A stretch of DNA of 64,000 nt, from assembly GCA_030062745.1 (NCBI GenBank), contig CP099841.1:24865398-24929397 (forward strand), given 5' to 3'. This DNA comes from Capitulum mitella (taxonomy: Eukaryota > Arthropoda > Thecostraca > Pollicipedomorpha > Pollicipedidae). Below, piece by piece: positions 1 to 64,000 of this stretch. The stretch's first letter is position 1, and every line of letters starts with the position of its first letter. Below the pieces are notes generated by a model. The model was not told where the DNA came from. It searched no databases and was given only the letters and a program-made list of their open reading frames with translations. The translations under genes and the position numbers were made by a program.

Positions 1-992
1 GCCCCCAGAGTCAGGGGCGGATTATTATCTAGCGGTCATCTGGCAAGTGCCCAGAGAGGGTCAAACTGGCACGGGGCAGCCATGGCGCAGCATTGTTCGG
101 CACGAAGAAGATCCCTCCGAAGTCCCGTTTGGCGAAAAAGTCAGAGGCAAAATTATCCGTTGAACTGGAATTCCACTACTGGGTGGTGGGTTTAGGGTAT
201 AAGCAACAACGTCTGCTTGGCATGTTCTCTGAGCCCCAAACCATTCAGGAAAAACTTCTTAGAAAAGGCCCATAATAATGGTGCCTGTTGCCCCATGGCC
301 CCAAAGCTCAGAAGTCAAGAAATGAGGAGAAGCCCCCGGATTTAAGTCGGAGGAGGCCTTCCTTCCTGCTAACGGAGGGGCTTCAGCCCCCTAAGTCCCA
401 CCCCTTGGTTACGCCTCAGAATGATGTGGTGTTCTCGCTGTATGAAGTAAATGAGAGCAAAGACTCTTCGACTCGCGTTCGTCTAGCTTCCAGATTCAAT
501 GCCGTTCGCCCAGGTACATACGTCCTTCGTGGTCCACAGGGTATTTTCCATAGGATCTAACAGATACCCAACTCCGCGGACGTGACTTCGTTTCCAATTG
601 ACAGTAACGGCAGCTTGTAAATTTAAGGAACCAAACGCGATACTATCATTGAGCCAGTCAAGGGCACATCTAGACCTTGTGCTAAGGAGGGGGAGCATTA
701 AATATCTCTGTCCCTGTGAACTATCCTAGCCTCAAATGTTCATGTGCCTCCAGATTTCGGGTGCCTTGTTTCGTCAATTTTGAACATTAAAATCTGAAAA
801 AGTCTGGAAAAACTTTTGAGTCGGGGCGGGGGCTCAGGACATGTTCGCCCCTTTTCCGACTTGTACCCGATGCCTTCCCCCAGCCTGGATCGGTCATTGG
901 AGCCAATAAACCAATTTAAGTGCTCGTTTCAGCGGTGCATAGAAGGATTGGCGTTAAAAATGCTACTGGCAACGCTAGTAATTTGGACGTCG
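1..992. other. Unassigned left flank
   Basis: There are two adjacent short open frames on the + strand (about 93-275 and 288-560), but neither encodes a recognisable domain and neither is flanked by convincing splice sites. CpG content is ordinary here, unlike the block that starts near 1570. I see no gene. Confidence 0.4.
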
Positions 993-1165
993 CTCCACGG
1001 CAGGGGCGCAGCCAGGATTTTCTTAATGAGGGGCCCGGAGCTCACTGTGACTTGAAATCGGACGAAAACCGCCATTGGAAAGACAATTTGCAATGGCCTT
1101 CACAAAAAATGCGGGCCTAAGGGGGGCCGTGCCCCCCCCCCCCTGGCTGCACCGGTGCTCCACGG
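993..1165. mobile_element. hAT-type MITE with 8-bp target site duplication
   Basis: A 157-bp element (1001-1157) begins CAGGGGCGCAGCCAGG and ends with the imperfect inverse of that sequence (CCTGGCTGCACCGGTG). It is flanked on both sides by the identical octamer CTCCACGG (993-1000 and 1158-1165). The 8-bp duplication and CAG..TG-type ends are characteristic of hAT elements. There is no coding capacity, so it is a non-autonomous copy mobilised in trans. The perfect duplication suggests a fairly recent insertion. Confidence 0.85.
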
Positions 1166-2088
1166 TGATCTCAAGGTTGTCTAACATTGCAATTTCGTGT
1201 CTTAGCCGGACGCATTCACCCGTGCATCCGCCATCACCCAGTCTTCAGCGCAATGACCACCCGAAATGTATTGTTTTCAAAACAGAAGTTGCGTGGCAAT
1301 CCTGGCAGCCAATAGTGCCAATGCCACCTAGCGGCAACATCTCTAGGCTTGATAAAATTGGTATTTCCCACAAACCTTGTTTTCCGTCTTCCTTGTTCGC
1401 CTGCCAGCACCAGTTGCGTTTGTGTGCGGCCAGCGTTGTGTGCGTTTCGTCGTTTGGCAGCCTGTGGCGCGTGGTCTTGTTCTGAGGGTGTCAAAAGGCA
1501 GGTGCATGGGGACCCCGGGCATTGGTCCGCTTGATATGGCATTCTTACATTCAGACGTATGGTAGGGATGCGAATTTAAGACAAAGTAAAGAATGGTCTA
1601 ACAAAGGCATTGTCATGATTTATGTGTTATTTGGCATGTTTTACTCTTTGCAGTTAACCTAGTGCCTCAACCGTTTGATGTTGTGCATTTTTTGAACCAT
1701 TTGGAACCAGATTCATTATGGTTTATTAACTGCTTTCTGTTTGTCTGAGGGATATGTCTTCAAAAATATTGTTTGTGATATAGACTCAGGTGGCTGATTC
1801 TGTGCTTTGCTTTTGTACTGCAAATCATTTTTTTCACCACTCAGTAGGGCCATAGTGCAGTTATCATTGAACTATCAAAACTATTCCTTAAACTGAATGA
1901 GAAATGATTTGTCTGCAGGTCATTATGATATCTCACTAACATTTTACCCATTGGCATACTAGTAAAAAATATCATGCTTTCACTAAGTGCTTTTGTATTT
2001 TGGAGCATGAATGCCCCAAAATATGTTATATTTCAGTAATGTAATACTAAGGCAGGCCATCTGGAAGCATCTATCCATTTGTAAATGT

Positions 2089-2128
2089 TATATATATATA
2101 TATATACATATATATGTATATATATATT
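2089..2128. repeat. (TA)n microsatellite
   Basis: Near-perfect TA dinucleotide run with a few interruptions (ACAT, GTAT). Confidence 0.9.
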
Positions 2129-3313
2129 GTATAATACAATTCAGTTGTATGTGTGCCTAAAATTAATTGCAAATTTAATGTCAGAAAATGCCATAAGAAA
2201 TCAGCATATCTCTATCCATAACATTTCTCATTCTTTGATTGATGTAAGTGTTGCCCCAAGGTGACGTTTTGTGTGTTGAGCAATAGGTTATGTAGTGTTT
2301 GATTGAATTTAAACAGAGTTGTTTAGCTGTGTTCCCCATGGTCTAATTGCATTTGTTTGTACCATGCCTATCTTAAGATGGGTAAATGTTAATTAAACCC
2401 AGGTTGAGTGATGGTGAAGATGATTTATTAGTCATAATTAATGCAGAGTACCCCTGAGCCATGATTATTGTGCCTTTTTCATATCTACCCATATTTTGGA
2501 CTTAAATTGTATTACTGGATTTATATTGGCATTTCAGGTCTAGAAATTCCATGCAATTAATGACTAATGCATTTTCCAGGTTGAATATCATTTCTTACCC
2601 TAAACTGATAACTTTGGGACATTGTCCATGAATATGTTTTCTGAATCCTTTGGGACATTGCCCATGGAATGCTTTCTGAATTGTCAAAAAATCCAAAAAC
2701 TGGGTAAGCAGTGATACTTTGAAATAATGTGGTTGGCAAGTAATGGGGAACAAATGTACAGAGCTGCATGCTTCAGTGTAGGATTTTGCTCTGATTATAT
2801 GTATAATTGCTGACTTTTTAGTGAGGCTTGCCTGTGTGGGGTTCCTTATTAGTCAGGTGTTGTTGGTGATGGCTAACATGGAAACATTATTAGGAAAGAC
2901 ACTTTTACAGGCAAGTCACTGCCATTGCATTATAGCAGTTATCATCTCATAACATAGGTTAAACTACAGCTGGCTGGAAATAATTAATACCACTAATTCT
3001 TATTCTGATTCTAAGGGTCTTCCGTAAGTGATATGAGGCATTTGCTCACCATGATGCAGTACATGGAAGATCTCCACTCTGCTAGTGCTGGTTGGCTGGT
3101 GATAGATGTGGCAGTCATCTATGCAGATCATCATAAACTCAGTTTTGTATAAATTGTGGTAAAACATTTCTGCCAAATAAACAGTGCAAGACAACATTTT
3201 ATGCTCATAATGCAAGGCATTGAAAGTGTATGTTACCACACTGTGTTCATTGTCAAATCTGCTAAGAAACAGGACAGTTCTTCGCCAAGCAGCCTTGCAA
3301 ACCAGAAACTTAA

Positions 3314-3638
3314 GGATCATGTGACAAGGTTGGAAAGGTGTTGTTTTTTGGTGTTGAAGAACACCAGAAAATATGTGCTCCAAAAACATTTTATGCTGCA
3401 AAAGCTTGATGTTGTACCTCCCTCAGAAAGGTACATTAGAACCATGTTTACAGATTTCTAACTCTGCCAGCAAATGATTCTGTCCATGCAGTAAGAAACA
3501 GGTATGATGTCATAACTGACTTACACCAAGAATGCCAAATCAAACCAGTATTACTCCTTGCAAAATTTTTACTTGAAACAGAAATTATACTCATACACCT
3601 AGAACAAAAACCAAATTTCCAACCCTGTCATGTGATGT
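3314..3638. repeat. Degraded inverted repeat inside CpG-poor block
   Basis: The stretch 3314-3353 is the approximate reverse complement of 3596-3638 (shared core CCAAccyTGTCayrTGAT). A partly similar segment recurs near 4090-4170. This looks like the remains of a transposon that has lost its CpGs. No ends or target duplication are identifiable. Confidence 0.35.
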
Positions 3639-5114
3639 AGATTATCATTAGTTATGCTTCTAGAATTCAACATAAAAAGAGACCAAAGCTGAAAACTTAC
3701 AGTGTGGCAGCAACAGTGTTGGAAAAACTGTCATTTTCTGGAGACAAGGAGCACCAAAAAATTCGTACTTCAAGAAACCTTTTGCACTCCAAAATGGTCA
3801 TTTGCCCCCTCCATGAAAAGACATGGGTAGTCCTACTCAACCAGAGTTTGAAAGTTGACCAGCATCCCCCCCCAGTTGATGGTTTACCATTCATACTCAA
3901 CTGCTGCAGTACACTTCGAACCCATGGCCAGCTGCCTTCCACCCCCACCCCCCCCCCTGGTTCATGACTGCTGACCTACCATGTAGACCCAGGAAACTGG
4001 TTTGCCCCCCCCCCAAACAGAGCAACTGGATCTGCCCCTACTGGCCACATATACTTGCAGAGCACCTAAGTTCATGTTTCTGACATAAACACATGACATT
4101 TTATACTCCAAAGAAGAATTTGTACTCTGGCACCAGGAAGAAAAACCAAGCTTGCAACACTGGTTGCAGTCTTCCAGCTTCCTTCATTTCAAGGTTGCAC
4201 CATAAGATATATCATCCTCTTTCCATATTGCTGTGTTGTTCAAATTAGATCATATTTGGGGGTTTTTCTTTTGAAAATGGACAACAATTTGTCATGCCAT
4301 TTTGACTGATATATATTGCCAAGGTCCAGATTTTGGGGTCTTATTTACTGTTAGCAATTTTAGATATGAGTGACGTCTACTAATATATGCCATCTTATGT
4401 CATATGAAACAAACTGCAGTCTGTGTTTCCAGGTGGCGAGCAGTAATTTTGTGTGGCCAAAATCATTGTGTGGCCAAAATCATCCCAGACATGGCCAGTT
4501 TTTGGTGATATGTCTCAGTACATGATCCAAACTCCTAAAACTTTCTTTAGTGATATTATACAGATTCTTGTGATTTGAACAGAAGAATTCATGTCTGTCA
4601 TTCCATTGGTCTTATGGTAAATGGCTTGGAAATGATGTAAACTTACAGGCTCTTAATAGTTCATATAGCAGTTAACTAGCAAAAATCTGTTGTGATGTAT
4701 TTCTTAAATGTGTGCAGATTGAAAGTGAAATTCGTGGATTTATTTCCAAATCATGGTCTACTCTCCTCTTAAGTGATTTGTGATTCCTGGAACCAACAAA
4801 GATCACATTGGTTTGATTAAGACAGGCTTGTGCTGTTAGAGGATTGCTATTCAGATTATTCATCTCTGGGTTAAAGGAACTGTATGCACCAAAATAGACA
4901 TGATGCCTTACACTTATGTAGTTTAAGTACAGGTTGACTTGAATGTACCTATCGAGCCATTTTACTTATGAAGGATTAATATCAGATTTATTTTGTATCT
5001 GATATGTATGTTTCAAGATTCACACAGCAGAGTAAGGTGGTATGGTTCGTGCTAAAGGATATTGCTTTTGTTTATGCATCACATTGTGTGTTTTGAGTGT
5101 CATATTAGGACAGC

Positions 5115-5378
5115 TAAATGTTACGACGCTCGGCTGCAATTAGTTTAAACACATCGGAACTAATTCGCTGTACCTTCCTCAGATTCCAGCACCATCTGCC
5201 TTGAAGGGCGCCATGTGCTAGATGTGCGGTTTGTTCATCGGGGGCAACTCTGCCTGGCTTGTTGCGGGCCGTCATCCTGCCGCTGCCATTGGCGCCGGGA
5301 CGCGCGTGCGCCGGTCGGTAACGGAGCACTGATCGCGGCGGCGGCGGCGGCGGCGGCGTCGCCACCCTGGCCGCCGGC
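5115..5378 (+). promoter_or_regulatory. Vav 5' leader / CpG-rich flank
   Basis: GC- and CpG-rich sequence directly upstream of the Vav start, including a GCG triplet run at about 5335-5357. An in-frame TAA at 5319-5321 lies 20 codons before the ATG with no intervening in-frame ATG, which fixes the start at 5379. No TATA box is evident. The transcription start is unknown and may lie far upstream if a non-coding first exon exists. Confidence 0.45.
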
Positions 5379-6812
5379 ATGGAGGACAAGGACGGCCTCT
5401 GGCGGGAGGCCGTCGACTGGCTGACAGAGTTCGGCGTGCTGCCGCGCGACCACCGCTGCTGCCTGCCGGACAGCAAGCTCCTCGACCTGCTGTACACGCT
5501 GCGGGACGGCGTGCTGCTCTGCCACCTGCTGCACAAGATCGACCCGACCTCCATCGACCTGAAGGATGTCAACCTCAAGCCTCAGATGGCGCAGGTCGGT
5601 GTGCGCGGCTGCGGCTCGTCGTTTGTGCGACGTGGTGTTGCGTTGTAATTCGGCATCGCGTGCCCGACTCATTTTGCGTGCCGCTGTGGCAGATCTTGCC
5701 TGAAAGGCATAGCAGAACCTGTGGACTACTCGTCACAGGTGTTTTGGTGCTGTCGTTCGCTTTCGTGTGGCGAACATCGTGCAAACCGGCGTCAGGCTAG
5801 CCACGTTCATGTTTACGCGCGCACGTGCGCGCCGGCGGCACCACGCGGACGCGAGCAATAACTCTGCTGTTTGCCCAGCTCGCGATCGTGCACACGGACC
5901 TGCCTCGGGCGGCGAGTTAAAGGTCAATGTAGGACGGTCGAGCCAGCTCGTAAATGACAGTCATCAGGCCGTGACGCCGCCGTTACGGCGCCACGGCCGG
6001 AGCAGTTTGATGTCGTTTGCTCGGCGCCTGGGGACTGGTTCAGGGGCGTCCGTGTCGACATTTTGCTGGCAGTGACGACACCCGCGAGGAGACTGGAGGA
6101 AATTGCATCTGCGCAGATTGGGTTTCCGGGCAGTAGGTTCGAGACGGCGCTGCTAACGCTGTCGTAGCGTCCCGTCGCAACCTTTCGGTACAGCCGAGCT
6201 GCGACGTTGTTACTGCTCGGCCTCGTCCCGTAAAGGCCACTGAGCCTGGCCAGCTGCTGACGGACTCCGTGTGTTTCAGTTTCTCTGCGCGAAGAATATC
6301 CGGGTGTTCTTGACGATGTGCAGTAAACACTACAACATTCGCGAGTCGGACCTCTTCGACCCGAGCATGCTGTTTGACTACACAGACTTCGGCAAGGTGA
6401 GCGGGTTGGCGGCCCGCCGCGCGCTGCTGGGACGCTTCAGGTGCACCGCGCCGACCAGGATAGGCCGATCTGACGACCACTCTTATCGATCGAGCAGACC
6501 GTGTGAAAGGCTACCTGCGCTAATCCGGTGACGTCGACCATCTGTTTTGACGCGGCCCCTGGTTATCTTTGAATCAGCGATGTTTTCACGTCATCGGCTT
6601 GAGTCGATGCGTCGGAGCAATGCGATTTGCCTGCCTGCCGCCTGCTGCGATGGCCCCACGCGGGGAGGTGCCACACCGGGCCTTCAAAGACGGCTGGCGC
6701 TGTCCGGTACTCGTGCGGCAGCGACTCCGACTGAAACGGACTGTTTTCTCCAGGTGCTGCGAACACTTTCCATCCTGTCCCGCACGCCGAAGGCGCTGGC
6801 GAGGGGCATCGC
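5379..6812 (+). CDS. Vav: Vav exons 1-3: calponin-homology domain
   Basis: Three exons (5379-5594, 6280-6396, 6754-6812) encode residues 1-131. Diagnostic stretches are LRDGVLLCHLLHKIDP, DVNLKPQMAQ, FLCAKNIRVFL and DLFDPSMLFDYTDFGKV, which align without gaps to the CH domain of Vav family members. In Vav this single CH domain packs on the acidic, DH and PH regions and contributes to autoinhibition. Exon 3 ends in phase 2. Donors and acceptors are consensus (GTCGGT, GTGAGC, GTGAGT). Confidence 0.96.
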
Positions 6813-9800
6813 GTGAGTAATCTAACTGAACCCAGTTGTAATCTAACAGAACCTGTCGTTACATCACCCTGGCACTGGTGACAGCAGTAATCACAAGGCT
6901 TTGAGGCACTAAGTTATCTGTCATTTCAACCAGGGCGGATCAGTCTGACAAGGATTCGTCTGATGAGTTCCCAAAATGGGTTCCTGATTCGATTCCTAAA
7001 AATTCAACAGGTTAAGTTCGCGCCTGCTTCTGCAATTCGATCACGATTGTGGAAAACGAACAGCAGGCGGACATACTGAGGGTAGCCACACTATTTGTTC
7101 ACTACAGTCAGTCTGTCGGTGGGTGATAGCTGCACAGGTGTCCTGAAGTGCATCGTCTCCTATCATCATTGACCATTGTGACTTGACGGGTGTTAGTCAA
7201 CTTTCACTTGATGCCATAGTATCACCATCTTTTACCCAGTGGGTTTCGAAGCTTGGCTCACCGGAACAGAACGCCATTGTTCTTGGGAAGGTGCGTTAGC
7301 CGTGTGTCAGAGACAATGTCTAGCAGCTGTCACGCCGTTATAATTGGGTTCTAGTGAAATGACGTATACCAGGTGGTATCGGCCGAGATCAACGTTAAAC
7401 CCGTGACGACCCAGGGGTTCCATTGCAGTCGCCCGCGGCCGCCGTGGCGGGCAATTTATTTTCATGACGTTGGTGTTGCTATCGACGACTTCTTTTTGTG
7501 GCCTGCAAACATTGGAGCCTGGTTCCCGGGTGCTGGCTGGGGGGGGGGGGGGGGCTCAGAGCGCGGTAATGGTGGTGCGGGTATCGTGAAGATGATGCTG
7601 GCGGTGTCGGAATATCTTTAATTTGATTTGGTCCACGTTGGCTGCGTAATGGCTGGACTCACTTCGGCGCCCCATCGCACTGAGCGGCCAGCCAGCCTAA
7701 GACCAGACAGTCTGGGACGGTATTGTCACGCTTGTTGTCAGTCAGGGAGTGTGTAATCTCTCGATATACTCTGGCTCGGCGATCAGTACACGAGCGTGCA
7801 CTTGAAATCGAGGGCTTCGAGTGATGACCTTGTACGGATGACTCTTTCGATTCTTTACGTCGTGGTAGATTGTTCCAGTTGAGTATCGTGAATTGGGGAG
7901 TCTTTACATTGCGGGTTACTGCCTCTGGTCGGAATTATATATGAATTTGATAGTGGACCAAAATCCAAACAGTCGCAGTTGTCCACAACCAGTTGAGTAC
8001 GCTGGCAGCAGAGCTGCGTTTACAAAACGGTTGCGTATGGCTGTATGCGTATTCGTATACGTATTCAGCGGTGTACCGACGTAGATACGCTTGACCATTG
8101 TTGCTGGGAGTGAGCAGCCTTGTCCGCACGGAGGTGAACAATGTGCCCTTCGCCCTCTTTCCAGCGGTTTCCCCCGCAACGCGGACCAGTCTGCGGCGTT
8201 CGAGGAGCCCATCTACCAACACCTGGACGAGGAGGCCAAGTGAGTACCCGGAGTGGCGCTCCACGCCTGGCGACTCCCACGGCGTCCTGTCCGTCCCGCT
8301 GGCGTCCGCGTGGTGACGTGAGCTCGGCCGAGACGACCTGTCCGCGAACCGGCTGCGTCCCCCGTGCTCGATCAGCTGGACCGTCGCGGACCCGAGCTGG
8401 CTCCGTGTCGGCGCCGCTGCGGCGACCCGAGCCGGCCGCGGCGGTGACACCGGAGCCGTCCGGCGCGCCGCGGCCGGGCCGAGGGCCGCTCAGGGACGAG
8501 CCGCCGCCGATGTCGCGGTACGGCCCATAGCCGGGTCCGGACCCGGCTGACGGCGCCTGGCTGGCCCGCTCCCGGGGCCCCGCGCCACCCGTCCGGGTCC
8601 GGACAGTCCGGACAGCGAGGCAGCCCCGCCGCGGCAGGGGGCTGCGCTGGCCACGGTCGAGGTGATGACATCGGCGCCTCGGGGACGTCCGGCTGACCGG
8701 CGTCATTGTCTCTGCGCTGTGGTGGCGCTCCGTCCCGGACGTCTGACTCACCGTGACATGACATGACAGGGATCCTCCACCTGTGCGTCGGCCAGTCTGT
8801 GCCCGCGCCAACTTATTGGAAGCCCTCCTCCCTGCGTGGCCGGCTCTGTGTTGCTCTGCTCACAGCGCCAGTCCCCATGCAACCAGGGCATGCCTCTGTC
8901 CCGTGCCGCGAGCGGTGACAGGTCCTCGGCGCCTTGCCGGCCGGTCAGGGACCTCCCGGCGGGCTCGCTGTTGGCTCGCCGCACCCTCCGACTCCGGACG
9001 CTCTGTGTCGTGTTCAGGCGGACGGTCGTGCTGGCAGGAGCGACGTTTAGGACCACGCGAGTCGGCATCTGATCGCGAAGTCATGGCATAGGCTTCTACC
9101 GGACAGTGGTCTGTGGCACGAGACTGATTCAGCCACTGACAGAAGGGCCTGTGACCAGGAAGTATTTTGGTCGGGCTGTCGTCCGTTCGCACCACTGCCC
9201 GAGAAATCATGGCATGTTGATGGACATTGAGCCTTAGCTTACGGTGCCGTGAAGCACCTGGCTGTCAATGATAATGTTCTGCGACGTCTGTGGAAGTCTG
9301 TGGGCTCATTTATCGAACCCTGTACTCAGATGTAGTTTGTTGTTGATTAAAAGGGGATCAGCCAGCGATTTAGGACGTACCTCGGTCATTCCGGAAAATC
9401 AGATAAGCCCAGGGTTGGCTGTTCGCCAGTTCAATGAATAAACGTACACGAACGAACTGTTCCCGAATAGGCGTGTTCGCGAACAGTTGAAGTCGAGAAC
9501 GAATACAAACGGACAGCAACTGTTCGCGAACAGTTCGTGGACATGAAACCTTGCAGTTAATTGACGATAAATGTTTTTTTTTCTTTGACATTCGGGGCTG
9601 TTGCGGTGTTGCGTGATTGCTGCCATGTTCTTGCCGTGTGAACTTTTCATTTCACTCGTTTCTGCCCATACAGAGGCGTTGGTCTCGCTGTTTGTATCGT
9701 GTGCGCACTCGCCAACGCCCGGGACGTCAGAGCGGCCAGCCAAGCTGCTGAGCTGAGCGCCAAAGCGACGACGAGAAAACCTGAAAACTGCATGACCAGA

Positions 9801-12800
9801 AAACGTATATTAAACGCCACTGTATATTGCTTGTGGCAACATCTCCTTCCATCCAACGCCAACTTGCTCTGCCTGGACGGTGATCTTTCCTGACTGAGAC
9901 GTGATTAAAATTTGGCCATTTCGTCATTCGTCCGCTGAGGCCCGTGCATTCCTAGGCAAAACTTTGCCTAATTTGCCAATAATTTAACCACATATTTTTT
10001 TTTGTTTCGTTCTGAACGTACGGAAATTAACTATACCGTTCAGCACCACATTAGCCCAGTTGGTAGTGTAACTTGTTCAGTCGCTGTTGGCGTTCGCGAA
10101 CAGTTCGCAAAGTATTCGCGCGAACAGAGTTTGTTCTCGAGCAGCTGGCCGGCCGGCGGCGAAGTCGCAAACGAACACTGACGAACAGCGGTTCATGAAC
10201 TGTTCACGAGCTGTTGGCGAACACCCAGCCTTGAACACGCCGAGCCAGTCATGAGTTATATGTCTGTGACGATTCGTAGGGACTTAACCGATCGGTACCG
10301 GTGACTTATAACGTACGTGGCAACGACATGTGCAAATGCACACCGCGGCCGCAACAGCCCGCCACCGCTGCCCCTCACCGGTGGCCGGGGGCCGCCGGGC
10401 GTGCGTTGAGCGTGTCCGGCCGGGTTGCAGCGTCGAGGACCGGATCCTGTCGGACCGGCTGCGCAGCCACCTGACCCGCAGCCGCTCCAACGGCAAAATG
10501 GAGGAGAACATTTACGAGGACCTCTGCTATGTGTCGCTCAAAGACAAGGTAGCCGCCCGGGGCAGTTCCGAACGCGTTCGGAATGGTTCTTTAGCATTGC
10601 GTCGGCCTTGGCTGGCGAGCATGTCGGGGATGTGTGTGTGCACCTCCTTGGCGGATGATTCCGCCAAGTCTTTTTGGCACGGCGACGCGCCCGGAGAGCG
10701 TAGCGGCAGAGCGTCGCTGTCACCGGCGCATCGCTGCGGCCGGCGCTAGTTAGCGAGCATGAGTTCAGCGAGCGGCCAGCGTGGCTCCCGCGGACGCGGA
10801 GGCGGCCGCCGCGGCGACTAACACGCGCCTGTACACTCGGCGACGAGGAGCGAGGCCCGCACCTCGCGCTCTGCCGTCCGCCGCCGTGACCCGGGCTTGG
10901 CCGGTCTCCGGCCGGCGGCCGGGCCGGCCGCCGCCGCCGGGGCCGGTCAATACGGCGCCCGGCCGCCGCCGACCGGCTCGTTACACGGCCGCACCTGGCG
11001 GCGTTTGACGCCGCTCCTGGCCGGCCCGATTGGCCGTGACCGGCCGCTGCCGCCGCCGCCTGCCCCGCCGGCGGTCCCGGAGCGGGGACCGCGGACGAGC
11101 CGCGCTGCCGACCCTGTCGTCGGACGCTCACCGGCCGATCGGGCGAGCAGGGCCCGGATAGTGAATCCCCCTTCCCCCTGCTGGTGGCGCGCCATTCAGC
11201 ATTGGTGTTATCTTGTTCCGCATGCCTCCCGTTTGGTTTTAGTTTGGTTTCGGAGATGCTGCCTGATGACTTGCACTCTGCGCATTGTTTCAAGCGTAAC
11301 CCAGCCTGTCTTTCGTGCGGCACTAGGAGACATGCTGCGATGCGACAGCCAGGTATTCACCGTTACTTTAAATAGCATTCCGAGACGCCTGCAGCGCCTG
11401 TTGCAGAACGCCCTGATAAATACGCCTGCTCATCGCACCCGCGTCTGCCCGTCCGGCGGCTGGCTGCGGCCAGCTCGGAATGGTTGTTGCGTTGTGGGAC
11501 GCGGCTGCGGCCGCCGCCTGCACGGTTCGTGCCGCCGTAGTCGCCTGCCGCATGCGCGCCCATGTCTGAGCCGCGCCGTTTGTGCATGCAGCGAACACGC
11601 GTACGACAGCTTCAACACCGACTACCACGTGCTGTCGCGGTCCGTGTCCCACGGCGAGGACATCTACGAGGAGCTGACGGGCTTCCAGAGTCGACCGCAG
11701 GTAACCAGGGCCGGGTTGGGTTCGGGTCGGGTCGGGTCGGGTCGGGTCGGGTCATCCGTTCGCCTCACGCCGTCACGGTCGCGGCAGCTGCGGGCCGGTG
11801 GTCGGTCGCGGCCCAGGCCGCCTAGCCAGGCGCGGAGAGATCGAGGAGCGCTTGCCGACTCGCGTCCGATACGTGGCCGGCGTGCCCGGGAAGGAATTAC
11901 CGTCCGAGATATTTTCGTTTCGAGGAACGGTTCTCGGTGCCGGTCGATGCCGTTCCGGAGAGCGCTTTGCGGTGGAGTCTGTGAACGGCATCTGGATGTC
12001 TCAGTTTTGTAACGGGAGATAGTGCGGCGCTCAGCAGCTGACGGCATCGCTGGAATCTTCTCGCTGCGACGGCCTCGTCACGTGAAACGTCTGCCGAGCG
12101 CGCCGGGCACGTCGGTGTTTGTAAATACCATTACAGCTTTGTTTCGGAGGCGTCGTAACGGATCGTTGTGTAGACTGTTCCGGCGAGTGACGCCGGTGCT
12201 TGCGTGACTGTCCGTGTCGCTCGTGACGCCCGTGACGACCCGTGATTGGGCCGAGAGTGCCGCCGAGCGCGGCCGACTAACGCGCTCGCCGAACGACAGC
12301 CGGCCTCGTCCAAGGCGCCGCCCGAGAAGCGCGACTACTGTCTGAACGAGCTGCTGGAGACGGAGGCCAACTACATCTCCGTGCTGGAGATGCTGCGCGA
12401 GAAGTTCATGGAGCCGCTGCGGCCGTTGCTGGGGCCCGAGAACACGGTTATCGTGTTCCATAGGATCCAGGTACGGCGGACGACCGGCGAAGGCCACCGC
12501 CCGGAGCGGGGAGGCCTCCGCCCGGCACGAGGCTGCGATGGTGGCGTGGCGAAAAGCTGCTTAAGCAGTTTTCAGCGGTGATTGTACTCAGACAGACACA
12601 CTGATCCATTGTGTAGATGAAACACGGTGAAGGTTCGGAAATGCCTCATTGATATTTCCGACTTTTGAGGCTGCTCGTGTGCTGAGCAGGGCATTAATCG
12701 CGCTTATCTCCCTGCGGTGTGCCCGAACAGGACCTGGAAGAGATCCACAAAAAGCTGCTTCGCGAACTGCGCGAGGCTTGTCGGCCCGACTCGGCCACGC

Positions 12801-15800
12801 GCATTTCCAGCGTGTTCATCAACAACAAGAGCCGCTTCCTGGTATACGGCGAGTACTGCTCCAACCTGCAGCCGGCCCAGGAGCTCATCGACGAGCTCTG
12901 CGAGAAGGACGAGGCGCTCAACCAGAAGGTGATGGTAAGTGGACGAGGCGGTGCCGCTGGACGGCAGAGGAGCGGACGCCGCTCCGCGAAGTAGGCGCCG
13001 GCGCGAGAGAGCGTGTCGCCGTTTACTCGCGGCCTGGGGAGCTGCTGGCGAGGCGCTGATGAAGCCGAGGCCCGTGTGGCCACACGTCGCGCACATTCTT
13101 CCCCTGGGACCACTGACGGGATATGACCGTTTGTCGTCCAGCCTCTGACATGAGACTGCTGACCGGGGTTTTCCGTCCAGCCTCTGGCATGGGAAGACAG
13201 ACCGAGACTTGTCCGCTTTCAGAAATGCCAGATGGATGCCAACAACGGCAAGTTTAAACTTCGAGATCTCCTGTCCGTTCCTATGCAACGAATACTCAAG
13301 TACGAGATTCTCCTGAGAGAACTGCTCAAGCACACGACGAAGGTGAGTGCGAACCGTTGGTGTCTCGTTGCCTTCATGTTCGTTTGCAGCGGAAGGTTGT
13401 CTCATAATGAAAAGTTCCGCGTCGGGCGGATGGTGCAGCCGTTGACTTACCATACTTAGCATCAGTTCTTGTGCACATAGATCTCTCGGTCGCGAATGGC
13501 ACTACATCGATTTTGTGTCCTTTATGTCGTAGGATCACGGCCGCACACTTCTGTTCGCTAATGGGAAGCCTACCGATACCCGTGATGAGCGCTGTTGGTG
13601 TTAGTTTCTTTACATTAACCTGAATCCGCCAGCGCCTGTTTCAGAGTCGGATGCTTTTCCTCCTTGCTGCTCCTCGCGGTGAATGTGTGCTGTCGCTGAG
13701 CCCTGTCTTCTGACGGTCATTGCTTCCTGTCTGGGACCGAGACGGCCGTGTCCCGACGGCTGTTTCTGGCTCTCCGTGCCCGCCGAACCAGCTAGGCATT
13801 GGCGACCCTGTCTGGTGACTGCTGTCGTGTGACTGCTGTTCACTGACTGCTGAATGCCCCTGTCCATTGCCTGGGCTCTGGATGGTCGTGTCCGCTGACT
13901 GTGGTGTCTACCGACTGCCAGCTGGCTGCCGTGTCCGCTGGCCGCCAGTGTGCTGACTGCCGTGTACCGCGTCAGCTGACCGGCATATCCGCCGTGTCGG
14001 CCGAGTGCCCTATCTGCAAGCTGCCGTGTCCACTGGCCTTTGGTCTCTTGGCTGCAGTTCTCGCTGGCCGTCGGTCTGCTGGCGGGCGTGCCCGAGCTGT
14101 TGCGTCCAGTGATTCTCGTGTCCGTTAACAGCCCTGTGCAGCTCCGGCGTCCGCTAAATGTCAAGTCCGCCGCGGACATGAGACCCCTGTGTCCGCGGCT
14201 TGTGTCCGCTGCCTGCCATACCTGCTGACTGTCGTGTATCGCCCAGTCGACGCAGCACAGTGACGACCACAGCGGCCTGGAGCGGGCTCTCAGCGCCATG
14301 CGAGACGTGGCCGAATACATCAACGAGGTGAAGCGAGACAACGAGACGCTGCAGATCATCAACGACATCCAGGTGCGCCCTAGATCCCGACCCTTCCGTC
14401 CGACACCTGGACTGCCGAGGCCTCTACGGCAGTAGAGGCCTCTGGCGGGCCTCTAGGCGTCGTGTGGCCTTTGTGGGCCAGTTGTTCTCGCCTCCACCCT
14501 GACTCTTCCTTATCACCTGACTCGGGCTCTAGAAAAGCCCCAGTGGTCTCGGTCATGGCATGAGGATGAGCCTTCAGATTATGTGAATAAGTAAACAAAA
14601 TTCCCGTGCGGTCCGCGTCGCAAACGCGTGGCAAGTGTCTCAGTTTCAGAAGGTTGTCTTTAGTGTGCGTTGACTTGGTTTGCCCGACTTTTGGCTGTTT
14701 GGGAATGCAACTGGCTTGATGGCGTCAAAGGACCCAAGTGAAGATGGTTTTGTCTGTCAACCACCTGACCATTGGTCTTAATTATTGCTCGCACCAAGAG
14801 CATCGTACGAATCATGGTTAACTTCACGCTGCGGTCGTCTCGACCAGAACTCTATCACCGACTGGCCGCTGGAAGAGGGACCGGTCCGTTCCGTGAAGGA
14901 CTGCGGCCGCCTGCTGAAGGACGGAGAGGTCAAGGTCAAGTGCCACCCGGAGAACAAACTCAAGCTCAGGTAATGCCTGCGGACCACGTGTTCACGAGTT
15001 GCCGCTGCTGGTTTGTCTCGCCTTCCGTGCGTCGACCTCTTTTCGTGGCTAAAGTTGTTACTTCCGCCTTAGCGTCTCTCATTTGGCTGTCCGTGCATAC
15101 GTTCGGTCATTTTGTGTTTCTTTTTAGATGCTACGGAGCTTCAAGTGTCCCGCATTTTCTGCAATACCAGGCCCAGCTCTTGCGTATCCACCGATTTTCC
15201 CGATTTTCTTTTTGTTTGTGTAACAGTTGCGAGCTATACGATTACTCTAATGCATTCAATTCCTTTCAGATATGTGTTCATTTTCGACGAGATCTTTTTA
15301 ATGTGCAAGTCCACTAGGGTAAGTCAGTTTTGACGTTGAGCATGTGCACGCTTGTGAGACGTTGTTGGAATCTTTTTGGATACTGAATTTTGTTTCTGGT
15401 AATTTATAGCCGTTTTTGTGGTGCACGAGCCGTGCCCTTATAGCATGCCTCGCGCTGGATGTGCATGGAGAACGGGCCTGGGTATGATCATTGCCATCTC
15501 ACGAGAACAAGTTCTCATGGCTGCTGGCTATATTGATAGCTGTTAGACATCTGCCATTTGCTGTAAATATGTGGAAACTGTAGACGTGGACGGTCACTTG
15601 GGGCATTCCTACCACCCCAGAGGGTCATTAATTGGTTTTGGTATCCGTAATGAATTAGACATTGTTCTCTGCTGGATGGGCGTGCTCCATGATGCACATT
15701 AGACGTGATAGTCGAAAACGTCCCGAGGTAAATTCGGCGATGTTTTGGAAAGTGTGAGTGGGTTATGATCTTTTTATCACTTAGTTGCACGTCTCGAAAC

Positions 15801-18800
15801 ATCGTAATTTATACTGAAATTCGCAGTACTATTTTCATTTGGAATGTTTCACTGATGGATGTCTTTCACAGTTACGTTCGTTCTGGATGGGGTAAACATT
15901 TTGCGGTGCCTTCTTATCCAGTGAGGACGTTGTTGCGTTTTTGTGTGTTACTGGCATTGTGTTGACGTTTGGTCTTTCAGACGTCGTCTGAACTTTGTCT
16001 GAGTAGGTCATTGGCTCACCAGTCTCGAAGCAGACCGCAACATTTGAGAAGTTGTGGGGCTGATAGAAACCGAGCGATACCAGGGATCAATGAACATATT
16101 TTAATAAAGCACCCGCATGTTTTGATTTATATGGGACGCTTCTGTACTACCGCGTAGGCGTGCAATGGATTTTGCGTTATTGCAGTTCAACAGTAAACGG
16201 CCATCGTTGAAATGGAATGTGCGAGCGGCTATGGGCCCGTGATTCCTAAGCCATTGAACAAAGCTTCTGTATCGCCGTGTGTGAATAAGGGGCCAAGATT
16301 GCCTGCAAATCGACCAATTCCGTAGATTGGCATGTAGCAGTCATAGCCCATAGTGTACTTGGCTTGAACTGACGATGTCTTTGATTATCTTAAGGGTGCT
16401 AGTGTGGGAGGAAGGTAATGTTCACATGTAATCACGTTTCACGGGCTGTGTTGGGCCCGTCTGCAGACATTTTCCGCACATCTTAGACGTTGGAGCGGTG
16501 CTAAAGAGGATCCTGGTGACATGTTCGTGAGTAGAGGGACGCTTTTCCCATTGGAGTGGGGTGAAACACGAGGTGCATTCATGGTTTTCTCGTGGTATTT
16601 GTACGCTTTCGTGGTGTTTGAGGCACAGTCGGCTATCAAAAACGTCGCTTAGTTTTGGCTTTCTGCCTTGCGCTGGGGACGTGATCGTGTCCTGTCGTGT
16701 ATGCTTTTATCCCGATATTAAGCTGGTTGGATTCGGAAGACAAAAATGTAAAAAAAAAAATGGGGACACAGCGATTTTTCTCGGAGGGTGGACAAAAATT
16801 AAAGACGCACAACACGTGTGACAGGCGTGCCGCATCTCCAGCGGTCTTTTTTCTCTTCGCCGTGTATTCGAGCTCCAGGAGTGGCCTTGAACCGCAGATT
16901 TCCTTACGTTGATGGGCATTTGGTTCCCCGAGACATTTGTCACCCTCATAGGGCACCTGGAAAGCTGGAGGCTTGTTTGCCCGCCCAGTCTCGGCTATTC
17001 ACACTCAGAGACCGCATTAGTAAGCTGACCCGCACGGGGTCCGTGTTACGACCCTGCTGTGCCTGGCTGGGTTCCCAGAATAACCCTGTCCCCGTGGAAT
17101 GGGTCCCCATGGTGGCCCAGCTGCCCGTGGATGGACCCGAGTGATGGCCGTGCCGAGGTCTTTGTGGCGGCCCCATCACCCATCATCACGCCCATGTCTT
17201 GGGCGTGATCGAGGCGTGATCCGTGGTAGCCGCGAGTCTCACACCGGGTCGCAGTGCCCCTCTCTCCGACACTCTGCTCTGCCCCGGGGTGGGGGCGGAA
17301 TGGGGTGCCGACGGCGGGACTGTCGGGAGCCGGCGTTAAATCATGTCGGGACTGCGTGGGCTCCCCGTGGACAACCCGCCCTCTTCCGATGCGAAATCGA
17401 TCGCGGCGAAGTTGCAAAATAGCGGTGTCGTTTGGTCGGTGTCCGAGCGGTCCTTTCGAGAATGACAGGCTGGATGTGGAACTCAATATACATGCTTGAG
17501 GCTTTCGTATTGAGGTGACCAAAGGCTTTCACCCTATTGCGGGAGACGACGACGACCCACGGCGTCCGATGCGGCGCCTGGTCCAGAGGCCGACGGCAGC
17601 TCTGTGGACGTGATATTCCGTCCTGTTGTGGTCATCGTGCGCTTGGCCGCTGTTTTGTCCAAATCAGGCTTCGCATGTTTGGCTTACTCGTTTCTTCAGT
17701 CGCTCCGTTAGACTGGCTGTGGGTGCTTGAGCCCTGGGTTGATGTAAGACTTGCCTTTTGTTTTGTCGACACATTCGACGTTTTTTGTCAGTGTAAGGTT
17801 TGGTTAGTCGTTTTGCGTTTTCGCAAATTGTGCAAAGCTGCTCTCCTAAAGTCTTTTTTTTGTATTCACTAAATGTGTTCGATGTGTCAGGTAGATAAAT
17901 GAGTCATCATACCGCGATCGTCGTAATTCTAGGCCGATTGATTGATTGCTGGGGCTTAAGAACGCTCCGACGTCTTGGTCATTTGTCACCCATTATTACG
18001 GTAAGCGAGACATACTATGAGTCGTCTGACCATCCTTCGTTCCTCCCCTGCGGCGCCAGATTGTGGAGAAGATGTTCTGGGTAAGCCTGCAGCCTCCGAC
18101 AACACGTAGACCTGTGAAAGTCGGTCCCACTCTGACGAATAGTCCGGCCTTTCATCTTCTTTTGTGGTATTGCTGCGGTTCAGTACCGCGTTATTTAAGT
18201 CAAGGCAATGTCAGATTCTCCCTTCATTCCCAATGAACAGCATAGGAACTTCTAAAATTCACTGAAATGTCGTCTGATTATAAGGTGAAGTCAGGGGATG
18301 ATCCTCGGAACTGCGACAGGGTGGCGGGCATGTTCGTCCACACGTGTCTCATCACGTCGGCCCGTTTGGTGTATCATGTCGCCCGTTCCGCCGGGTTCAG
18401 TCGACTGCTGACCTCCAACAGCTGGGGCTCGATGGGAGTGGCAGTCGGAAGGAAACGTGCAGAACAGGATACAAATGGACCTGGTAACTGCAGTCCCCGC
18501 ACCGCGGCCCCGACCTGACGCTTTGCAACTCCTGACCGTGCCCAGGTGACAAACGCGACCTTCTGCTCGACTGACTCCGGGAATGCGGCTTTCTTACCGC
18601 TGCGCTGACGCGTCGCTGTTACTGCCTCCCCTGCCGGCGTCGGCCCCTCGGCTTGCCCGTGACCGCGCCCTGTGGCTGGCTGTGCTGACGACCGATTCGG
18701 CGCCGCTGTGACCGCGCCTCGCTCTGAACCTCGGCAGGGCGAGCAGTACTGCTACAAGGACTCGCTGAAGATCCGCGACTTCCAGCTGGACGACCCGCTG

Positions 18801-20421
18801 AAATCGCAGAAAACGGACACCCGCTGGTCGCACTACTGGTACCTGGTGCGCAAAGACAAAAAGATCGTCTACACACTGTACGCCAAGACCGATGAGATGA
18901 AGCGCATCTGGATCAAGGCGCTGGAGGAGGCCATGTGAGTGACAGGCGCGCGGCCACGCGGCCGGCCGGGACGGCGTGGTCTGGTTCGGCATGATTCGAC
19001 CGCTGCCCTCGGCCGCCCCACGGCCAGGCACGGCCGGTGGTGGGCGGTGGACGAGCCGAGAACGGGAAGGGTTGAAACGTGGGATGGATGCGCTACGTCG
19101 GCGCTTGACGTCTCACTACACCTCAGCCACGGGGGAGGGGGCGGGGGCGGGATGTGAAACGTTAGGCGCGTGTCAAGCAGAGTGAGCCCACCACAGCAGA
19201 AGGGCCTGGGCCGGTGGCGTCAGGTGCCGCTGACCCGTGCCGCACGGTTACAGTGATCACGTGAACCCGAGGGAGAACAACTACACGGACCACGTGTTCT
19301 CGTTGGCTACCTTCAGCCGGCCGGAGGAGTGCGACACCTGCCTCAAACTGCTCAAGGGCATTTTCCTACAGGTGAGACCCTGCTGCGCGGTACGATGGAG
19401 CTGCTGCCCCGCCGCTCAGCTGTCCGGCCGGATTGGCTCGGTGTTTTGTTAAGTGACTGGTTACGAACTCGTGATCGCAAATATAAAGGAATTCGCTCCC
19501 CGGGTGGCGTGGGCAGTACGGCTTGAAGTGTGTGAAATGCATGCGTTAGTTATGGCTTTTATGTCTTAAATTTGTATGGCTTATATATTGTATAGCTCAT
19601 TGTCTACGCGAAACAGTGAGGTATGAAATGCGCGAAATCGGAATCGGAATTGGGATTTAAAGTTAAACCATTTTCTTGCAATATCAGTCCATTTCTGGCC
19701 CACTGCTAGCGTACGGACCTAAGATATAAAAAGCAATGTCGCCATTAGCGGTGACCATTTTGTATTCGTTCCTGGACGATGTACGTCTATCTGTGCAAAT
19801 CACCAGAAGCAGTGCAGATCGCACCGTTGTACCGTGCACCTGCCGTCCGGTGGCCATACTGACCCGGCACAGAGCGGCCACCTTGCCGTCCTAGGCTACC
19901 GCAGCCGGCTGCCGTGCACGTCCGCGGCGCCGTGCCGTGCGGCGTGGCAGGAGCGGCAGGTCGGGGTCGTCCTGGCCGGCGTCGGACAGTGCCCTGTGTC
20001 TCAGTCCCGGAATCTCCCCCCTGCCCCCCCCCCCCGGCTGGACGATCGTCCAGCACTTGACGGCCCCGTGACGGGGACGCGACGCCCCTGGACTCCGAGG
20101 TGGACGTGTCTGGCGTCGACGGCAGGGTTACCAGTGCAGCCAGTGCGAGCGGAAGGCGCACAAGCACTGCATCCGGGCGAGCGGCATGTGCGGCGCCCGG
20201 CAGCCGCCCAGCCTGCCGCCGCGGCCGCCGGCCGGCGACGACAGCGACCTGGACGTCTGCGCCGTGCAGCTGCCGAGCCGCGGCCCGTCCCACCACCAGG
20301 TCAGCTCTGTCCCGCTCTGTCCCACCGCCAGGTCAGCACTGGCCCGCTCTGTCCCTACACCATGTCTGCATGGTCCAGCTGATCCCCGCACCAGGTAACT
20401 TGGCGCGTGACCAGAGTGAAT

Positions 20422-20493
<72 letters not shown>

Positions 20494-23400
20494 GGGGGTA
20501 GTGTGCGTGTTATCCAGCTGAGGAGTCTAGTTCGAACCAGAGCTTTTGTTTAGTTTAGCTTATTTATGTGGTGTCCATCCTTGCGACCACAGTTCTTTCA
20601 GGACATCACCCTGCAACGGCTTAGGAAGGGATACAGGGCGGTGCTTTGCTGTCTTCCACAGAGTGGGACGGCAGATATTGCTCTCGGGTATCTGGGGGAC
20701 TAATGGACACATTTCGGCAGTTTAAATGGCAATCGATAGCCCACTTGACAGCTCATGACAGACCCATTTGTTGATCTAAGGTCATCGATTACACCGCATG
20801 TGAGATGAAGTTCGCCAAATGGACGGTAGTATCCATAGAGCTTTGGAAGCACACTGACAGGGTAAGAGTGATCCGCATGGGCAGATAGTGTCAGCTGGTC
20901 GCGTTTTATCGTGAAAATATGCTCCCTGCCGTTGGTCGTGGTACTCAGCCATGGTATGAGACTCGGCGAAAAGAGAGCTGTGGTGGGTGTCTGGCAGCCG
21001 CCTCAGTCGCTGCTTTCATCAAATTGATACGTATCGAGGGAGCTATTTCGGCCCCTGGCAACGCGGTCGTCGCCGAAATCTGATCGTGGGTGCGCCGGAA
21101 TCTCGGCAAGCGAGCGATCCCGCCTACACGAGTCCCAGCGGTGTCCGATGGCTGCACGTGTGGTCCTGTCTGCATGCTGATCGGTCTGTTGGCTTTCAGA
21201 GCTCTCCGGTGAACGGCCGCTACGCCGCCCCGCGCACGGTAAGACCCGGCCCCGACCCCGGCCCTGGACCTGGACCTGGACCTGGCCCCGTCCCCTTCCC
21301 CTCTGTGGGATGATTCGTCCGAAAGTGCGGTGGCGTGTCGTGGTGGAAATCGCAGAAACTGGTGAACGTCACGTTGGGTGTGGTGCTGCTTCGCCACCGT
21401 TTTTGTGTCACGGGGGATGCTAATTTACGATGGTGCGTGTCCTGACCATAGGCTGTGGCATGTGATATGACTGTTGTCATTGATGATACTGTTGTCATCC
21501 TGATGGATGGAAAATCCCTTCTCGTAGCCAACGCATTGTTTATTGTGACCTTGCGCCGGGTTCTTTTTTAAGTGTACAACATTATCCCTGTGGTCTTTGT
21601 ACATCCCCCATTATCATCATCAGGTTGATATATTTGTTGAATTCGACCAGCAAGCTGACCCACATGGTGGTCGACCTGTCGCCTGACCGGTCGTGCCCGG
21701 TGTCCGGCAGCGGCCGTCTTCGCTCTCCGGCTCGCGCAGCTCGTCCTTCTCCACCAGCGTGGGCGAGTCGCCGGCCGTCACCTCGCCCGTGTTCTCGCCT
21801 CCCGAATACGTCAACCTCAGCCTGGAGGTTGGTCGGTCGGCGCCGGGCGGCCGCGAGCCACGGGCTGCGGCGGTCCGGCCGCTGGTAGCTGTGGCTGTTC
21901 TGGTAACCGCCGCTGAAAGCTGTGGCATTCACGTCACGGCAGATCGAGCACCCTCATTTTCTCAGATTATGATGAAAATGGGTGCGAGAGGTAATCTTGG
22001 GCGCCAAACACGGGTGATGGAATATTTCACCTCTCAAACCAGTGAGTTGTCGACTCTAACCATTGAAGCTGTTGGTCCGTATGCGTATCTTGGACAGTAA
22101 TACTGGCAAAATTTAGTACAGCAGTGTACCAAAATGCACTGCCAGGTCGCAAAATGTTCAAGGAATCCAATAACTGTGTCCTCAGGAATTTGTACAATTG
22201 ACCTCGCGACCTAATGCGCCGTGACGTAGCATAACCTTAAGCTAAGCAAAGTATTATCTTATGTGAGAAGAAAATGAAGACTCAGTGAATTTGATTGTTA
22301 TGTAAACAAAAAAGCTGGATTTTTATTCATTTATTTTCTTTTAATTTAATCCCAAGTTCTATTTTAAATGTCATTTACACGATGGAAAGTTCTAGGCACA
22401 CGTTTTCGCCAAACCTTTTCACCTGAGTTCTTATAGTGGTAGATAAATGTCCTAATCCAGATGTGGCGCGATTGCAAGGTGCAGTGGGAAGACTACGCCG
22501 ACGGATCGTGACCTGCATATTAGGTCATCGTAAGAACGGAATGGGGAATGCCAATGCGGTCCAGTTTACGGCTTGTTTCCAGCGAAAGCCCATCCTGATA
22601 ATCTGCCCCAGCGGGAGAGGGGGCAAAAAAGCCAGAAAGGGGCAATTTGAATCATTCTAACTTCGATGTTTATTGACCGAGTTTGATGCAATTGACATGA
22701 ATCGAGAGCTAATCAATGGTGTTCTTCTTTCGGCCCACACGTTTAGACTTTTGGAAAAATTTATAGGCGTTTGCAGGGCTGGGTAGATAAGAGAAATGTG
22801 TTTTTAACCGAATTAATAGAAAAGTTAAGAATAGTTATTAAGCGTTTTCTAATCATCCTGTATTTAGGAAACACAAATTGTATTGCATTGTTCGTATAAT
22901 TTTTGCATAGGCGGCGTCAGGGATATGGAAAGGGGGAACTGTCATTGTCGCGTGTTCGTCAAGTTAGCGTACGACCTTTACCTCGTATAACCTCAGGTGA
23001 CTTCAGAGTCGGATGAAATGACCTGTGTTTGAAAACATTTCCAGTAATTTGATCGGGCCAAATTTCAGAAAGTCCTGTTTGTGACTGTCGTGATGCAGGA
23101 TATGCTGGGGGACATTTTACGTCATAGTTCCTTAACCTGACCTAATGTCGACCTGACACTGGAAACACAAGTAAAGTGTACTGTACCGAACTTCACGTGC
23201 TCCGAATTTCCTGTATAGGAAGTAAATGCCGAAAAATTTACATAAAACGAAATCATGACTGTTAACCTTCACCTGACCCTTTTAAGGTGCTTCATATCAA
23301 CAAAAATATTTTTGCGCGTATGCCCATTTATTTACCTATTTATTCATCTTAAGTTTTAAGCTCTTTTAAAAACGTTGGTTTTCATAGACATTTTCCTTTT

Positions 23401-24365
23401 ACGTTCAGCAGTGCCAGAAATTTCCGGTGTCTCCCAAAAATGTAGCCGGGCTCCGCCCATGGACAAGAGAAAATCATGAAAATCTGACGTCATACGTAGG
23501 AAGAATGAATAGGAAAGCGACCAAGTCTCGCGACCTTTCTTCAAAAACCCTCGAAATGACGAGCGAAGGACCGGAGGGGACTTCTGAAGCCCCCCCCCCC
23601 CCCAACGAGCACAGGGTTAAGTGGGGTTGGTAACTCTGGTTGAATTACTTAACAATATCACATAGGGTTAAGTATTTCGTCGCAGCAGCGACCAAACTGA
23701 CTTAGTTTGCGCCAGACGTCGTGCCAAAGGACAGTTAGTGGCGCTCTGCGACGGTGACGTGACGCACGACTTTGGACTTTGATCTACGGAAGTCCAGATC
23801 CTGGAAAACGGAGAACGCCACCGCGACCCGGCTCTCAGGCAGTCTTCATCCAAAGCAGCACTAAATAATGGATAGCGACGATATCTTGAGTCCGCCTCTG
23901 TGGCTTCTCTGGTGACCTTTGACCTGGGGACAAAATATAAGGCACATATGCAATGAAGCGCCGCAGCGACCGACTCTCTGGGCAGTTCACCACGCACAGT
24001 GATACCAAATGAAAGTTGTGGGTGAACGTACCCGCGTCCATTAACCTTAGGAATGAAATATTGCGCCAAGGAGGTAGAACGCAGCAAGGGCTAACTACCT
24101 ATGGGGGGTATGTTTCACCCAGTGGTACAGATGACATCGAAGGAGCGAGCGTCACTCGTCGCGTTCGCATTTACGTGTTTGACCAAGGCCTATACGAGGC
24201 GGAACGTAACGACAGGACGTTCGGTATCATCAAAAATTCTGTAAATGCTCGATTGCCTTTTGTCTTCTGTGTGACTTTAAAATGTGGTGGAAGGAAATAT
24301 ACGCCGCGGCAGAAGTCGCGGCAAACGAAAACACTTCATTGCGTACGGTATATATATTATGTATA

Positions 24366-24428
<63 letters not shown>

Positions 24429-27400
24429 ATTATGCGAGGCCTATGCGTTACGCACTGCAGCCGCCAAAGCACAGAAAAACTACCTGAAATATTGTGTTCC
24501 GCAGCAGTGGCGTGAACTGGCGACTTATGACGGCCGTACTGTGGTACAGATGAGGAATAGTGAGTGTAAATTAATTTTGCTCAGTTATGAATAAACGGAC
24601 ACCGAAGGTTGGATTAAGCGAATTCAGTCATGGTCGGTCACGGGCAAACCGGTGGGATGGAATTCAAGGAATTCCGCGCTTTACATTGGTCGGAATCTCG
24701 GCAGCGCCTTATTATTCGTCTGATTCATTTTATGCCACATACGTATTGCATTACTGTATTGTATTGTGACACGTGCGGATTCTCGTTTAACCAACAAATG
24801 TTGACAAGAAATGCCTTGGGCGGACCCAGGCGATGTCCTAAGGGTGGAGGAGGTAAATTTCCATCCGTGTGACTTAACTTACCGCTAAATGTTGATTGCT
24901 TCTTGGATTTCGGCCACATTGCTTCGCCATTTTCATAAATAACGCGCGTGTAAACAAAGTTTCGTTTCGAAAACAAAATATCCACAGCCCTCATGCGGAG
25001 AAGAGGGGGAGCAAAAGACAGGTTCGTCCCGGGTTTTCCAACGAAACGGGGCCATGGCTTCGATGGGCTCCCCTTGGATCCGCCAATGAATAATGCACAC
25101 GATATACGGCGGAGAAAAGACGAGCTTCCAGAAACGATGGAAATAGTGCCAGGATTAGGCACGGAAATACAGGAGAAGGATATCATGACGGATGCTCAGC
25201 CGATCACTCCTGAGATGCCGAAGTCAGGCGTTTAATATTTAGGGATGCGACCAAAAAAACTCGAATGCAGGTTACTGCAGCCGTTCCGGCGCCGCGCCCG
25301 ATACACCTACAAGGATTCGCAGTTCAAATTCAGCTCAGTTTAGTGTCCGAGATCTGAAGGGATCTGTCGACAAAATGTAGTCATGTGATCTAGGGTCCGA
25401 AGGGATCTTTCGACAAAACTTGCCCATAGGATCTGGGATGCCGAAGAGTTCCGAATCCAGACTTAATCCGGATCTCGGGTCGGACCTTTCAAGTTCCTGG
25501 CACATGTGTGCTCCGAGGTCACGAAGATGTCACCATAGCTGAAATTTGCGATGGGAGGCATGATTGTCCCATCACACTTTTGTCGGGTCACTGGTCAAAC
25601 GAGCCACGACACACGTGTCAAACTTATGTCAAACTTGGTACACTGGTTCTGGGGCTGGGGACTCGCCCATTTGGGGTCGCGGCTGCCTAAGTTCCCAAAT
25701 TCACCGCCAGGGGTGCTCATGTCGTTTTACGGAAATCGCTCCTTGTCGAAAACCATGCAACCTAGAGCCACCGACTGTGGTGTGCAGGTGGGCGGGCACA
25801 CAGTCTGTCGTAGCATATTATGGTGGCCGCGATGGTTTCAAGGTCATCGCCACGGGTGCAGTCGAATTTGAAATTTTCTGGTTCCTCTGACTGTTGCCAG
25901 CATCACTTATTTATGACCTAGTCTGAAGTCGCGAGGTCCAGAAACATGACTTGTTCATTACACTCGATAAAACGGTACACGTGATCACCATTGTCTGAAG
26001 TACCTTCATGTCATCTTTCGCGCCAGCACCCATTTTTTCATAAGCAGCAACGCAGTTGCTGTAGCTGCGTTCATACCTTACAAGAGGGTCGCAGATAACC
26101 CATATTTACTTCATTTTGCACGTTCAATTTACAGAGGCAAATTATGGCTTGTAATTGCTTGAAAAATGTCATTTTTGCTTGAGGTCGTACTGTGTCACGT
26201 GCCTGACACAGAGTGTCGTGCAAGTTCGGACAAGGTTACCAGGGTACGTGCGTAAGATTGACATTAGAACAAAAAATGTTGCCCAAAATGAATTCACTGG
26301 TCATTTTTGAATCCAACGGCGTAATTGTTCATCATGATTAAACTCATTTTATCCAGTTTAGCTATCAACGAAAGCACTTCCCGTGCTGTGACCAAAAATG
26401 CCAGAGGAAATAACTTTCAAACCGTAAGTCTGACGAGCCTGGAATTCGACTAGCCGTGGTTGGAAACCGAGACTGTCCGTAGGACTAATATCTATTAAAA
26501 TCCCGGGAATGGAGGTGTAAATTTGTCCTATTGACTGGTCGGTTTGTCCTGGAATGCCCCAGTTGCAAAAGCTGTCCTGTCGTTGACAGCTTCGTCCCTG
26601 GCAGCTGCGGCATCAGTGGGCATCGGAGCACTGTTTTGGCTTCTTCTCATTGGCGGTGCCGAGTTGAGAAGGGGGATGCTTGGAAGTGCCGTTCAGTCAC
26701 GTTGAACCGCCGTTTTCTCAACTCGGGCGTGATTAAATGGACAGAATGATGTCTCGGTGCGTCATATTTGTTGGGAACCGTCACGATTGAGAGCGGGTCT
26801 TACTGTCAGAGTCAGTGGAGTTGGTCGTGTCGCCGTGTGAGCCGTGCTGCCGCCTGCTGACAGGAGCAGCCCTGGTGGGCCGGAGAGATGGACAGGGTGG
26901 AGGCCGAGCGGGCGCTGGAGCACCGGCCGCCGGGGACGTTCCTGGTGCGCGTCTCGGCCGCGCAGGACAACAAGTTCGTGCTCAGTCTCAGGTGGGTGGG
27001 AGCGGCCGCGCCCGGCCGTCGGAGCGGCGGGCCGTCGGTCGCGCGGCGTGGCGCCGCCGCCGACGAAGCGGGCCGCTCCGGTGGGGCCGAGGGCACGTGC
27101 CGAGGCCCGTGACACGCCGGCGTTCTGTTGACGGTGTGCCGTGCGGTGCTCCCCGCCCGGTGGTAGATGCGCCGAGCGTGGTTTCGTTCCTGGCCGCCCC
27201 GTGTTTCGCCGTTTGTGACCTGGCCGCGGGCGCTGCGGCAGGGCCCCCGAGAAGGTGAGCCACATGAAGATCCGCCAAGAGGATGATGCCGCCGTGACCC
27301 GGTACAGCCTGAGCCCGGCGCGCCAGTTCACCTCCATCATCCAAATGATCCAGTTCTACGAGCAGAACAGCCTCTCCGAGAACTTCTCCGGGTGAGCGGC

Positions 27401-28411
27401 CGGCCGGCACCGACGGGATGGGAAAGGAGGGGGGGATGGTGTGTCTTCCGACACGTATGGAAAGGACTCGACGCCGTGTGAGTTTTGATGCTCATTGTAA
27501 AGTCGAAAACCATTCGTTAAATAGATACGATTATACGGAGCTTTGTTCATCAGTCATGAAACGATAACGGATTGCGAAAACATGCACGGCTTGCTCTGCC
27601 CTGGATAACTTGTCATGTAGATTGAAGTACTGTCCTGGAAACAAAGGTGCATTTATCCGTGAGTGTTGACGTTTGACGTGTTGAAACTTTGTCTTGGAAT
27701 ATTTTGGGTTCTAACATTGCCCGTGATCGCGCCATCTGGTACTGGAGTCGTCACGAGGACTGGGCTTGACCGTACCTAGCCTGATCTGACCTGCGCTGAG
27801 CTGGCATTGTATGACCTCCGCCGTCCGTCGGCAGTCTGCACATGAACCTGGGTCGGCCGTGGCGACAAGAGGAGCGGGCGCTGGTCAAGTTCCGGTACAT
27901 GCCGAACGGCCGCCCGGCCAACATGCTGCCGCTGAACGTCGGCGAGGAGGTGGTGATTCTCTCGCGGGACAACGAGTCCCAGGGCTGGTGGAAGGGCAGG
28001 ATCGGTGACAGGGTGAGTGGCCGCGGGCGCCGGCTCGACCTGGCCAGCTGGTGTTCAGAGTGAAACGCTGCGGCCAGATGGTCCGAACTATTTCATGTCG
28101 CGTCTTTTTAATGGCCGGCTGGGACCACTGATTTGGAGGTTCCGTCGTCCTTTGTAGTGCCAGTGTTCCACCTCAGAGGTTTGCGGTTGAGAAGACTGAG
28201 AAGGCTGGTGGTAATTGTGATACATTGTAATTGTAATTGTAAATGCATTGTAACTGGTCATCGTTTGAAGCCCAGAGTCGCGTTCCTTCATGCCGGCACG
28301 GCGGGTCGGTGTGAGCAGCGTGGGCTCAGTTTTGAGTCGGCAGCGCTGACCGTCTGCGTGCCGTTTCAGGAGGGGTACTTTCCAAAGTCGTACGTGCAGG
28401 AGCTGGGCTGA
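5379..28411 (+). CDS. Vav: Protein vav, Rho/Rac guanine-nucleotide exchange factor (spliced)
   Basis: Exons: 5379-5594, 6280-6396, 6754-6812, 8165-8239, 10431-10548 (alternatively 11592-11700), 12300-12470, 12731-12934, 13223-13342, 14256-14372, 14848-14969, 15270-15318, 18738-18934, 19254-19371, 20126-20299, 21200-21238, 21711-21827, 26864-26991, 27242-27391, 27835-28012, 28370-28411. All introns are GT..AG and all phases close, giving 836 residues (833 with the alternative exon), close to human Vav1 at 845. Domain order is CH (1-130), acidic region with regulatory tyrosines (131-195), DH (about 205-390), PH (about 400-525), C1 zinc finger (535-583), proline/serine linker, SH2 (about 675-765) and SH3 (about 779-834). 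Vav proteins activate Rho/Rac GTPases downstream of tyrosine kinases at the membrane, where tyrosine phosphorylation relieves autoinhibition. The N-terminal SH3 of vertebrate Vav is absent, as in Drosophila Vav. The start is bounded by an upstream in-frame stop. The acceptor of 14256-14372 could instead be nine bases earlier (14247). Confidence 0.97.
6813..8164 (+). other. Vav intron 3
   Basis: 1.35 kb intron. It contains a long G homopolymer around 7540-7554 and otherwise no recognisable element. Open frames on either strand here are products of high GC content. Confidence 0.6.
8165..8239 (+). CDS. Vav: Vav exon 4: acidic region, first tyrosine
   Basis: A 75-bp exon in phase 2 to phase 2 encodes residues 131-156 around EEPIYQHLDEE. 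This corresponds to the first regulatory tyrosine motif of the Vav acidic region (DEDIYSGLSD in human Vav1). The candidate phospho-acceptor is Tyr148. It pairs with the downstream tyrosine exon, for which there are two alternatives. Confidence 0.9.
9410..10233. mobile_element. hAT-like non-autonomous element in Vav intron 4
   Basis: About 824 bp. The ends are inverted relatives: 5' CAGGGTTGGCTGTTCGCCAG against 3' (reversed) CAAGGCTGGGTGTTCGCCAA. Both ends carry arrays of the palindrome GTTCGCGAACAGTTCG and variants, for example around 9465-9540 and 10085-10210. The flanking octamers (GATAAGCC and AACACGCC) agree at only 5 of 8 bases, so the duplication is decayed or the ends are slightly misplaced. 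There is no transposase ORF. Confidence 0.6.
10431..10548 (+). CDS. Vav: Vav exon 5A: alternative acidic-region tyrosine exon
   Basis: A 118-bp exon, phase 2 in and phase 0 out, with acceptor GGTTGCAG and donor AAG/GTAGCC. It encodes residues 156-195, including LTRSRSNGK and ENIYEDLCYV. Tyr184 sits in the motif equivalent to human Vav1 DEIYEDL, whose phosphorylation releases autoinhibition. A second tyrosine (189) follows. Its downstream partner 11592-11700 encodes a homologous segment with the same phases, so the two cannot be joined in one reading frame. 5A is the closer match to the Drosophila VYQDLC segment. Confidence 0.88.
11592..11700 (+). CDS. Vav: Vav exon 5B: second, mutually exclusive acidic-region exon
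   Basis: A 109-bp exon, phase 2 in and phase 0 out, with acceptor GCATGCAG and donor CAG/GTAACC. It encodes EHAYDSFNTDYHVLSRS followed by HGEDIYEELTGFQSRPQ. The H-x-x-SRS and E-x-IYE-D/E-L spacing parallels exon 5A, indicating exon duplication. It carries two additional tyrosines (160 and 167 in isoform numbering) absent from 5A, while its core tyrosine is 181. Including both 5A and 5B, or neither, shifts the frame into exon 6. In-frame AG dinucleotides further upstream could also serve as acceptors. Confidence 0.82.
11723..11753 (+). repeat. (GGGTC)n repeat just inside the exon 5B donor
   Basis: About six copies of the pentamer GGGTC begin some 22 bases after the 5B donor, preceded by GGG-rich sequence. 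Intronic G-triplets close to a 5' splice site are known splicing enhancers, so this array could influence 5A/5B choice. No counterpart follows exon 5A. Confidence 0.85.
12300..14372 (+). CDS. Vav: Vav exons 6-9: DH (RhoGEF) domain
   Basis: Four phase-0 exons (12300-12470, 12731-12934, 13223-13342, 14256-14372) encode residues 196-399. Landmarks of the Dbl-homology fold are KRDYCLNELLETEANYISVL (CR1 helix), RFLVYGEYCSNL, LRDLLSVPMQRILKYEILL (CR3) and the C-terminal helix AMRDVAEYINEVKRDNETL. This helical bundle catalyses GDP release from Rho-family GTPases. The first acceptor has a poor pyrimidine tract but is preceded by a perfect branch-like ACTAAC. The last acceptor is ambiguous between 14247 and 14256, both in frame. 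Confidence 0.96.
13811..14246 (+). repeat. Degenerate tandem repeat before Vav exon 9 acceptor
   Basis: Much of this intron segment consists of diverged copies of a motif around GACTGCCGTGTCCGCTGGC, running up to the exon acceptor. The period is irregular. It resembles expanded polypyrimidine-tract sequence and is another repeat that ends at a splice junction. Confidence 0.55.
14848..18934 (+). CDS. Vav: Vav exons 10-12: PH domain
   Basis: Exons 14848-14969, 15270-15318 and 18738-18934 encode residues 400-522. Landmarks are CGRLLKDGEVKVKC, KLKLRYVFIFDEIFLMCKS, YKDSLKIRDFQL, SHYWYLVRKDKK and the closing helix KRIWIKALEEAM. The PH domain packs against DH and binds phosphoinositides in Vav proteins. 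The middle exon is only 49 bp. The intron before the last exon is 3.4 kb. Phases are 0-2, 2-0 and 0-2. Confidence 0.95.
15319..18737 (+). other. Vav intron 11 (3.4 kb)
   Basis: No coding exon or complete mobile element is recognisable. There is an A-rich run at about 16749-16759. Base composition is intermediate, with normal CpG. Confidence 0.5.
19254..20299 (+). CDS. Vav: Vav exons 13-14: C1 zinc finger and proline-rich tail
   Basis: Exons 19254-19371 and 20126-20299 encode residues 522-619. The zinc ligands follow the C1 pattern H-X12-C-X2-C-X13-C-X2-C-X4-H-X2-C-X6-C, from His535 to Cys583, split by the intron after LKGIFLQ. In Vav the atypical C1 finger stabilises DH-PH and assists exchange rather than binding phorbol ester. 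The rest of the second exon is proline-rich (PPSLPPRPP), a candidate SH3-binding segment, then acidic. Confidence 0.95.
20291..20399 (+). repeat. Tandem duplication across the Vav exon 14 donor
   Basis: The exon end and donor CACCACCAG/GTCAGCTCTGTCC is repeated 32 bp downstream as CACCGCCAG/GTCAGCACTGGCC. A third CGCACCAG/GTAACT occurs about two periods further (GT at 20395). The real donor is taken as the first (GT at 20300) because it joins in frame to later exons. Using the second donor would add 32 bases and shift the frame. Confidence 0.8.
20425..20498. repeat. (GA)n microsatellite followed by G-run
   Basis: About 58 bases of pure GA dinucleotides followed by a run of some 16 G, in Vav intron 14. 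Confidence 0.97.
21200..21827 (+). CDS. Vav: Vav exons 15-16: C1-SH2 linker with tyrosine docking motifs
   Basis: A 39-bp micro-exon (21200-21238) encodes SSPVNGRYAAPRT. A 117-bp exon (21711-21827) is serine-rich and ends SPPEYVNLSLE. Both are phase 0 and splice into SLE-EQPWWAGEMDR of the SH2 exon. Tyr627 sits in YAAP (Y-x-x-P, a Crk/Nck-type SH2 ligand pattern) and Tyr665 in YVNL (Y-x-N, a Grb2-type pattern). This linker occupies the place of the N-terminal SH3 in vertebrate Vav. The micro-exon is supported by consensus acceptor and donor and its phase. The second exon's donor GTTGGT is weak. Confidence 0.82.
21251..21290 (+). repeat. Short (CCTGGA)n minisatellite after micro-exon donor
   Basis: A C-rich stretch with three to four CCTGGA units starts about a dozen bases inside the intron after exon 15. 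Confidence 0.75.
22611..23620. mobile_element. Degraded piggyBac-like MITE, family 2 copy F
   Basis: The 3' end reads CACAGGG then TTAA (23617-23620) after a C14 run. Interior segments parallel the intact copy at 42465-43655, for example GACATGAATCGAGAG, GCATAGGCGGYGYCAGGGA and CATTTTCCTTTTACSYTCA. The 5' end is not identifiable, so the copy is 5'-truncated or too diverged. It has no coding capacity and lies in Vav intron 16. Confidence 0.7.
24350..24424. repeat. (TA)n microsatellite
   Basis: About 54 bases of uninterrupted TA, preceded by imperfect TATATA sequence. Confidence 0.95.
25348..25441. repeat. Two-copy tandem duplication
   Basis: Around GATCTGAAGGGATCTGTCGAC a stretch of roughly 45 bp is repeated, with the core GGGATCT-x-TCGACAAAA present twice. 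Function unknown. Confidence 0.6.
26864..27391 (+). CDS. Vav: Vav exons 17-18: SH2 domain
   Basis: Exons 26864-26991 (phase 0-2) and 27242-27391 (phase 2-2) encode residues 672-764. WWAGEMDR starts the fold and GTFLVRVS contains the invariant phosphotyrosine-binding Arg700. KVSHMKI and the C-terminal MIQFYEQNSLSENF match other Vav SH2 domains. This domain recruits Vav to activated receptors and adaptors. Confidence 0.96.
27835..28411 (+). CDS. Vav: Vav exons 19-20: C-terminal SH3 domain and stop
   Basis: Exons 27835-28012 and 28370-28411. The SH3 core runs ALVKFRYMP ... LPLNVGEEVVIL ... SQGWWKGRIGDR, then EGYFPKSYVQELG and the TGA stop at 28409-28411. The ALYDY motif is replaced by ALVKFRY, while the WW, G-Y-F-P and Y-V residues of the peptide groove are kept. 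This is the only SH3 in the protein. Confidence 0.95.
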
Positions 28412-29829
28412 TGCGCGTCAGCCGCTGCCGGCCGGCATGTCAGTGCCAAACTCAGAGCGGCGGCGCCAGCTCGCCACTGCGTCAGCCGTGTAACGAAGTA
28501 TCGGTGTCTATGACGACCAGTACGTGCAGAGGTCATGTGATAATGTGTCCCCGCATCTCCGCTCGCTCGGCTAGCTTCTGCGCGCGAACGTGCCGTGCGG
28601 TCCACGCCGGTCCGCCGCACCTATAGTCATTCCGCCGAGTCATCGCTAAGTCATTACCTCGTGCGCCGGCCTTCGCGGCGTCCGCGGCGGTCTGCTGTTA
28701 CGTTCGCTGGGGCTGGTGGGCTCCTCGGCGTCTTCACGCGCCCCCGTCACAGGTCAGCGGAGGTCGCGACCGGTACCGCGGGCGCCGGCGCGGCGCAGAC
28801 GAAAGCGGCGCACGTGCGCTGGCCTCGCTTGTTAGCCTTTGGACAGTGTTTATGGCGGAGCCGCCGGATCGCCCTCCTTCGCTGCGCGAGCTGCGCTTAC
28901 ATCCAGTGATAATTTCGTAGCTTTTTAAACGCTCGGTGTCAGTCGTGGCCGTGCGCGTTGGACGGGCCGCGGCAGTAGCGTAGGATGTACCGCAACCGGA
29001 CGCGTGAGAGCGGCAGTTTCTCCTGTTGTCGAAATAAATGTTCATCCCACTCGTACAGCGTGTCTGGCCGCTCCGAACAGGCGAAGTGTTGTGCGACGTC
29101 CGTTCGCTGGCGGATGTGTGTGGGCTGTTTCGCGTTAACAGACACTTTGCGCCTCATTACGTCCAAGCACTGCGTTTTCCCATCTGCCGCCGATCTGTAG
29201 TTGTCTAGCTCTTCAACGATAAGTCACTCCACGTGGCTGTTGCAACGGAACCTATCCGTCCTCTCAAATCGTCGTGGGTCCCTGGATGGCTGAATTTATT
29301 TCTTCCGAGCGAGATGTACGAAGTTCCCTTCGGAAATGATGTGATGGATTCAGATGATTCCACAGCAGACGTAATGACGTGAATTAAACGCAAACTGCGT
29401 GTTTACTGGTCACTGTAACCGATCAGGCCAATTGAATACGTCCTGGGCGTAATGGGGCGACGTTTTAAAAAGTTTTCGTCCTCCCATGGTGACGGGATCC
29501 TCTAAAATGCCTTGGAAATTGGGAATTTATTGAACGAGACTATCCAATGATCTCGATCGTCGAGAAAGATATGTCGATAGCCAGGCAAGTGTTGACTGTA
29601 GTTTTCAGGAAAAACATGATCTTAAGTTATCTTAAGCTCGACTGCCAGCTATTTCCACTCCCGATGTGACAGACCATTGATACAAAAACGAGTGAGTAGC
29701 TACGCCTTTGGCTCCACGAAGATACCAAGACATTTGAAACCTTTGCTATGCAATGACGACCGCAGCTGCATCATGATTCCCCCACAACATAACGCAGGGA
29801 AAGAAGTCGTAGGTCGGTAGCCTGGCTAG
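28412..29829. other. Vav 3' flank
   Basis: GC-rich 3' UTR/flank to about 29000, then unremarkable sequence. A canonical AATAAA occurs at 29033-29038, about 620 bases after the stop, and is the best candidate polyadenylation signal for Vav. It is shown separately. Confidence 0.5.
29033..29038 (+). terminator. Candidate Vav polyadenylation signal AATAAA
   Basis: First clear AATAAA downstream of the Vav stop codon. It implies a 3' UTR of roughly 640 bases. The assignment rests only on position and hexamer. Confidence 0.4.
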
Positions 29830-32317
29830 CCCGTCCCCAACGGCGGTTTACCCCCCCGCCGAGATTTTTACAAGAGTGCAGGAGAACGAACAAACACAGC
29901 GCCACGAAAGTTCATGTACCCTTTGCTTGATCATTTTTACACCCTGCGTCAAAGTTTTGATCTTAGGTCGAGTCAGGTGCCTAACTTAGGTCAGGTCAAA
30001 CGGACCCATGTCCAAAAAATTTTAGTGCTCTGTAACTTTTTCGCAAAACAAGATATCACAATAATACTTTCAGGAATTTGTGATCTGGAGAGATGCAACA
30101 AATCCGCTATCTCAGATTTTTCGGAATTTACTGGGTCATTAACCTAAGGACAAGCCCATTTTAAAAACACGTTTTTTTCCGAAATTGGCGGAATTTTTCA
30201 AAACATTTTCAGCGTGGAGTAAAGCAGACATCTAGTTACCGTCATTGGGCAAAGTATCAATGACTTCCAGCTATTGACCTGAGGTCAGGTCACGAATAAC
30301 TGTTGTGAGCCGAAATGTACCACCGTCGAAATCAGCGATGAATTACTCAGAATGGGTAGAAAATGGCAGAACTGGCTTGCACAGACGTAAGTTATACCAA
30401 GAACCTCAAAAAGTTTTTGAAAAAATTGCGTATTTTGGAAATAAACAGGCTCTCGCGAATAAAGCTCCGCCAGTTGTGTAGATTGGTAACTAATGAATTT
30501 TTCCAAAATGTAAGCATGAAAAATCATCATAAGAACCACGAAAATCAATAAAATTTACATGGATAGGCCTATGCCGCGAAAGTAAAGGAACGCTAACATT
30601 AGTTCCCGTTAATTTCTTACTGCGTACGTCTGCGGTGCCCGCCGAAAGCCGGCGTGAGAATTGTTGCGTCTTCAACCCGCGCACGACCGTCTGTCAGTTA
30701 CGATCATGCTCGGCTGGGGGGGGGGCAGTTGGTCGCCCCTCTCTATCTCACGAACGGTTGGTCGCACGATACAAATAAGCACACCGTTGGAAAGCCTGTG
30801 ACGAGTAGAACTCAAAACTGGTCTCATTTTTAGTTTTAGATAATATGTAAGCAATTTACGTCCTATATATGTTTTCTCATAGCCGACTGCATGAGACCGA
30901 GAAACGGCCTGAATCTCAAGGTTTGTGACTAATAACGCATAGTTAAAGGCACCAGGGCACAAGTAAAGGTCCGCAAATGCCGATACACATCTAATTTCTC
31001 GGATTTGTTCAATATATGAGCCGAAACGTTGAATTAAAGACACTGCAATTTTCACGCCGGCTATCGGCGCGCGGCGCAGCGGTACGCAGTAAGAAATTGA
31101 CGGGAATTAATTTTAGCGTTCCTTTATTTTCGCGAGAAAAGCCTATCCATGTAAATTTTATTGATCTTAGTGGTTCTTGTGATGCTTTTTCATGTTTAAA
31201 TTTTGGAAACAATTCATTAGTTACCAATGTACAAAATTCGCGGAGCCTTATTCGCGAGAGCCTGTTTATTTCCAAAATGCGCAATTTTTTAACACTTTGT
31301 GAGGTTCCTGGTATTACTTATGTCTGTGCAAGCCAGTTCTGCCAATTTTTACCCATTCTGAGTAATTCATCGGTGATTTTGACGGTGGTAAATTTTGGCT
31401 CACTACAGTTATTCATGACCTGACCTCAGGTCAATAGCTGGAAGCCATTGATACTTTGCCCAATGATGGTAACTAGATGTCTGCTTCATTTCACACTAAA
31501 AATGTTATGAAATATTCCGTCAATTTCCGAAAAAAACAACATATTTTAAAATTGGCTTGACCTTAGGTTCAATGACCCGGGAAATTCCGAAAAATCTGAG
31601 ATATCAGCTTTGTTGCATCTATCAAGATCACAAATTCCTGAAAGTATTATTGTGATATTTTGTTTTCCGAAAAAGTTACAGAGCGCTTCACTTTTTTGGA
31701 CATAGGTCTGTTTGACCTGACCTAGGTCAAGCACCCGACTTGACCTGAGGTCAAAACTTTGACACAAGGTGTAAAAATGATGAAGTAAAAGGGCCGAATG
31801 ACCCTGCAGTCGGTGCGCCCTTAAGCCCCCCCCCCCCCCGATGAAGTAAAAGGTACAGAAAGCTTCGTGACTCTGCGTTTGTTCGTTCTCTCGCAATCCC
31901 AGAAAAACCTAAGGGGGGGGGGGGCGGTCAACTGCCGTCCCCCAGTCGAGGGCGGGTTAACTCAACGTTTCGGCGTATATATTGAACAAATCTGAGAAAT
32001 TAGCGTGTATCGGCATCTGCGGACCTTTACTTGGGCGTTGGTGCCTGTACCTATGCGTTATTAGTCACGGCCCTTGAGATTAAGGCCGTTTCTAAGTCTC
32101 ATGCAGTCGTCTATGAGAAAAAATATAGAGGACGTAAATTGCCTACATATTATCTAAAACTAAAAATGAGACTAGTTTCGAGCTCTACTCGTCACAAGCT
32201 TTCCAGCGGTGTGCTTATTTTTATCGTGTGACCAATCGTTCGTGAATTAGAGGGGGAGGCGGTCAACCGCCTCCCCCAGTCAGGCGTGATCGTCGCCGAC
32301 CCACGGTCGTGCATGGG
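29830..32317 (+). mobile_element. piggyBac-like MITE, family 1 copy A (interrupted)
   Basis: Starts CCCGTCCCC after CTAG and ends CATGGG before TTAG, decayed versions of the CCCG..CGGG ends and TTAA target seen in the intact copy at 56605-57823. It is split by copy B. The left part runs to about 30671 and resumes at CTCAACGTTTCGGCG (about 31961), continuous in the intact copy. Without B the length is about 1.2 kb. There is no ORF for a transposase. Confidence 0.85.
30676..31956 (-). mobile_element. piggyBac-like MITE, family 1 copy B nested in copy A
   Basis: A 1281-bp element in the opposite orientation to A. Its ends are CCCGCGCACG and GGCGGG. The right target is TTAA (31957-31960) and the left is TCAA (30672-30675), one substitution from TTAA. 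The sequence flanking both sides joins to reconstitute copy A. Insertion at TTAA with a 4-bp duplication is the hallmark of piggyBac superfamily transposition. It is non-autonomous. Confidence 0.85.
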
Positions 32318-33099
32318 TTAGTTATTGACTACATTTTTTCAGGACATACGTAAAATAGTTAGAAACGAAACGAAGAAAGGCTTTGGAGAAATCGAAACTG
32401 TCGCTCAGAGCCGCGTCCGATAAATCTCAGGCAGGTTGCGCCAGTTTATCCCCCGGTGTTGGCACTTGGCAAGGAGGAGGGGATGGTTAATTCGTGTGTT
32501 GCCCCTCCACTCGTCCATTTGATAGAGCGATGCCCCTGCTCGAGGCTTTGGCGTAGAAACTCGTTGCCTTTAACCATCGCATTGGTGGGGGTGGGGGTCA
32601 CCTCACGGTGCTAAGAGATTCGGGCATCCATCATTGCACTGATTAAAGTCCTCTTCGTAAAATACTGGCGATAATATTGGCAGAGACCTGATACAGAAGT
32701 ATTTATGTCATCATTTGTTTTTTGATGCGCCATGAATTAGCTGACAGTCTTTTATTGGAGGCAGGATGGTTTGCATTTCTTTTTGTTGAATGGCGTAAAG
32801 AATAATCTCGGTTTTTGTACGAAAAATCAGCTGGGTTTGGAAACTCTGGGAAACTAACTATTTGGAAGCTTTAATACAATTAACGCGCGTTAGTTGCAAA
32901 AAGAAACGCGGAAAATCGCTAGCGTCACCGGTCCAATACCGTATGCTACGCGTGGGTTCTGCCAGAGACAAGGTTGATGGTTTTGGTTCGTGAATAAGGA
33001 CGCACAGCCTCTTGGGCTCAGGCGGTCGAAGTCTTATGCAGAGTCTTGTGTCATGCCAAGTGCTAGCTAGTTGCCCGCATGTTTGGGTTTTAGTGTGCA
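32318..33099. other. Unassigned intergenic, CpG-normal
   Basis: No gene or repeat recognised. It immediately precedes the CpG-depleted block, so it is a candidate location for an upstream promoter of that block. No promoter motif is evident. Confidence 0.4.
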
Positions 33100-33530
33100 T
33101 GGGTATAAACTTGTTTTATTGCTCCATGTTTCCCTAATTTTCCAAAGCTGGTCTTGGGTGCATTTAGAGTGCTAAAAATTTTCTCCATGTCTACAGAGAG
33201 TTTGGTAACAGGCAAAATATATATGCTAACCCTCAAATGAGCATGTGAAGTTCTTGAGCACCACTTTGTATACCCTGTGTCAAAAGCCTGTGATATGTAA
33301 GTTTGCTGAGAGCATTTAGTTGTCAACTGAGTTTTATGGGATTTTCACATGTGTACCCAGTCTAGTCAATATTTAGGAGTTATGTGACAGGTTGACCTGA
33401 TCTGAATTCAGTGAGCCCTGGAAAAGTAGACTGAGCCACTGCAAGTTTCAGGTCAAGTATCCTTGTGTGTGATGGGTTTTTGTGTGATGTATTTTTTTTT
33501 AGCTGTGCGCCTCTGTTGCAGCATGTTTCA

Positions 33531-33679
33531 GAGTTTCAGGACAATGATGATGACCTCATGGGGCCTCAAATCCAAGGGCAGCCTATACTGACCTCTTATG
33601 ATATCATATCATGAGAGATCAGTATAGGCTGCTGTTGGATTTGCAGCCCCATGAGGTCATCATCATTGTCGTGAAACTC
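33531..33679. repeat. 149-bp near-perfect hairpin
   Basis: The left arm begins GAGTTTCAGGACAATGATGA and the right arm ends with its near-exact reverse complement (TCATCATTGTCGTGAAACTC). About 65 of 72 arm bases pair, meeting at ATGATATCATATCAT with almost no loop. Possibly a palindromic MITE. A transcript would fold into one long double-stranded stem. Confidence 0.9.
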
Positions 33680-33766
33680 CAGAACTTCAGTGGAAACTAA
33701 TACATAATGAAAACATATTTTGACTTAGAAAAATTTTGACTTCTTGTGATGTTTTTTCAGTGTTTC

Positions 33767-35036
33767 AGGTGCAGTCCTCCCACTTCTCATAACTAAAGAA
33801 GTCCATGTAGTTGCTAGGTTGTATTGGTCCAAGACACACCCCGAAGAAATAGTCCAATCCAAGGCAGTGTGCATTTTCAGCATTACAGCCTTCTCAAAAT
33901 AGTTTCCTGGAGTGATCCAGCCATACATAGCCTCTGCAGCAGCCAGCATGAGTTTGGATCACTGAGCATCTCCATGGGACAGATTAATGCCAAGTTTTAA
34001 AGTTTGATATTCACAAAGGTGGCACTGGGACTTTTGCTAACATGCAACAGACTCAAAACTTGGAATAAGTTGGTGATGACACTGGAGCAGAACAGGGAGG
34101 TGAGTTGGGACAGTGCAAGGCCTGAGTGCTCAGGAGGGAACAGGGATGAAGAAGGAAACATAACTTCTGGGACAGTACAGAGGTGGATGGTGTAGGGAGA
34201 TAGGTGATGACTAATGGGGCAGTGATGAATGTTATTGGAATGGAGTACTGGGACAAGAAAGGGACAAGCAAAGGCATGGGGATAGGACTGGGACAAGTAA
34301 GGGGATAGGAACTGGACTGGGACAAGGAGGAACATGAGAGAGGCAAAACATGAAGTGAGCTGTCTCTTGCCCTGTCCCATCCCAGTCTCTTTGCCCCTGC
34401 CCAATTATAGTCCTTGTTCCTTGCTGTTGTTCAATGTTGTTGCTGTCTTTTTCACATCCCTCTGTCCCAGTAGCATTCCTGCCCTGTTACTTGTTCCTGT
34501 GTTGTCCCCATGCCTTTGCTTGTCCATTTCCCATCCCAGTCCCTTTTGACCATTCTGCCCCAATACCATTTCATGACCATGCCATTGCCATCATCTCTCC
34601 CTACTCCATCTAGGTCCTCGATATCTGTGCTGCCTTGGTTTTCCTTCTCTGTCCCTGTCTTGTCTGTTCTTTCTCCATCCCAGTCAACCTCCCTGTTCCA
34701 TTCTGGTGCTTTCAACCTTTTTCAAACCTTGAAACTGCTTTGTTTTAGTGAGTCTTTCAGTGATATTGTATTTCATGACACATCTGTGAACTGGCAAACC
34801 TTAAAGGCGGTGTTAATCTGTCTCGTGAAGATGCTCTTTGCTTGAAACTTACACTAGTTGTGGAGGTGTTGGATGACAAAATCACTTCAAGAGATTATTA
34901 TGGAGAAGTTGTAATCCTGAAAAGGTGCAAAATGCCCTCAGCTGGACTATTTTTCACTGTGCATCTTTTGATGCCAGTATGGCTTGGTATCCATTATGGG
35001 GATTTCTGGAGTTTTGGGAAGTAGGAAACCTGCACC
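33767..35036. mobile_element. Foldback element, copy 1 (CpG-decayed)
   Basis: The terminal arms are inverted: AGGTGCAG and CCCACTTCTCATAACT at the left, and GGAGTTTTGGGAAGT with CTGCACCT at the right. The core is built from GGGAC/AGGAA-type purine repeats on the left half and their complements (TCCCWGTCCC) on the right. The arms match those at 54.6-56.3 kb. No coding capacity. Confidence 0.75.
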
Positions 35037-36622
35037 TAGAATACATTTTTTTCTTACAAACATGCCAAGTTATGCACTTCCCTAAGATGGAAGGCAGAAA
35101 AAGTGAAAATTTTTGAAGCATACTGCAACCACTTGGAGCAAAAGTTCCTGTACATATGGTTAATTGAAATGTTGCCAGCCTGAGAGGTTCAGTGTTGGAG
35201 TTTCCACATCATAGTATGCCCATAATACTGTCTGTTGTTTCGACATCATCATGGATGTGACATCTTTGCCCGATACCCTCCACCTTACAGAAAACAGATT
35301 TCAAGATTCTGGTCATCACAGCTCAGATTTTGTAGTCCATTTTTCAGGTATAATGTCACTTGTGTGGAACCAATCTTGAAGTCATTTCAACATTGCTGTT
35401 CCTAAAAGTGCTTAAAGCCATTTGATGGAGTTCCATGGCATTTGTGAAGTTTTATGAACCACAGTAGACATGCTTCAGAGTAACATGTAATCTGCTCTCA
35501 TAAGCACCTCATGACCTAGGTTGACCTGTGTCATTACTTTCCTCGGATTAATGTATATTGACCTCCTGTGCATAACTGCAGATTTCTGCCTTAGAATGTG
35601 TGTAATTCCTGATTTGTATGTCATTCATATTTAACCCAAACCACTCATATTTAAGTTTACCATAACCTGTGACATGATAGATAACCCTGAACAAATGTGA
35701 CATTTGGAAGTCTTACCAATGAGGTCAATCAGCTACCATTTAAATTAGTCCAATCAGCCTGCTCATTGCAGAGTGAGGTTCTGGTTGCAGAGTGGGGCAT
35801 CTGCTCCCCCTCCCAGTTATGAAGGGGCAACATATCCCACCATCTGTCAGGATAAGTAATCAGAAGTGCTGGTTTGCATACTGTACTAGTTTTGATCCAT
35901 ATCACTGTCAACTTCTGGCCCCTCAGAGGTACTGTATAAGTTATGTCCCTTAGGGTCCAGTGGGAACCAGAATCCTCTGGCATGATATATTTTTAGTTGT
36001 TCTGTAAGCTGTATGATTCTGTCTGACTCAAAAGACCAAACTAGGCATGATCATACAGCCAAAAGACTGAGTCTGTGTACATTTGTTTTTGTGTCATTGT
36101 TGTGTCGTTCCCAATTTCGAGATGGCTGGGGTTTAGTGCTCTTCCCCTTCCCCTCCTGCACCATTGATGGCTGCCAAATGGAAAATTTAAGGGAAGGGGT
36201 TAACATGTTGTCAGTAATTAAAATCACACCTGATTGTTTTTTCACTGAAAATGGGAACAAAAGGAGTGCAAATAGGTGCAGTGAAAGGGAACACCACATG
36301 AACACTTCAACACTTCAACACCACTGTTTTTAAGGAAGCAGATCATGACATGATATCTTAATATAATGGTAGACATGAATCTTATCATTTTGCTGTCATT
36401 ACATCAACTGATGAACATTATATGACCATGTTGATCACACACCTCTAAGCCCAAATAGATAATAAGTGTTGTCATCTCACCAGAACGTATTTTTCAGTTT
36501 CCCTCATGCATTGGAATACGACAAAACAATGCAAGCATAGACCTAAGCAAAAGGAACTTTGTTTGCAAAACTGATCTTGTTTTCCATGGCATTTGTGCAA
36601 GGCTTTTCATATCTGTTGTACA

Positions 36623-39600
36623 ATGGAGGTTGATATTCGACTAGCTGCAGAGCGTCTGAGCCAAGAAGAGAACGTGAGAGAGCCCGAACATTTAGTTACA
36701 CCTGGTGATACTGTCACTGGAGATGGTGGTTTCATGAGGTAAGCACAGTTTAATTGTGCAGTTTAGCTGTTAACATCACTTAGTCACTGTCATCGATTTT
36801 TGGTCTCCTTTAAGCTCTGCTTTATGGACCCATGCACGCTTTTCCACGCCAGACATTTTATGCATTGGCGTTTAGTTTTGCACAAAACCCCATGGTGTTT
36901 GTAACACACCAATGATTGCACATTTTGAGCCATAGTGATTCAGATTCGCTGATCATTTGAAATACTTCCTGCCCATAGTCATAGTTAGTTGCCAATATTA
37001 TACCTTTTGTTTTCATTTTGTGATGACTGCCCACATAAATATGTTTTTGTCATACGCGATCCTTTTTGCCAGTATTGTTAGCAGTAATCTTGGATGCAAA
37101 TTGGTCAGGCCATGCTCGCTACTGATTCGACTTATTCATCCTGGGAAGGGGCAGTTGCTTTCGTTGTGATTAACTCTGGGATACCACCAGAATTGCCAGG
37201 TTTTGTATCAGACAGCTGTTAAAGCAGGTGTTGAGTGATTTTAGACATGTCTCAGTTTGGAGCCAAAATTCAGTCTACCAGGAGGTTAAAACCCATGGGA
37301 GCTGTAGGAAGAACCATGCCCTTCCATGATGTCCAGGCATTAATCGTCCTTTTTGCCACGATCAACAGGGGCCATGGCACATACAAAGACGGAGAAGTTC
37401 TTGTGGCATCTGTGGCAGGCTTTGTCAAGAGAATCAATAAGCTGATCTCCGTCCAACCTCTGAAGACGAGATATAATGGTATGCCCACAACGCCACTACT
37501 GTCCTCCCCAGTATCTCGAATTGTATGTACACACAGATTTCAGTGTACAGGATACGCGGTGCATTTGCCAGCGGACCTTTTTAGAGTGCTTCTGAGTTGT
37601 TCTGGATGTGACCTGGATCTGCACTGTACTGACATAAAAACTTGTGTTGATGCAGCTTTCGTTGTGTAGACTGTGGCTTCGCTGCTGTGATAGGCAAGAA
37701 CGAGGTCGCTCTTATCTCCGGGCAGGCAAACCACTGTGGAAATGAGGCCACCGAACACTCGCTTATTGTCCGCGAAGCTTATTCACCTAGATATTGTGCC
37801 TCGACCCCATGGAAAAGCAGAAAGTTTTTGCAGAGAGCGAACGAGGCAGCGATCTAGTCTGTTGCCGAAAATAATTATTCTGTGAACAGAAAAAATGGGT
37901 GTTGGTTTCCGGCCGTCGTACACGATCGCACACCGCTGTTTCCCGACAGGGGAGATCGGTGATGTGATTGTACTGCTGAACTCCGGCAGATGAGATCGAT
38001 GATGTGGCTATTGTACCGCTGTGCCCCAGAAGAGGGGGTCATTGACGTGGCGATCTTCCCGCTGTGCCCGGGCAGGAGAGATCGGTGATGTGATGACTGC
38101 TCCGCTGTGGCCCAGCAGAGGAGATCGGTGACGCGATGATCGTGCCGCTGCGTCCCGGCAGGCGAGATCGGTGACGTGGTGATCGGCCGGGTGATCGAGG
38201 TGCAGCAGAAGCGCTGGAAGGTGGACACCTGCAGCCGGCTGCACTCAATGCTGATGCTCTCCTCGGTGAACCTGCCCGGGGGCGAGCAGCGCCGCAAGAC
38301 CCAGGAGGACGAGCTGGCCATGCGCTCCTACCTGGAGGAGGGCGACCTCATCAGCGCCGAGGTGCAGAACATCTTCTCGGACGGCTCGCTCTCGCTGCAC
38401 ACCCGCAGCCTTAAATACGGCAAGGTGAGGTCATGCTCGTGAATGGTCTGTCCGCCCTACGGCGGTGCGTGGAGCACAAAATGGCTGCGTGGTGGTGCGC
38501 TCAAGTCGACATCATTGCATTGTCTTTGGTTCCCTGTGGACTGTTGGCGATCCGTTATGTTTTTCGTTTAACACGCTTTGCCGCGAAGAATGGAAGACTG
38601 TTCGATTTTTTTAAGCGTTGTAGTGGAAGGGTTCTAGAAAGACATTTATTTATTTGTATGTCGGGCTTGTAAGAGCTGGTCCGGGCAATCCCGCTTCGTC
38701 CATTTCATTAGGCTTCTGCAATAAAAATCCCGTGCAATGCGGTGCGATGTACCGCGCACAATTTTACCTGCTTCCTTTTCCCGTTTCCCCGTTGATGATC
38801 AGGATTTTTTCTGCATGTTGTCAGCGCCCTCCAATAGCGTTGGAAAATTTTATCTACAGAGGTATCATGGATGCAGGAAGATCTTATGCAACAAAACCCT
38901 GTGATCCAGAAGTCCCCCATGCATGATTTTGTTATATTTCTGACGTTAACTCTTGGACGAATGTCGCCACATTTTGTCTTGATATTGGTTATTGTTATCG
39001 CCTTGGTTTGTGTTTAGAATTTTAATCCCATGATATCTTACATTGTTGGGTCAGTTTGTTCCTTTCCGTGCGCCGCCATTTGAGTTTGACCCGTGCCCAA
39101 TCGACCAGACAGTAACGAGATTTAGATCGCTCGCGGCCCCAAAACCTCAGGTCATTGCTTATTGCCCCGGATCCCCACTGTCGGCGAAACAAGAGGCCCG
39201 CATCTTCACGTGGTCTGATCTCGTCCGGTCGACAGTCGGCCCGGAGGTCGCAATACATAATGGCCTGGCGTTTGGCAACGCTGATAAGCAGCCCGGGCAG
39301 ACAGTCGGCGCGTGACCGCTGTCTGGCCGTCCCCAGCGGTCTCAGGGGGTGATGGTCACCGTGCCTCCTTTGCTGCGTCATTGTATCACCGCTGTCTGCC
39401 CGTCTTTAGCTGTCTCAGGGGGTGATGGTCACCGTGCCGCCCTCGCTAGTGCTGCGCCGAAAGAACCACTTCCACGACCTGCCGTGCGGCGCCACCGTGG
39501 TGCTGGGCAACAACGGCTACATCTGGATCTGCCCCACCGTCAACGTCGAGGACGGCGGCGCCGGCACCGGCGGCTACGTGCAGAACTTGGAGGTGGGGCC

Positions 39601-42600
39601 GCTGCCGAGCCGGCGCCGCTAGGGCTTTGTCTCCCCCCCGCTCCGCCCATTGAGATCCTCTTAACGGAAATCGTAGGATTTTATGCTCTGTCGCGATTTC
39701 AAACGATCTCTCCGTTCATGATGTTAAGTTTGAAATGACTGGGTACATGATCAGCGCAGACTTAAGTAGGGTCTGTGACGTAATGAGAAATTGGGAAATC
39801 CGGCCGCGGTCGAGGGTTCAGGATTTGTTTGCACATGTGGCCCGGCGGGATATCGTTTCCGCTGTCATGTCCGTTCCCTGTCATCGGGGACTGGTCGGAT
39901 ATCGCCGCCTGTCTCTGTGCCGGAACGGTAACACATATTGCGTCCCTCTTTCGTGCCTGTGACAGGTGGCAGCAGCGCATACAGTGCGCCGAGCGCAAAT
40001 TTACTGTAGTGGCGTGGTGATTCGCCCTCCTTCTTTCATTAAACCCCCTTCTGTCTTCCATTAAAGGTCACTTTGTTGCAACAGCGAAAATCATTATTCT
40101 GCGCCAGTGGTGACACCCCGATGGGTCGTGCCAGTTGTGACGCCTCAGGGGGCCGCATCATTTGTGGCGTCTCTTGGGGCTGCGCCAGTTGTCTGCGGGT
40201 TGGGCCAGTCGTGAGGTGTCTGCGGGGTGTACCAGCTGTGGCGTCTCTGGGGGCCGTGCCAGCTGTGACGTGTCTGCGGGACGCACCACCTGTGACGTCT
40301 CTGGGGGTCGTGTCAGTTGTGATGTCTCTGCGGGACGTGCTAGCGTCACGCCATCCGCCGATCGGTTGCAGCGCGTGCCGCTGACGGACAGAGAGGTGAT
40401 ATCCCGGCTGCGGAACTGCATTCTGGCTCTGGCTGCCTCCTGGATGATGCTGTACGACACGTCCATCTTGTATGCGTACGAGGCCTCCAGCAAATACCAG
40501 GTCGGCCGTTTCTGGGAGTGTGAGCTCTGTGAGGCTTTCGGTTAACTTGCTGAACTCTAAAACCTGTTCCCGAATCAACGTATTTTGCGTCACTGTTTAC
40601 GTCGCGTGCGATGAGTGTCTGACGTTACAATGCGCACACTGCTTTAAACTGGAGCATTGTGATGCCACTGGTTCGTTGTTGCTCGTCTTCTCGTAAGATG
40701 GGGTAACCATGTTCCTGTCTCATTTTGCGTGCTAGCTCTGCAGTGGCCGCGCTGCATGTGGGATCATCGAGCCCTTTTGGAACTTGCAGCTCTAGAATTA
40801 ACCCCCCTATTTCTTCAGATTTTGACGCCGAATGGTAATTGGGACAGCTTGCGCTGAATCCAGCGATGAAGGTTTAACTCCGCCAAATTGACTGGTTTTT
40901 ATCTACAGCCGGAGCCTTGACTCACGCGATGGATCGGTGAAGGACGTATGCCAAAACGATTCAGTCCGTGTTGTTTAAGACAGTCTGAACTCCTCATGGT
41001 CGCATTACCTTACATCTGGTGGAATAGTTATCCAACGTAAATCTCAGGAGTACATGATCCCAGTTATGTGGGGTTACGTGATCTAGAATAGAACGAAGGC
41101 TTTTGAAAACAGTTTGTTATGTTTAAAAAGAAATCCCGTGATGTAAGCCGTGCAGTTCTGAAAACAGCAATGAAACTTTCACATGAACGTGTTGTGTTGG
41201 TCCGAAAAGAAAATGTTCCGCTCACTTTCTTTGCGGATTTCCAGAAGTGACATTTAATATGGCTGCGACACTGAAGACTGTCACGCAAATAGACTGCGAC
41301 AGAAACGCAACACATTTCTGAATATGAATTCCGACTTCCTTCAGTTTCGTCTTGATCCAGTTGGGCATTTTCACTAGACGCCTTTTTGGTCATTATACAC
41401 GCTTCCACAGTAGCTGAGTTTGCGGCCGTAAACGCGTGGAACCCGTGCGCAGCGCCAGACCTCTGGCGTCATGGCACGGGGCTCTGCACCACGTGCGGTA
41501 CCGGTTTTGTTTGGCTCCATCGTTCCGTTGGCCCGCTGCGAAATACGTGTCGTTCCCCTCCCCCCCCCCGTTTTTTGGTCCGCTGCCCTGAGGTGAATAG
41601 TCCGGAGTATCCGTTGGTGCCCATGTGGTCCAATTATGTTAAATACAAAAGTTGAGCATTCATTCTGGACCTAATCACTAGATCACACCACTCCACATTG
41701 CTTTTTTGAGGGGAGGGCAACGCACTACCACTAATAATATGTATGTAACCCACGGTCTCGACAAGCTAGCAAGCTAGTGATTTTGACGTTACGTTATCTA
41801 GTAGCCTTTGAAATTGTTGATGGTTCTTTTCTGTGCACATAAAGAAAGCGATGCTCATGGCTTTTCCAGAAATGCATTGTCTATATTACTGCAAACATTA
41901 ATCGGCGTGTAATATCATTGATATTGGTGTACTGAATAGCGCATGGGGATCTGGTTTTGGACAAAATCCAGATGTGGATATTTTCATGAATTTGTTTTTA
42001 ATGTTTTGAAACTTGGCATGCACTTAAAAAAACATTCACGTATTACGCGTCATCGTTACATGACTGTGATAGAATTGTGCTGGGCTACAACGTGCACGCT
42101 GTTGCCCTCTCCCTTCATAACGGTACGCTACGTTTGGTCGCGAATGCTGGCAAAATGCTGTTTATATCATATTTTGCCTAGAAGTAGGATGCACTCTGTC
42201 ATCCACTACCGTACATCCTCAGTTTGATTATGCACAGTAACCTTCCATAAGTAAGGATGTGAGCGCGGCGATCACCGACACCGTGGTTAACACCCATGCA
42301 TAAAATTGAGTGAGACGGAGAACCATAAAACGCTTAAAAAGCTTGTTTTTTTCAAAAAGAATGTCACCGCCGCCTTATCGTGATCTCTCTTTTGCAGTAT
42401 CTCATAGGGGTCATAGGGCGGGGATTGCCAAGGTATTGTTCTTAAATTTTCAGGAATAGCTTAACCCTATTCCCGGAGAGCTAGACGGTATGGTCGATTC
42501 CCGGCAGGGGGGCGGATTCGCCCCCCCCCCCGAGATCTCGAGAACTACTCGTCCGATTTCATCGCGACAAACGGCAATCGATTTGCCGTGACGTGAACTA

Positions 42601-44587
42601 CATTTTTATCAAAAGAAATCTTCAAAATTTTGAAATGTGTGGATAAAGGGGGGTAAAAATATCAAAATGGGGGGGGCACTTTTGGACTTCTTATAACTCC
42701 GTTGTTTATGGACCGATTTCGATGAAACTGACATGAATCGAGAGATTATGGATAGTGCTTTTACCATGGGTATGCAAATCTGAAATTTTGAGAAAATTCA
42801 TGGGCGTTCACAGGGTTTCAAAAATAGGAGGATTAGTTTTCTAACAAATGAATGAACAAAAAAGGCAAAAACACTTTTTTGGCTTCTGCTAGTCATGTTA
42901 TGCTAAAGAAGTACAAATCGCATTACAATGTTTGTATAATGTTAGCATAGGCGGTGCCAGGGACATGAAAAAGGGGAAACTGTCATGGTCACACGTTCTT
43001 CAGATCAACTTGTGACCTTTGACCTTAAATGACCTCCAGTGACCTTCGGGTCGCTTGGAATGATGTCGTGTGCATTTAATATTATCTGTAAACGTTTTTA
43101 ATCGCTTGAATTCACTCTGTTTCAAAAATTTCATTTCATGGCTATTGCGATATAGGGTGCGCGCACTGACATTTTAGGTCATAGCTCCGTGACCGGATCT
43201 GATATCGAGCTGAAATTTGGTACACCTTCTACGTCATATATATTCCGGGTTTGGCATTTGGAAAAACGGCGCCGAAATTATTGCAAAAAACAGATTTTGA
43301 CTTTTGACCTTGACCTGACCGTGTAAAGTGAACTCAGATAAACAAAATTACATTTGCACATTGCACAACTATTTAGCTATACATTCATATAAAGTTTTAA
43401 GTTCTATCTTAAAAACTCTGTTTTTGGCAGGCATTTTCCTTTTACCCTCAACATGGCCAAAAATGGCATGAGGTGCCTCCCAAAAACGTTGCTTCGCCCC
43501 TTGAGCAAAATAGAATTTTGAAATTTTGTCACGGCACGTAGAAGGAATAGCGAGGAAAAGTCACCAAGTTTCGTGAAGCTGTGTTAAAAAGCCTGGAATT
43601 GGCAAGCAAAAAACCTGAGGGGGCGGATTCCGCCCCCCCCCTGCCGGGAATAGGGTTAACCCTATTCCCGGAGGGCTAGACGGTATGGTCGATCCCCGGC
43701 GGGGGGGCGGATTCGGCCCCCCCTGAGATCTCGAGGACTACTGGTCCGATTTCGTCGCAACAAACGGCAATCGATTTGCCGTCACGTGAACTACATTTTT
43801 ATCCAAAGAAATTTCAAAAATTTTGAAATTCAACCCCCCCTGCCGAGAATATGGTTAATGGGTTTCAAACTCAGCTGTTCAAAATTTCAGAACGTTTTAG
43901 GTCACTTTGCGAAAACCGCCGAGGGAGGAGGCGCCATTTTTCCTGTACGCTCGAGGGTTCATGTGGACCCTCGACTCGCATTTTTTAGAAATTTTTATAC
44001 TTGCACTTATTCGGTGATCCATTGTCATACCACAGTGCTGGGATGTTGTACTTATTGATTCTCATAGTTAGGTGTCTGCCCCTTCTTCAGATTAATGTTG
44101 TCAGATTTTGGCGCGTCAACTTTTTTGATACAGCTAGGTAAACATTTTCCTTTTCAAAGACGTGATTTTCTTTTCAATTGAATTCGATGGAAAAGAAATA
44201 GGCCAAAAAACAAAAGATGATTGTGCAAAATCGTCACGCTAGGCGCGTCCATGCATTGTACTGATGACAGTAGTTGATGTAGGCGTCAGGCAAAAAAAGA
44301 AAAAATGCAGGACAATGGAATATAATGCAAGGCGCTGCATAGGGTTCCAGTGTTCAGCATGGAAGCAGTTCCGTTGCCAGTGACAGTTAAGGAAACGATT
44401 TTCAGATTGCGGCCTTTAATAGGAGTGAAAGCTGTCCGTCCGCTGTTTTCCGTACTCTGCTTGCTGGTGCCTGTGACCGACTCTGCATCTGTGCGCTACC
44501 CAGGCCCGGGATCTGCTGAAGCCGGAGGTGATGCTGGAGGTGGCCGACCTCACGCGCAAGCGGCTGGAGCTGGAGGCGGCCGAGTGA
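36623..44587 (+). CDS. Rrp4: Exosome complex component RRP4 (EXOSC2), spliced
   Basis: Six exons: 36623-36738, 37369-37478, 38162-38424, 39410-39592, 40372-40500, 44504-44587. All introns are GT..AG and phases close to 294 residues (human EXOSC2 is 293). The N-terminal motif [20 protein letters not shown] is followed by an S1 domain ([21 protein letters not shown] from residue 76) and a KH domain with [20 protein letters not shown] (GNNG at 196-199), then [10 protein letters not shown] and the C-terminal helix [21 protein letters not shown]4 is one of three S1/KH cap subunits that guide RNA into the exosome for 3'-5' processing and decay in nucleus and cytoplasm. The start is bounded by an in-frame TGA at 36572. 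Exons 1-2 are CpG-poor while exons 3-6 are GC3-rich, a sharp shift inside one gene. Confidence 0.96.
37931..38183 (+). repeat. 43-bp tandem array duplicating the Rrp4 intron 2 acceptor
   Basis: The true acceptor (AG at 38160-38161) plus the first ~20 bases of exon 3 (GCGAGATCGGTGACGTG) is the last unit of an array. Pseudo-acceptor AGs occur at 37948, 37988, 38031, 38074 and 38117: spacings 40, 43, 43, 43 and 43 to the true site. Each is preceded by CCGCTGYGYCCC-like sequence and, in most copies, followed by a GAGATCGGTGAYGTG-like stretch. Confidence 0.92.
39315..39460 (+). repeat. 73-bp tandem duplication across Rrp4 intron 3 / exon 4
   Basis: ACCGCTGTCTGSCCGTC.. through GGTCACCGTGCC occurs at 39315 and again at 39388. 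The true acceptor AG (39408-39409) has a counterpart at 39335-39336, exactly 73 bp upstream. About 35 exonic bases, including TCTCAGGGGGTGATGGTCAC, are identical or nearly so. The upstream copy is intronic, and using its acceptor would add 73 bases and shift the frame. Confidence 0.92.
40101..40350 (+). repeat. 27-bp minisatellite before Rrp4 exon 5
   Basis: About ten units of GTGCCAGTTGTGACGTCTCT-type sequence with mainly 27-bp spacing. Because 27 is a multiple of three, the array is open in the frame of exon 5 from about 40162 through the exon, reading as nine-residue units such as ASCDVSGGR. The conserved join [12 protein letters not shown] argues it is normally intron. Confidence 0.9.
42461..43659. 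mobile_element. piggyBac-like MITE, family 2 copy D (intact ends)
   Basis: TTAA (42461-42464), then CCCTATTCCCGG at the 5' end and CCGGGAATAGGG at the 3' end, then TTAA (43656-43659). These are perfect 12-bp terminal inverted repeats around a 1191-bp element. The TTAA target and CCC-starting ends are diagnostic of the piggyBac superfamily. There is no transposase ORF. It contains clustered TGACCT half-sites, including TGACCTTTGACCT at 43013-43025. Confidence 0.93.
43656..43858. mobile_element. piggyBac-like MITE, family 2 copy E (internally deleted)
   Basis: Starts CCCTATTCCCGG right after the TTAA shared with copy D and ends CCGAGAATATGG before TTAA (43855-43858). It is only 195 bp. The first ~150 bp match the 5' end of D and the last ~25 match its 3' end, so it arose by internal deletion. 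D and E sit end to end with a single TTAA between them. Confidence 0.9.
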
Positions 44588-46820
44588 CCATGGCTCGTGC
44601 CGCACAAACGGTGACAACTCATCCACTTATCTCGCGTCGCATCATCAATACACTGCTGACCGGTCCTGATGCCTGTTCTTAGTCTTCACCTTTCCGAAGC
44701 GGGACCAATGAGAAAAACAGCATTGGCTCTAGACGCTGGTACTGGACGTAACGAAGGATCCCATTGCCACTGCCGTTTGTATCCTTGTCTCTGGGCCGGT
44801 ATGATCGCATGCAATGAATAGAAATTCTCCTTACGTTTGTAACCTCTGTGTGGAAAGGTTGTTTTTACAGCTTATACACTAGGTGTGTATGGTCAGCCAT
44901 AACTTTAGAAAATGATCGTGACCATTAAAAACAAATGAGACAAGAAAATGGTCTTCAGACTTGTACTTAGGTCCCTTTGAGATTTGTGCCTGAAGTACGT
45001 ATGTGGTCAAATGGGCACCAGTTTTTCCAGTAAATTGCCACGGGCTTGGAAATGGCCAAGCTCACACAATCCCGATCTCAGTGTTATGATGGACTCCAAC
45101 TGCTGGTCCATGGTTTGTTCCGTCTTAATCCTGTATGGCACAAACACGTGGATCAAAAATGAGGGTCTTTGATTCACATTAGTCTATAGGGGTTAACGTT
45201 TTTGGCAATACCAGCATGTTTTTATTTAAATGCAGTTGGCAGTGATTTGAAACAAACATTTGAGCCAGATGACAACCAAGTCCTGAGATTACGTTTATGT
45301 TTCTTGTAATATTGGGTGTGATGCGTAAAAAGCGACGTATGTGTGTCCTTTTATTGTTACGATACCTTTAGTCTAGTCAAAGTTGGTAGGGCCAAAAGTT
45401 AACAGGGCCATGGCCCCATCTTAAGTATAAGAAAGTCCGCCCTTGAATGTGACTCACACAAACCATCACTGAAGGTGATACATGACCTCACTTGTTTGTA
45501 AAGAGCATGCCCTTTTTGCTCTGGACGAGGAGTGCTTCATTGTCATCTGAAGCCTTTATTTATCCATGGCTCTTTAAGTATTGCGTTTTGTGTGAAATCT
45601 GTGCGTGTTATTTTGCGACGATGTACCTGGAGAAACTGCTGGCTGAATGCTCCTTCCTGTGGGTGCATTGTCAGGCGCCTTAAGACGTTGGTGGTTGCTG
45701 TTGAGTATTGGCATTTACACGACATAGTAAACACTAGTACACATAGGGGCGCCGTCTGAGTCCGAATCCAGAACGCCCTTCAGCCCCAGTCGTACATAGT
45801 TATATATAAAGCAGCTTTGTGTACTCTTGGGGTGTCAGCTATGGCTACCGTTATCAGTGTTCTGAGTCCTTTTCTTTTTTATCAGTTATGTATCAATGAC
45901 GCAGATCGTTGGGAGCGGCCCCCTCCTCCATCAGGCCGTGGAGGGGACGTCCCCCCCGTGGCGTCGCCCATGGTTTTTGAGATAGGCGGCAAAAATGGCC
46001 GTTTTCCTTATTATATGACGCCGACCGTTGCGGTATATCGTGACGTCTCCATGACGTAACTCAACAAAGATGTCATATTCATTTCAGAGTGATCAAAGCT
46101 GTTGACCCTGTCACCTTGCGAAAAATCTCAGGAAGGATGCACCAACTCTGTACCATATGAGACATACATACATATATACATACTGGCGGAGGTCAACGTA
46201 CGCCGTAGAATGGGCGAAATCCATTCCCTGAACTGTTCCCCGTGAGCCCCACGAAGCGGCACGAAGCGCCGTTTTTCGGCGTATCTTAAAACGACCGCCT
46301 AGCGCGTTGTTTAAAACGTAATTTTGGTAATCGTCGGATTTGTTTCTATGTCCTTAAACCACTCACTGATGGCCTTTCAAAACTAATGGGAACGGATGGG
46401 GGGGTGACCACATCCATATCTCAGCTTTTTATCGACATATTCGCGCGAAATTTTGCACACAGAAAGCTTACGGCATTACGACAGGGCTATCGTATACAAA
46501 ATATGTGTGTGGCCGAGTGGGGTCATTGCTTAGGTCAGCATAGGTCAATGACACTGACTGCCCGTATCTAAGCTATCTAATGACGTATCTGCATGAATTT
46601 TTATGGGCAGCATCCTTGTATTCTTTCAGTGGTAATGTATGGGAACAATGTGCGTGACATACTACGTCAGTTCATAGGTGAACGTAGGTCACTGACATTG
46701 CTGGCGAGCTGCCTTCTTCTGCTGCCTTGTTTTGCACCATATTCTGAGATAGAAAATGCAGTTATCTTTCCCATTTTTGTTCGGCCAATCACATACTAAA
46801 CAACCGTTATTTCTCTTTGT
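44588..46820. other. Intergenic, unassigned
   Basis: Region 3' of Rrp4. No AATAAA lies close to the stop. An ATTAAA variant at 44924-44929 is a weak polyadenylation candidate. No other gene or element recognised. Confidence 0.4.
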
Positions 46821-46973
46821 CAGAGGTGGATCCAGGACTTTGAAAATGTGGGCGTGGTGCATGACCCGTACAGGAACTATTCATACTCACCTGGCGATTA
46901 CCATGTACACTGGCGTGGAAGACGGAAAAGTGCATGCACCCCCCAACCCCTTTTTCCCGTGGATTCACCACTG
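46821..46973. mobile_element. hAT-like MITE
   Basis: Begins CAGAGGTGGATCCAGG and ends CCGTGGATTCACCACTG. The two ends are imperfect inverted repeats over about 40 bp (both include GTGCATG internally). 153 bp, non-coding. No matching 8-bp flank was found, so the insertion is old or the end is off by a few bases. Confidence 0.65.
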
Positions 46974-48412
46974 CTGACGCAGAGCGGGATCAGGTGGCCG
47001 GTGCGCCGAGTCGCCCGGCCAGATTCTGCGTCTCGGCCCGTCGGCCGGCGGCCGAAAAACTGGCTCACGCGGACAGAGGTCGATTCTGCTGTAATGGCTA
47101 CACTTAGGGTCGGATAACGATGTCTTTTCTGTTCTATGCGCACTTGATTAGAGAAAAGGCAATGTGAAGGGTCTTTCCCAGACGTACTTCCTTTTCCACA
47201 CATCTACGAAAAAACACATGTGTGGTTAACTCCCTTCTCCATCAGTCGCGGAGAAAAGTGGAGCGCCCGGTCAACTGGCGCCCTACAGATAAAACTGATA
47301 TATTAACATATGGACATTCCAGGACAAATCTCCATCGCGCTACATCTTTATCCCTCAGATTTCGTCGTAATTTGGTCCCGGGGATTGTCCTGAGCGTCAG
47401 ACATTACTAGTGTTTTAGGTTCATGTGTCGCCCAGGATTCCACCGGGAGTTTATTTGAAACGTTTCAAGTAACATAGCTGTACCACCAAAAGGCATACTT
47501 GTGTTTCTTATGTCACTCAAAGGCGCAGAAAATAGTTTGCATTAATGATTGGTCGAGGAGCGCCTTTAAAGTTCGCATGGTTAGTGCCATTTCCAGGCAT
47601 GTTCTGTCCATGCAACTAACTTCACAATGCTCAAGTAAAATTGTTCCAAGTTGTTAGGGTCGCTGCTGCACCAGCACTATGTACTGCTACACCGGTTTAC
47701 TGCATATAACAAGTATTCGCGTTATTATGTATTTTGCCTTTTTTTAGTCTTGCCACTCGTTCTTCAGCCGCACGTGGCCCTGGAGCCCTTACGGCCACCA
47801 GAGACTGTCGTGTAAACAGCCCAGATAACTTGTGTGTTTACATTCACCAAAGATGCTGATTGCGCGGTGCTGGTCAGTGTAAAAGTATTATCCGGACAAA
47901 TAATGGGTACGCACTCAGCAGTATGGATCAGCGGAGTTAGGGTTAGGGTAGCCGGCTGATTCCTGCCGAAAGGAAGGCCATTGCCCGAGGCATCGAGAAC
48001 TGAAAATTAAAAAAGTTCGCCACCCCTGGTGTCCATCTCAGTAATGCGCATAACTCAGGCACAAAGCTAACCAGCACACTGTCTCGCTACGCCTTCGCGC
48101 AAAACGCGACCGGGCGGAGCGCTGCGGACAGACTTGAGCAATCTCGCAGGGCAGTGCGGTGCCGGCGGCCGGCGGCGGGGGAGGGAGGGTGTTGCGGCCG
48201 TCACGCGCCGGCCGACGGCGGGGGGTTCACAGGTCGCGGACGGGCTCCGGCCGCTCTGTCGCGGCCCTGCGGCTGCCGAGTGAGGTGCTCCGCCCGCCGG
48301 ACCCCGGACCGGCCGTCCGCCGACCGGCTGCCGTCCCTCCGGCCCACCGCGGAGCACGCGGGTGGCAGGGGCGGGCCGGCGACTTCGGTCGTGCCGCGAG
48401 TGAGCCGAGGGC
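46974..48412. other. Intergenic and GC-rich leader of the transporter gene
   Basis: Unassigned to about 48060, with a short GGTTAGGGTTAGGG stretch at about 47938-47952 that is too short to call telomeric. From about 48080 the sequence becomes CpG-rich up to the transporter start and probably contains its promoter and 5' UTR. No TATA box is obvious. Confidence 0.4.
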
Positions 48413-49774
48413 ATGGAGACCGATGCTTTGCTGCCTCCGGCATCGGGACCGGCCCGTGGGTCGCAGCCGAGACCCGGGAGCGTCCGCGAAGGTGACAAAG
48501 ACGCCACGCGAAGATCTCCAGAAGCAAAGTTTTCGTGGAAGCAGAAGAAGCTCCTGGCCTGTCTGGCGACTGTGAACGTTTTGCAGGGCTCTCTGATTGG
48601 CGTGATGATCCCGTTCTTCCCCGTGGAGGCCGCCCAGCGGGGCGTGTCGCAGACTGTCATCAGCGCGGTGTTCAGCACCTTCGCGCTGGCGCAGATGGCC
48701 CTGAGCCCCGTGGTCGGCCGGCTGGTGCCCGTCTTCGGCGCGACGTGGCTCTACTGCATCGGCCTTGCGACGGCCGGCGCCTCCACAGTCGCCTTCGGCA
48801 CGCTCAACTACATCGAGAGCACGCGCGCGTTCGTGGCGGCGTGCTTCCTCGTGCGCCTGGTGGAGGCGGCCGGCATGGCCGCCGTCACCACGTGCGCCTT
48901 CACCGTCGCCGGCAGCCAGTTCCCTGGCCGGGTGAACGCGGCCGTGTCGGTGCTCTGCTCGGCGCTGACCGTCGGCCTGGCGCTGACGCCGCCGCTCTGG
49001 GGCGGCCTGTACGCGCTCGGCGGCTTCGGGGCGTCGTTCTTCACGCTCGGGCTGAGCATGCTGCTGCTGGCGGCCGTCCTCGGCCGCACCATGCCGCGGA
49101 TCAAGCCGAGCGCCTGGGGCAGGCTGGACTTCTTCGGCGCGTTGCGCGTGTTCGCCGGCGCGACGGGAAACTGGGTCTGCCTGGCGGCGTCGTTCACGTT
49201 CTCGGCGGACGTCAACACGGTGGAGGCGACCATCGCAGCCTACAGCAACGCCGCGTTCGGCATCCCGCCGTCGCGCATCGGCCTGTTCTTCGTGGTCGGC
49301 ACCAGCCTGTTCGCCGTCATGATCTTCTTCTGGGGCTGGCTCACCGACAGGACGCGGAACCCGTACGTCGTGATGTCGCTCTGCTTGTTCGCCAGCAGCG
49401 CGGGCATCCTGTTTATGTCGCCTTATCCGCTGCTGGGGATTGAGGCGACCTGGTGGATGCTTGCCTTGGGGCTCATCGTCGCTCAGCTCTTCTTCGGCGG
49501 GGCGTATTCGCCGTGCCTGAAAACGATGCTGGAAGCCACCTACGCACGCGGCCTCGCCGACGGCCTAGCGACCCAGTCGCTGGTTGCCAGCATGTTACAG
49601 ACGTCTTGGTCTCTGGGAGTGGCGGTGGGGCCCGTTTTGGGGGGCGTCATCGTGGACGCTTACGGCTTCCCCGTCATGATCACCGTGCTGGCGTTTCAGA
49701 CCGCCTTCGTCGCCGCTCTCGCGGCAGCGAAAGCCATTGCCATTCATTTCGATCACGCTCGTGCCAAGGCTTAG
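48413..49774 (+). CDS. MFS-type transporter, SLC18B1-like (intronless)
   Basis: One uninterrupted ORF of 453 residues. A polar N-terminus (1-45) is followed by about 12 hydrophobic segments. TM1 ends in MIPFFPVEA, the family's conserved PFFP-x-EA, then FSTFALAQ and GRLVPVFGA (motif A position, TM2-TM3 loop), CFLVRLVEA, GWLTDRTR (second motif A) and LVASMLQTSWSLGVAVGPVLGG with the GPxLGG motif. This order matches vertebrate SLC18B1, a vesicular/lysosomal-type proton-coupled polyamine transporter, and not the VMAT/VAChT branch. Substrate here is inferred only from family. An in-frame TGA at 48401-48403, four codons upstream, fixes the start. Codon use is strongly GC3. Absence of introns beside two intron-rich genes could mean a retrocopy that stayed functional. 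Confidence 0.9.
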   Translation: METDALLPPASGPARGSQPRPGSVREGDKDATRRSPEAKFSWKQKKLLACLATVNVLQGSLIGVMIPFFPVEAAQRGVSQTVISAVFSTFALAQMALSPVVGRLVPVFGATWLYCIGLATAGASTVAFGTLNYIESTRAFVAACFLVRLVEAAGMAAVTTCAFTVAGSQFPGRVNAAVSVLCSALTVGLALTPPLWGGLYALGGFGASFFTLGLSMLLLAAVLGRTMPRIKPSAWGRLDFFGALRVFAGATGNWVCLAASFTFSADVNTVEATIAAYSNAAFGIPPSRIGLFFVVGTSLFAVMIFFWGWLTDRTRNPYVVMSLCLFASSAGILFMSPYPLLGIEATWWMLALGLIVAQLFFGGAYSPCLKTMLEATYARGLADGLATQSLVASMLQTSWSLGVAVGPVLGGVIVDAYGFPVMITVLAFQTAFVAALAAAKAIAIHFDHARAKA

Positions 49775-52700
49775 GTCCGGCCGCGCAAATGAGCCGCGAT
49801 GTTTGTTGGCCCAGCCGGTTCGGAACTGAAGGTGCGTCCATTGAGGCATTGCACTTGTGTGCGTCCGACACTGGGGGTTACCGCGCTTAGTGACGTCTGA
49901 TAACGTTGAAGGTTTCGGCGACTGGTTGGCGTGATGACTTTCGCAGACAAAGGCAAGCAAAGACCTCGCAGACAAGGCTGGCTTTTCCGGGAGATTGATC
50001 TGACCTGTTCGTAAAACTTCCGCTCGTGATGTGTGCACTGAGACGGACTCTGGTGACCTTTGGTTGCAGGACACGGACTTGACCTTGCGACTTAACAACA
50101 CCAGAGAAAAAACTCTGCCAGGCTGTGAACTCTGCAGCACAAGACCCACCTCACTTGCTGAAAAATGACGGTGCCCTTTCTCAGCGAAAAATAGGTAGCA
50201 TCGATGGGACGTCTCATTTTTTAACCGTGCCGCCCACCACGAATCTAGTATGGATGAAGTCTACCTCTCACCCAAGGCCTTAACCGGCAGCTCCGGTAAC
50301 CAGTAAGACTCCTATCGCCATTTATATGTGCACATATAAATATAACCGGCCATGGCCGTTCAAACGTTTATATACATCAGCAGTGATAAGAAGCTGTTTG
50401 CTGTGATGCTCATTATATTCTTTTTGATATGCTTTACGTGGAATCTGAATTGCGCATGAAGCCTTACGTGACGCATGCAGCCATGGTAAATTTTGCGAAT
50501 GTATTGGAAATGTCTGGGTTTGTGCGCACACATGCCTCCTAGCTGGATCGAACACGAATACGGGAAAACGGTACATAAACATTTAGTATTTACTTGTCGG
50601 AACCGACAATTTTACAACCCTGTAACCGTTACAACCGCACCAAGATAACGCATTGCTTCGGGGTTATCTTCAGACTGAGACTTCAGGACGGAAGGCAAAG
50701 GGCAAAGGTGGTGCCCAATGGTATCCGGCCCATCCCTGAAGTCCAGTCAAGTGAAATTTGCGATGTACCGACTGACGTTTACGATCCTTGTACACACACG
50801 CTGTTTTCGAAATAAAAAGAGCGGTTTCATCCGTCTTCAGTGTTGGTTTGTGCTTCGTCGTCGTCCACTTGGCCGTTTTTTTCGTAAGCTGTTCATTTCT
50901 CATTGACTTTCCCGGGACCAAGGAATCGTCATTTTTGTGCGCTGCAGTAGCTACGTGACCATGGTTGGAGCTGTTGAGCTGGAGGAGAGGAGTTGGGTCT
51001 AGAGTCTGAACGCTCCCAATTTTCACAAATTTTAGAGCTACCCTAAGGCCTTGGCTAGAAAGAAACTGCTTAAAATTCGCTAGTGAGACATCCAATAATT
51101 TCTCGAAATCTCCCGTCATGCAAACACGTAGTAACCCAATGAGCGTGAAATGGAGGATTCGTTATGAGCTTCCGCTTATCAGCGCTCATCATCTCTCGAA
51201 ACATTGCCACGTTTTTCCTTGTTCCCGTCAACCACCTGCATAGTTCTTGACAACCGCGCGACCCATCTGCTACCAGAAAACCTTACTATGGACGAACAGC
51301 TAGGTCAGGGTCGCAAAGTGCCAGAAGCGTGATCCGGCTTGAGTCATTCATAGGCGGCAATAAAATAAAAGACGGATGCTCGTGCATCTCCATCATAACA
51401 CAAGAATAGACATTACGTCTTTAACATGCACATATGACATGGAGCTGCATGGTCAATACGGACTTTTTTGGAAAGGCCTTTTTGGCCCTGTACTCATCCT
51501 GATGTTGAGCCAAGTCGCAGCGCACAATGTTCCTGAACGGCTACAGCTATATGTAAATGACAACTACCTTCGAAACAAGTTTAGGGCAAATGTCAACGAA
51601 ACGAAGCACTAAAACCAGATTTAGCGAGCGGATTTTGTTCTTTTATTTAATTTTAGGCCGTTTTTCGCTACTAAATTTAAGGCGAGGTTCGAATTATCAC
51701 GCATTCTGAACTCACATACCAGGCTGTAGAAAAAAACACGACATATTTTTTCATACATTGCGTTCAAAAACCACAATTGCGAAGTTTAAACAGATTTTCA
51801 GGCGTACCCCATGAGTTCTTTTGAGAGAGATACAAACGGGCCATGGCCAACGAACGCAGAAGACACGCACTGTTCTAAATCAATGGTGACATCAGGTATT
51901 TTAAATCTTCTTATGTTTCTATCCAGTTTTATTTTCGGGTATTTTCCTGATAGGTTCGGAACATGTTTCAGAAAACCAATGTCCAAAATGTGGTCGCGGC
52001 ATTGTAGGGCCAACAGCATCCGTTTCTGAGGAACTAAAATTGAAAAGCACATAAAAATTAAAGACCCGCGACCTCAAAAACTATGAATAACCATTATATT
52101 TCAAAGCTGCACATTGTTCCCAGTCTGAGTCAATGACGGCGAACAGGCATTGTATCTCGAAAGTTAGCGCAACCTTGGACATTGTCCTCGAGATAAAAGA
52201 CAAATATGATAGGATAACTACACCGTTTGCATCTGACGAAGGGGCAAAAGTCGTTATAAGGAAAAGGTCTAAATAAGTCTTAACTCGCGTAACCTTGGAA
52301 CTTATTCTTCTGTTGCCATTAGCAGCAGGGTGCACCAGGAATCCCCCGAGCTGGATCATCGGTGGGGCTCTTGCGACAATCACGGACGACATGCCCTTGT
52401 TTACTGTCAGTTTGTCTTTGCTGTATTTTCGCGCGTGAACTGGGCCGCCCCGTTGTTGCATCGCCCTTATCTTAGGGCCTTGCATCGCCCTGCTGGCGAG
52501 CACCCCTCCGTAATGGCGTCTGGCGACCCGGTCGCTATTCGCTGGTCACTGCTGTGATGGTGGACGGGAGTGCGTCAGTAGGGATGACACCTAATAAATG
52601 TGCTAGGGTTGTGAGACCTTTACCGGTGTAGCGGACCTCGGCCTGTCGTGCGACGTTTCTTATCAACATGCTGTTAACCTCGCAACACGCACCGACACTC

Positions 52701-53840
52701 ATCGCGTATCAGAAGCGCCCCCGGCAGTATCACAAAACACAGCTGCCTATACGTGCCGACGTACGACGTCATCTTTTGGAGACAGGAAAGCAAAAACCAT
52801 TTTAAGCTGATTCTTCCATGCAACGCCATATCAAGCTAATGTTAGATTTTCCAGTGTATGGGGGCAGATGCCCCTGTAACAGCATCCCCCTTTGCTTCCG
52901 CCGTCCCAGTCCCAGTAGCGCAGCTAGAGGGAATGGGACCAGAGGGGTCAATTCACCCCCCATGACGAGAAATTTTCAGAAATTGACTATTTTCACCGGA
53001 GGTCGCGCGGGTCTGGTGTCAAACTTCCCCCTCCCCGTCGATCGCTGCCGATTTGTCGTGGGACAGGGCGCCTACACCCGCTGCGAACCGGTCAGAGGAA
53101 TTGAGCCTGCACTCCCCGCGGGGAGCCGCCGCTGAGGCAGGATGGCGGAAACGGTATGAGAACGCCGCGGTCGGCGCGTCATGGCGGTGAGATAAGACTG
53201 GTCCGGGTCGGGTTTGGTCGGAGACGCGACCTCAGGAGGTGAGTTGACGTGCTTCTGGTGTAGGGAAACAACTGGTGACTCGGCTACAAGCTTGGATGGG
53301 GTCGTCAGGTTCGTGCTATAACTATGAATGTGAACCGAGCTTTCTCGAGCCGCACCGTCCACTAGGTGCCGGGGTGTCCCCAGCACCTGCTCGCATTTCC
53401 CCGCTGGGCTGCGGGTGGATTCCATTCGTCTTACATCGCCAAGATCGCAAATATACATCTGCATATACACGTTTTAATCGGGTGTAATAACATAGCAGCC
53501 CACCACGAAAGCTGCAGTGCAAACATATCGTTTTACTTTCCACGACATTCATATTCCACTCACTGCTTTTAAATGACATGGCTACTGTCCGTGTGTAACC
53601 ATGTGTATCATACATATCTACACTCCTTACAAAGACACGAGACAAGCAATACTCGAACAAATACATGAAGTTACCATGAAGTAGTGTATAGTAATTTTGA
53701 AGTTGGCGACGTATTCGTACTCGAATTCATCGTCGAGATTAGATTTCAATCGTAATTGCACCACGGTAACTTCAGTTGATACCCTTCATGAAACTGAATT
53801 CCGTCTTTCTCTACCTCAGACAATGTCAAAACAGGTGTTG
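49775..53840. other. Intergenic, unassigned
   Basis: AATAAA at 50811-50816, about 1 kb past the transporter stop, is a possible but distant polyadenylation signal. A fragment near 52912-52966 (AGTAGCGCAGCTAGAGGG then a C-run) resembles one end of a hAT MITE. No gene recognised. Confidence 0.4.
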
Positions 53841-54275
53841 GGCAGCAATGACTGTGTGTTAGACAGACGTGAACAAAACAAGGGGTCTAGGATTTCCTGC
53901 ACGCAGTCCCACCGTGGTCTACCAAAAATTGCACCCCCAGGTCAACCTTCAAGGTATTAATAAACATTGAGGTACGAGGCACAGTGACGGTGTATGGGAT
54001 GCATGTAAACACAACTGATGTCATTTGAAAGCCTTGTATCCGGTTCGTTCTGGGTCAATGTAAAAGCGCACCTCAGTCAGCCTTGAAGGTCAAAGTTAGG
54101 GTCAAAGGACGGCGTACAGCAGCAATGACGGCGTATAGACAAATATCAGCAAAACAAATGTCGTATGAAAGTCCTGCATCTAGTCCAACCTGGGCCGACA
54201 AAAACTACATTATCAGGTTAACCTTCAAACACCACCAAGTTTAAAGGACCGCGGTACTCTATGCGAAAATGAGCT
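53841..54275. repeat. Diverged ~140-bp tandem repeat, three copies
   Basis: Units begin GCAATGACTG / GCACAGTGACGGTGTATG / GCAATGACGGCGTATAG. They share an order of segments: AACAAATG- or AACAAAAC-like, CCTGCA or CTTGTATC, a GGTCAACCTTCAA-like stretch, then AAGG. Identity is low, indicating an old array. Confidence 0.55.
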
Positions 54276-54606
54276 GGCAGTGTTTTAGCTCTGACCCTGA
54301 AGACTGGTATGCATTTGAGTTACTTTGCAAAACATGTGGATCTGGCGCGAATACGTCGGTGCTTGGTTGTATATGTTTTCTTCGGCGTGGGATTTTCAGT
54401 CGTTGGCGCTACGCATTGCTGGTTCTTGTCGTAAGTATCCTTTGCTCCATGGGTTGCAATGCTTCGTGTGTGAGATGACATCAGAACTGACGTTTCATGA
54501 GATTTGTGGCGAGCAATCCCAGCTTGGCCAGGGAAGCCCGGACGACCATGATTTACCTGCACGGATCCTCCACGGACGCCATTTGCCATTTGTAGAGTTA
54601 GTAATG

Positions 54607-56320
54607 GTTGAGCAGGCTTCCCACTTCTCATAACTCCAAAAACCCACGTAGCTGCCAAGCCATATTGGTGTCAAAAGATGCGCAATTGAAAAATAGGTCA
54701 CATGCAGGCTTGTGTGCCTTATTAATGCCACAGCTTCTCCAAAATAACCTCTTGAAGTGGTCCAGTCACCGACCGCCTTCACGATTAGCACGACGGCAAA
54801 GCACGGAGCATCCCCGCGAAACAGATCAACACTAACCCACAGGGGTCAACAGTTTGCGAAGGTTTCGTGAAATATGACGTCACTGAAAGATTTACTAATA
54901 TGCAGCAATCTCGAAACTCGAAATAAGGAATCTGGCGGTATTGAAACGGGACAGGTCGAGGTGGACTGGGACCGATCAAGGAGAGGCGCGAGTGCCCGGG
55001 AGAGAACAGGGACAGAGAAGGATAACCGGGATTGTACATGGATTTGGAATCGGACCAGGATGGGATAAGGGAGAGAGATCAGGACTGTATGGGGACGGGC
55101 ATTGAAGGGTATTGAAACGGGACGGTGAAAAGACGCTGGGACAGGAAAGGGGCAAGTAGGCAAGTACAGAGATGGTGGTGGAACAGGGACAGAGAGGGAC
55201 GGAAAAGGGAGGGGAACAAGGTTTGGTAACTATGGAGAGGGATAGTAACGGGACAGGCGCAATGATGGGGTATTGGATGAAGCCAATAACCCGGCGTTGG
55301 CTGGGGTGTTTCACCACTTTCCATTGACGAGGAGGTTTAACCCGGAGCGCCCCCTCCCCATCTATCTGGAGACCCAATCGCCCGATTCGGCTGATTCAAA
55401 CGGCAATCGACAGCGCCGAACCGTGCGGTCCTGCGGTATATGCATGGTTTAATTTTGAGCCACTGCTGATGGTGTCACAGGTAGGGATGCACCGGATATC
55501 CGGTCCGGCCGGATATTAGAGATTATCCGGTATCCGGCATCCGGCCGGATATTTTTGTGATCCGGCCGTATATTGCCGGATATTTAAGTTCACGGTGTAC
55601 GATCAAGACGTTGCTCTAATGTTTGTGTCCAAAACCGTTTCAAGAGAAACGTGGCTTGTTGTATTAGCTTGTCGATGTAACTGGCAGTTCCAGGTCGGCT
55701 TGGAGACCTTGGAACCAATACTTTTCTGCATTGGTCCGGGAGGTCCCGTCCCGCCACCATCTCTTAACTTGTCCCTTTTCTGTCCCAGCGTCTTTTCACC
55801 GTCCCGTTTCAATACCCTTCAAAGCCCGTCTCCATACAGTCCTGATCTCTCTTCCTATCTCATTCTGGTCCGATTCCATATCCATGTGCAATCCCGGTTA
55901 CCCTTCTCTGTCCCTGTTCTCTCCCGGGCACTCGCGCCTCTCCTTGATCGGTCCCAGTCCACCTCGACCTGTCCCGTTTCAATACCGCCAGATTCCTTAT
56001 TTCGAGTTTCGAGATTGCTGCATATTAGTAAATCTTTCAGTGACGTCATATTTCACGAAACCTTCGCAAACTGTCGACCCTTGTGAGTTGGAGTTGATCT
56101 GTTTCGCGGGGATGCTCCGTGCTTTGGCGGCGTGCTAATCGTGAAGGCGGTCGGTGACTGGACCACTTCAAGAGGTTATTTTGGAGAAGCTGTGGCATTA
56201 ATAAGGCACACAAGCCTGCATTTGACCTATTTTTCAATTGCGCATCTTTTGACACCAATATGGCTTGGCAACTACTTGGGTTTTTGGAGTTATGAGAAGT
56301 GGGAAGCCTGCTCAACCAAT
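54607..56320. mobile_element. Foldback element, copy 2 (577-bp inverted arms)
   Basis: The left arm (about 54614-55190) and right arm (about 55736-56311) are highly similar inverted copies, each including the termini GGTTGAGCAGGCTTCCCAC, a GACGTCACTGAAAGATT block and GGGAC-rich inner sequence. The ~545-bp spacer contains other transposon fragments. CpGs are retained, unlike copy 1. No ORF of interest. Confidence 0.85.
55337..55589. mobile_element. Transposon fragments in the spacer of foldback copy 2
   Basis: A piggyBac-like end (TTTAACCCGGAGCG with a later AAACGGCAATCGA, as in family 2 copies) is followed by TAGGGATGCACCGGATATCC at 55482. That second motif resembles the TIR of widespread hAT elements and sits within several CCGGATAT repeats. 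Neither is complete. Confidence 0.45.
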
Positions 56321-56325
56321 ACCGT

Positions 56326-58855
56326 CTCATAACTCCGGAAATGCATGTAGCTGCCAAGCAATCTTGGCACCAAAAGAGGCGCAGTGAAACAACTAACCTC
56401 GTGGAAGGTACTTTGTGCGTCATCAACGCCACTACTTCCCCAAATTATTCCTTACGTGATCTCACCCACCGCGTCCTCAGATTCAACGTGTAAGCATAGT
56501 TGTAAGCATCACTGAGTTTCCCGCGAGACAAATGGCGTCAGCTGACACTGTCGGAAAGTTAAAGGTATCGTAAAATATGACGTCACTGGAGGACTAACAC
56601 TTAACCCGTCCCCGACTGGTGGTGGCAGTTGACTGCCTCCCCCCTCAGGTTTTTCTGAGATTGCGAGAGAACGAACAAACGCAGAGTCACGAAACTCTGT
56701 GTACCTCCTGCTTCATCATTTTTACACCTTGTGTCAAAATTTTGACTTCCGGTCAGGTCAGGCGCTTAACCTAGGCCAGGTCAAACAGACCTATGTCCAG
56801 AAAAGTTTAGCGCCCTGTAACGTTTTCGGAAAATAAGATATCACAATAATACTTTCAGGAATTAGTGATCGTGATAGATGCAACAAATCTGCTATCTCGG
56901 ATTTTTCAAAATTTTCCGGGTCATTGACCTAAGGCCAATGCTATTTTTAGGACATGTCGTCGTTTTTTTCGGAAATTGACGGAATATTTCATAACATTTT
57001 TAGTGTGGAGTGAAGCAGACATCTAGTTACCGTCATTGGGCAAAGTATCAATGACTTCCAGCCATTGGCCTGAGGTCAGCTCACGAATAACTGTAGTGAG
57101 CCAAAATGCACCATAGTCAAAATCAGCGGTAAATTACTCAGAATGGGTAGAAAATGACAGAACTGGCTTGCACAGACGTAAGTAATACCAGGAACTTCAA
57201 AAAGTTTTAAAAAAATGCATATCTTGGAATTAAACAGGCTCTCGCGAATAAAGCTCCTCCAGTTTTGTACATTTGGAAACTAATTAATTTTTTTCAAAAT
57301 CTAAGCATGAAAAAGCATCACAAGAACCAGTAAGATCAATAAAATGTACATGGATAGGCTTTTCTCGCGAAAATAAAGGAACGCTAAAAGTAGTTCCCGT
57401 CAATTTCGTACTATATACGGCTGCGCCACACGCCGACAGCCGACGCGAAAATTGCTGCTTCTTTAGCTCAACGTTTTGGCGTATATATTGAGCATATCCG
57501 AGAAATTAGGTGTGTATCGGCATTTGCGGACCTTTACTTGTGTGCTGTTGCCTTTACCTATGCGTTATTAGTCACAGCCCTTGAGATTCAGGCCGTTTCT
57601 CGGTCTAATGCAGTCGGCTATGAGAAAACATAAATATCATGTAAATTGCTTACATATTATCTTAAACTAAAAATGATGCCAGTTGCAAGCTCTGCTCGTC
57701 ACAAGCTTTCCAACGGTGTGCTTATTTTTATCGTGCGACCAACCATTCGCGAGTTAGAGGGGGCGGCCAACTGCCCCCCCCCCAGTCGCGCATGATCGTA
57801 ACTGACCAACGGTCGTGCGCGGGTTAAATGCAGGAATATCAAACGCAAAATAACAAAGAGAAGGGAGACTGGCAGAAAGGGACAAGGGGAAGAGTACCGG
57901 GTCAGGGACTGGCAGGGGATTAGGACGAGACAGGGACAAGGAGGTTGAAATGGGACGGCACAAGGAGAGAGGACGAAGATTGGACAGGACCAGAGAGTGG
58001 GGCTGAGGTGAAACAAAGCCAGGGAGTAACTGACACAGGGAAGGCTTATGGGACGGAACAGGGGCTGGGATGGGACAGGTGAGGGGACTGAGATGGAAAT
58101 GGGGGGTCGTGGGGACTGAGACGTGACATCGAGAGGGAGGGGAAATGGCGCACGCGAGGAACAGGGATTGCGGCGGGACAGGTAATGGTAAATGGCCGGG
58201 ACGGGGGCAGGACTGGGATGGGAGAGGGAAGTGGGACTATTGCAGCACATGGGGGGGGGGAACTAGCACGGGGCAAAGGAGGAGGAGGCTGGGCGGGATC
58301 GAGACAGGGGGCCTGAGATGGGACATGGGCAAAGAAAGTGGACTGGGACGGACAAGGTGAAGGAGGGGAACGAATGGGGCAGGGGTAAGGAGACGTTACT
58401 GAGACGGAACAGAGGTAGGGGACTGAGGCAGAACATGGAAAAGGAGGAGAGGCACTGGTCCTGTCCCATTTCTCATCCTTGTCTCGGTCCCGTCCCAGTC
58501 TCCCCCTGTCCCTGTCGTGCCTTGTTTCGCCCTCCCTCGTCGTGTTCGTTCTCAGTCCCCCTGTTCCTGTTCGTCTCAGGCTCCTTTCCGGACCCATCCC
58601 AATCCTTCCTCCTGTTCGTGTCCAACCCCATCTCTATCGCTGTCCCATCCCGTCCTAGGCCCCTGTCTGCCCTTGACCTAGTCTAACTCTCCTTGTCCCT
58701 TTTGGTTAATATCCCTTGCGTTCTTATTTCGAGTTCCCAGATTACTGTGTTGTAGTTTTAGTCTCCCAGTGACGCCATATCTGACAACACCTTTGTGAGT
58801 TGTTGGATCGTGTTAGTTTCTGGTATTTGTCTGTAAATGCTAAGTCACTCCAAAA
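56326..58855. mobile_element. Foldback element, copy 3, interrupted by MITE C
   Basis: Starts CCGTCTCATAACTCC directly after copy 2. The left arm is similar to copies 1 and 2 up to GACGTCACTGGAGGACTAACAC, then TTAA and the inserted MITE C. It resumes AATGCAGGAATATC and continues through purine GGGACAGG repeats (57840-58450) and complementary CCTGTCCC repeats (58460-58690) to a right arm with CCCAGTGACGCCATATCTGA. The right terminus is not clear. Confidence 0.75.
56601..57827 (+). mobile_element. piggyBac-like MITE, family 1 copy C (intact, TTAA-flanked)
   Basis: TTAA (56601-56604), 1219-bp element CCCGTCCCCG..GTGCGCGGG (56605-57823), TTAA (57824-57827). It is the reference copy for A and B at 29.8-32.3 kb. 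The flanks CTAACACTTAA and TTAAATGCAGGAATATC join to match the uninterrupted foldback copy 2 (TTACTAATATGCAGCAATC), so the empty site is visible in the window. No transposase ORF. Confidence 0.93.
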
Positions 58856-59300
58856 AGACTTCTCCTATTAATTTTTTTCCGTACGCATAAATCACCGGTG
58901 GTATGGTATGCATGTGACATATGCTGATAAGATTTTCTATGCTTTCATAATACTGGGGAGGGAGAAGCCCAAAGTAGTGCGGTCGGAACATGACGACGGA
59001 CGGAGAGGGCTTATTTGCCGGCAGGTTACAGGCAAAGGAAAACCGAGTTGTAAAAGAAAAAAATCATTTCTTTTATGTAGCCATACCTAGGAAACCAGCA
59101 CTGCCATGTTTCGAAGATGTCTTACTTCCGTAGAATGTGCGTTTTTTAAATCATGCATTTTTTCTTTGAAAATCACTGCTTTTCGTAACTGTTTGCCTTC
59201 TCACGAGGTATAAGCTCGTTTTAACAACACCCAAGGTCTTAGTAAAACCGTCCTAATCCTAGAAGTCCAGGTAAAACCGTCCGGCCAAAGTAGGGTCTGG
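58856..59300. other. Unassigned
   Basis: No gene or complete repeat recognised between the foldback copy and the LTR. Confidence 0.4.
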
Positions 59301-59850
59301 TGTGACGTCACAGGCGACATGCCGCCATTTAGGCATCACTGCCTAAATGATAAATAAATGATAAAAGAAATGATAAAATAAACATGCCGTCATGCGCATC
59401 ACCCAGCATTTAGGCAGTGTTAAGTCGAGCACTTTTACGTTGTTCTGCGATTAACCATGCTAAATACAAGAGAAGCCAAAGATATAAAACAGAAGCCTAG
59501 TCAGAAACTGATATCTACTTACGGTCTACCCCAAAACCAATCCTGCCCGATATAGGGTCTTGGCAAGGCTCCATCGTCTGGCAAAGCCCCCACTCCTGGT
59601 GCATGCCTGCAACTGTCCCAGCCCCCAAAGCTCTGTCAATATTTATGACTACGCCAAAGCCGGCTTAAAAGGATTCCACGGATATGTAAAACTATATATA
59701 TTTAAGCCTACGCCAAAGCCAGCGTAAAAGGATCCACGAAAGTATAAAACTGTGTATGCTGATGTAATCAAATACGAAAAACAAACAGATAAAGCCCGAG
59801 CCCGGTGTCCGTCAAAACTCGTCTTGCACAAACATTGGCGCCACAACTGG
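59301..59850 (+). mobile_element. Probable LTR with primer-binding site
   Basis: A 534-bp segment TGTGACGTCAC..CTTGCACAAACA has TG..CA ends. It is followed at once by TTGGCGCCACAACTGG, which looks like a tRNA primer-binding site (TGGCGCC-type) of an LTR retrotransposon. Inside are a TATAAAA-like box duplicated within a ~55-bp tandem repeat (CTACGCCAAAGCC at about 59650 and 59707) and a hairpin CATTTAGGCA-TCAC-TGCCTAAATG near 59325. I find no gag or pol reading frame downstream and no second LTR before the window ends, so the element is truncated or its remainder has decayed. Confidence 0.5.
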
Positions 59851-62800
59851 CTAGCCAGCTGACGGTCGACCAACGCCGGCCTTCCATTGGTCGAGGACCG
59901 TGGCTTCACTGGTGACAACCGAATACGTTATTTTGATAGAGACGGTTACGGGCTGAACTACACCAACCCAAGATAGTTAGAGCACACCGAAATGCAAAGC
60001 GACCTGGTATTTGACCCCACATGGCCTCAAGCACCTTTTGGTGCAATTTTTGATTAATAATGGTCCCAGATCAGCCATTTTTATAGAAATGGAACCAAAT
60101 TCATTGGCATGCGTTGTGTGATGACAGGATATCATACAGTATGGTAGCAATGGGAAACGTTGAAAGCAAGCCAACGAACATGAAATGTCAAAGACAATAA
60201 GCATCGACGAACGGGAAAATGTTAAGCGGGAAAATATGGAACGTCAGACGTCGATCTCGGGATAAATGTGGAAAAGCAATTATTCCGTCGAATCAGACAT
60301 GAAATAAAACGACGTCGAATGCAAGACACTCATCAGAAGTATCGAAAAAGCATAAACATGAAACGGCTTTATACCAAATGATAGATTATTATTGAATAAC
60401 GAAATATCGAGGCAGGAGTCAATAACGCGCGGGATAAATATTCAAGTGAAAAAGATCGTAAGACAACTAGTTCAGGTCATCGTTCAGGAACGAAATATCG
60501 AGGCAGGGATCAATACCGCACCGGATGAATATCCGAATGAAAAACGCCGCCAGACAGCTAGTGGCGCAACGCAGTGGGCACTTTCCCGAAAATTGTACGT
60601 GGACATACGAATAGGAGCGTCGTGAAGGCTTTCCTGGGTTTACACATAATCTCCCAAGTGCCTGCACTATTTAGGTACAGTGCCCCGAAATGAATATTCC
60701 GATTGCCTCAAGAGGTTGTTGAACTGAATCGACCATACAGATATCCTGGTTGCGTGACTGGATGTGGTGGTGTGGCTGCAAAAAGCTGACATTTCACGCC
60801 ATATCATATGCGGGTCTCGAGTCCTAGGCCTCAGAAATTTCCCTTCCTCTTTTCCCATTTTTTCTTCTTTAAGACTGGCTGTGATTTCTGTTGCCACGGA
60901 TCTTCCGCCTGGTAGCAACACATGACAGCAGGCTAGAAAATGTTTTCCATAATGTTTTCCATCATGATTATGTAATCATGGAATTCCATAAGAATTTAAT
61001 TCCGTAACTCCATAATATGTCATTCCGTATCAAACAAGATACATATTTTCCTGTTTCTATATCTAGTGTCGGTAATTTGTTCATCCTGTGTGTTGTCTCG
61101 GATACAAGAGCTGTGGTCTCCAGCCACGGTCCGCGCTGATGAACGCGTCTGCCAACAAGTCGTAACGTAATAAGAAGGAACGGAACAAATTTGGAGCAAA
61201 CGTGACTTGAATTCCGTCCGTTACTTTACCTTTAACGTATCTTTACCGACGGAATTCTTGGCCACCTCGCCATCATGTTCGTGTTCTGGTATAATTTTCA
61301 CCCTTTGAGACAATCAGCTGTTACATATTGCCCCACTCCATATTTTGAAATGTGAAAGTTGGCCATTCGATACCCGCCCATGTACGATGCCCGTCCCTGA
61401 TTCAGTGATGCAAAGTATAACCTCGCGATATTTTTTTCATTCGGTATATTTTTGCTTCCGGTATTCCGCTGTACGGCATTTTGTGGGGAAACCGTGTCGT
61501 CCCTAGTTCCCAAGACAAACGCGGTCTGGAAACCAGGGATACGTGGTAAAATGCATATGTTAATCGCATGCGACGTAAAGAAATACTGTAAGTTTGTACA
61601 ATGTCTTGTCCTAACCATTACTGTTTTTTTCGTGTAATTCTTCTAGTGCTGCATAGTTAATTGGTCATTACGTGAAGCGTAGATGTCTACTGTCTTTTCT
61701 TTGCAAGTACCGTTCGTTCGTTCAGTGGCTCATGCTTACCATGGTTGATTTTTTTCTGCAGTGGTTCTAATACTGGGTATGTGTTTAAGTTGATTGGTCA
61801 TGACGCGGAGTGAATATGGGTGTTCCATGACTCCAGTCTTTTACTTTCAGATAGTAGTGTTTCGTATCTCTTTGCATCTCACAGTGCCGTCATTTCAAGA
61901 GATCCGGTTCTCTGAGATAGCCGTTTCCTCCGTCGTAACCATTCACATACTACTTTGCAGACACTAATGACTTGGGAAGCAAGGAACACCCACATGAGCA
62001 TAGTCTCGTCTCGATATCCGCCGATGAATACAAATTTACCATGAGATAAGTGGGCTTCTTGTTGCATATTGATGTGTCGGTGACGATCCTGTTTGGAGAT
62101 TATCAGCTCCTTTTCGGAACATGGTCGCTGAACACTATACCTGCCATAGAGTTTATAGAATGGAGCAAATGGAGACTGCGAAGCCATGTGTGCGGTAGGA
62201 ATGATAGAAGAAGATGTTTGTGCGGGGCAGCGAGATTTCAGTCCGCGAAACTAGCGCCTCTGTAGGATGAAAAATATACCTGCCGCGTGTTAAATTGAAA
62301 TCGACTATGCGAGTTTTACGCTACAGAGCAGTGGCATAATGGAACGCCTTGCCCCTAGCCTCTACTGAGGGCACCTCTCTAAGGTGTTTTAAATGGCGTC
62401 TCATTGTGCATTTTCCGCATTTTAAAATTGTCTTGTCATTTCGTTTCCTGCTGTTTTTATGCATGTCGTTACCTCTGAATGACAGTATGCCTGAAGCATC
62501 CAGATATGTTTGGATGGTCATTGCAATTATACAAACATACCTGAAATTGCACCGGAGAATCATTCAGGTGTTCATATCGCCCCCAGAAACACAGCCAGTC
62601 AAACACTGCTGCAACGTAGTGACGTGTCGTAGGCTAAGCCAGACTGGGTTGCATCCATCCGAGGCTTGCAAAAGTGAATTCCATGACTGTAGCATTACGT
62701 AGAAAAGTCATGATAAAAACTCGACAGGGTTGTGCGTAGTTGTTGGATCCCGTTTTGTGAAGAAACTGAATCATGTTAAATGACGTTGTTGTGCGATATC

Positions 62801-63300
62801 CCTTGCTTCATGCTGCGTGCGGTTGTCATCTGCATTCTATAGCAGCGCATTGTTATCTAGTCCACGTTTGTATTTCGAACTGTGCATTAACGACATGCTC
62901 CAACGAACTGGGCTCCGTTTGTAAAAAAAATCGTTGTTCTTGGTGCATCTGTGACCCGAAAATGACACTTAAGGGTCAGTGAGGCTCTCTGAGGCAAAAT
63001 GCAAGGCCACGTTTCAAGCGGCGGAGGTCAAAACATAGCTTGATGTTGTTTTTGGGGCCAAAATGCATGATTTGAAAAAGGCCAATTCTGCGTAACGAAC
63101 TACTCTAAAAAAATAGGAACAGTCTTGCTCCTGTGAGCTACATTAAGATGTATGCAAATTTGTCATTATTTCATTTTCACGCCATCGTAGTAGGTAGACG
63201 CTAACGGAATGCCAGTTTGAAAGATCTGCCCCCCCCCCCAATCCAAATTCCATAGACGATGTCCTGATGTGTAGGGAACTTTTAGTGCTGATTAGCTTAA
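59851..63300. other. Unassigned
   Basis: Short open frames occur on both strands, but none has recognisable domains or splice context. A weak two-copy duplication is visible near 61650-61840 (AATTGGTCATTACGTGAAG / GATTGGTCATGACGCGGAG). Nothing else seen. Confidence 0.4.
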
Positions 63301-63309
63301 ACTACCCTC

Positions 63310-63425
63310 CATTGAGCCATACATTTTCAATTGCACATCTTGCCGACCGAGATGATCTGACAGGTGTTTTTCTGGAGTTATGAGCAATGCGAGATGTGTG
63401 CTGGGCCAATACCCACTTTAGCTAT
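63310..63425. mobile_element. Foldback element right-end fragment
   Basis: TTTTCAATTGCACATCTT, then TCTGGAGTTATGAGCAATG and GGGCCAATACC parallel the right terminus of foldback copy 2 (TTTTCAATTGCGCATCTT..GGAGTTATGAGAAG..AACCAATACC). The rest of the element is absent. Confidence 0.6.
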
Positions 63426-64000
63426 CGTCCATATGGTTGTGGTATGGGCGGAGCCCAAACCCTGCCGTCTAATGTGCCGATCGTCTCAATCTTTTTTTCT
63501 CATAATTTGCTCGCCTTAATTTCGATTTTATTTTCGCACGTATTGGAGGCCGATCGGATTTCCCAAGGGAGTAAGGGGACGTCTGCCTCCACGCTCCTCC
63601 CTCTGGATTCGTATGACAGGAGGGGACGAAGTCCAGCATGCATACTTGTCATTTTGTTCTCATTGTCCTGAGTATGAGAGTAGATTATTATCTCACTGTC
63701 GCGCCGAACGTGCCGTTTGCTGCGGGAACAAACGTATTCCTATGTCAGGCTAATATGGAGTTCCCAAACGTATCAGCATATGTGAAGATTACTGGACCTG
63801 GGCTCACCATCGCGTGATGCGGATCCTGGGAGGGGGTGTACTTCGTGGCGTGTCCTCCATGCCCCTCCATTTGTTGCTGTTGTCGGGTTTCCAGTGAATT
63901 GGTCAGTTTTGAGGGGAGCGCACTTTAGATATTTCCCGAGTCTCTCCCGTGCCCCGCTTAAACGAAATTATCATACCAGGTCATTTCAGCGATATGGCAT
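63426..64000. other. Unassigned right flank
   Basis: No gene, RNA gene or repeat recognised. Confidence 0.4.

Follow-up and report, generated by a model that had tools for sequence, protein, structure and literature searches.

Whether one Vav gene can exchange by splicing the very segment that holds its protein in the inactive state is the question raised by two short exons, here named 5A and 5B, in a 64,000-nucleotide stretch of Capitulum mitella DNA (contig CP099841.1; hereafter the window). In the acidic switch of Vav, a textbook example, phosphorylation of tyrosines lifts autoinhibition, and splicing control at this position would sit directly on this switch. Phosphorylation of the acidic-region tyrosines Y142, Y160 and Y174 of Vav1 is needed for release of the DH domain (PMC10177506), this phosphorylation has been called sequential (PMC6767298), and the helix containing Y174 binds the DH domain at its GTPase pocket (PMC4745688); all three tyrosines are reported to occur already in choanozoans (PMC6562523). 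Cancer mutations at Y174, E175 and L177 increase the GEF activity of VAV1, and deletion of residues 165-174 is described in the same source as decreasing it (PMC10177506), which is a misfit with the simplest plug model.

The gene had been called Vav in the initial annotation, and its domain layout bears this out. The Pfam scan, which covered the 843-aa isoform B (with 5B), returned CH, RhoGEF (DH), PH, C1, SH2 and SH3 in this order, with RhoGEF starting at residue 206, and the acidic region could be aligned to that of human Vav1, so that the CH, acidic, DH, PH, C1, SH2, SH3 order of the Vav family (human VAV1-3 and the single Vav of invertebrates) is found here, together with the family's I-Y-E-D-L motif and equivalents of Y142 and Y174. 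The model comprises 22 candidate coding exons, 5A and 5B both counted, whose borders were set by reading the sequence with GT-AG borders chosen, and it yields a single open frame with either exon, of 846 aa with 5A (isoform A) and 843 aa with 5B. No N-terminal SH3 was detected by Pfam on isoform B, and the single SH3 region lies 3′ of SH2; the gene shares this loss with arthropod Vavs, for which it has been described along with some cnidarians and placozoans (PMC6562523), and an exon missed in the 5-kb intron 21828-26863 may bear on it. Searches for Vav relatives with the exon 6-9 (DH) peptide found none in viral contigs (7 pattern matches) or genome contigs (28 pattern matches), and Rfam gave no match at gathering thresholds. 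The features considered below are collected in Table 1.

Table 1. Features of the Capitulum mitella Vav locus, in window coordinates.
Feature	Position	Strand	Length	Remarks
Vav gene, coding span ATG to TGA	5379..28411	+		borders read from sequence; open frame with either exon
Exon 4	8165..8239	+	75 nt	phase 2 in and out; Tyr codon 8214-8216 (EEPIYQHL), Y142-equivalent
Exon 5A	10431..10548	+	118 nt	Tyr codon 10513-10515, Y174-equivalent; further Tyr codon 10528-10530
Intron between 5A and 5B	10549..11591	+		five GCATG; 10899-10948 could pair with 11776-11825, looping out 5B (weak)
TGCATG (RBFOX-type)	11583..11588	+		within the 5B acceptor region, starting 9 nt ahead of 5B
Exon 5B	11592..11700	+	109 nt	Tyr codon 11665-11667, Y174-equivalent; 11623-11625 aligned with Y160; further Tyr codon 11602-11604
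(GGGTC)x9 G-run array	11708..11753	+		first base is base 8 of the 5B-6 intron
Exon 6	12300..12470	+		start of the DH (RhoGEF) domain; stop site of both misjoined forms

Two exons of the lengths first described, 1,043 bp apart and each entered in phase 2 and left in phase 0 across GT-AG borders, were recovered unchanged. Their proposed common signature, H-x-x-SRS followed by E-x-IYE-D/E-L, needed amendment: its end is common to both exons and 5B fits H-x-x-SRS, but 5A reads H-x-x-x-SRS, and by alignment the shared peptide stretch is L-x-R-S-x-S-x-G and then E-x-I-Y-E-[DE]-L. In six frames of the whole window the pattern [DE]xIYE[DE]L occurs at two places only, one per exon. It did not arise in any of 2,000 first-order Markov simulations of 8240-12299, and the shorter IYE[DE] arose 0.0015 times per simulation, the training letters being this interval minus 5A, with 5B left in.

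By codon statistics, 5A and 5B are marked as coding. Under a codon model trained on the other exons of the gene, their true frames scored 0.82 (5A) and 0.78 (5B) bits per codon, within the 0.05 to 1.13 of the other exons, their remaining two frames scored -0.88 to -1.23, and GC3 was 0.90 and 0.92, respectively. None of the stop-free windows from the flanking introns, which overlap one another, reached the score of the exon of matching length (0 of 1,165 windows of 39 codons for 5A; 0 of 1,282 windows of 36 codons for 5B). A scan for exons between exons 4 and 6, in which acceptor-donor pairs 30-260 nt apart were ordered by their summed coding bits, at least 8 being required, and in which the splice-site thresholds (acceptor at least 0, donor at least 2) had been chosen so that both 5A and 5B pass, returned 12 candidates, with 5A ranked first, 5B second and the remaining 10 overlapping one or the other. 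A third, independent exon was thus not among the candidates of this coding-bit scan, whose cut would miss very short exons.

The two peptides are related better than chance, yet distantly. Their local BLOSUM62 score of 37 was equalled in 23 of 20,000 shuffles, and stands against a highest score of 28 for either of them with the 20 other exons; an ungapped alignment anchored at the 3′ end of the exons was matched in 85 of 20,000 shuffles. At the nucleotide level, blastn, run on the exons together with their 300-nt flanks, found five short matches, the best an intron-intron match at E 0.006 and none exon-to-exon, and 5B did not appear in the output of tblastn with 5A at E<=10. A duplication origin of the pair is therefore drawn from a short peptide match, the nucleotide similarity being undetectable, and the duplication, if one occurred, would be old.

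An alternative is that only one exon works, its partner being an old duplicate that is seldom or never spliced or is in early decay, and the splice sites give this some footing. Two of the four sites are weak, namely the acceptor of 5B, which ranks 18 of 21 and is equalled or exceeded by 21% of 974 intronic AGs, and the donor of 5A, which ranks 20 of 21 and is equalled or exceeded by 10% of 1,446 intronic GTs; the acceptor of 5A (rank 9 of 21) and the donor of 5B (rank 14 of 21) are ordinary. Uneven strengths of this kind are expected of regulated exons and equally of poor ones. Against decay, both exons keep an open frame, GT-AG borders, the same phases, the core motif and a codon usage within the range of the gene, features that a dead exon diverged past nucleotide recognition should have lost, and we consider this alternative unlikely.

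The reading frame constrains how the two exons may be combined. Joining both leads to a stop at codon 286 and skipping both to a stop at codon 171, each inside exon 6, so that a productive transcript would carry one exon, and the misjoined forms would be predicted substrates of nonsense-mediated decay. Both stops fall ahead of 15 further coding exons in the model, as they would if the frame breaks were a poison-splice switch that reduces the amount of Vav and the identity of the exon were unimportant; this explanation is quite improbable, as it leaves the same conserved motif with distinct sets of tyrosines unexplained, and a plain cassette exon would do.

The claim that each transcript carries exactly one of the two held up in part: joining or skipping both does break the frame, but within about 100 nt around the 5A donor and the 5B acceptor, 24 combinations of alternative sites would permit in-frame, stop-free double inclusion, the best of them using a donor at 10622 that scores 2.7 against 2.8 for the 5A donor itself. 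That some transcripts hold both exons, through such a donor or an undetected frame-restoring exon, and encode a Vav with two inhibitory segments is most improbable, because 5A extended to 10622, at 192 nt within the limits of the exon scan, stays below the 8-bit cut (5A alone reaches 31.9) and so does not look coding, and between exons 4 and 6 no third coding-like exon came up, very short ones aside.

Based on the frame, the shared phases, the peptide similarity and the lack of a detectable third exon, the reading of 5A and 5B as a mutually exclusive pair is well supported at the sequence level. Pairs of this type have been defined, in the description of Kassiopeia, as neighbouring exons of similar length and the same frame, with canonical splice sites and homology (PMC3923563). 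Exons 5A and 5B are neighbours of similar length in the same frame with a conserved splice-site pattern, and their peptides are homologous by the shuffling test, though tblastn did not return the pair; compared with the pairs so defined, the homology is low, and the exclusivity here is predicted. We propose that they are probably an old exclusive pair in an arthropod-like Vav, choosing between two activation settings.

What the choice would change can be read from the tyrosines. As first counted, 5A carries the core tyrosine and one more, and 5B the core tyrosine and two more. The identification of the shared motif with the Y174 site proved sound, as the motif aligned to human Vav1 Y174 in both isoforms, and the equivalents of Y174, E175 and L177 are retained by both exons. 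The Y142 counterpart lies upstream, in exon 4, where EEPIYQHL aligns to EDIYSGL of human Vav1. Isoform B aligned to human Vav1 with 174.5 bits and placed a tyrosine opposite each of Y160 and Y174 without a gap between them, whereas isoform A (166.5 bits) has no tyrosine opposite Y160, nor any between its Y142 and Y174 counterparts; its further tyrosine follows the Y174-equivalent by five residues (CYVSL). The Y160-aligned tyrosine of 5B stands 14 residues upstream of the Y174-equivalent, the same spacing as in human Vav1, and this match is suggestive and not proof, because with two tyrosines among the 25 residues before the motif tyrosine, one would fall at exactly this distance by chance in about 8% of cases by simple arithmetic; it is accordingly not certain that this tyrosine, rather than the other one of 5B, is the Y160 counterpart. 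The presence of a Y160-aligned tyrosine in 5B and its absence from 5A are the clearest difference between the exons. Compared with the Vav family at large, the Capitulum mitella gene would thus differ in having the Y174 segment encoded by two alternative exons, and in having the Y160-aligned tyrosine in one of these only.

In the proposed mechanism, a transcript would carry either 5A or 5B between exon 4 and the DH exons. Both versions keep the inhibitory I-Y-E-[DE]-L core, whose human Vav1 counterpart (with Y174, E175 and L177) plugs the active site of the DH domain, and both isoforms should therefore be autoinhibited and opened by phosphorylation of the tyrosine in this core. Eleven residues follow the motif tyrosine in each exon, so that the two isoforms place the inhibitory tyrosine equally far from the DH domain. 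With exon 4, the 5B isoform would have the full vertebrate-like set of Y142, Y160 and Y174 positions, and the 5A isoform would lack Y160 and have instead the tyrosine of CYVSL. Exon choice would accordingly toggle a three-tyrosine (5B) and a two-tyrosine (5A) switch, two activation settings of the same Rac/Rho activator that differ in the number and the context of the phosphosites needed, and may in this manner set how the GEF is switched on. From these features we infer that both exons are spliced, exclusively of each other, and that the isoforms differ in kinase or threshold behaviour.

Two further small exons of the model could vary in the transcript. Exon 4, with its Y142 counterpart, could be skipped in frame owing to its length and symmetric phases, and its skipping would remove another regulatory tyrosine. 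In the region of the PH domain, a candidate 21-nt microexon (18060-18080, + strand, encoding IVEKMFW), phase 0 in and out, is likewise skippable, and could be tissue-specific.

As to how exclusivity might be enforced, the simplest safeguard would be the breaking of the frame combined with mRNA surveillance, a safeguard that is not absolute because of the 24 site combinations noted above. Steric exclusion is unlikely, given the distance between the exons, and as for U2/U12 incompatibility, the model introns are all GT-AG, though their borders were picked that way. A TGCATG of the RBFOX type within the acceptor region of 5B is a candidate repressor site for this exon. Among the model exons, only 5B and exon 16 have this hexamer within 60 nt upstream; when the 5A-5B intron is shuffled, the hexamer turns up somewhere in it in 31% of cases, and at least five GCATG, the number present in the real intron, in 3%, a figure uncorrected for the several motifs tried. 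An upstream UGCAUG is described as repressing one exon of an exclusive pair for FGFR2 exon 8/9 and egl-15 exon 5A/5B (PMC2880598, PMC3585155), the egl-15 case being worded differently in different places of PMC3585155. The present locus likewise has the motif upstream of one exon of the pair; here the likeness is a sequence match alone. A fuller version of the mechanism, with two autoinhibitory switches, three-tyrosine 5B against two-tyrosine 5A with a new adjacent phosphosite, and with the tissue choice made through RBFOX repression of 5B, is a tentative proposal and, taken as a whole, rather doubtful. Under this version, splicing would give an animal with a single Vav some of the regulatory diversity for which vertebrates have Vav1, Vav2 and Vav3.

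Downstream of 5B, the (GGGTC)x9 array may act as a splicing enhancer or form a G-quadruplex; elsewhere on the + strand of the Vav gene, four places show G-quadruplex-like patterns, and two of these are plain G runs. Pairing between introns was considered as well. The best 50 x 50 duplexes reached -68.6 kcal/mol (intron 4 with the 5A-5B intron), -64.4 kcal/mol (intron 4 with the intron between 5B and 6) and -75.5 kcal/mol (the 5A-5B intron with the intron between 5B and 6), and none was equalled in eight whole-intron shuffles each. The latter two were also set against shuffles within 50-nt blocks, by which the local GC content is kept: the -64.4 duplex was equalled in 5 of 16 of them and was discarded as a pairing signal, being explained by composition, and the -75.5 duplex, formed by the arms listed in Table 1 for the 5A-5B intron, was equalled in 0 of 24. 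It stays a weak lead, because its arms are GC-rich and the upstream arm looks self-complementary. The longest Watson-Crick matches between the introns were 11, 13 and 8 nt and were equalled in 128, 5 and 200 of 200 shuffles, respectively. As possible controls of exclusivity, the RBFOX-type site, the G-run array and the intron pairing are leads only.

Exclusive exons that tune the autoinhibitory linker of a protein in a tyrosine-kinase pathway are familiar from exons 7A and 7B of FYN; there the exchanged part is the SH2-linker of a kinase, whereas in Vav it would be the plug helix of a GEF. A mutually exclusive exon of integrin beta-1 is described as abolishing a known phosphorylation site (PMC7954323), and there, as would be the case here, an exon swap alters a regulatory phosphosite. 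In integrin beta-1, two threonines are replaced (a change of Thr to Asn is named in this source), whereas in Vav the autoinhibitory tyrosine is kept and the helper tyrosines differ. Mutually exclusive exons and phosphosite-swapping pairs are thus known, and what would be new is such a pair at the autoinhibitory site of Vav. Among the papers listed by literature searches, which covered few subscription papers and no supplements, genome annotations or exon databases, none was found to describe alternative exons for the inhibitory tyrosine of Vav, and a word search of the main text of a review on Vav evolution (PMC6562523) met with none of 'splic', 'isoform' and 'exon'; a public genome may already list this arrangement among its annotated transcript variants. 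A gene that swaps the switch segment of Vav would reveal which parts of the switch can vary, the exchange of 5A and 5B would be a natural experiment on the helper tyrosine Y160, and the pair would point to splicing as a means by which invertebrates that have one Vav gene can diversify it.

Elsewhere in the window, a single long open frame on the + strand (48404-49774) encodes an MFS transporter (Pfam MFS_1, 9.6e-35); beyond 28500, the Pfam scan covered this frame alone among the 33 listed frames of at least 130 aa. Between it and the Vav gene, 29851-32256 is dense in inverted repeats, with seven pairs in 29500-32500 whose arms of 47-260 nt are 74-91% complementary; the set may represent a non-autonomous mobile element or foldback elements nested in one another.
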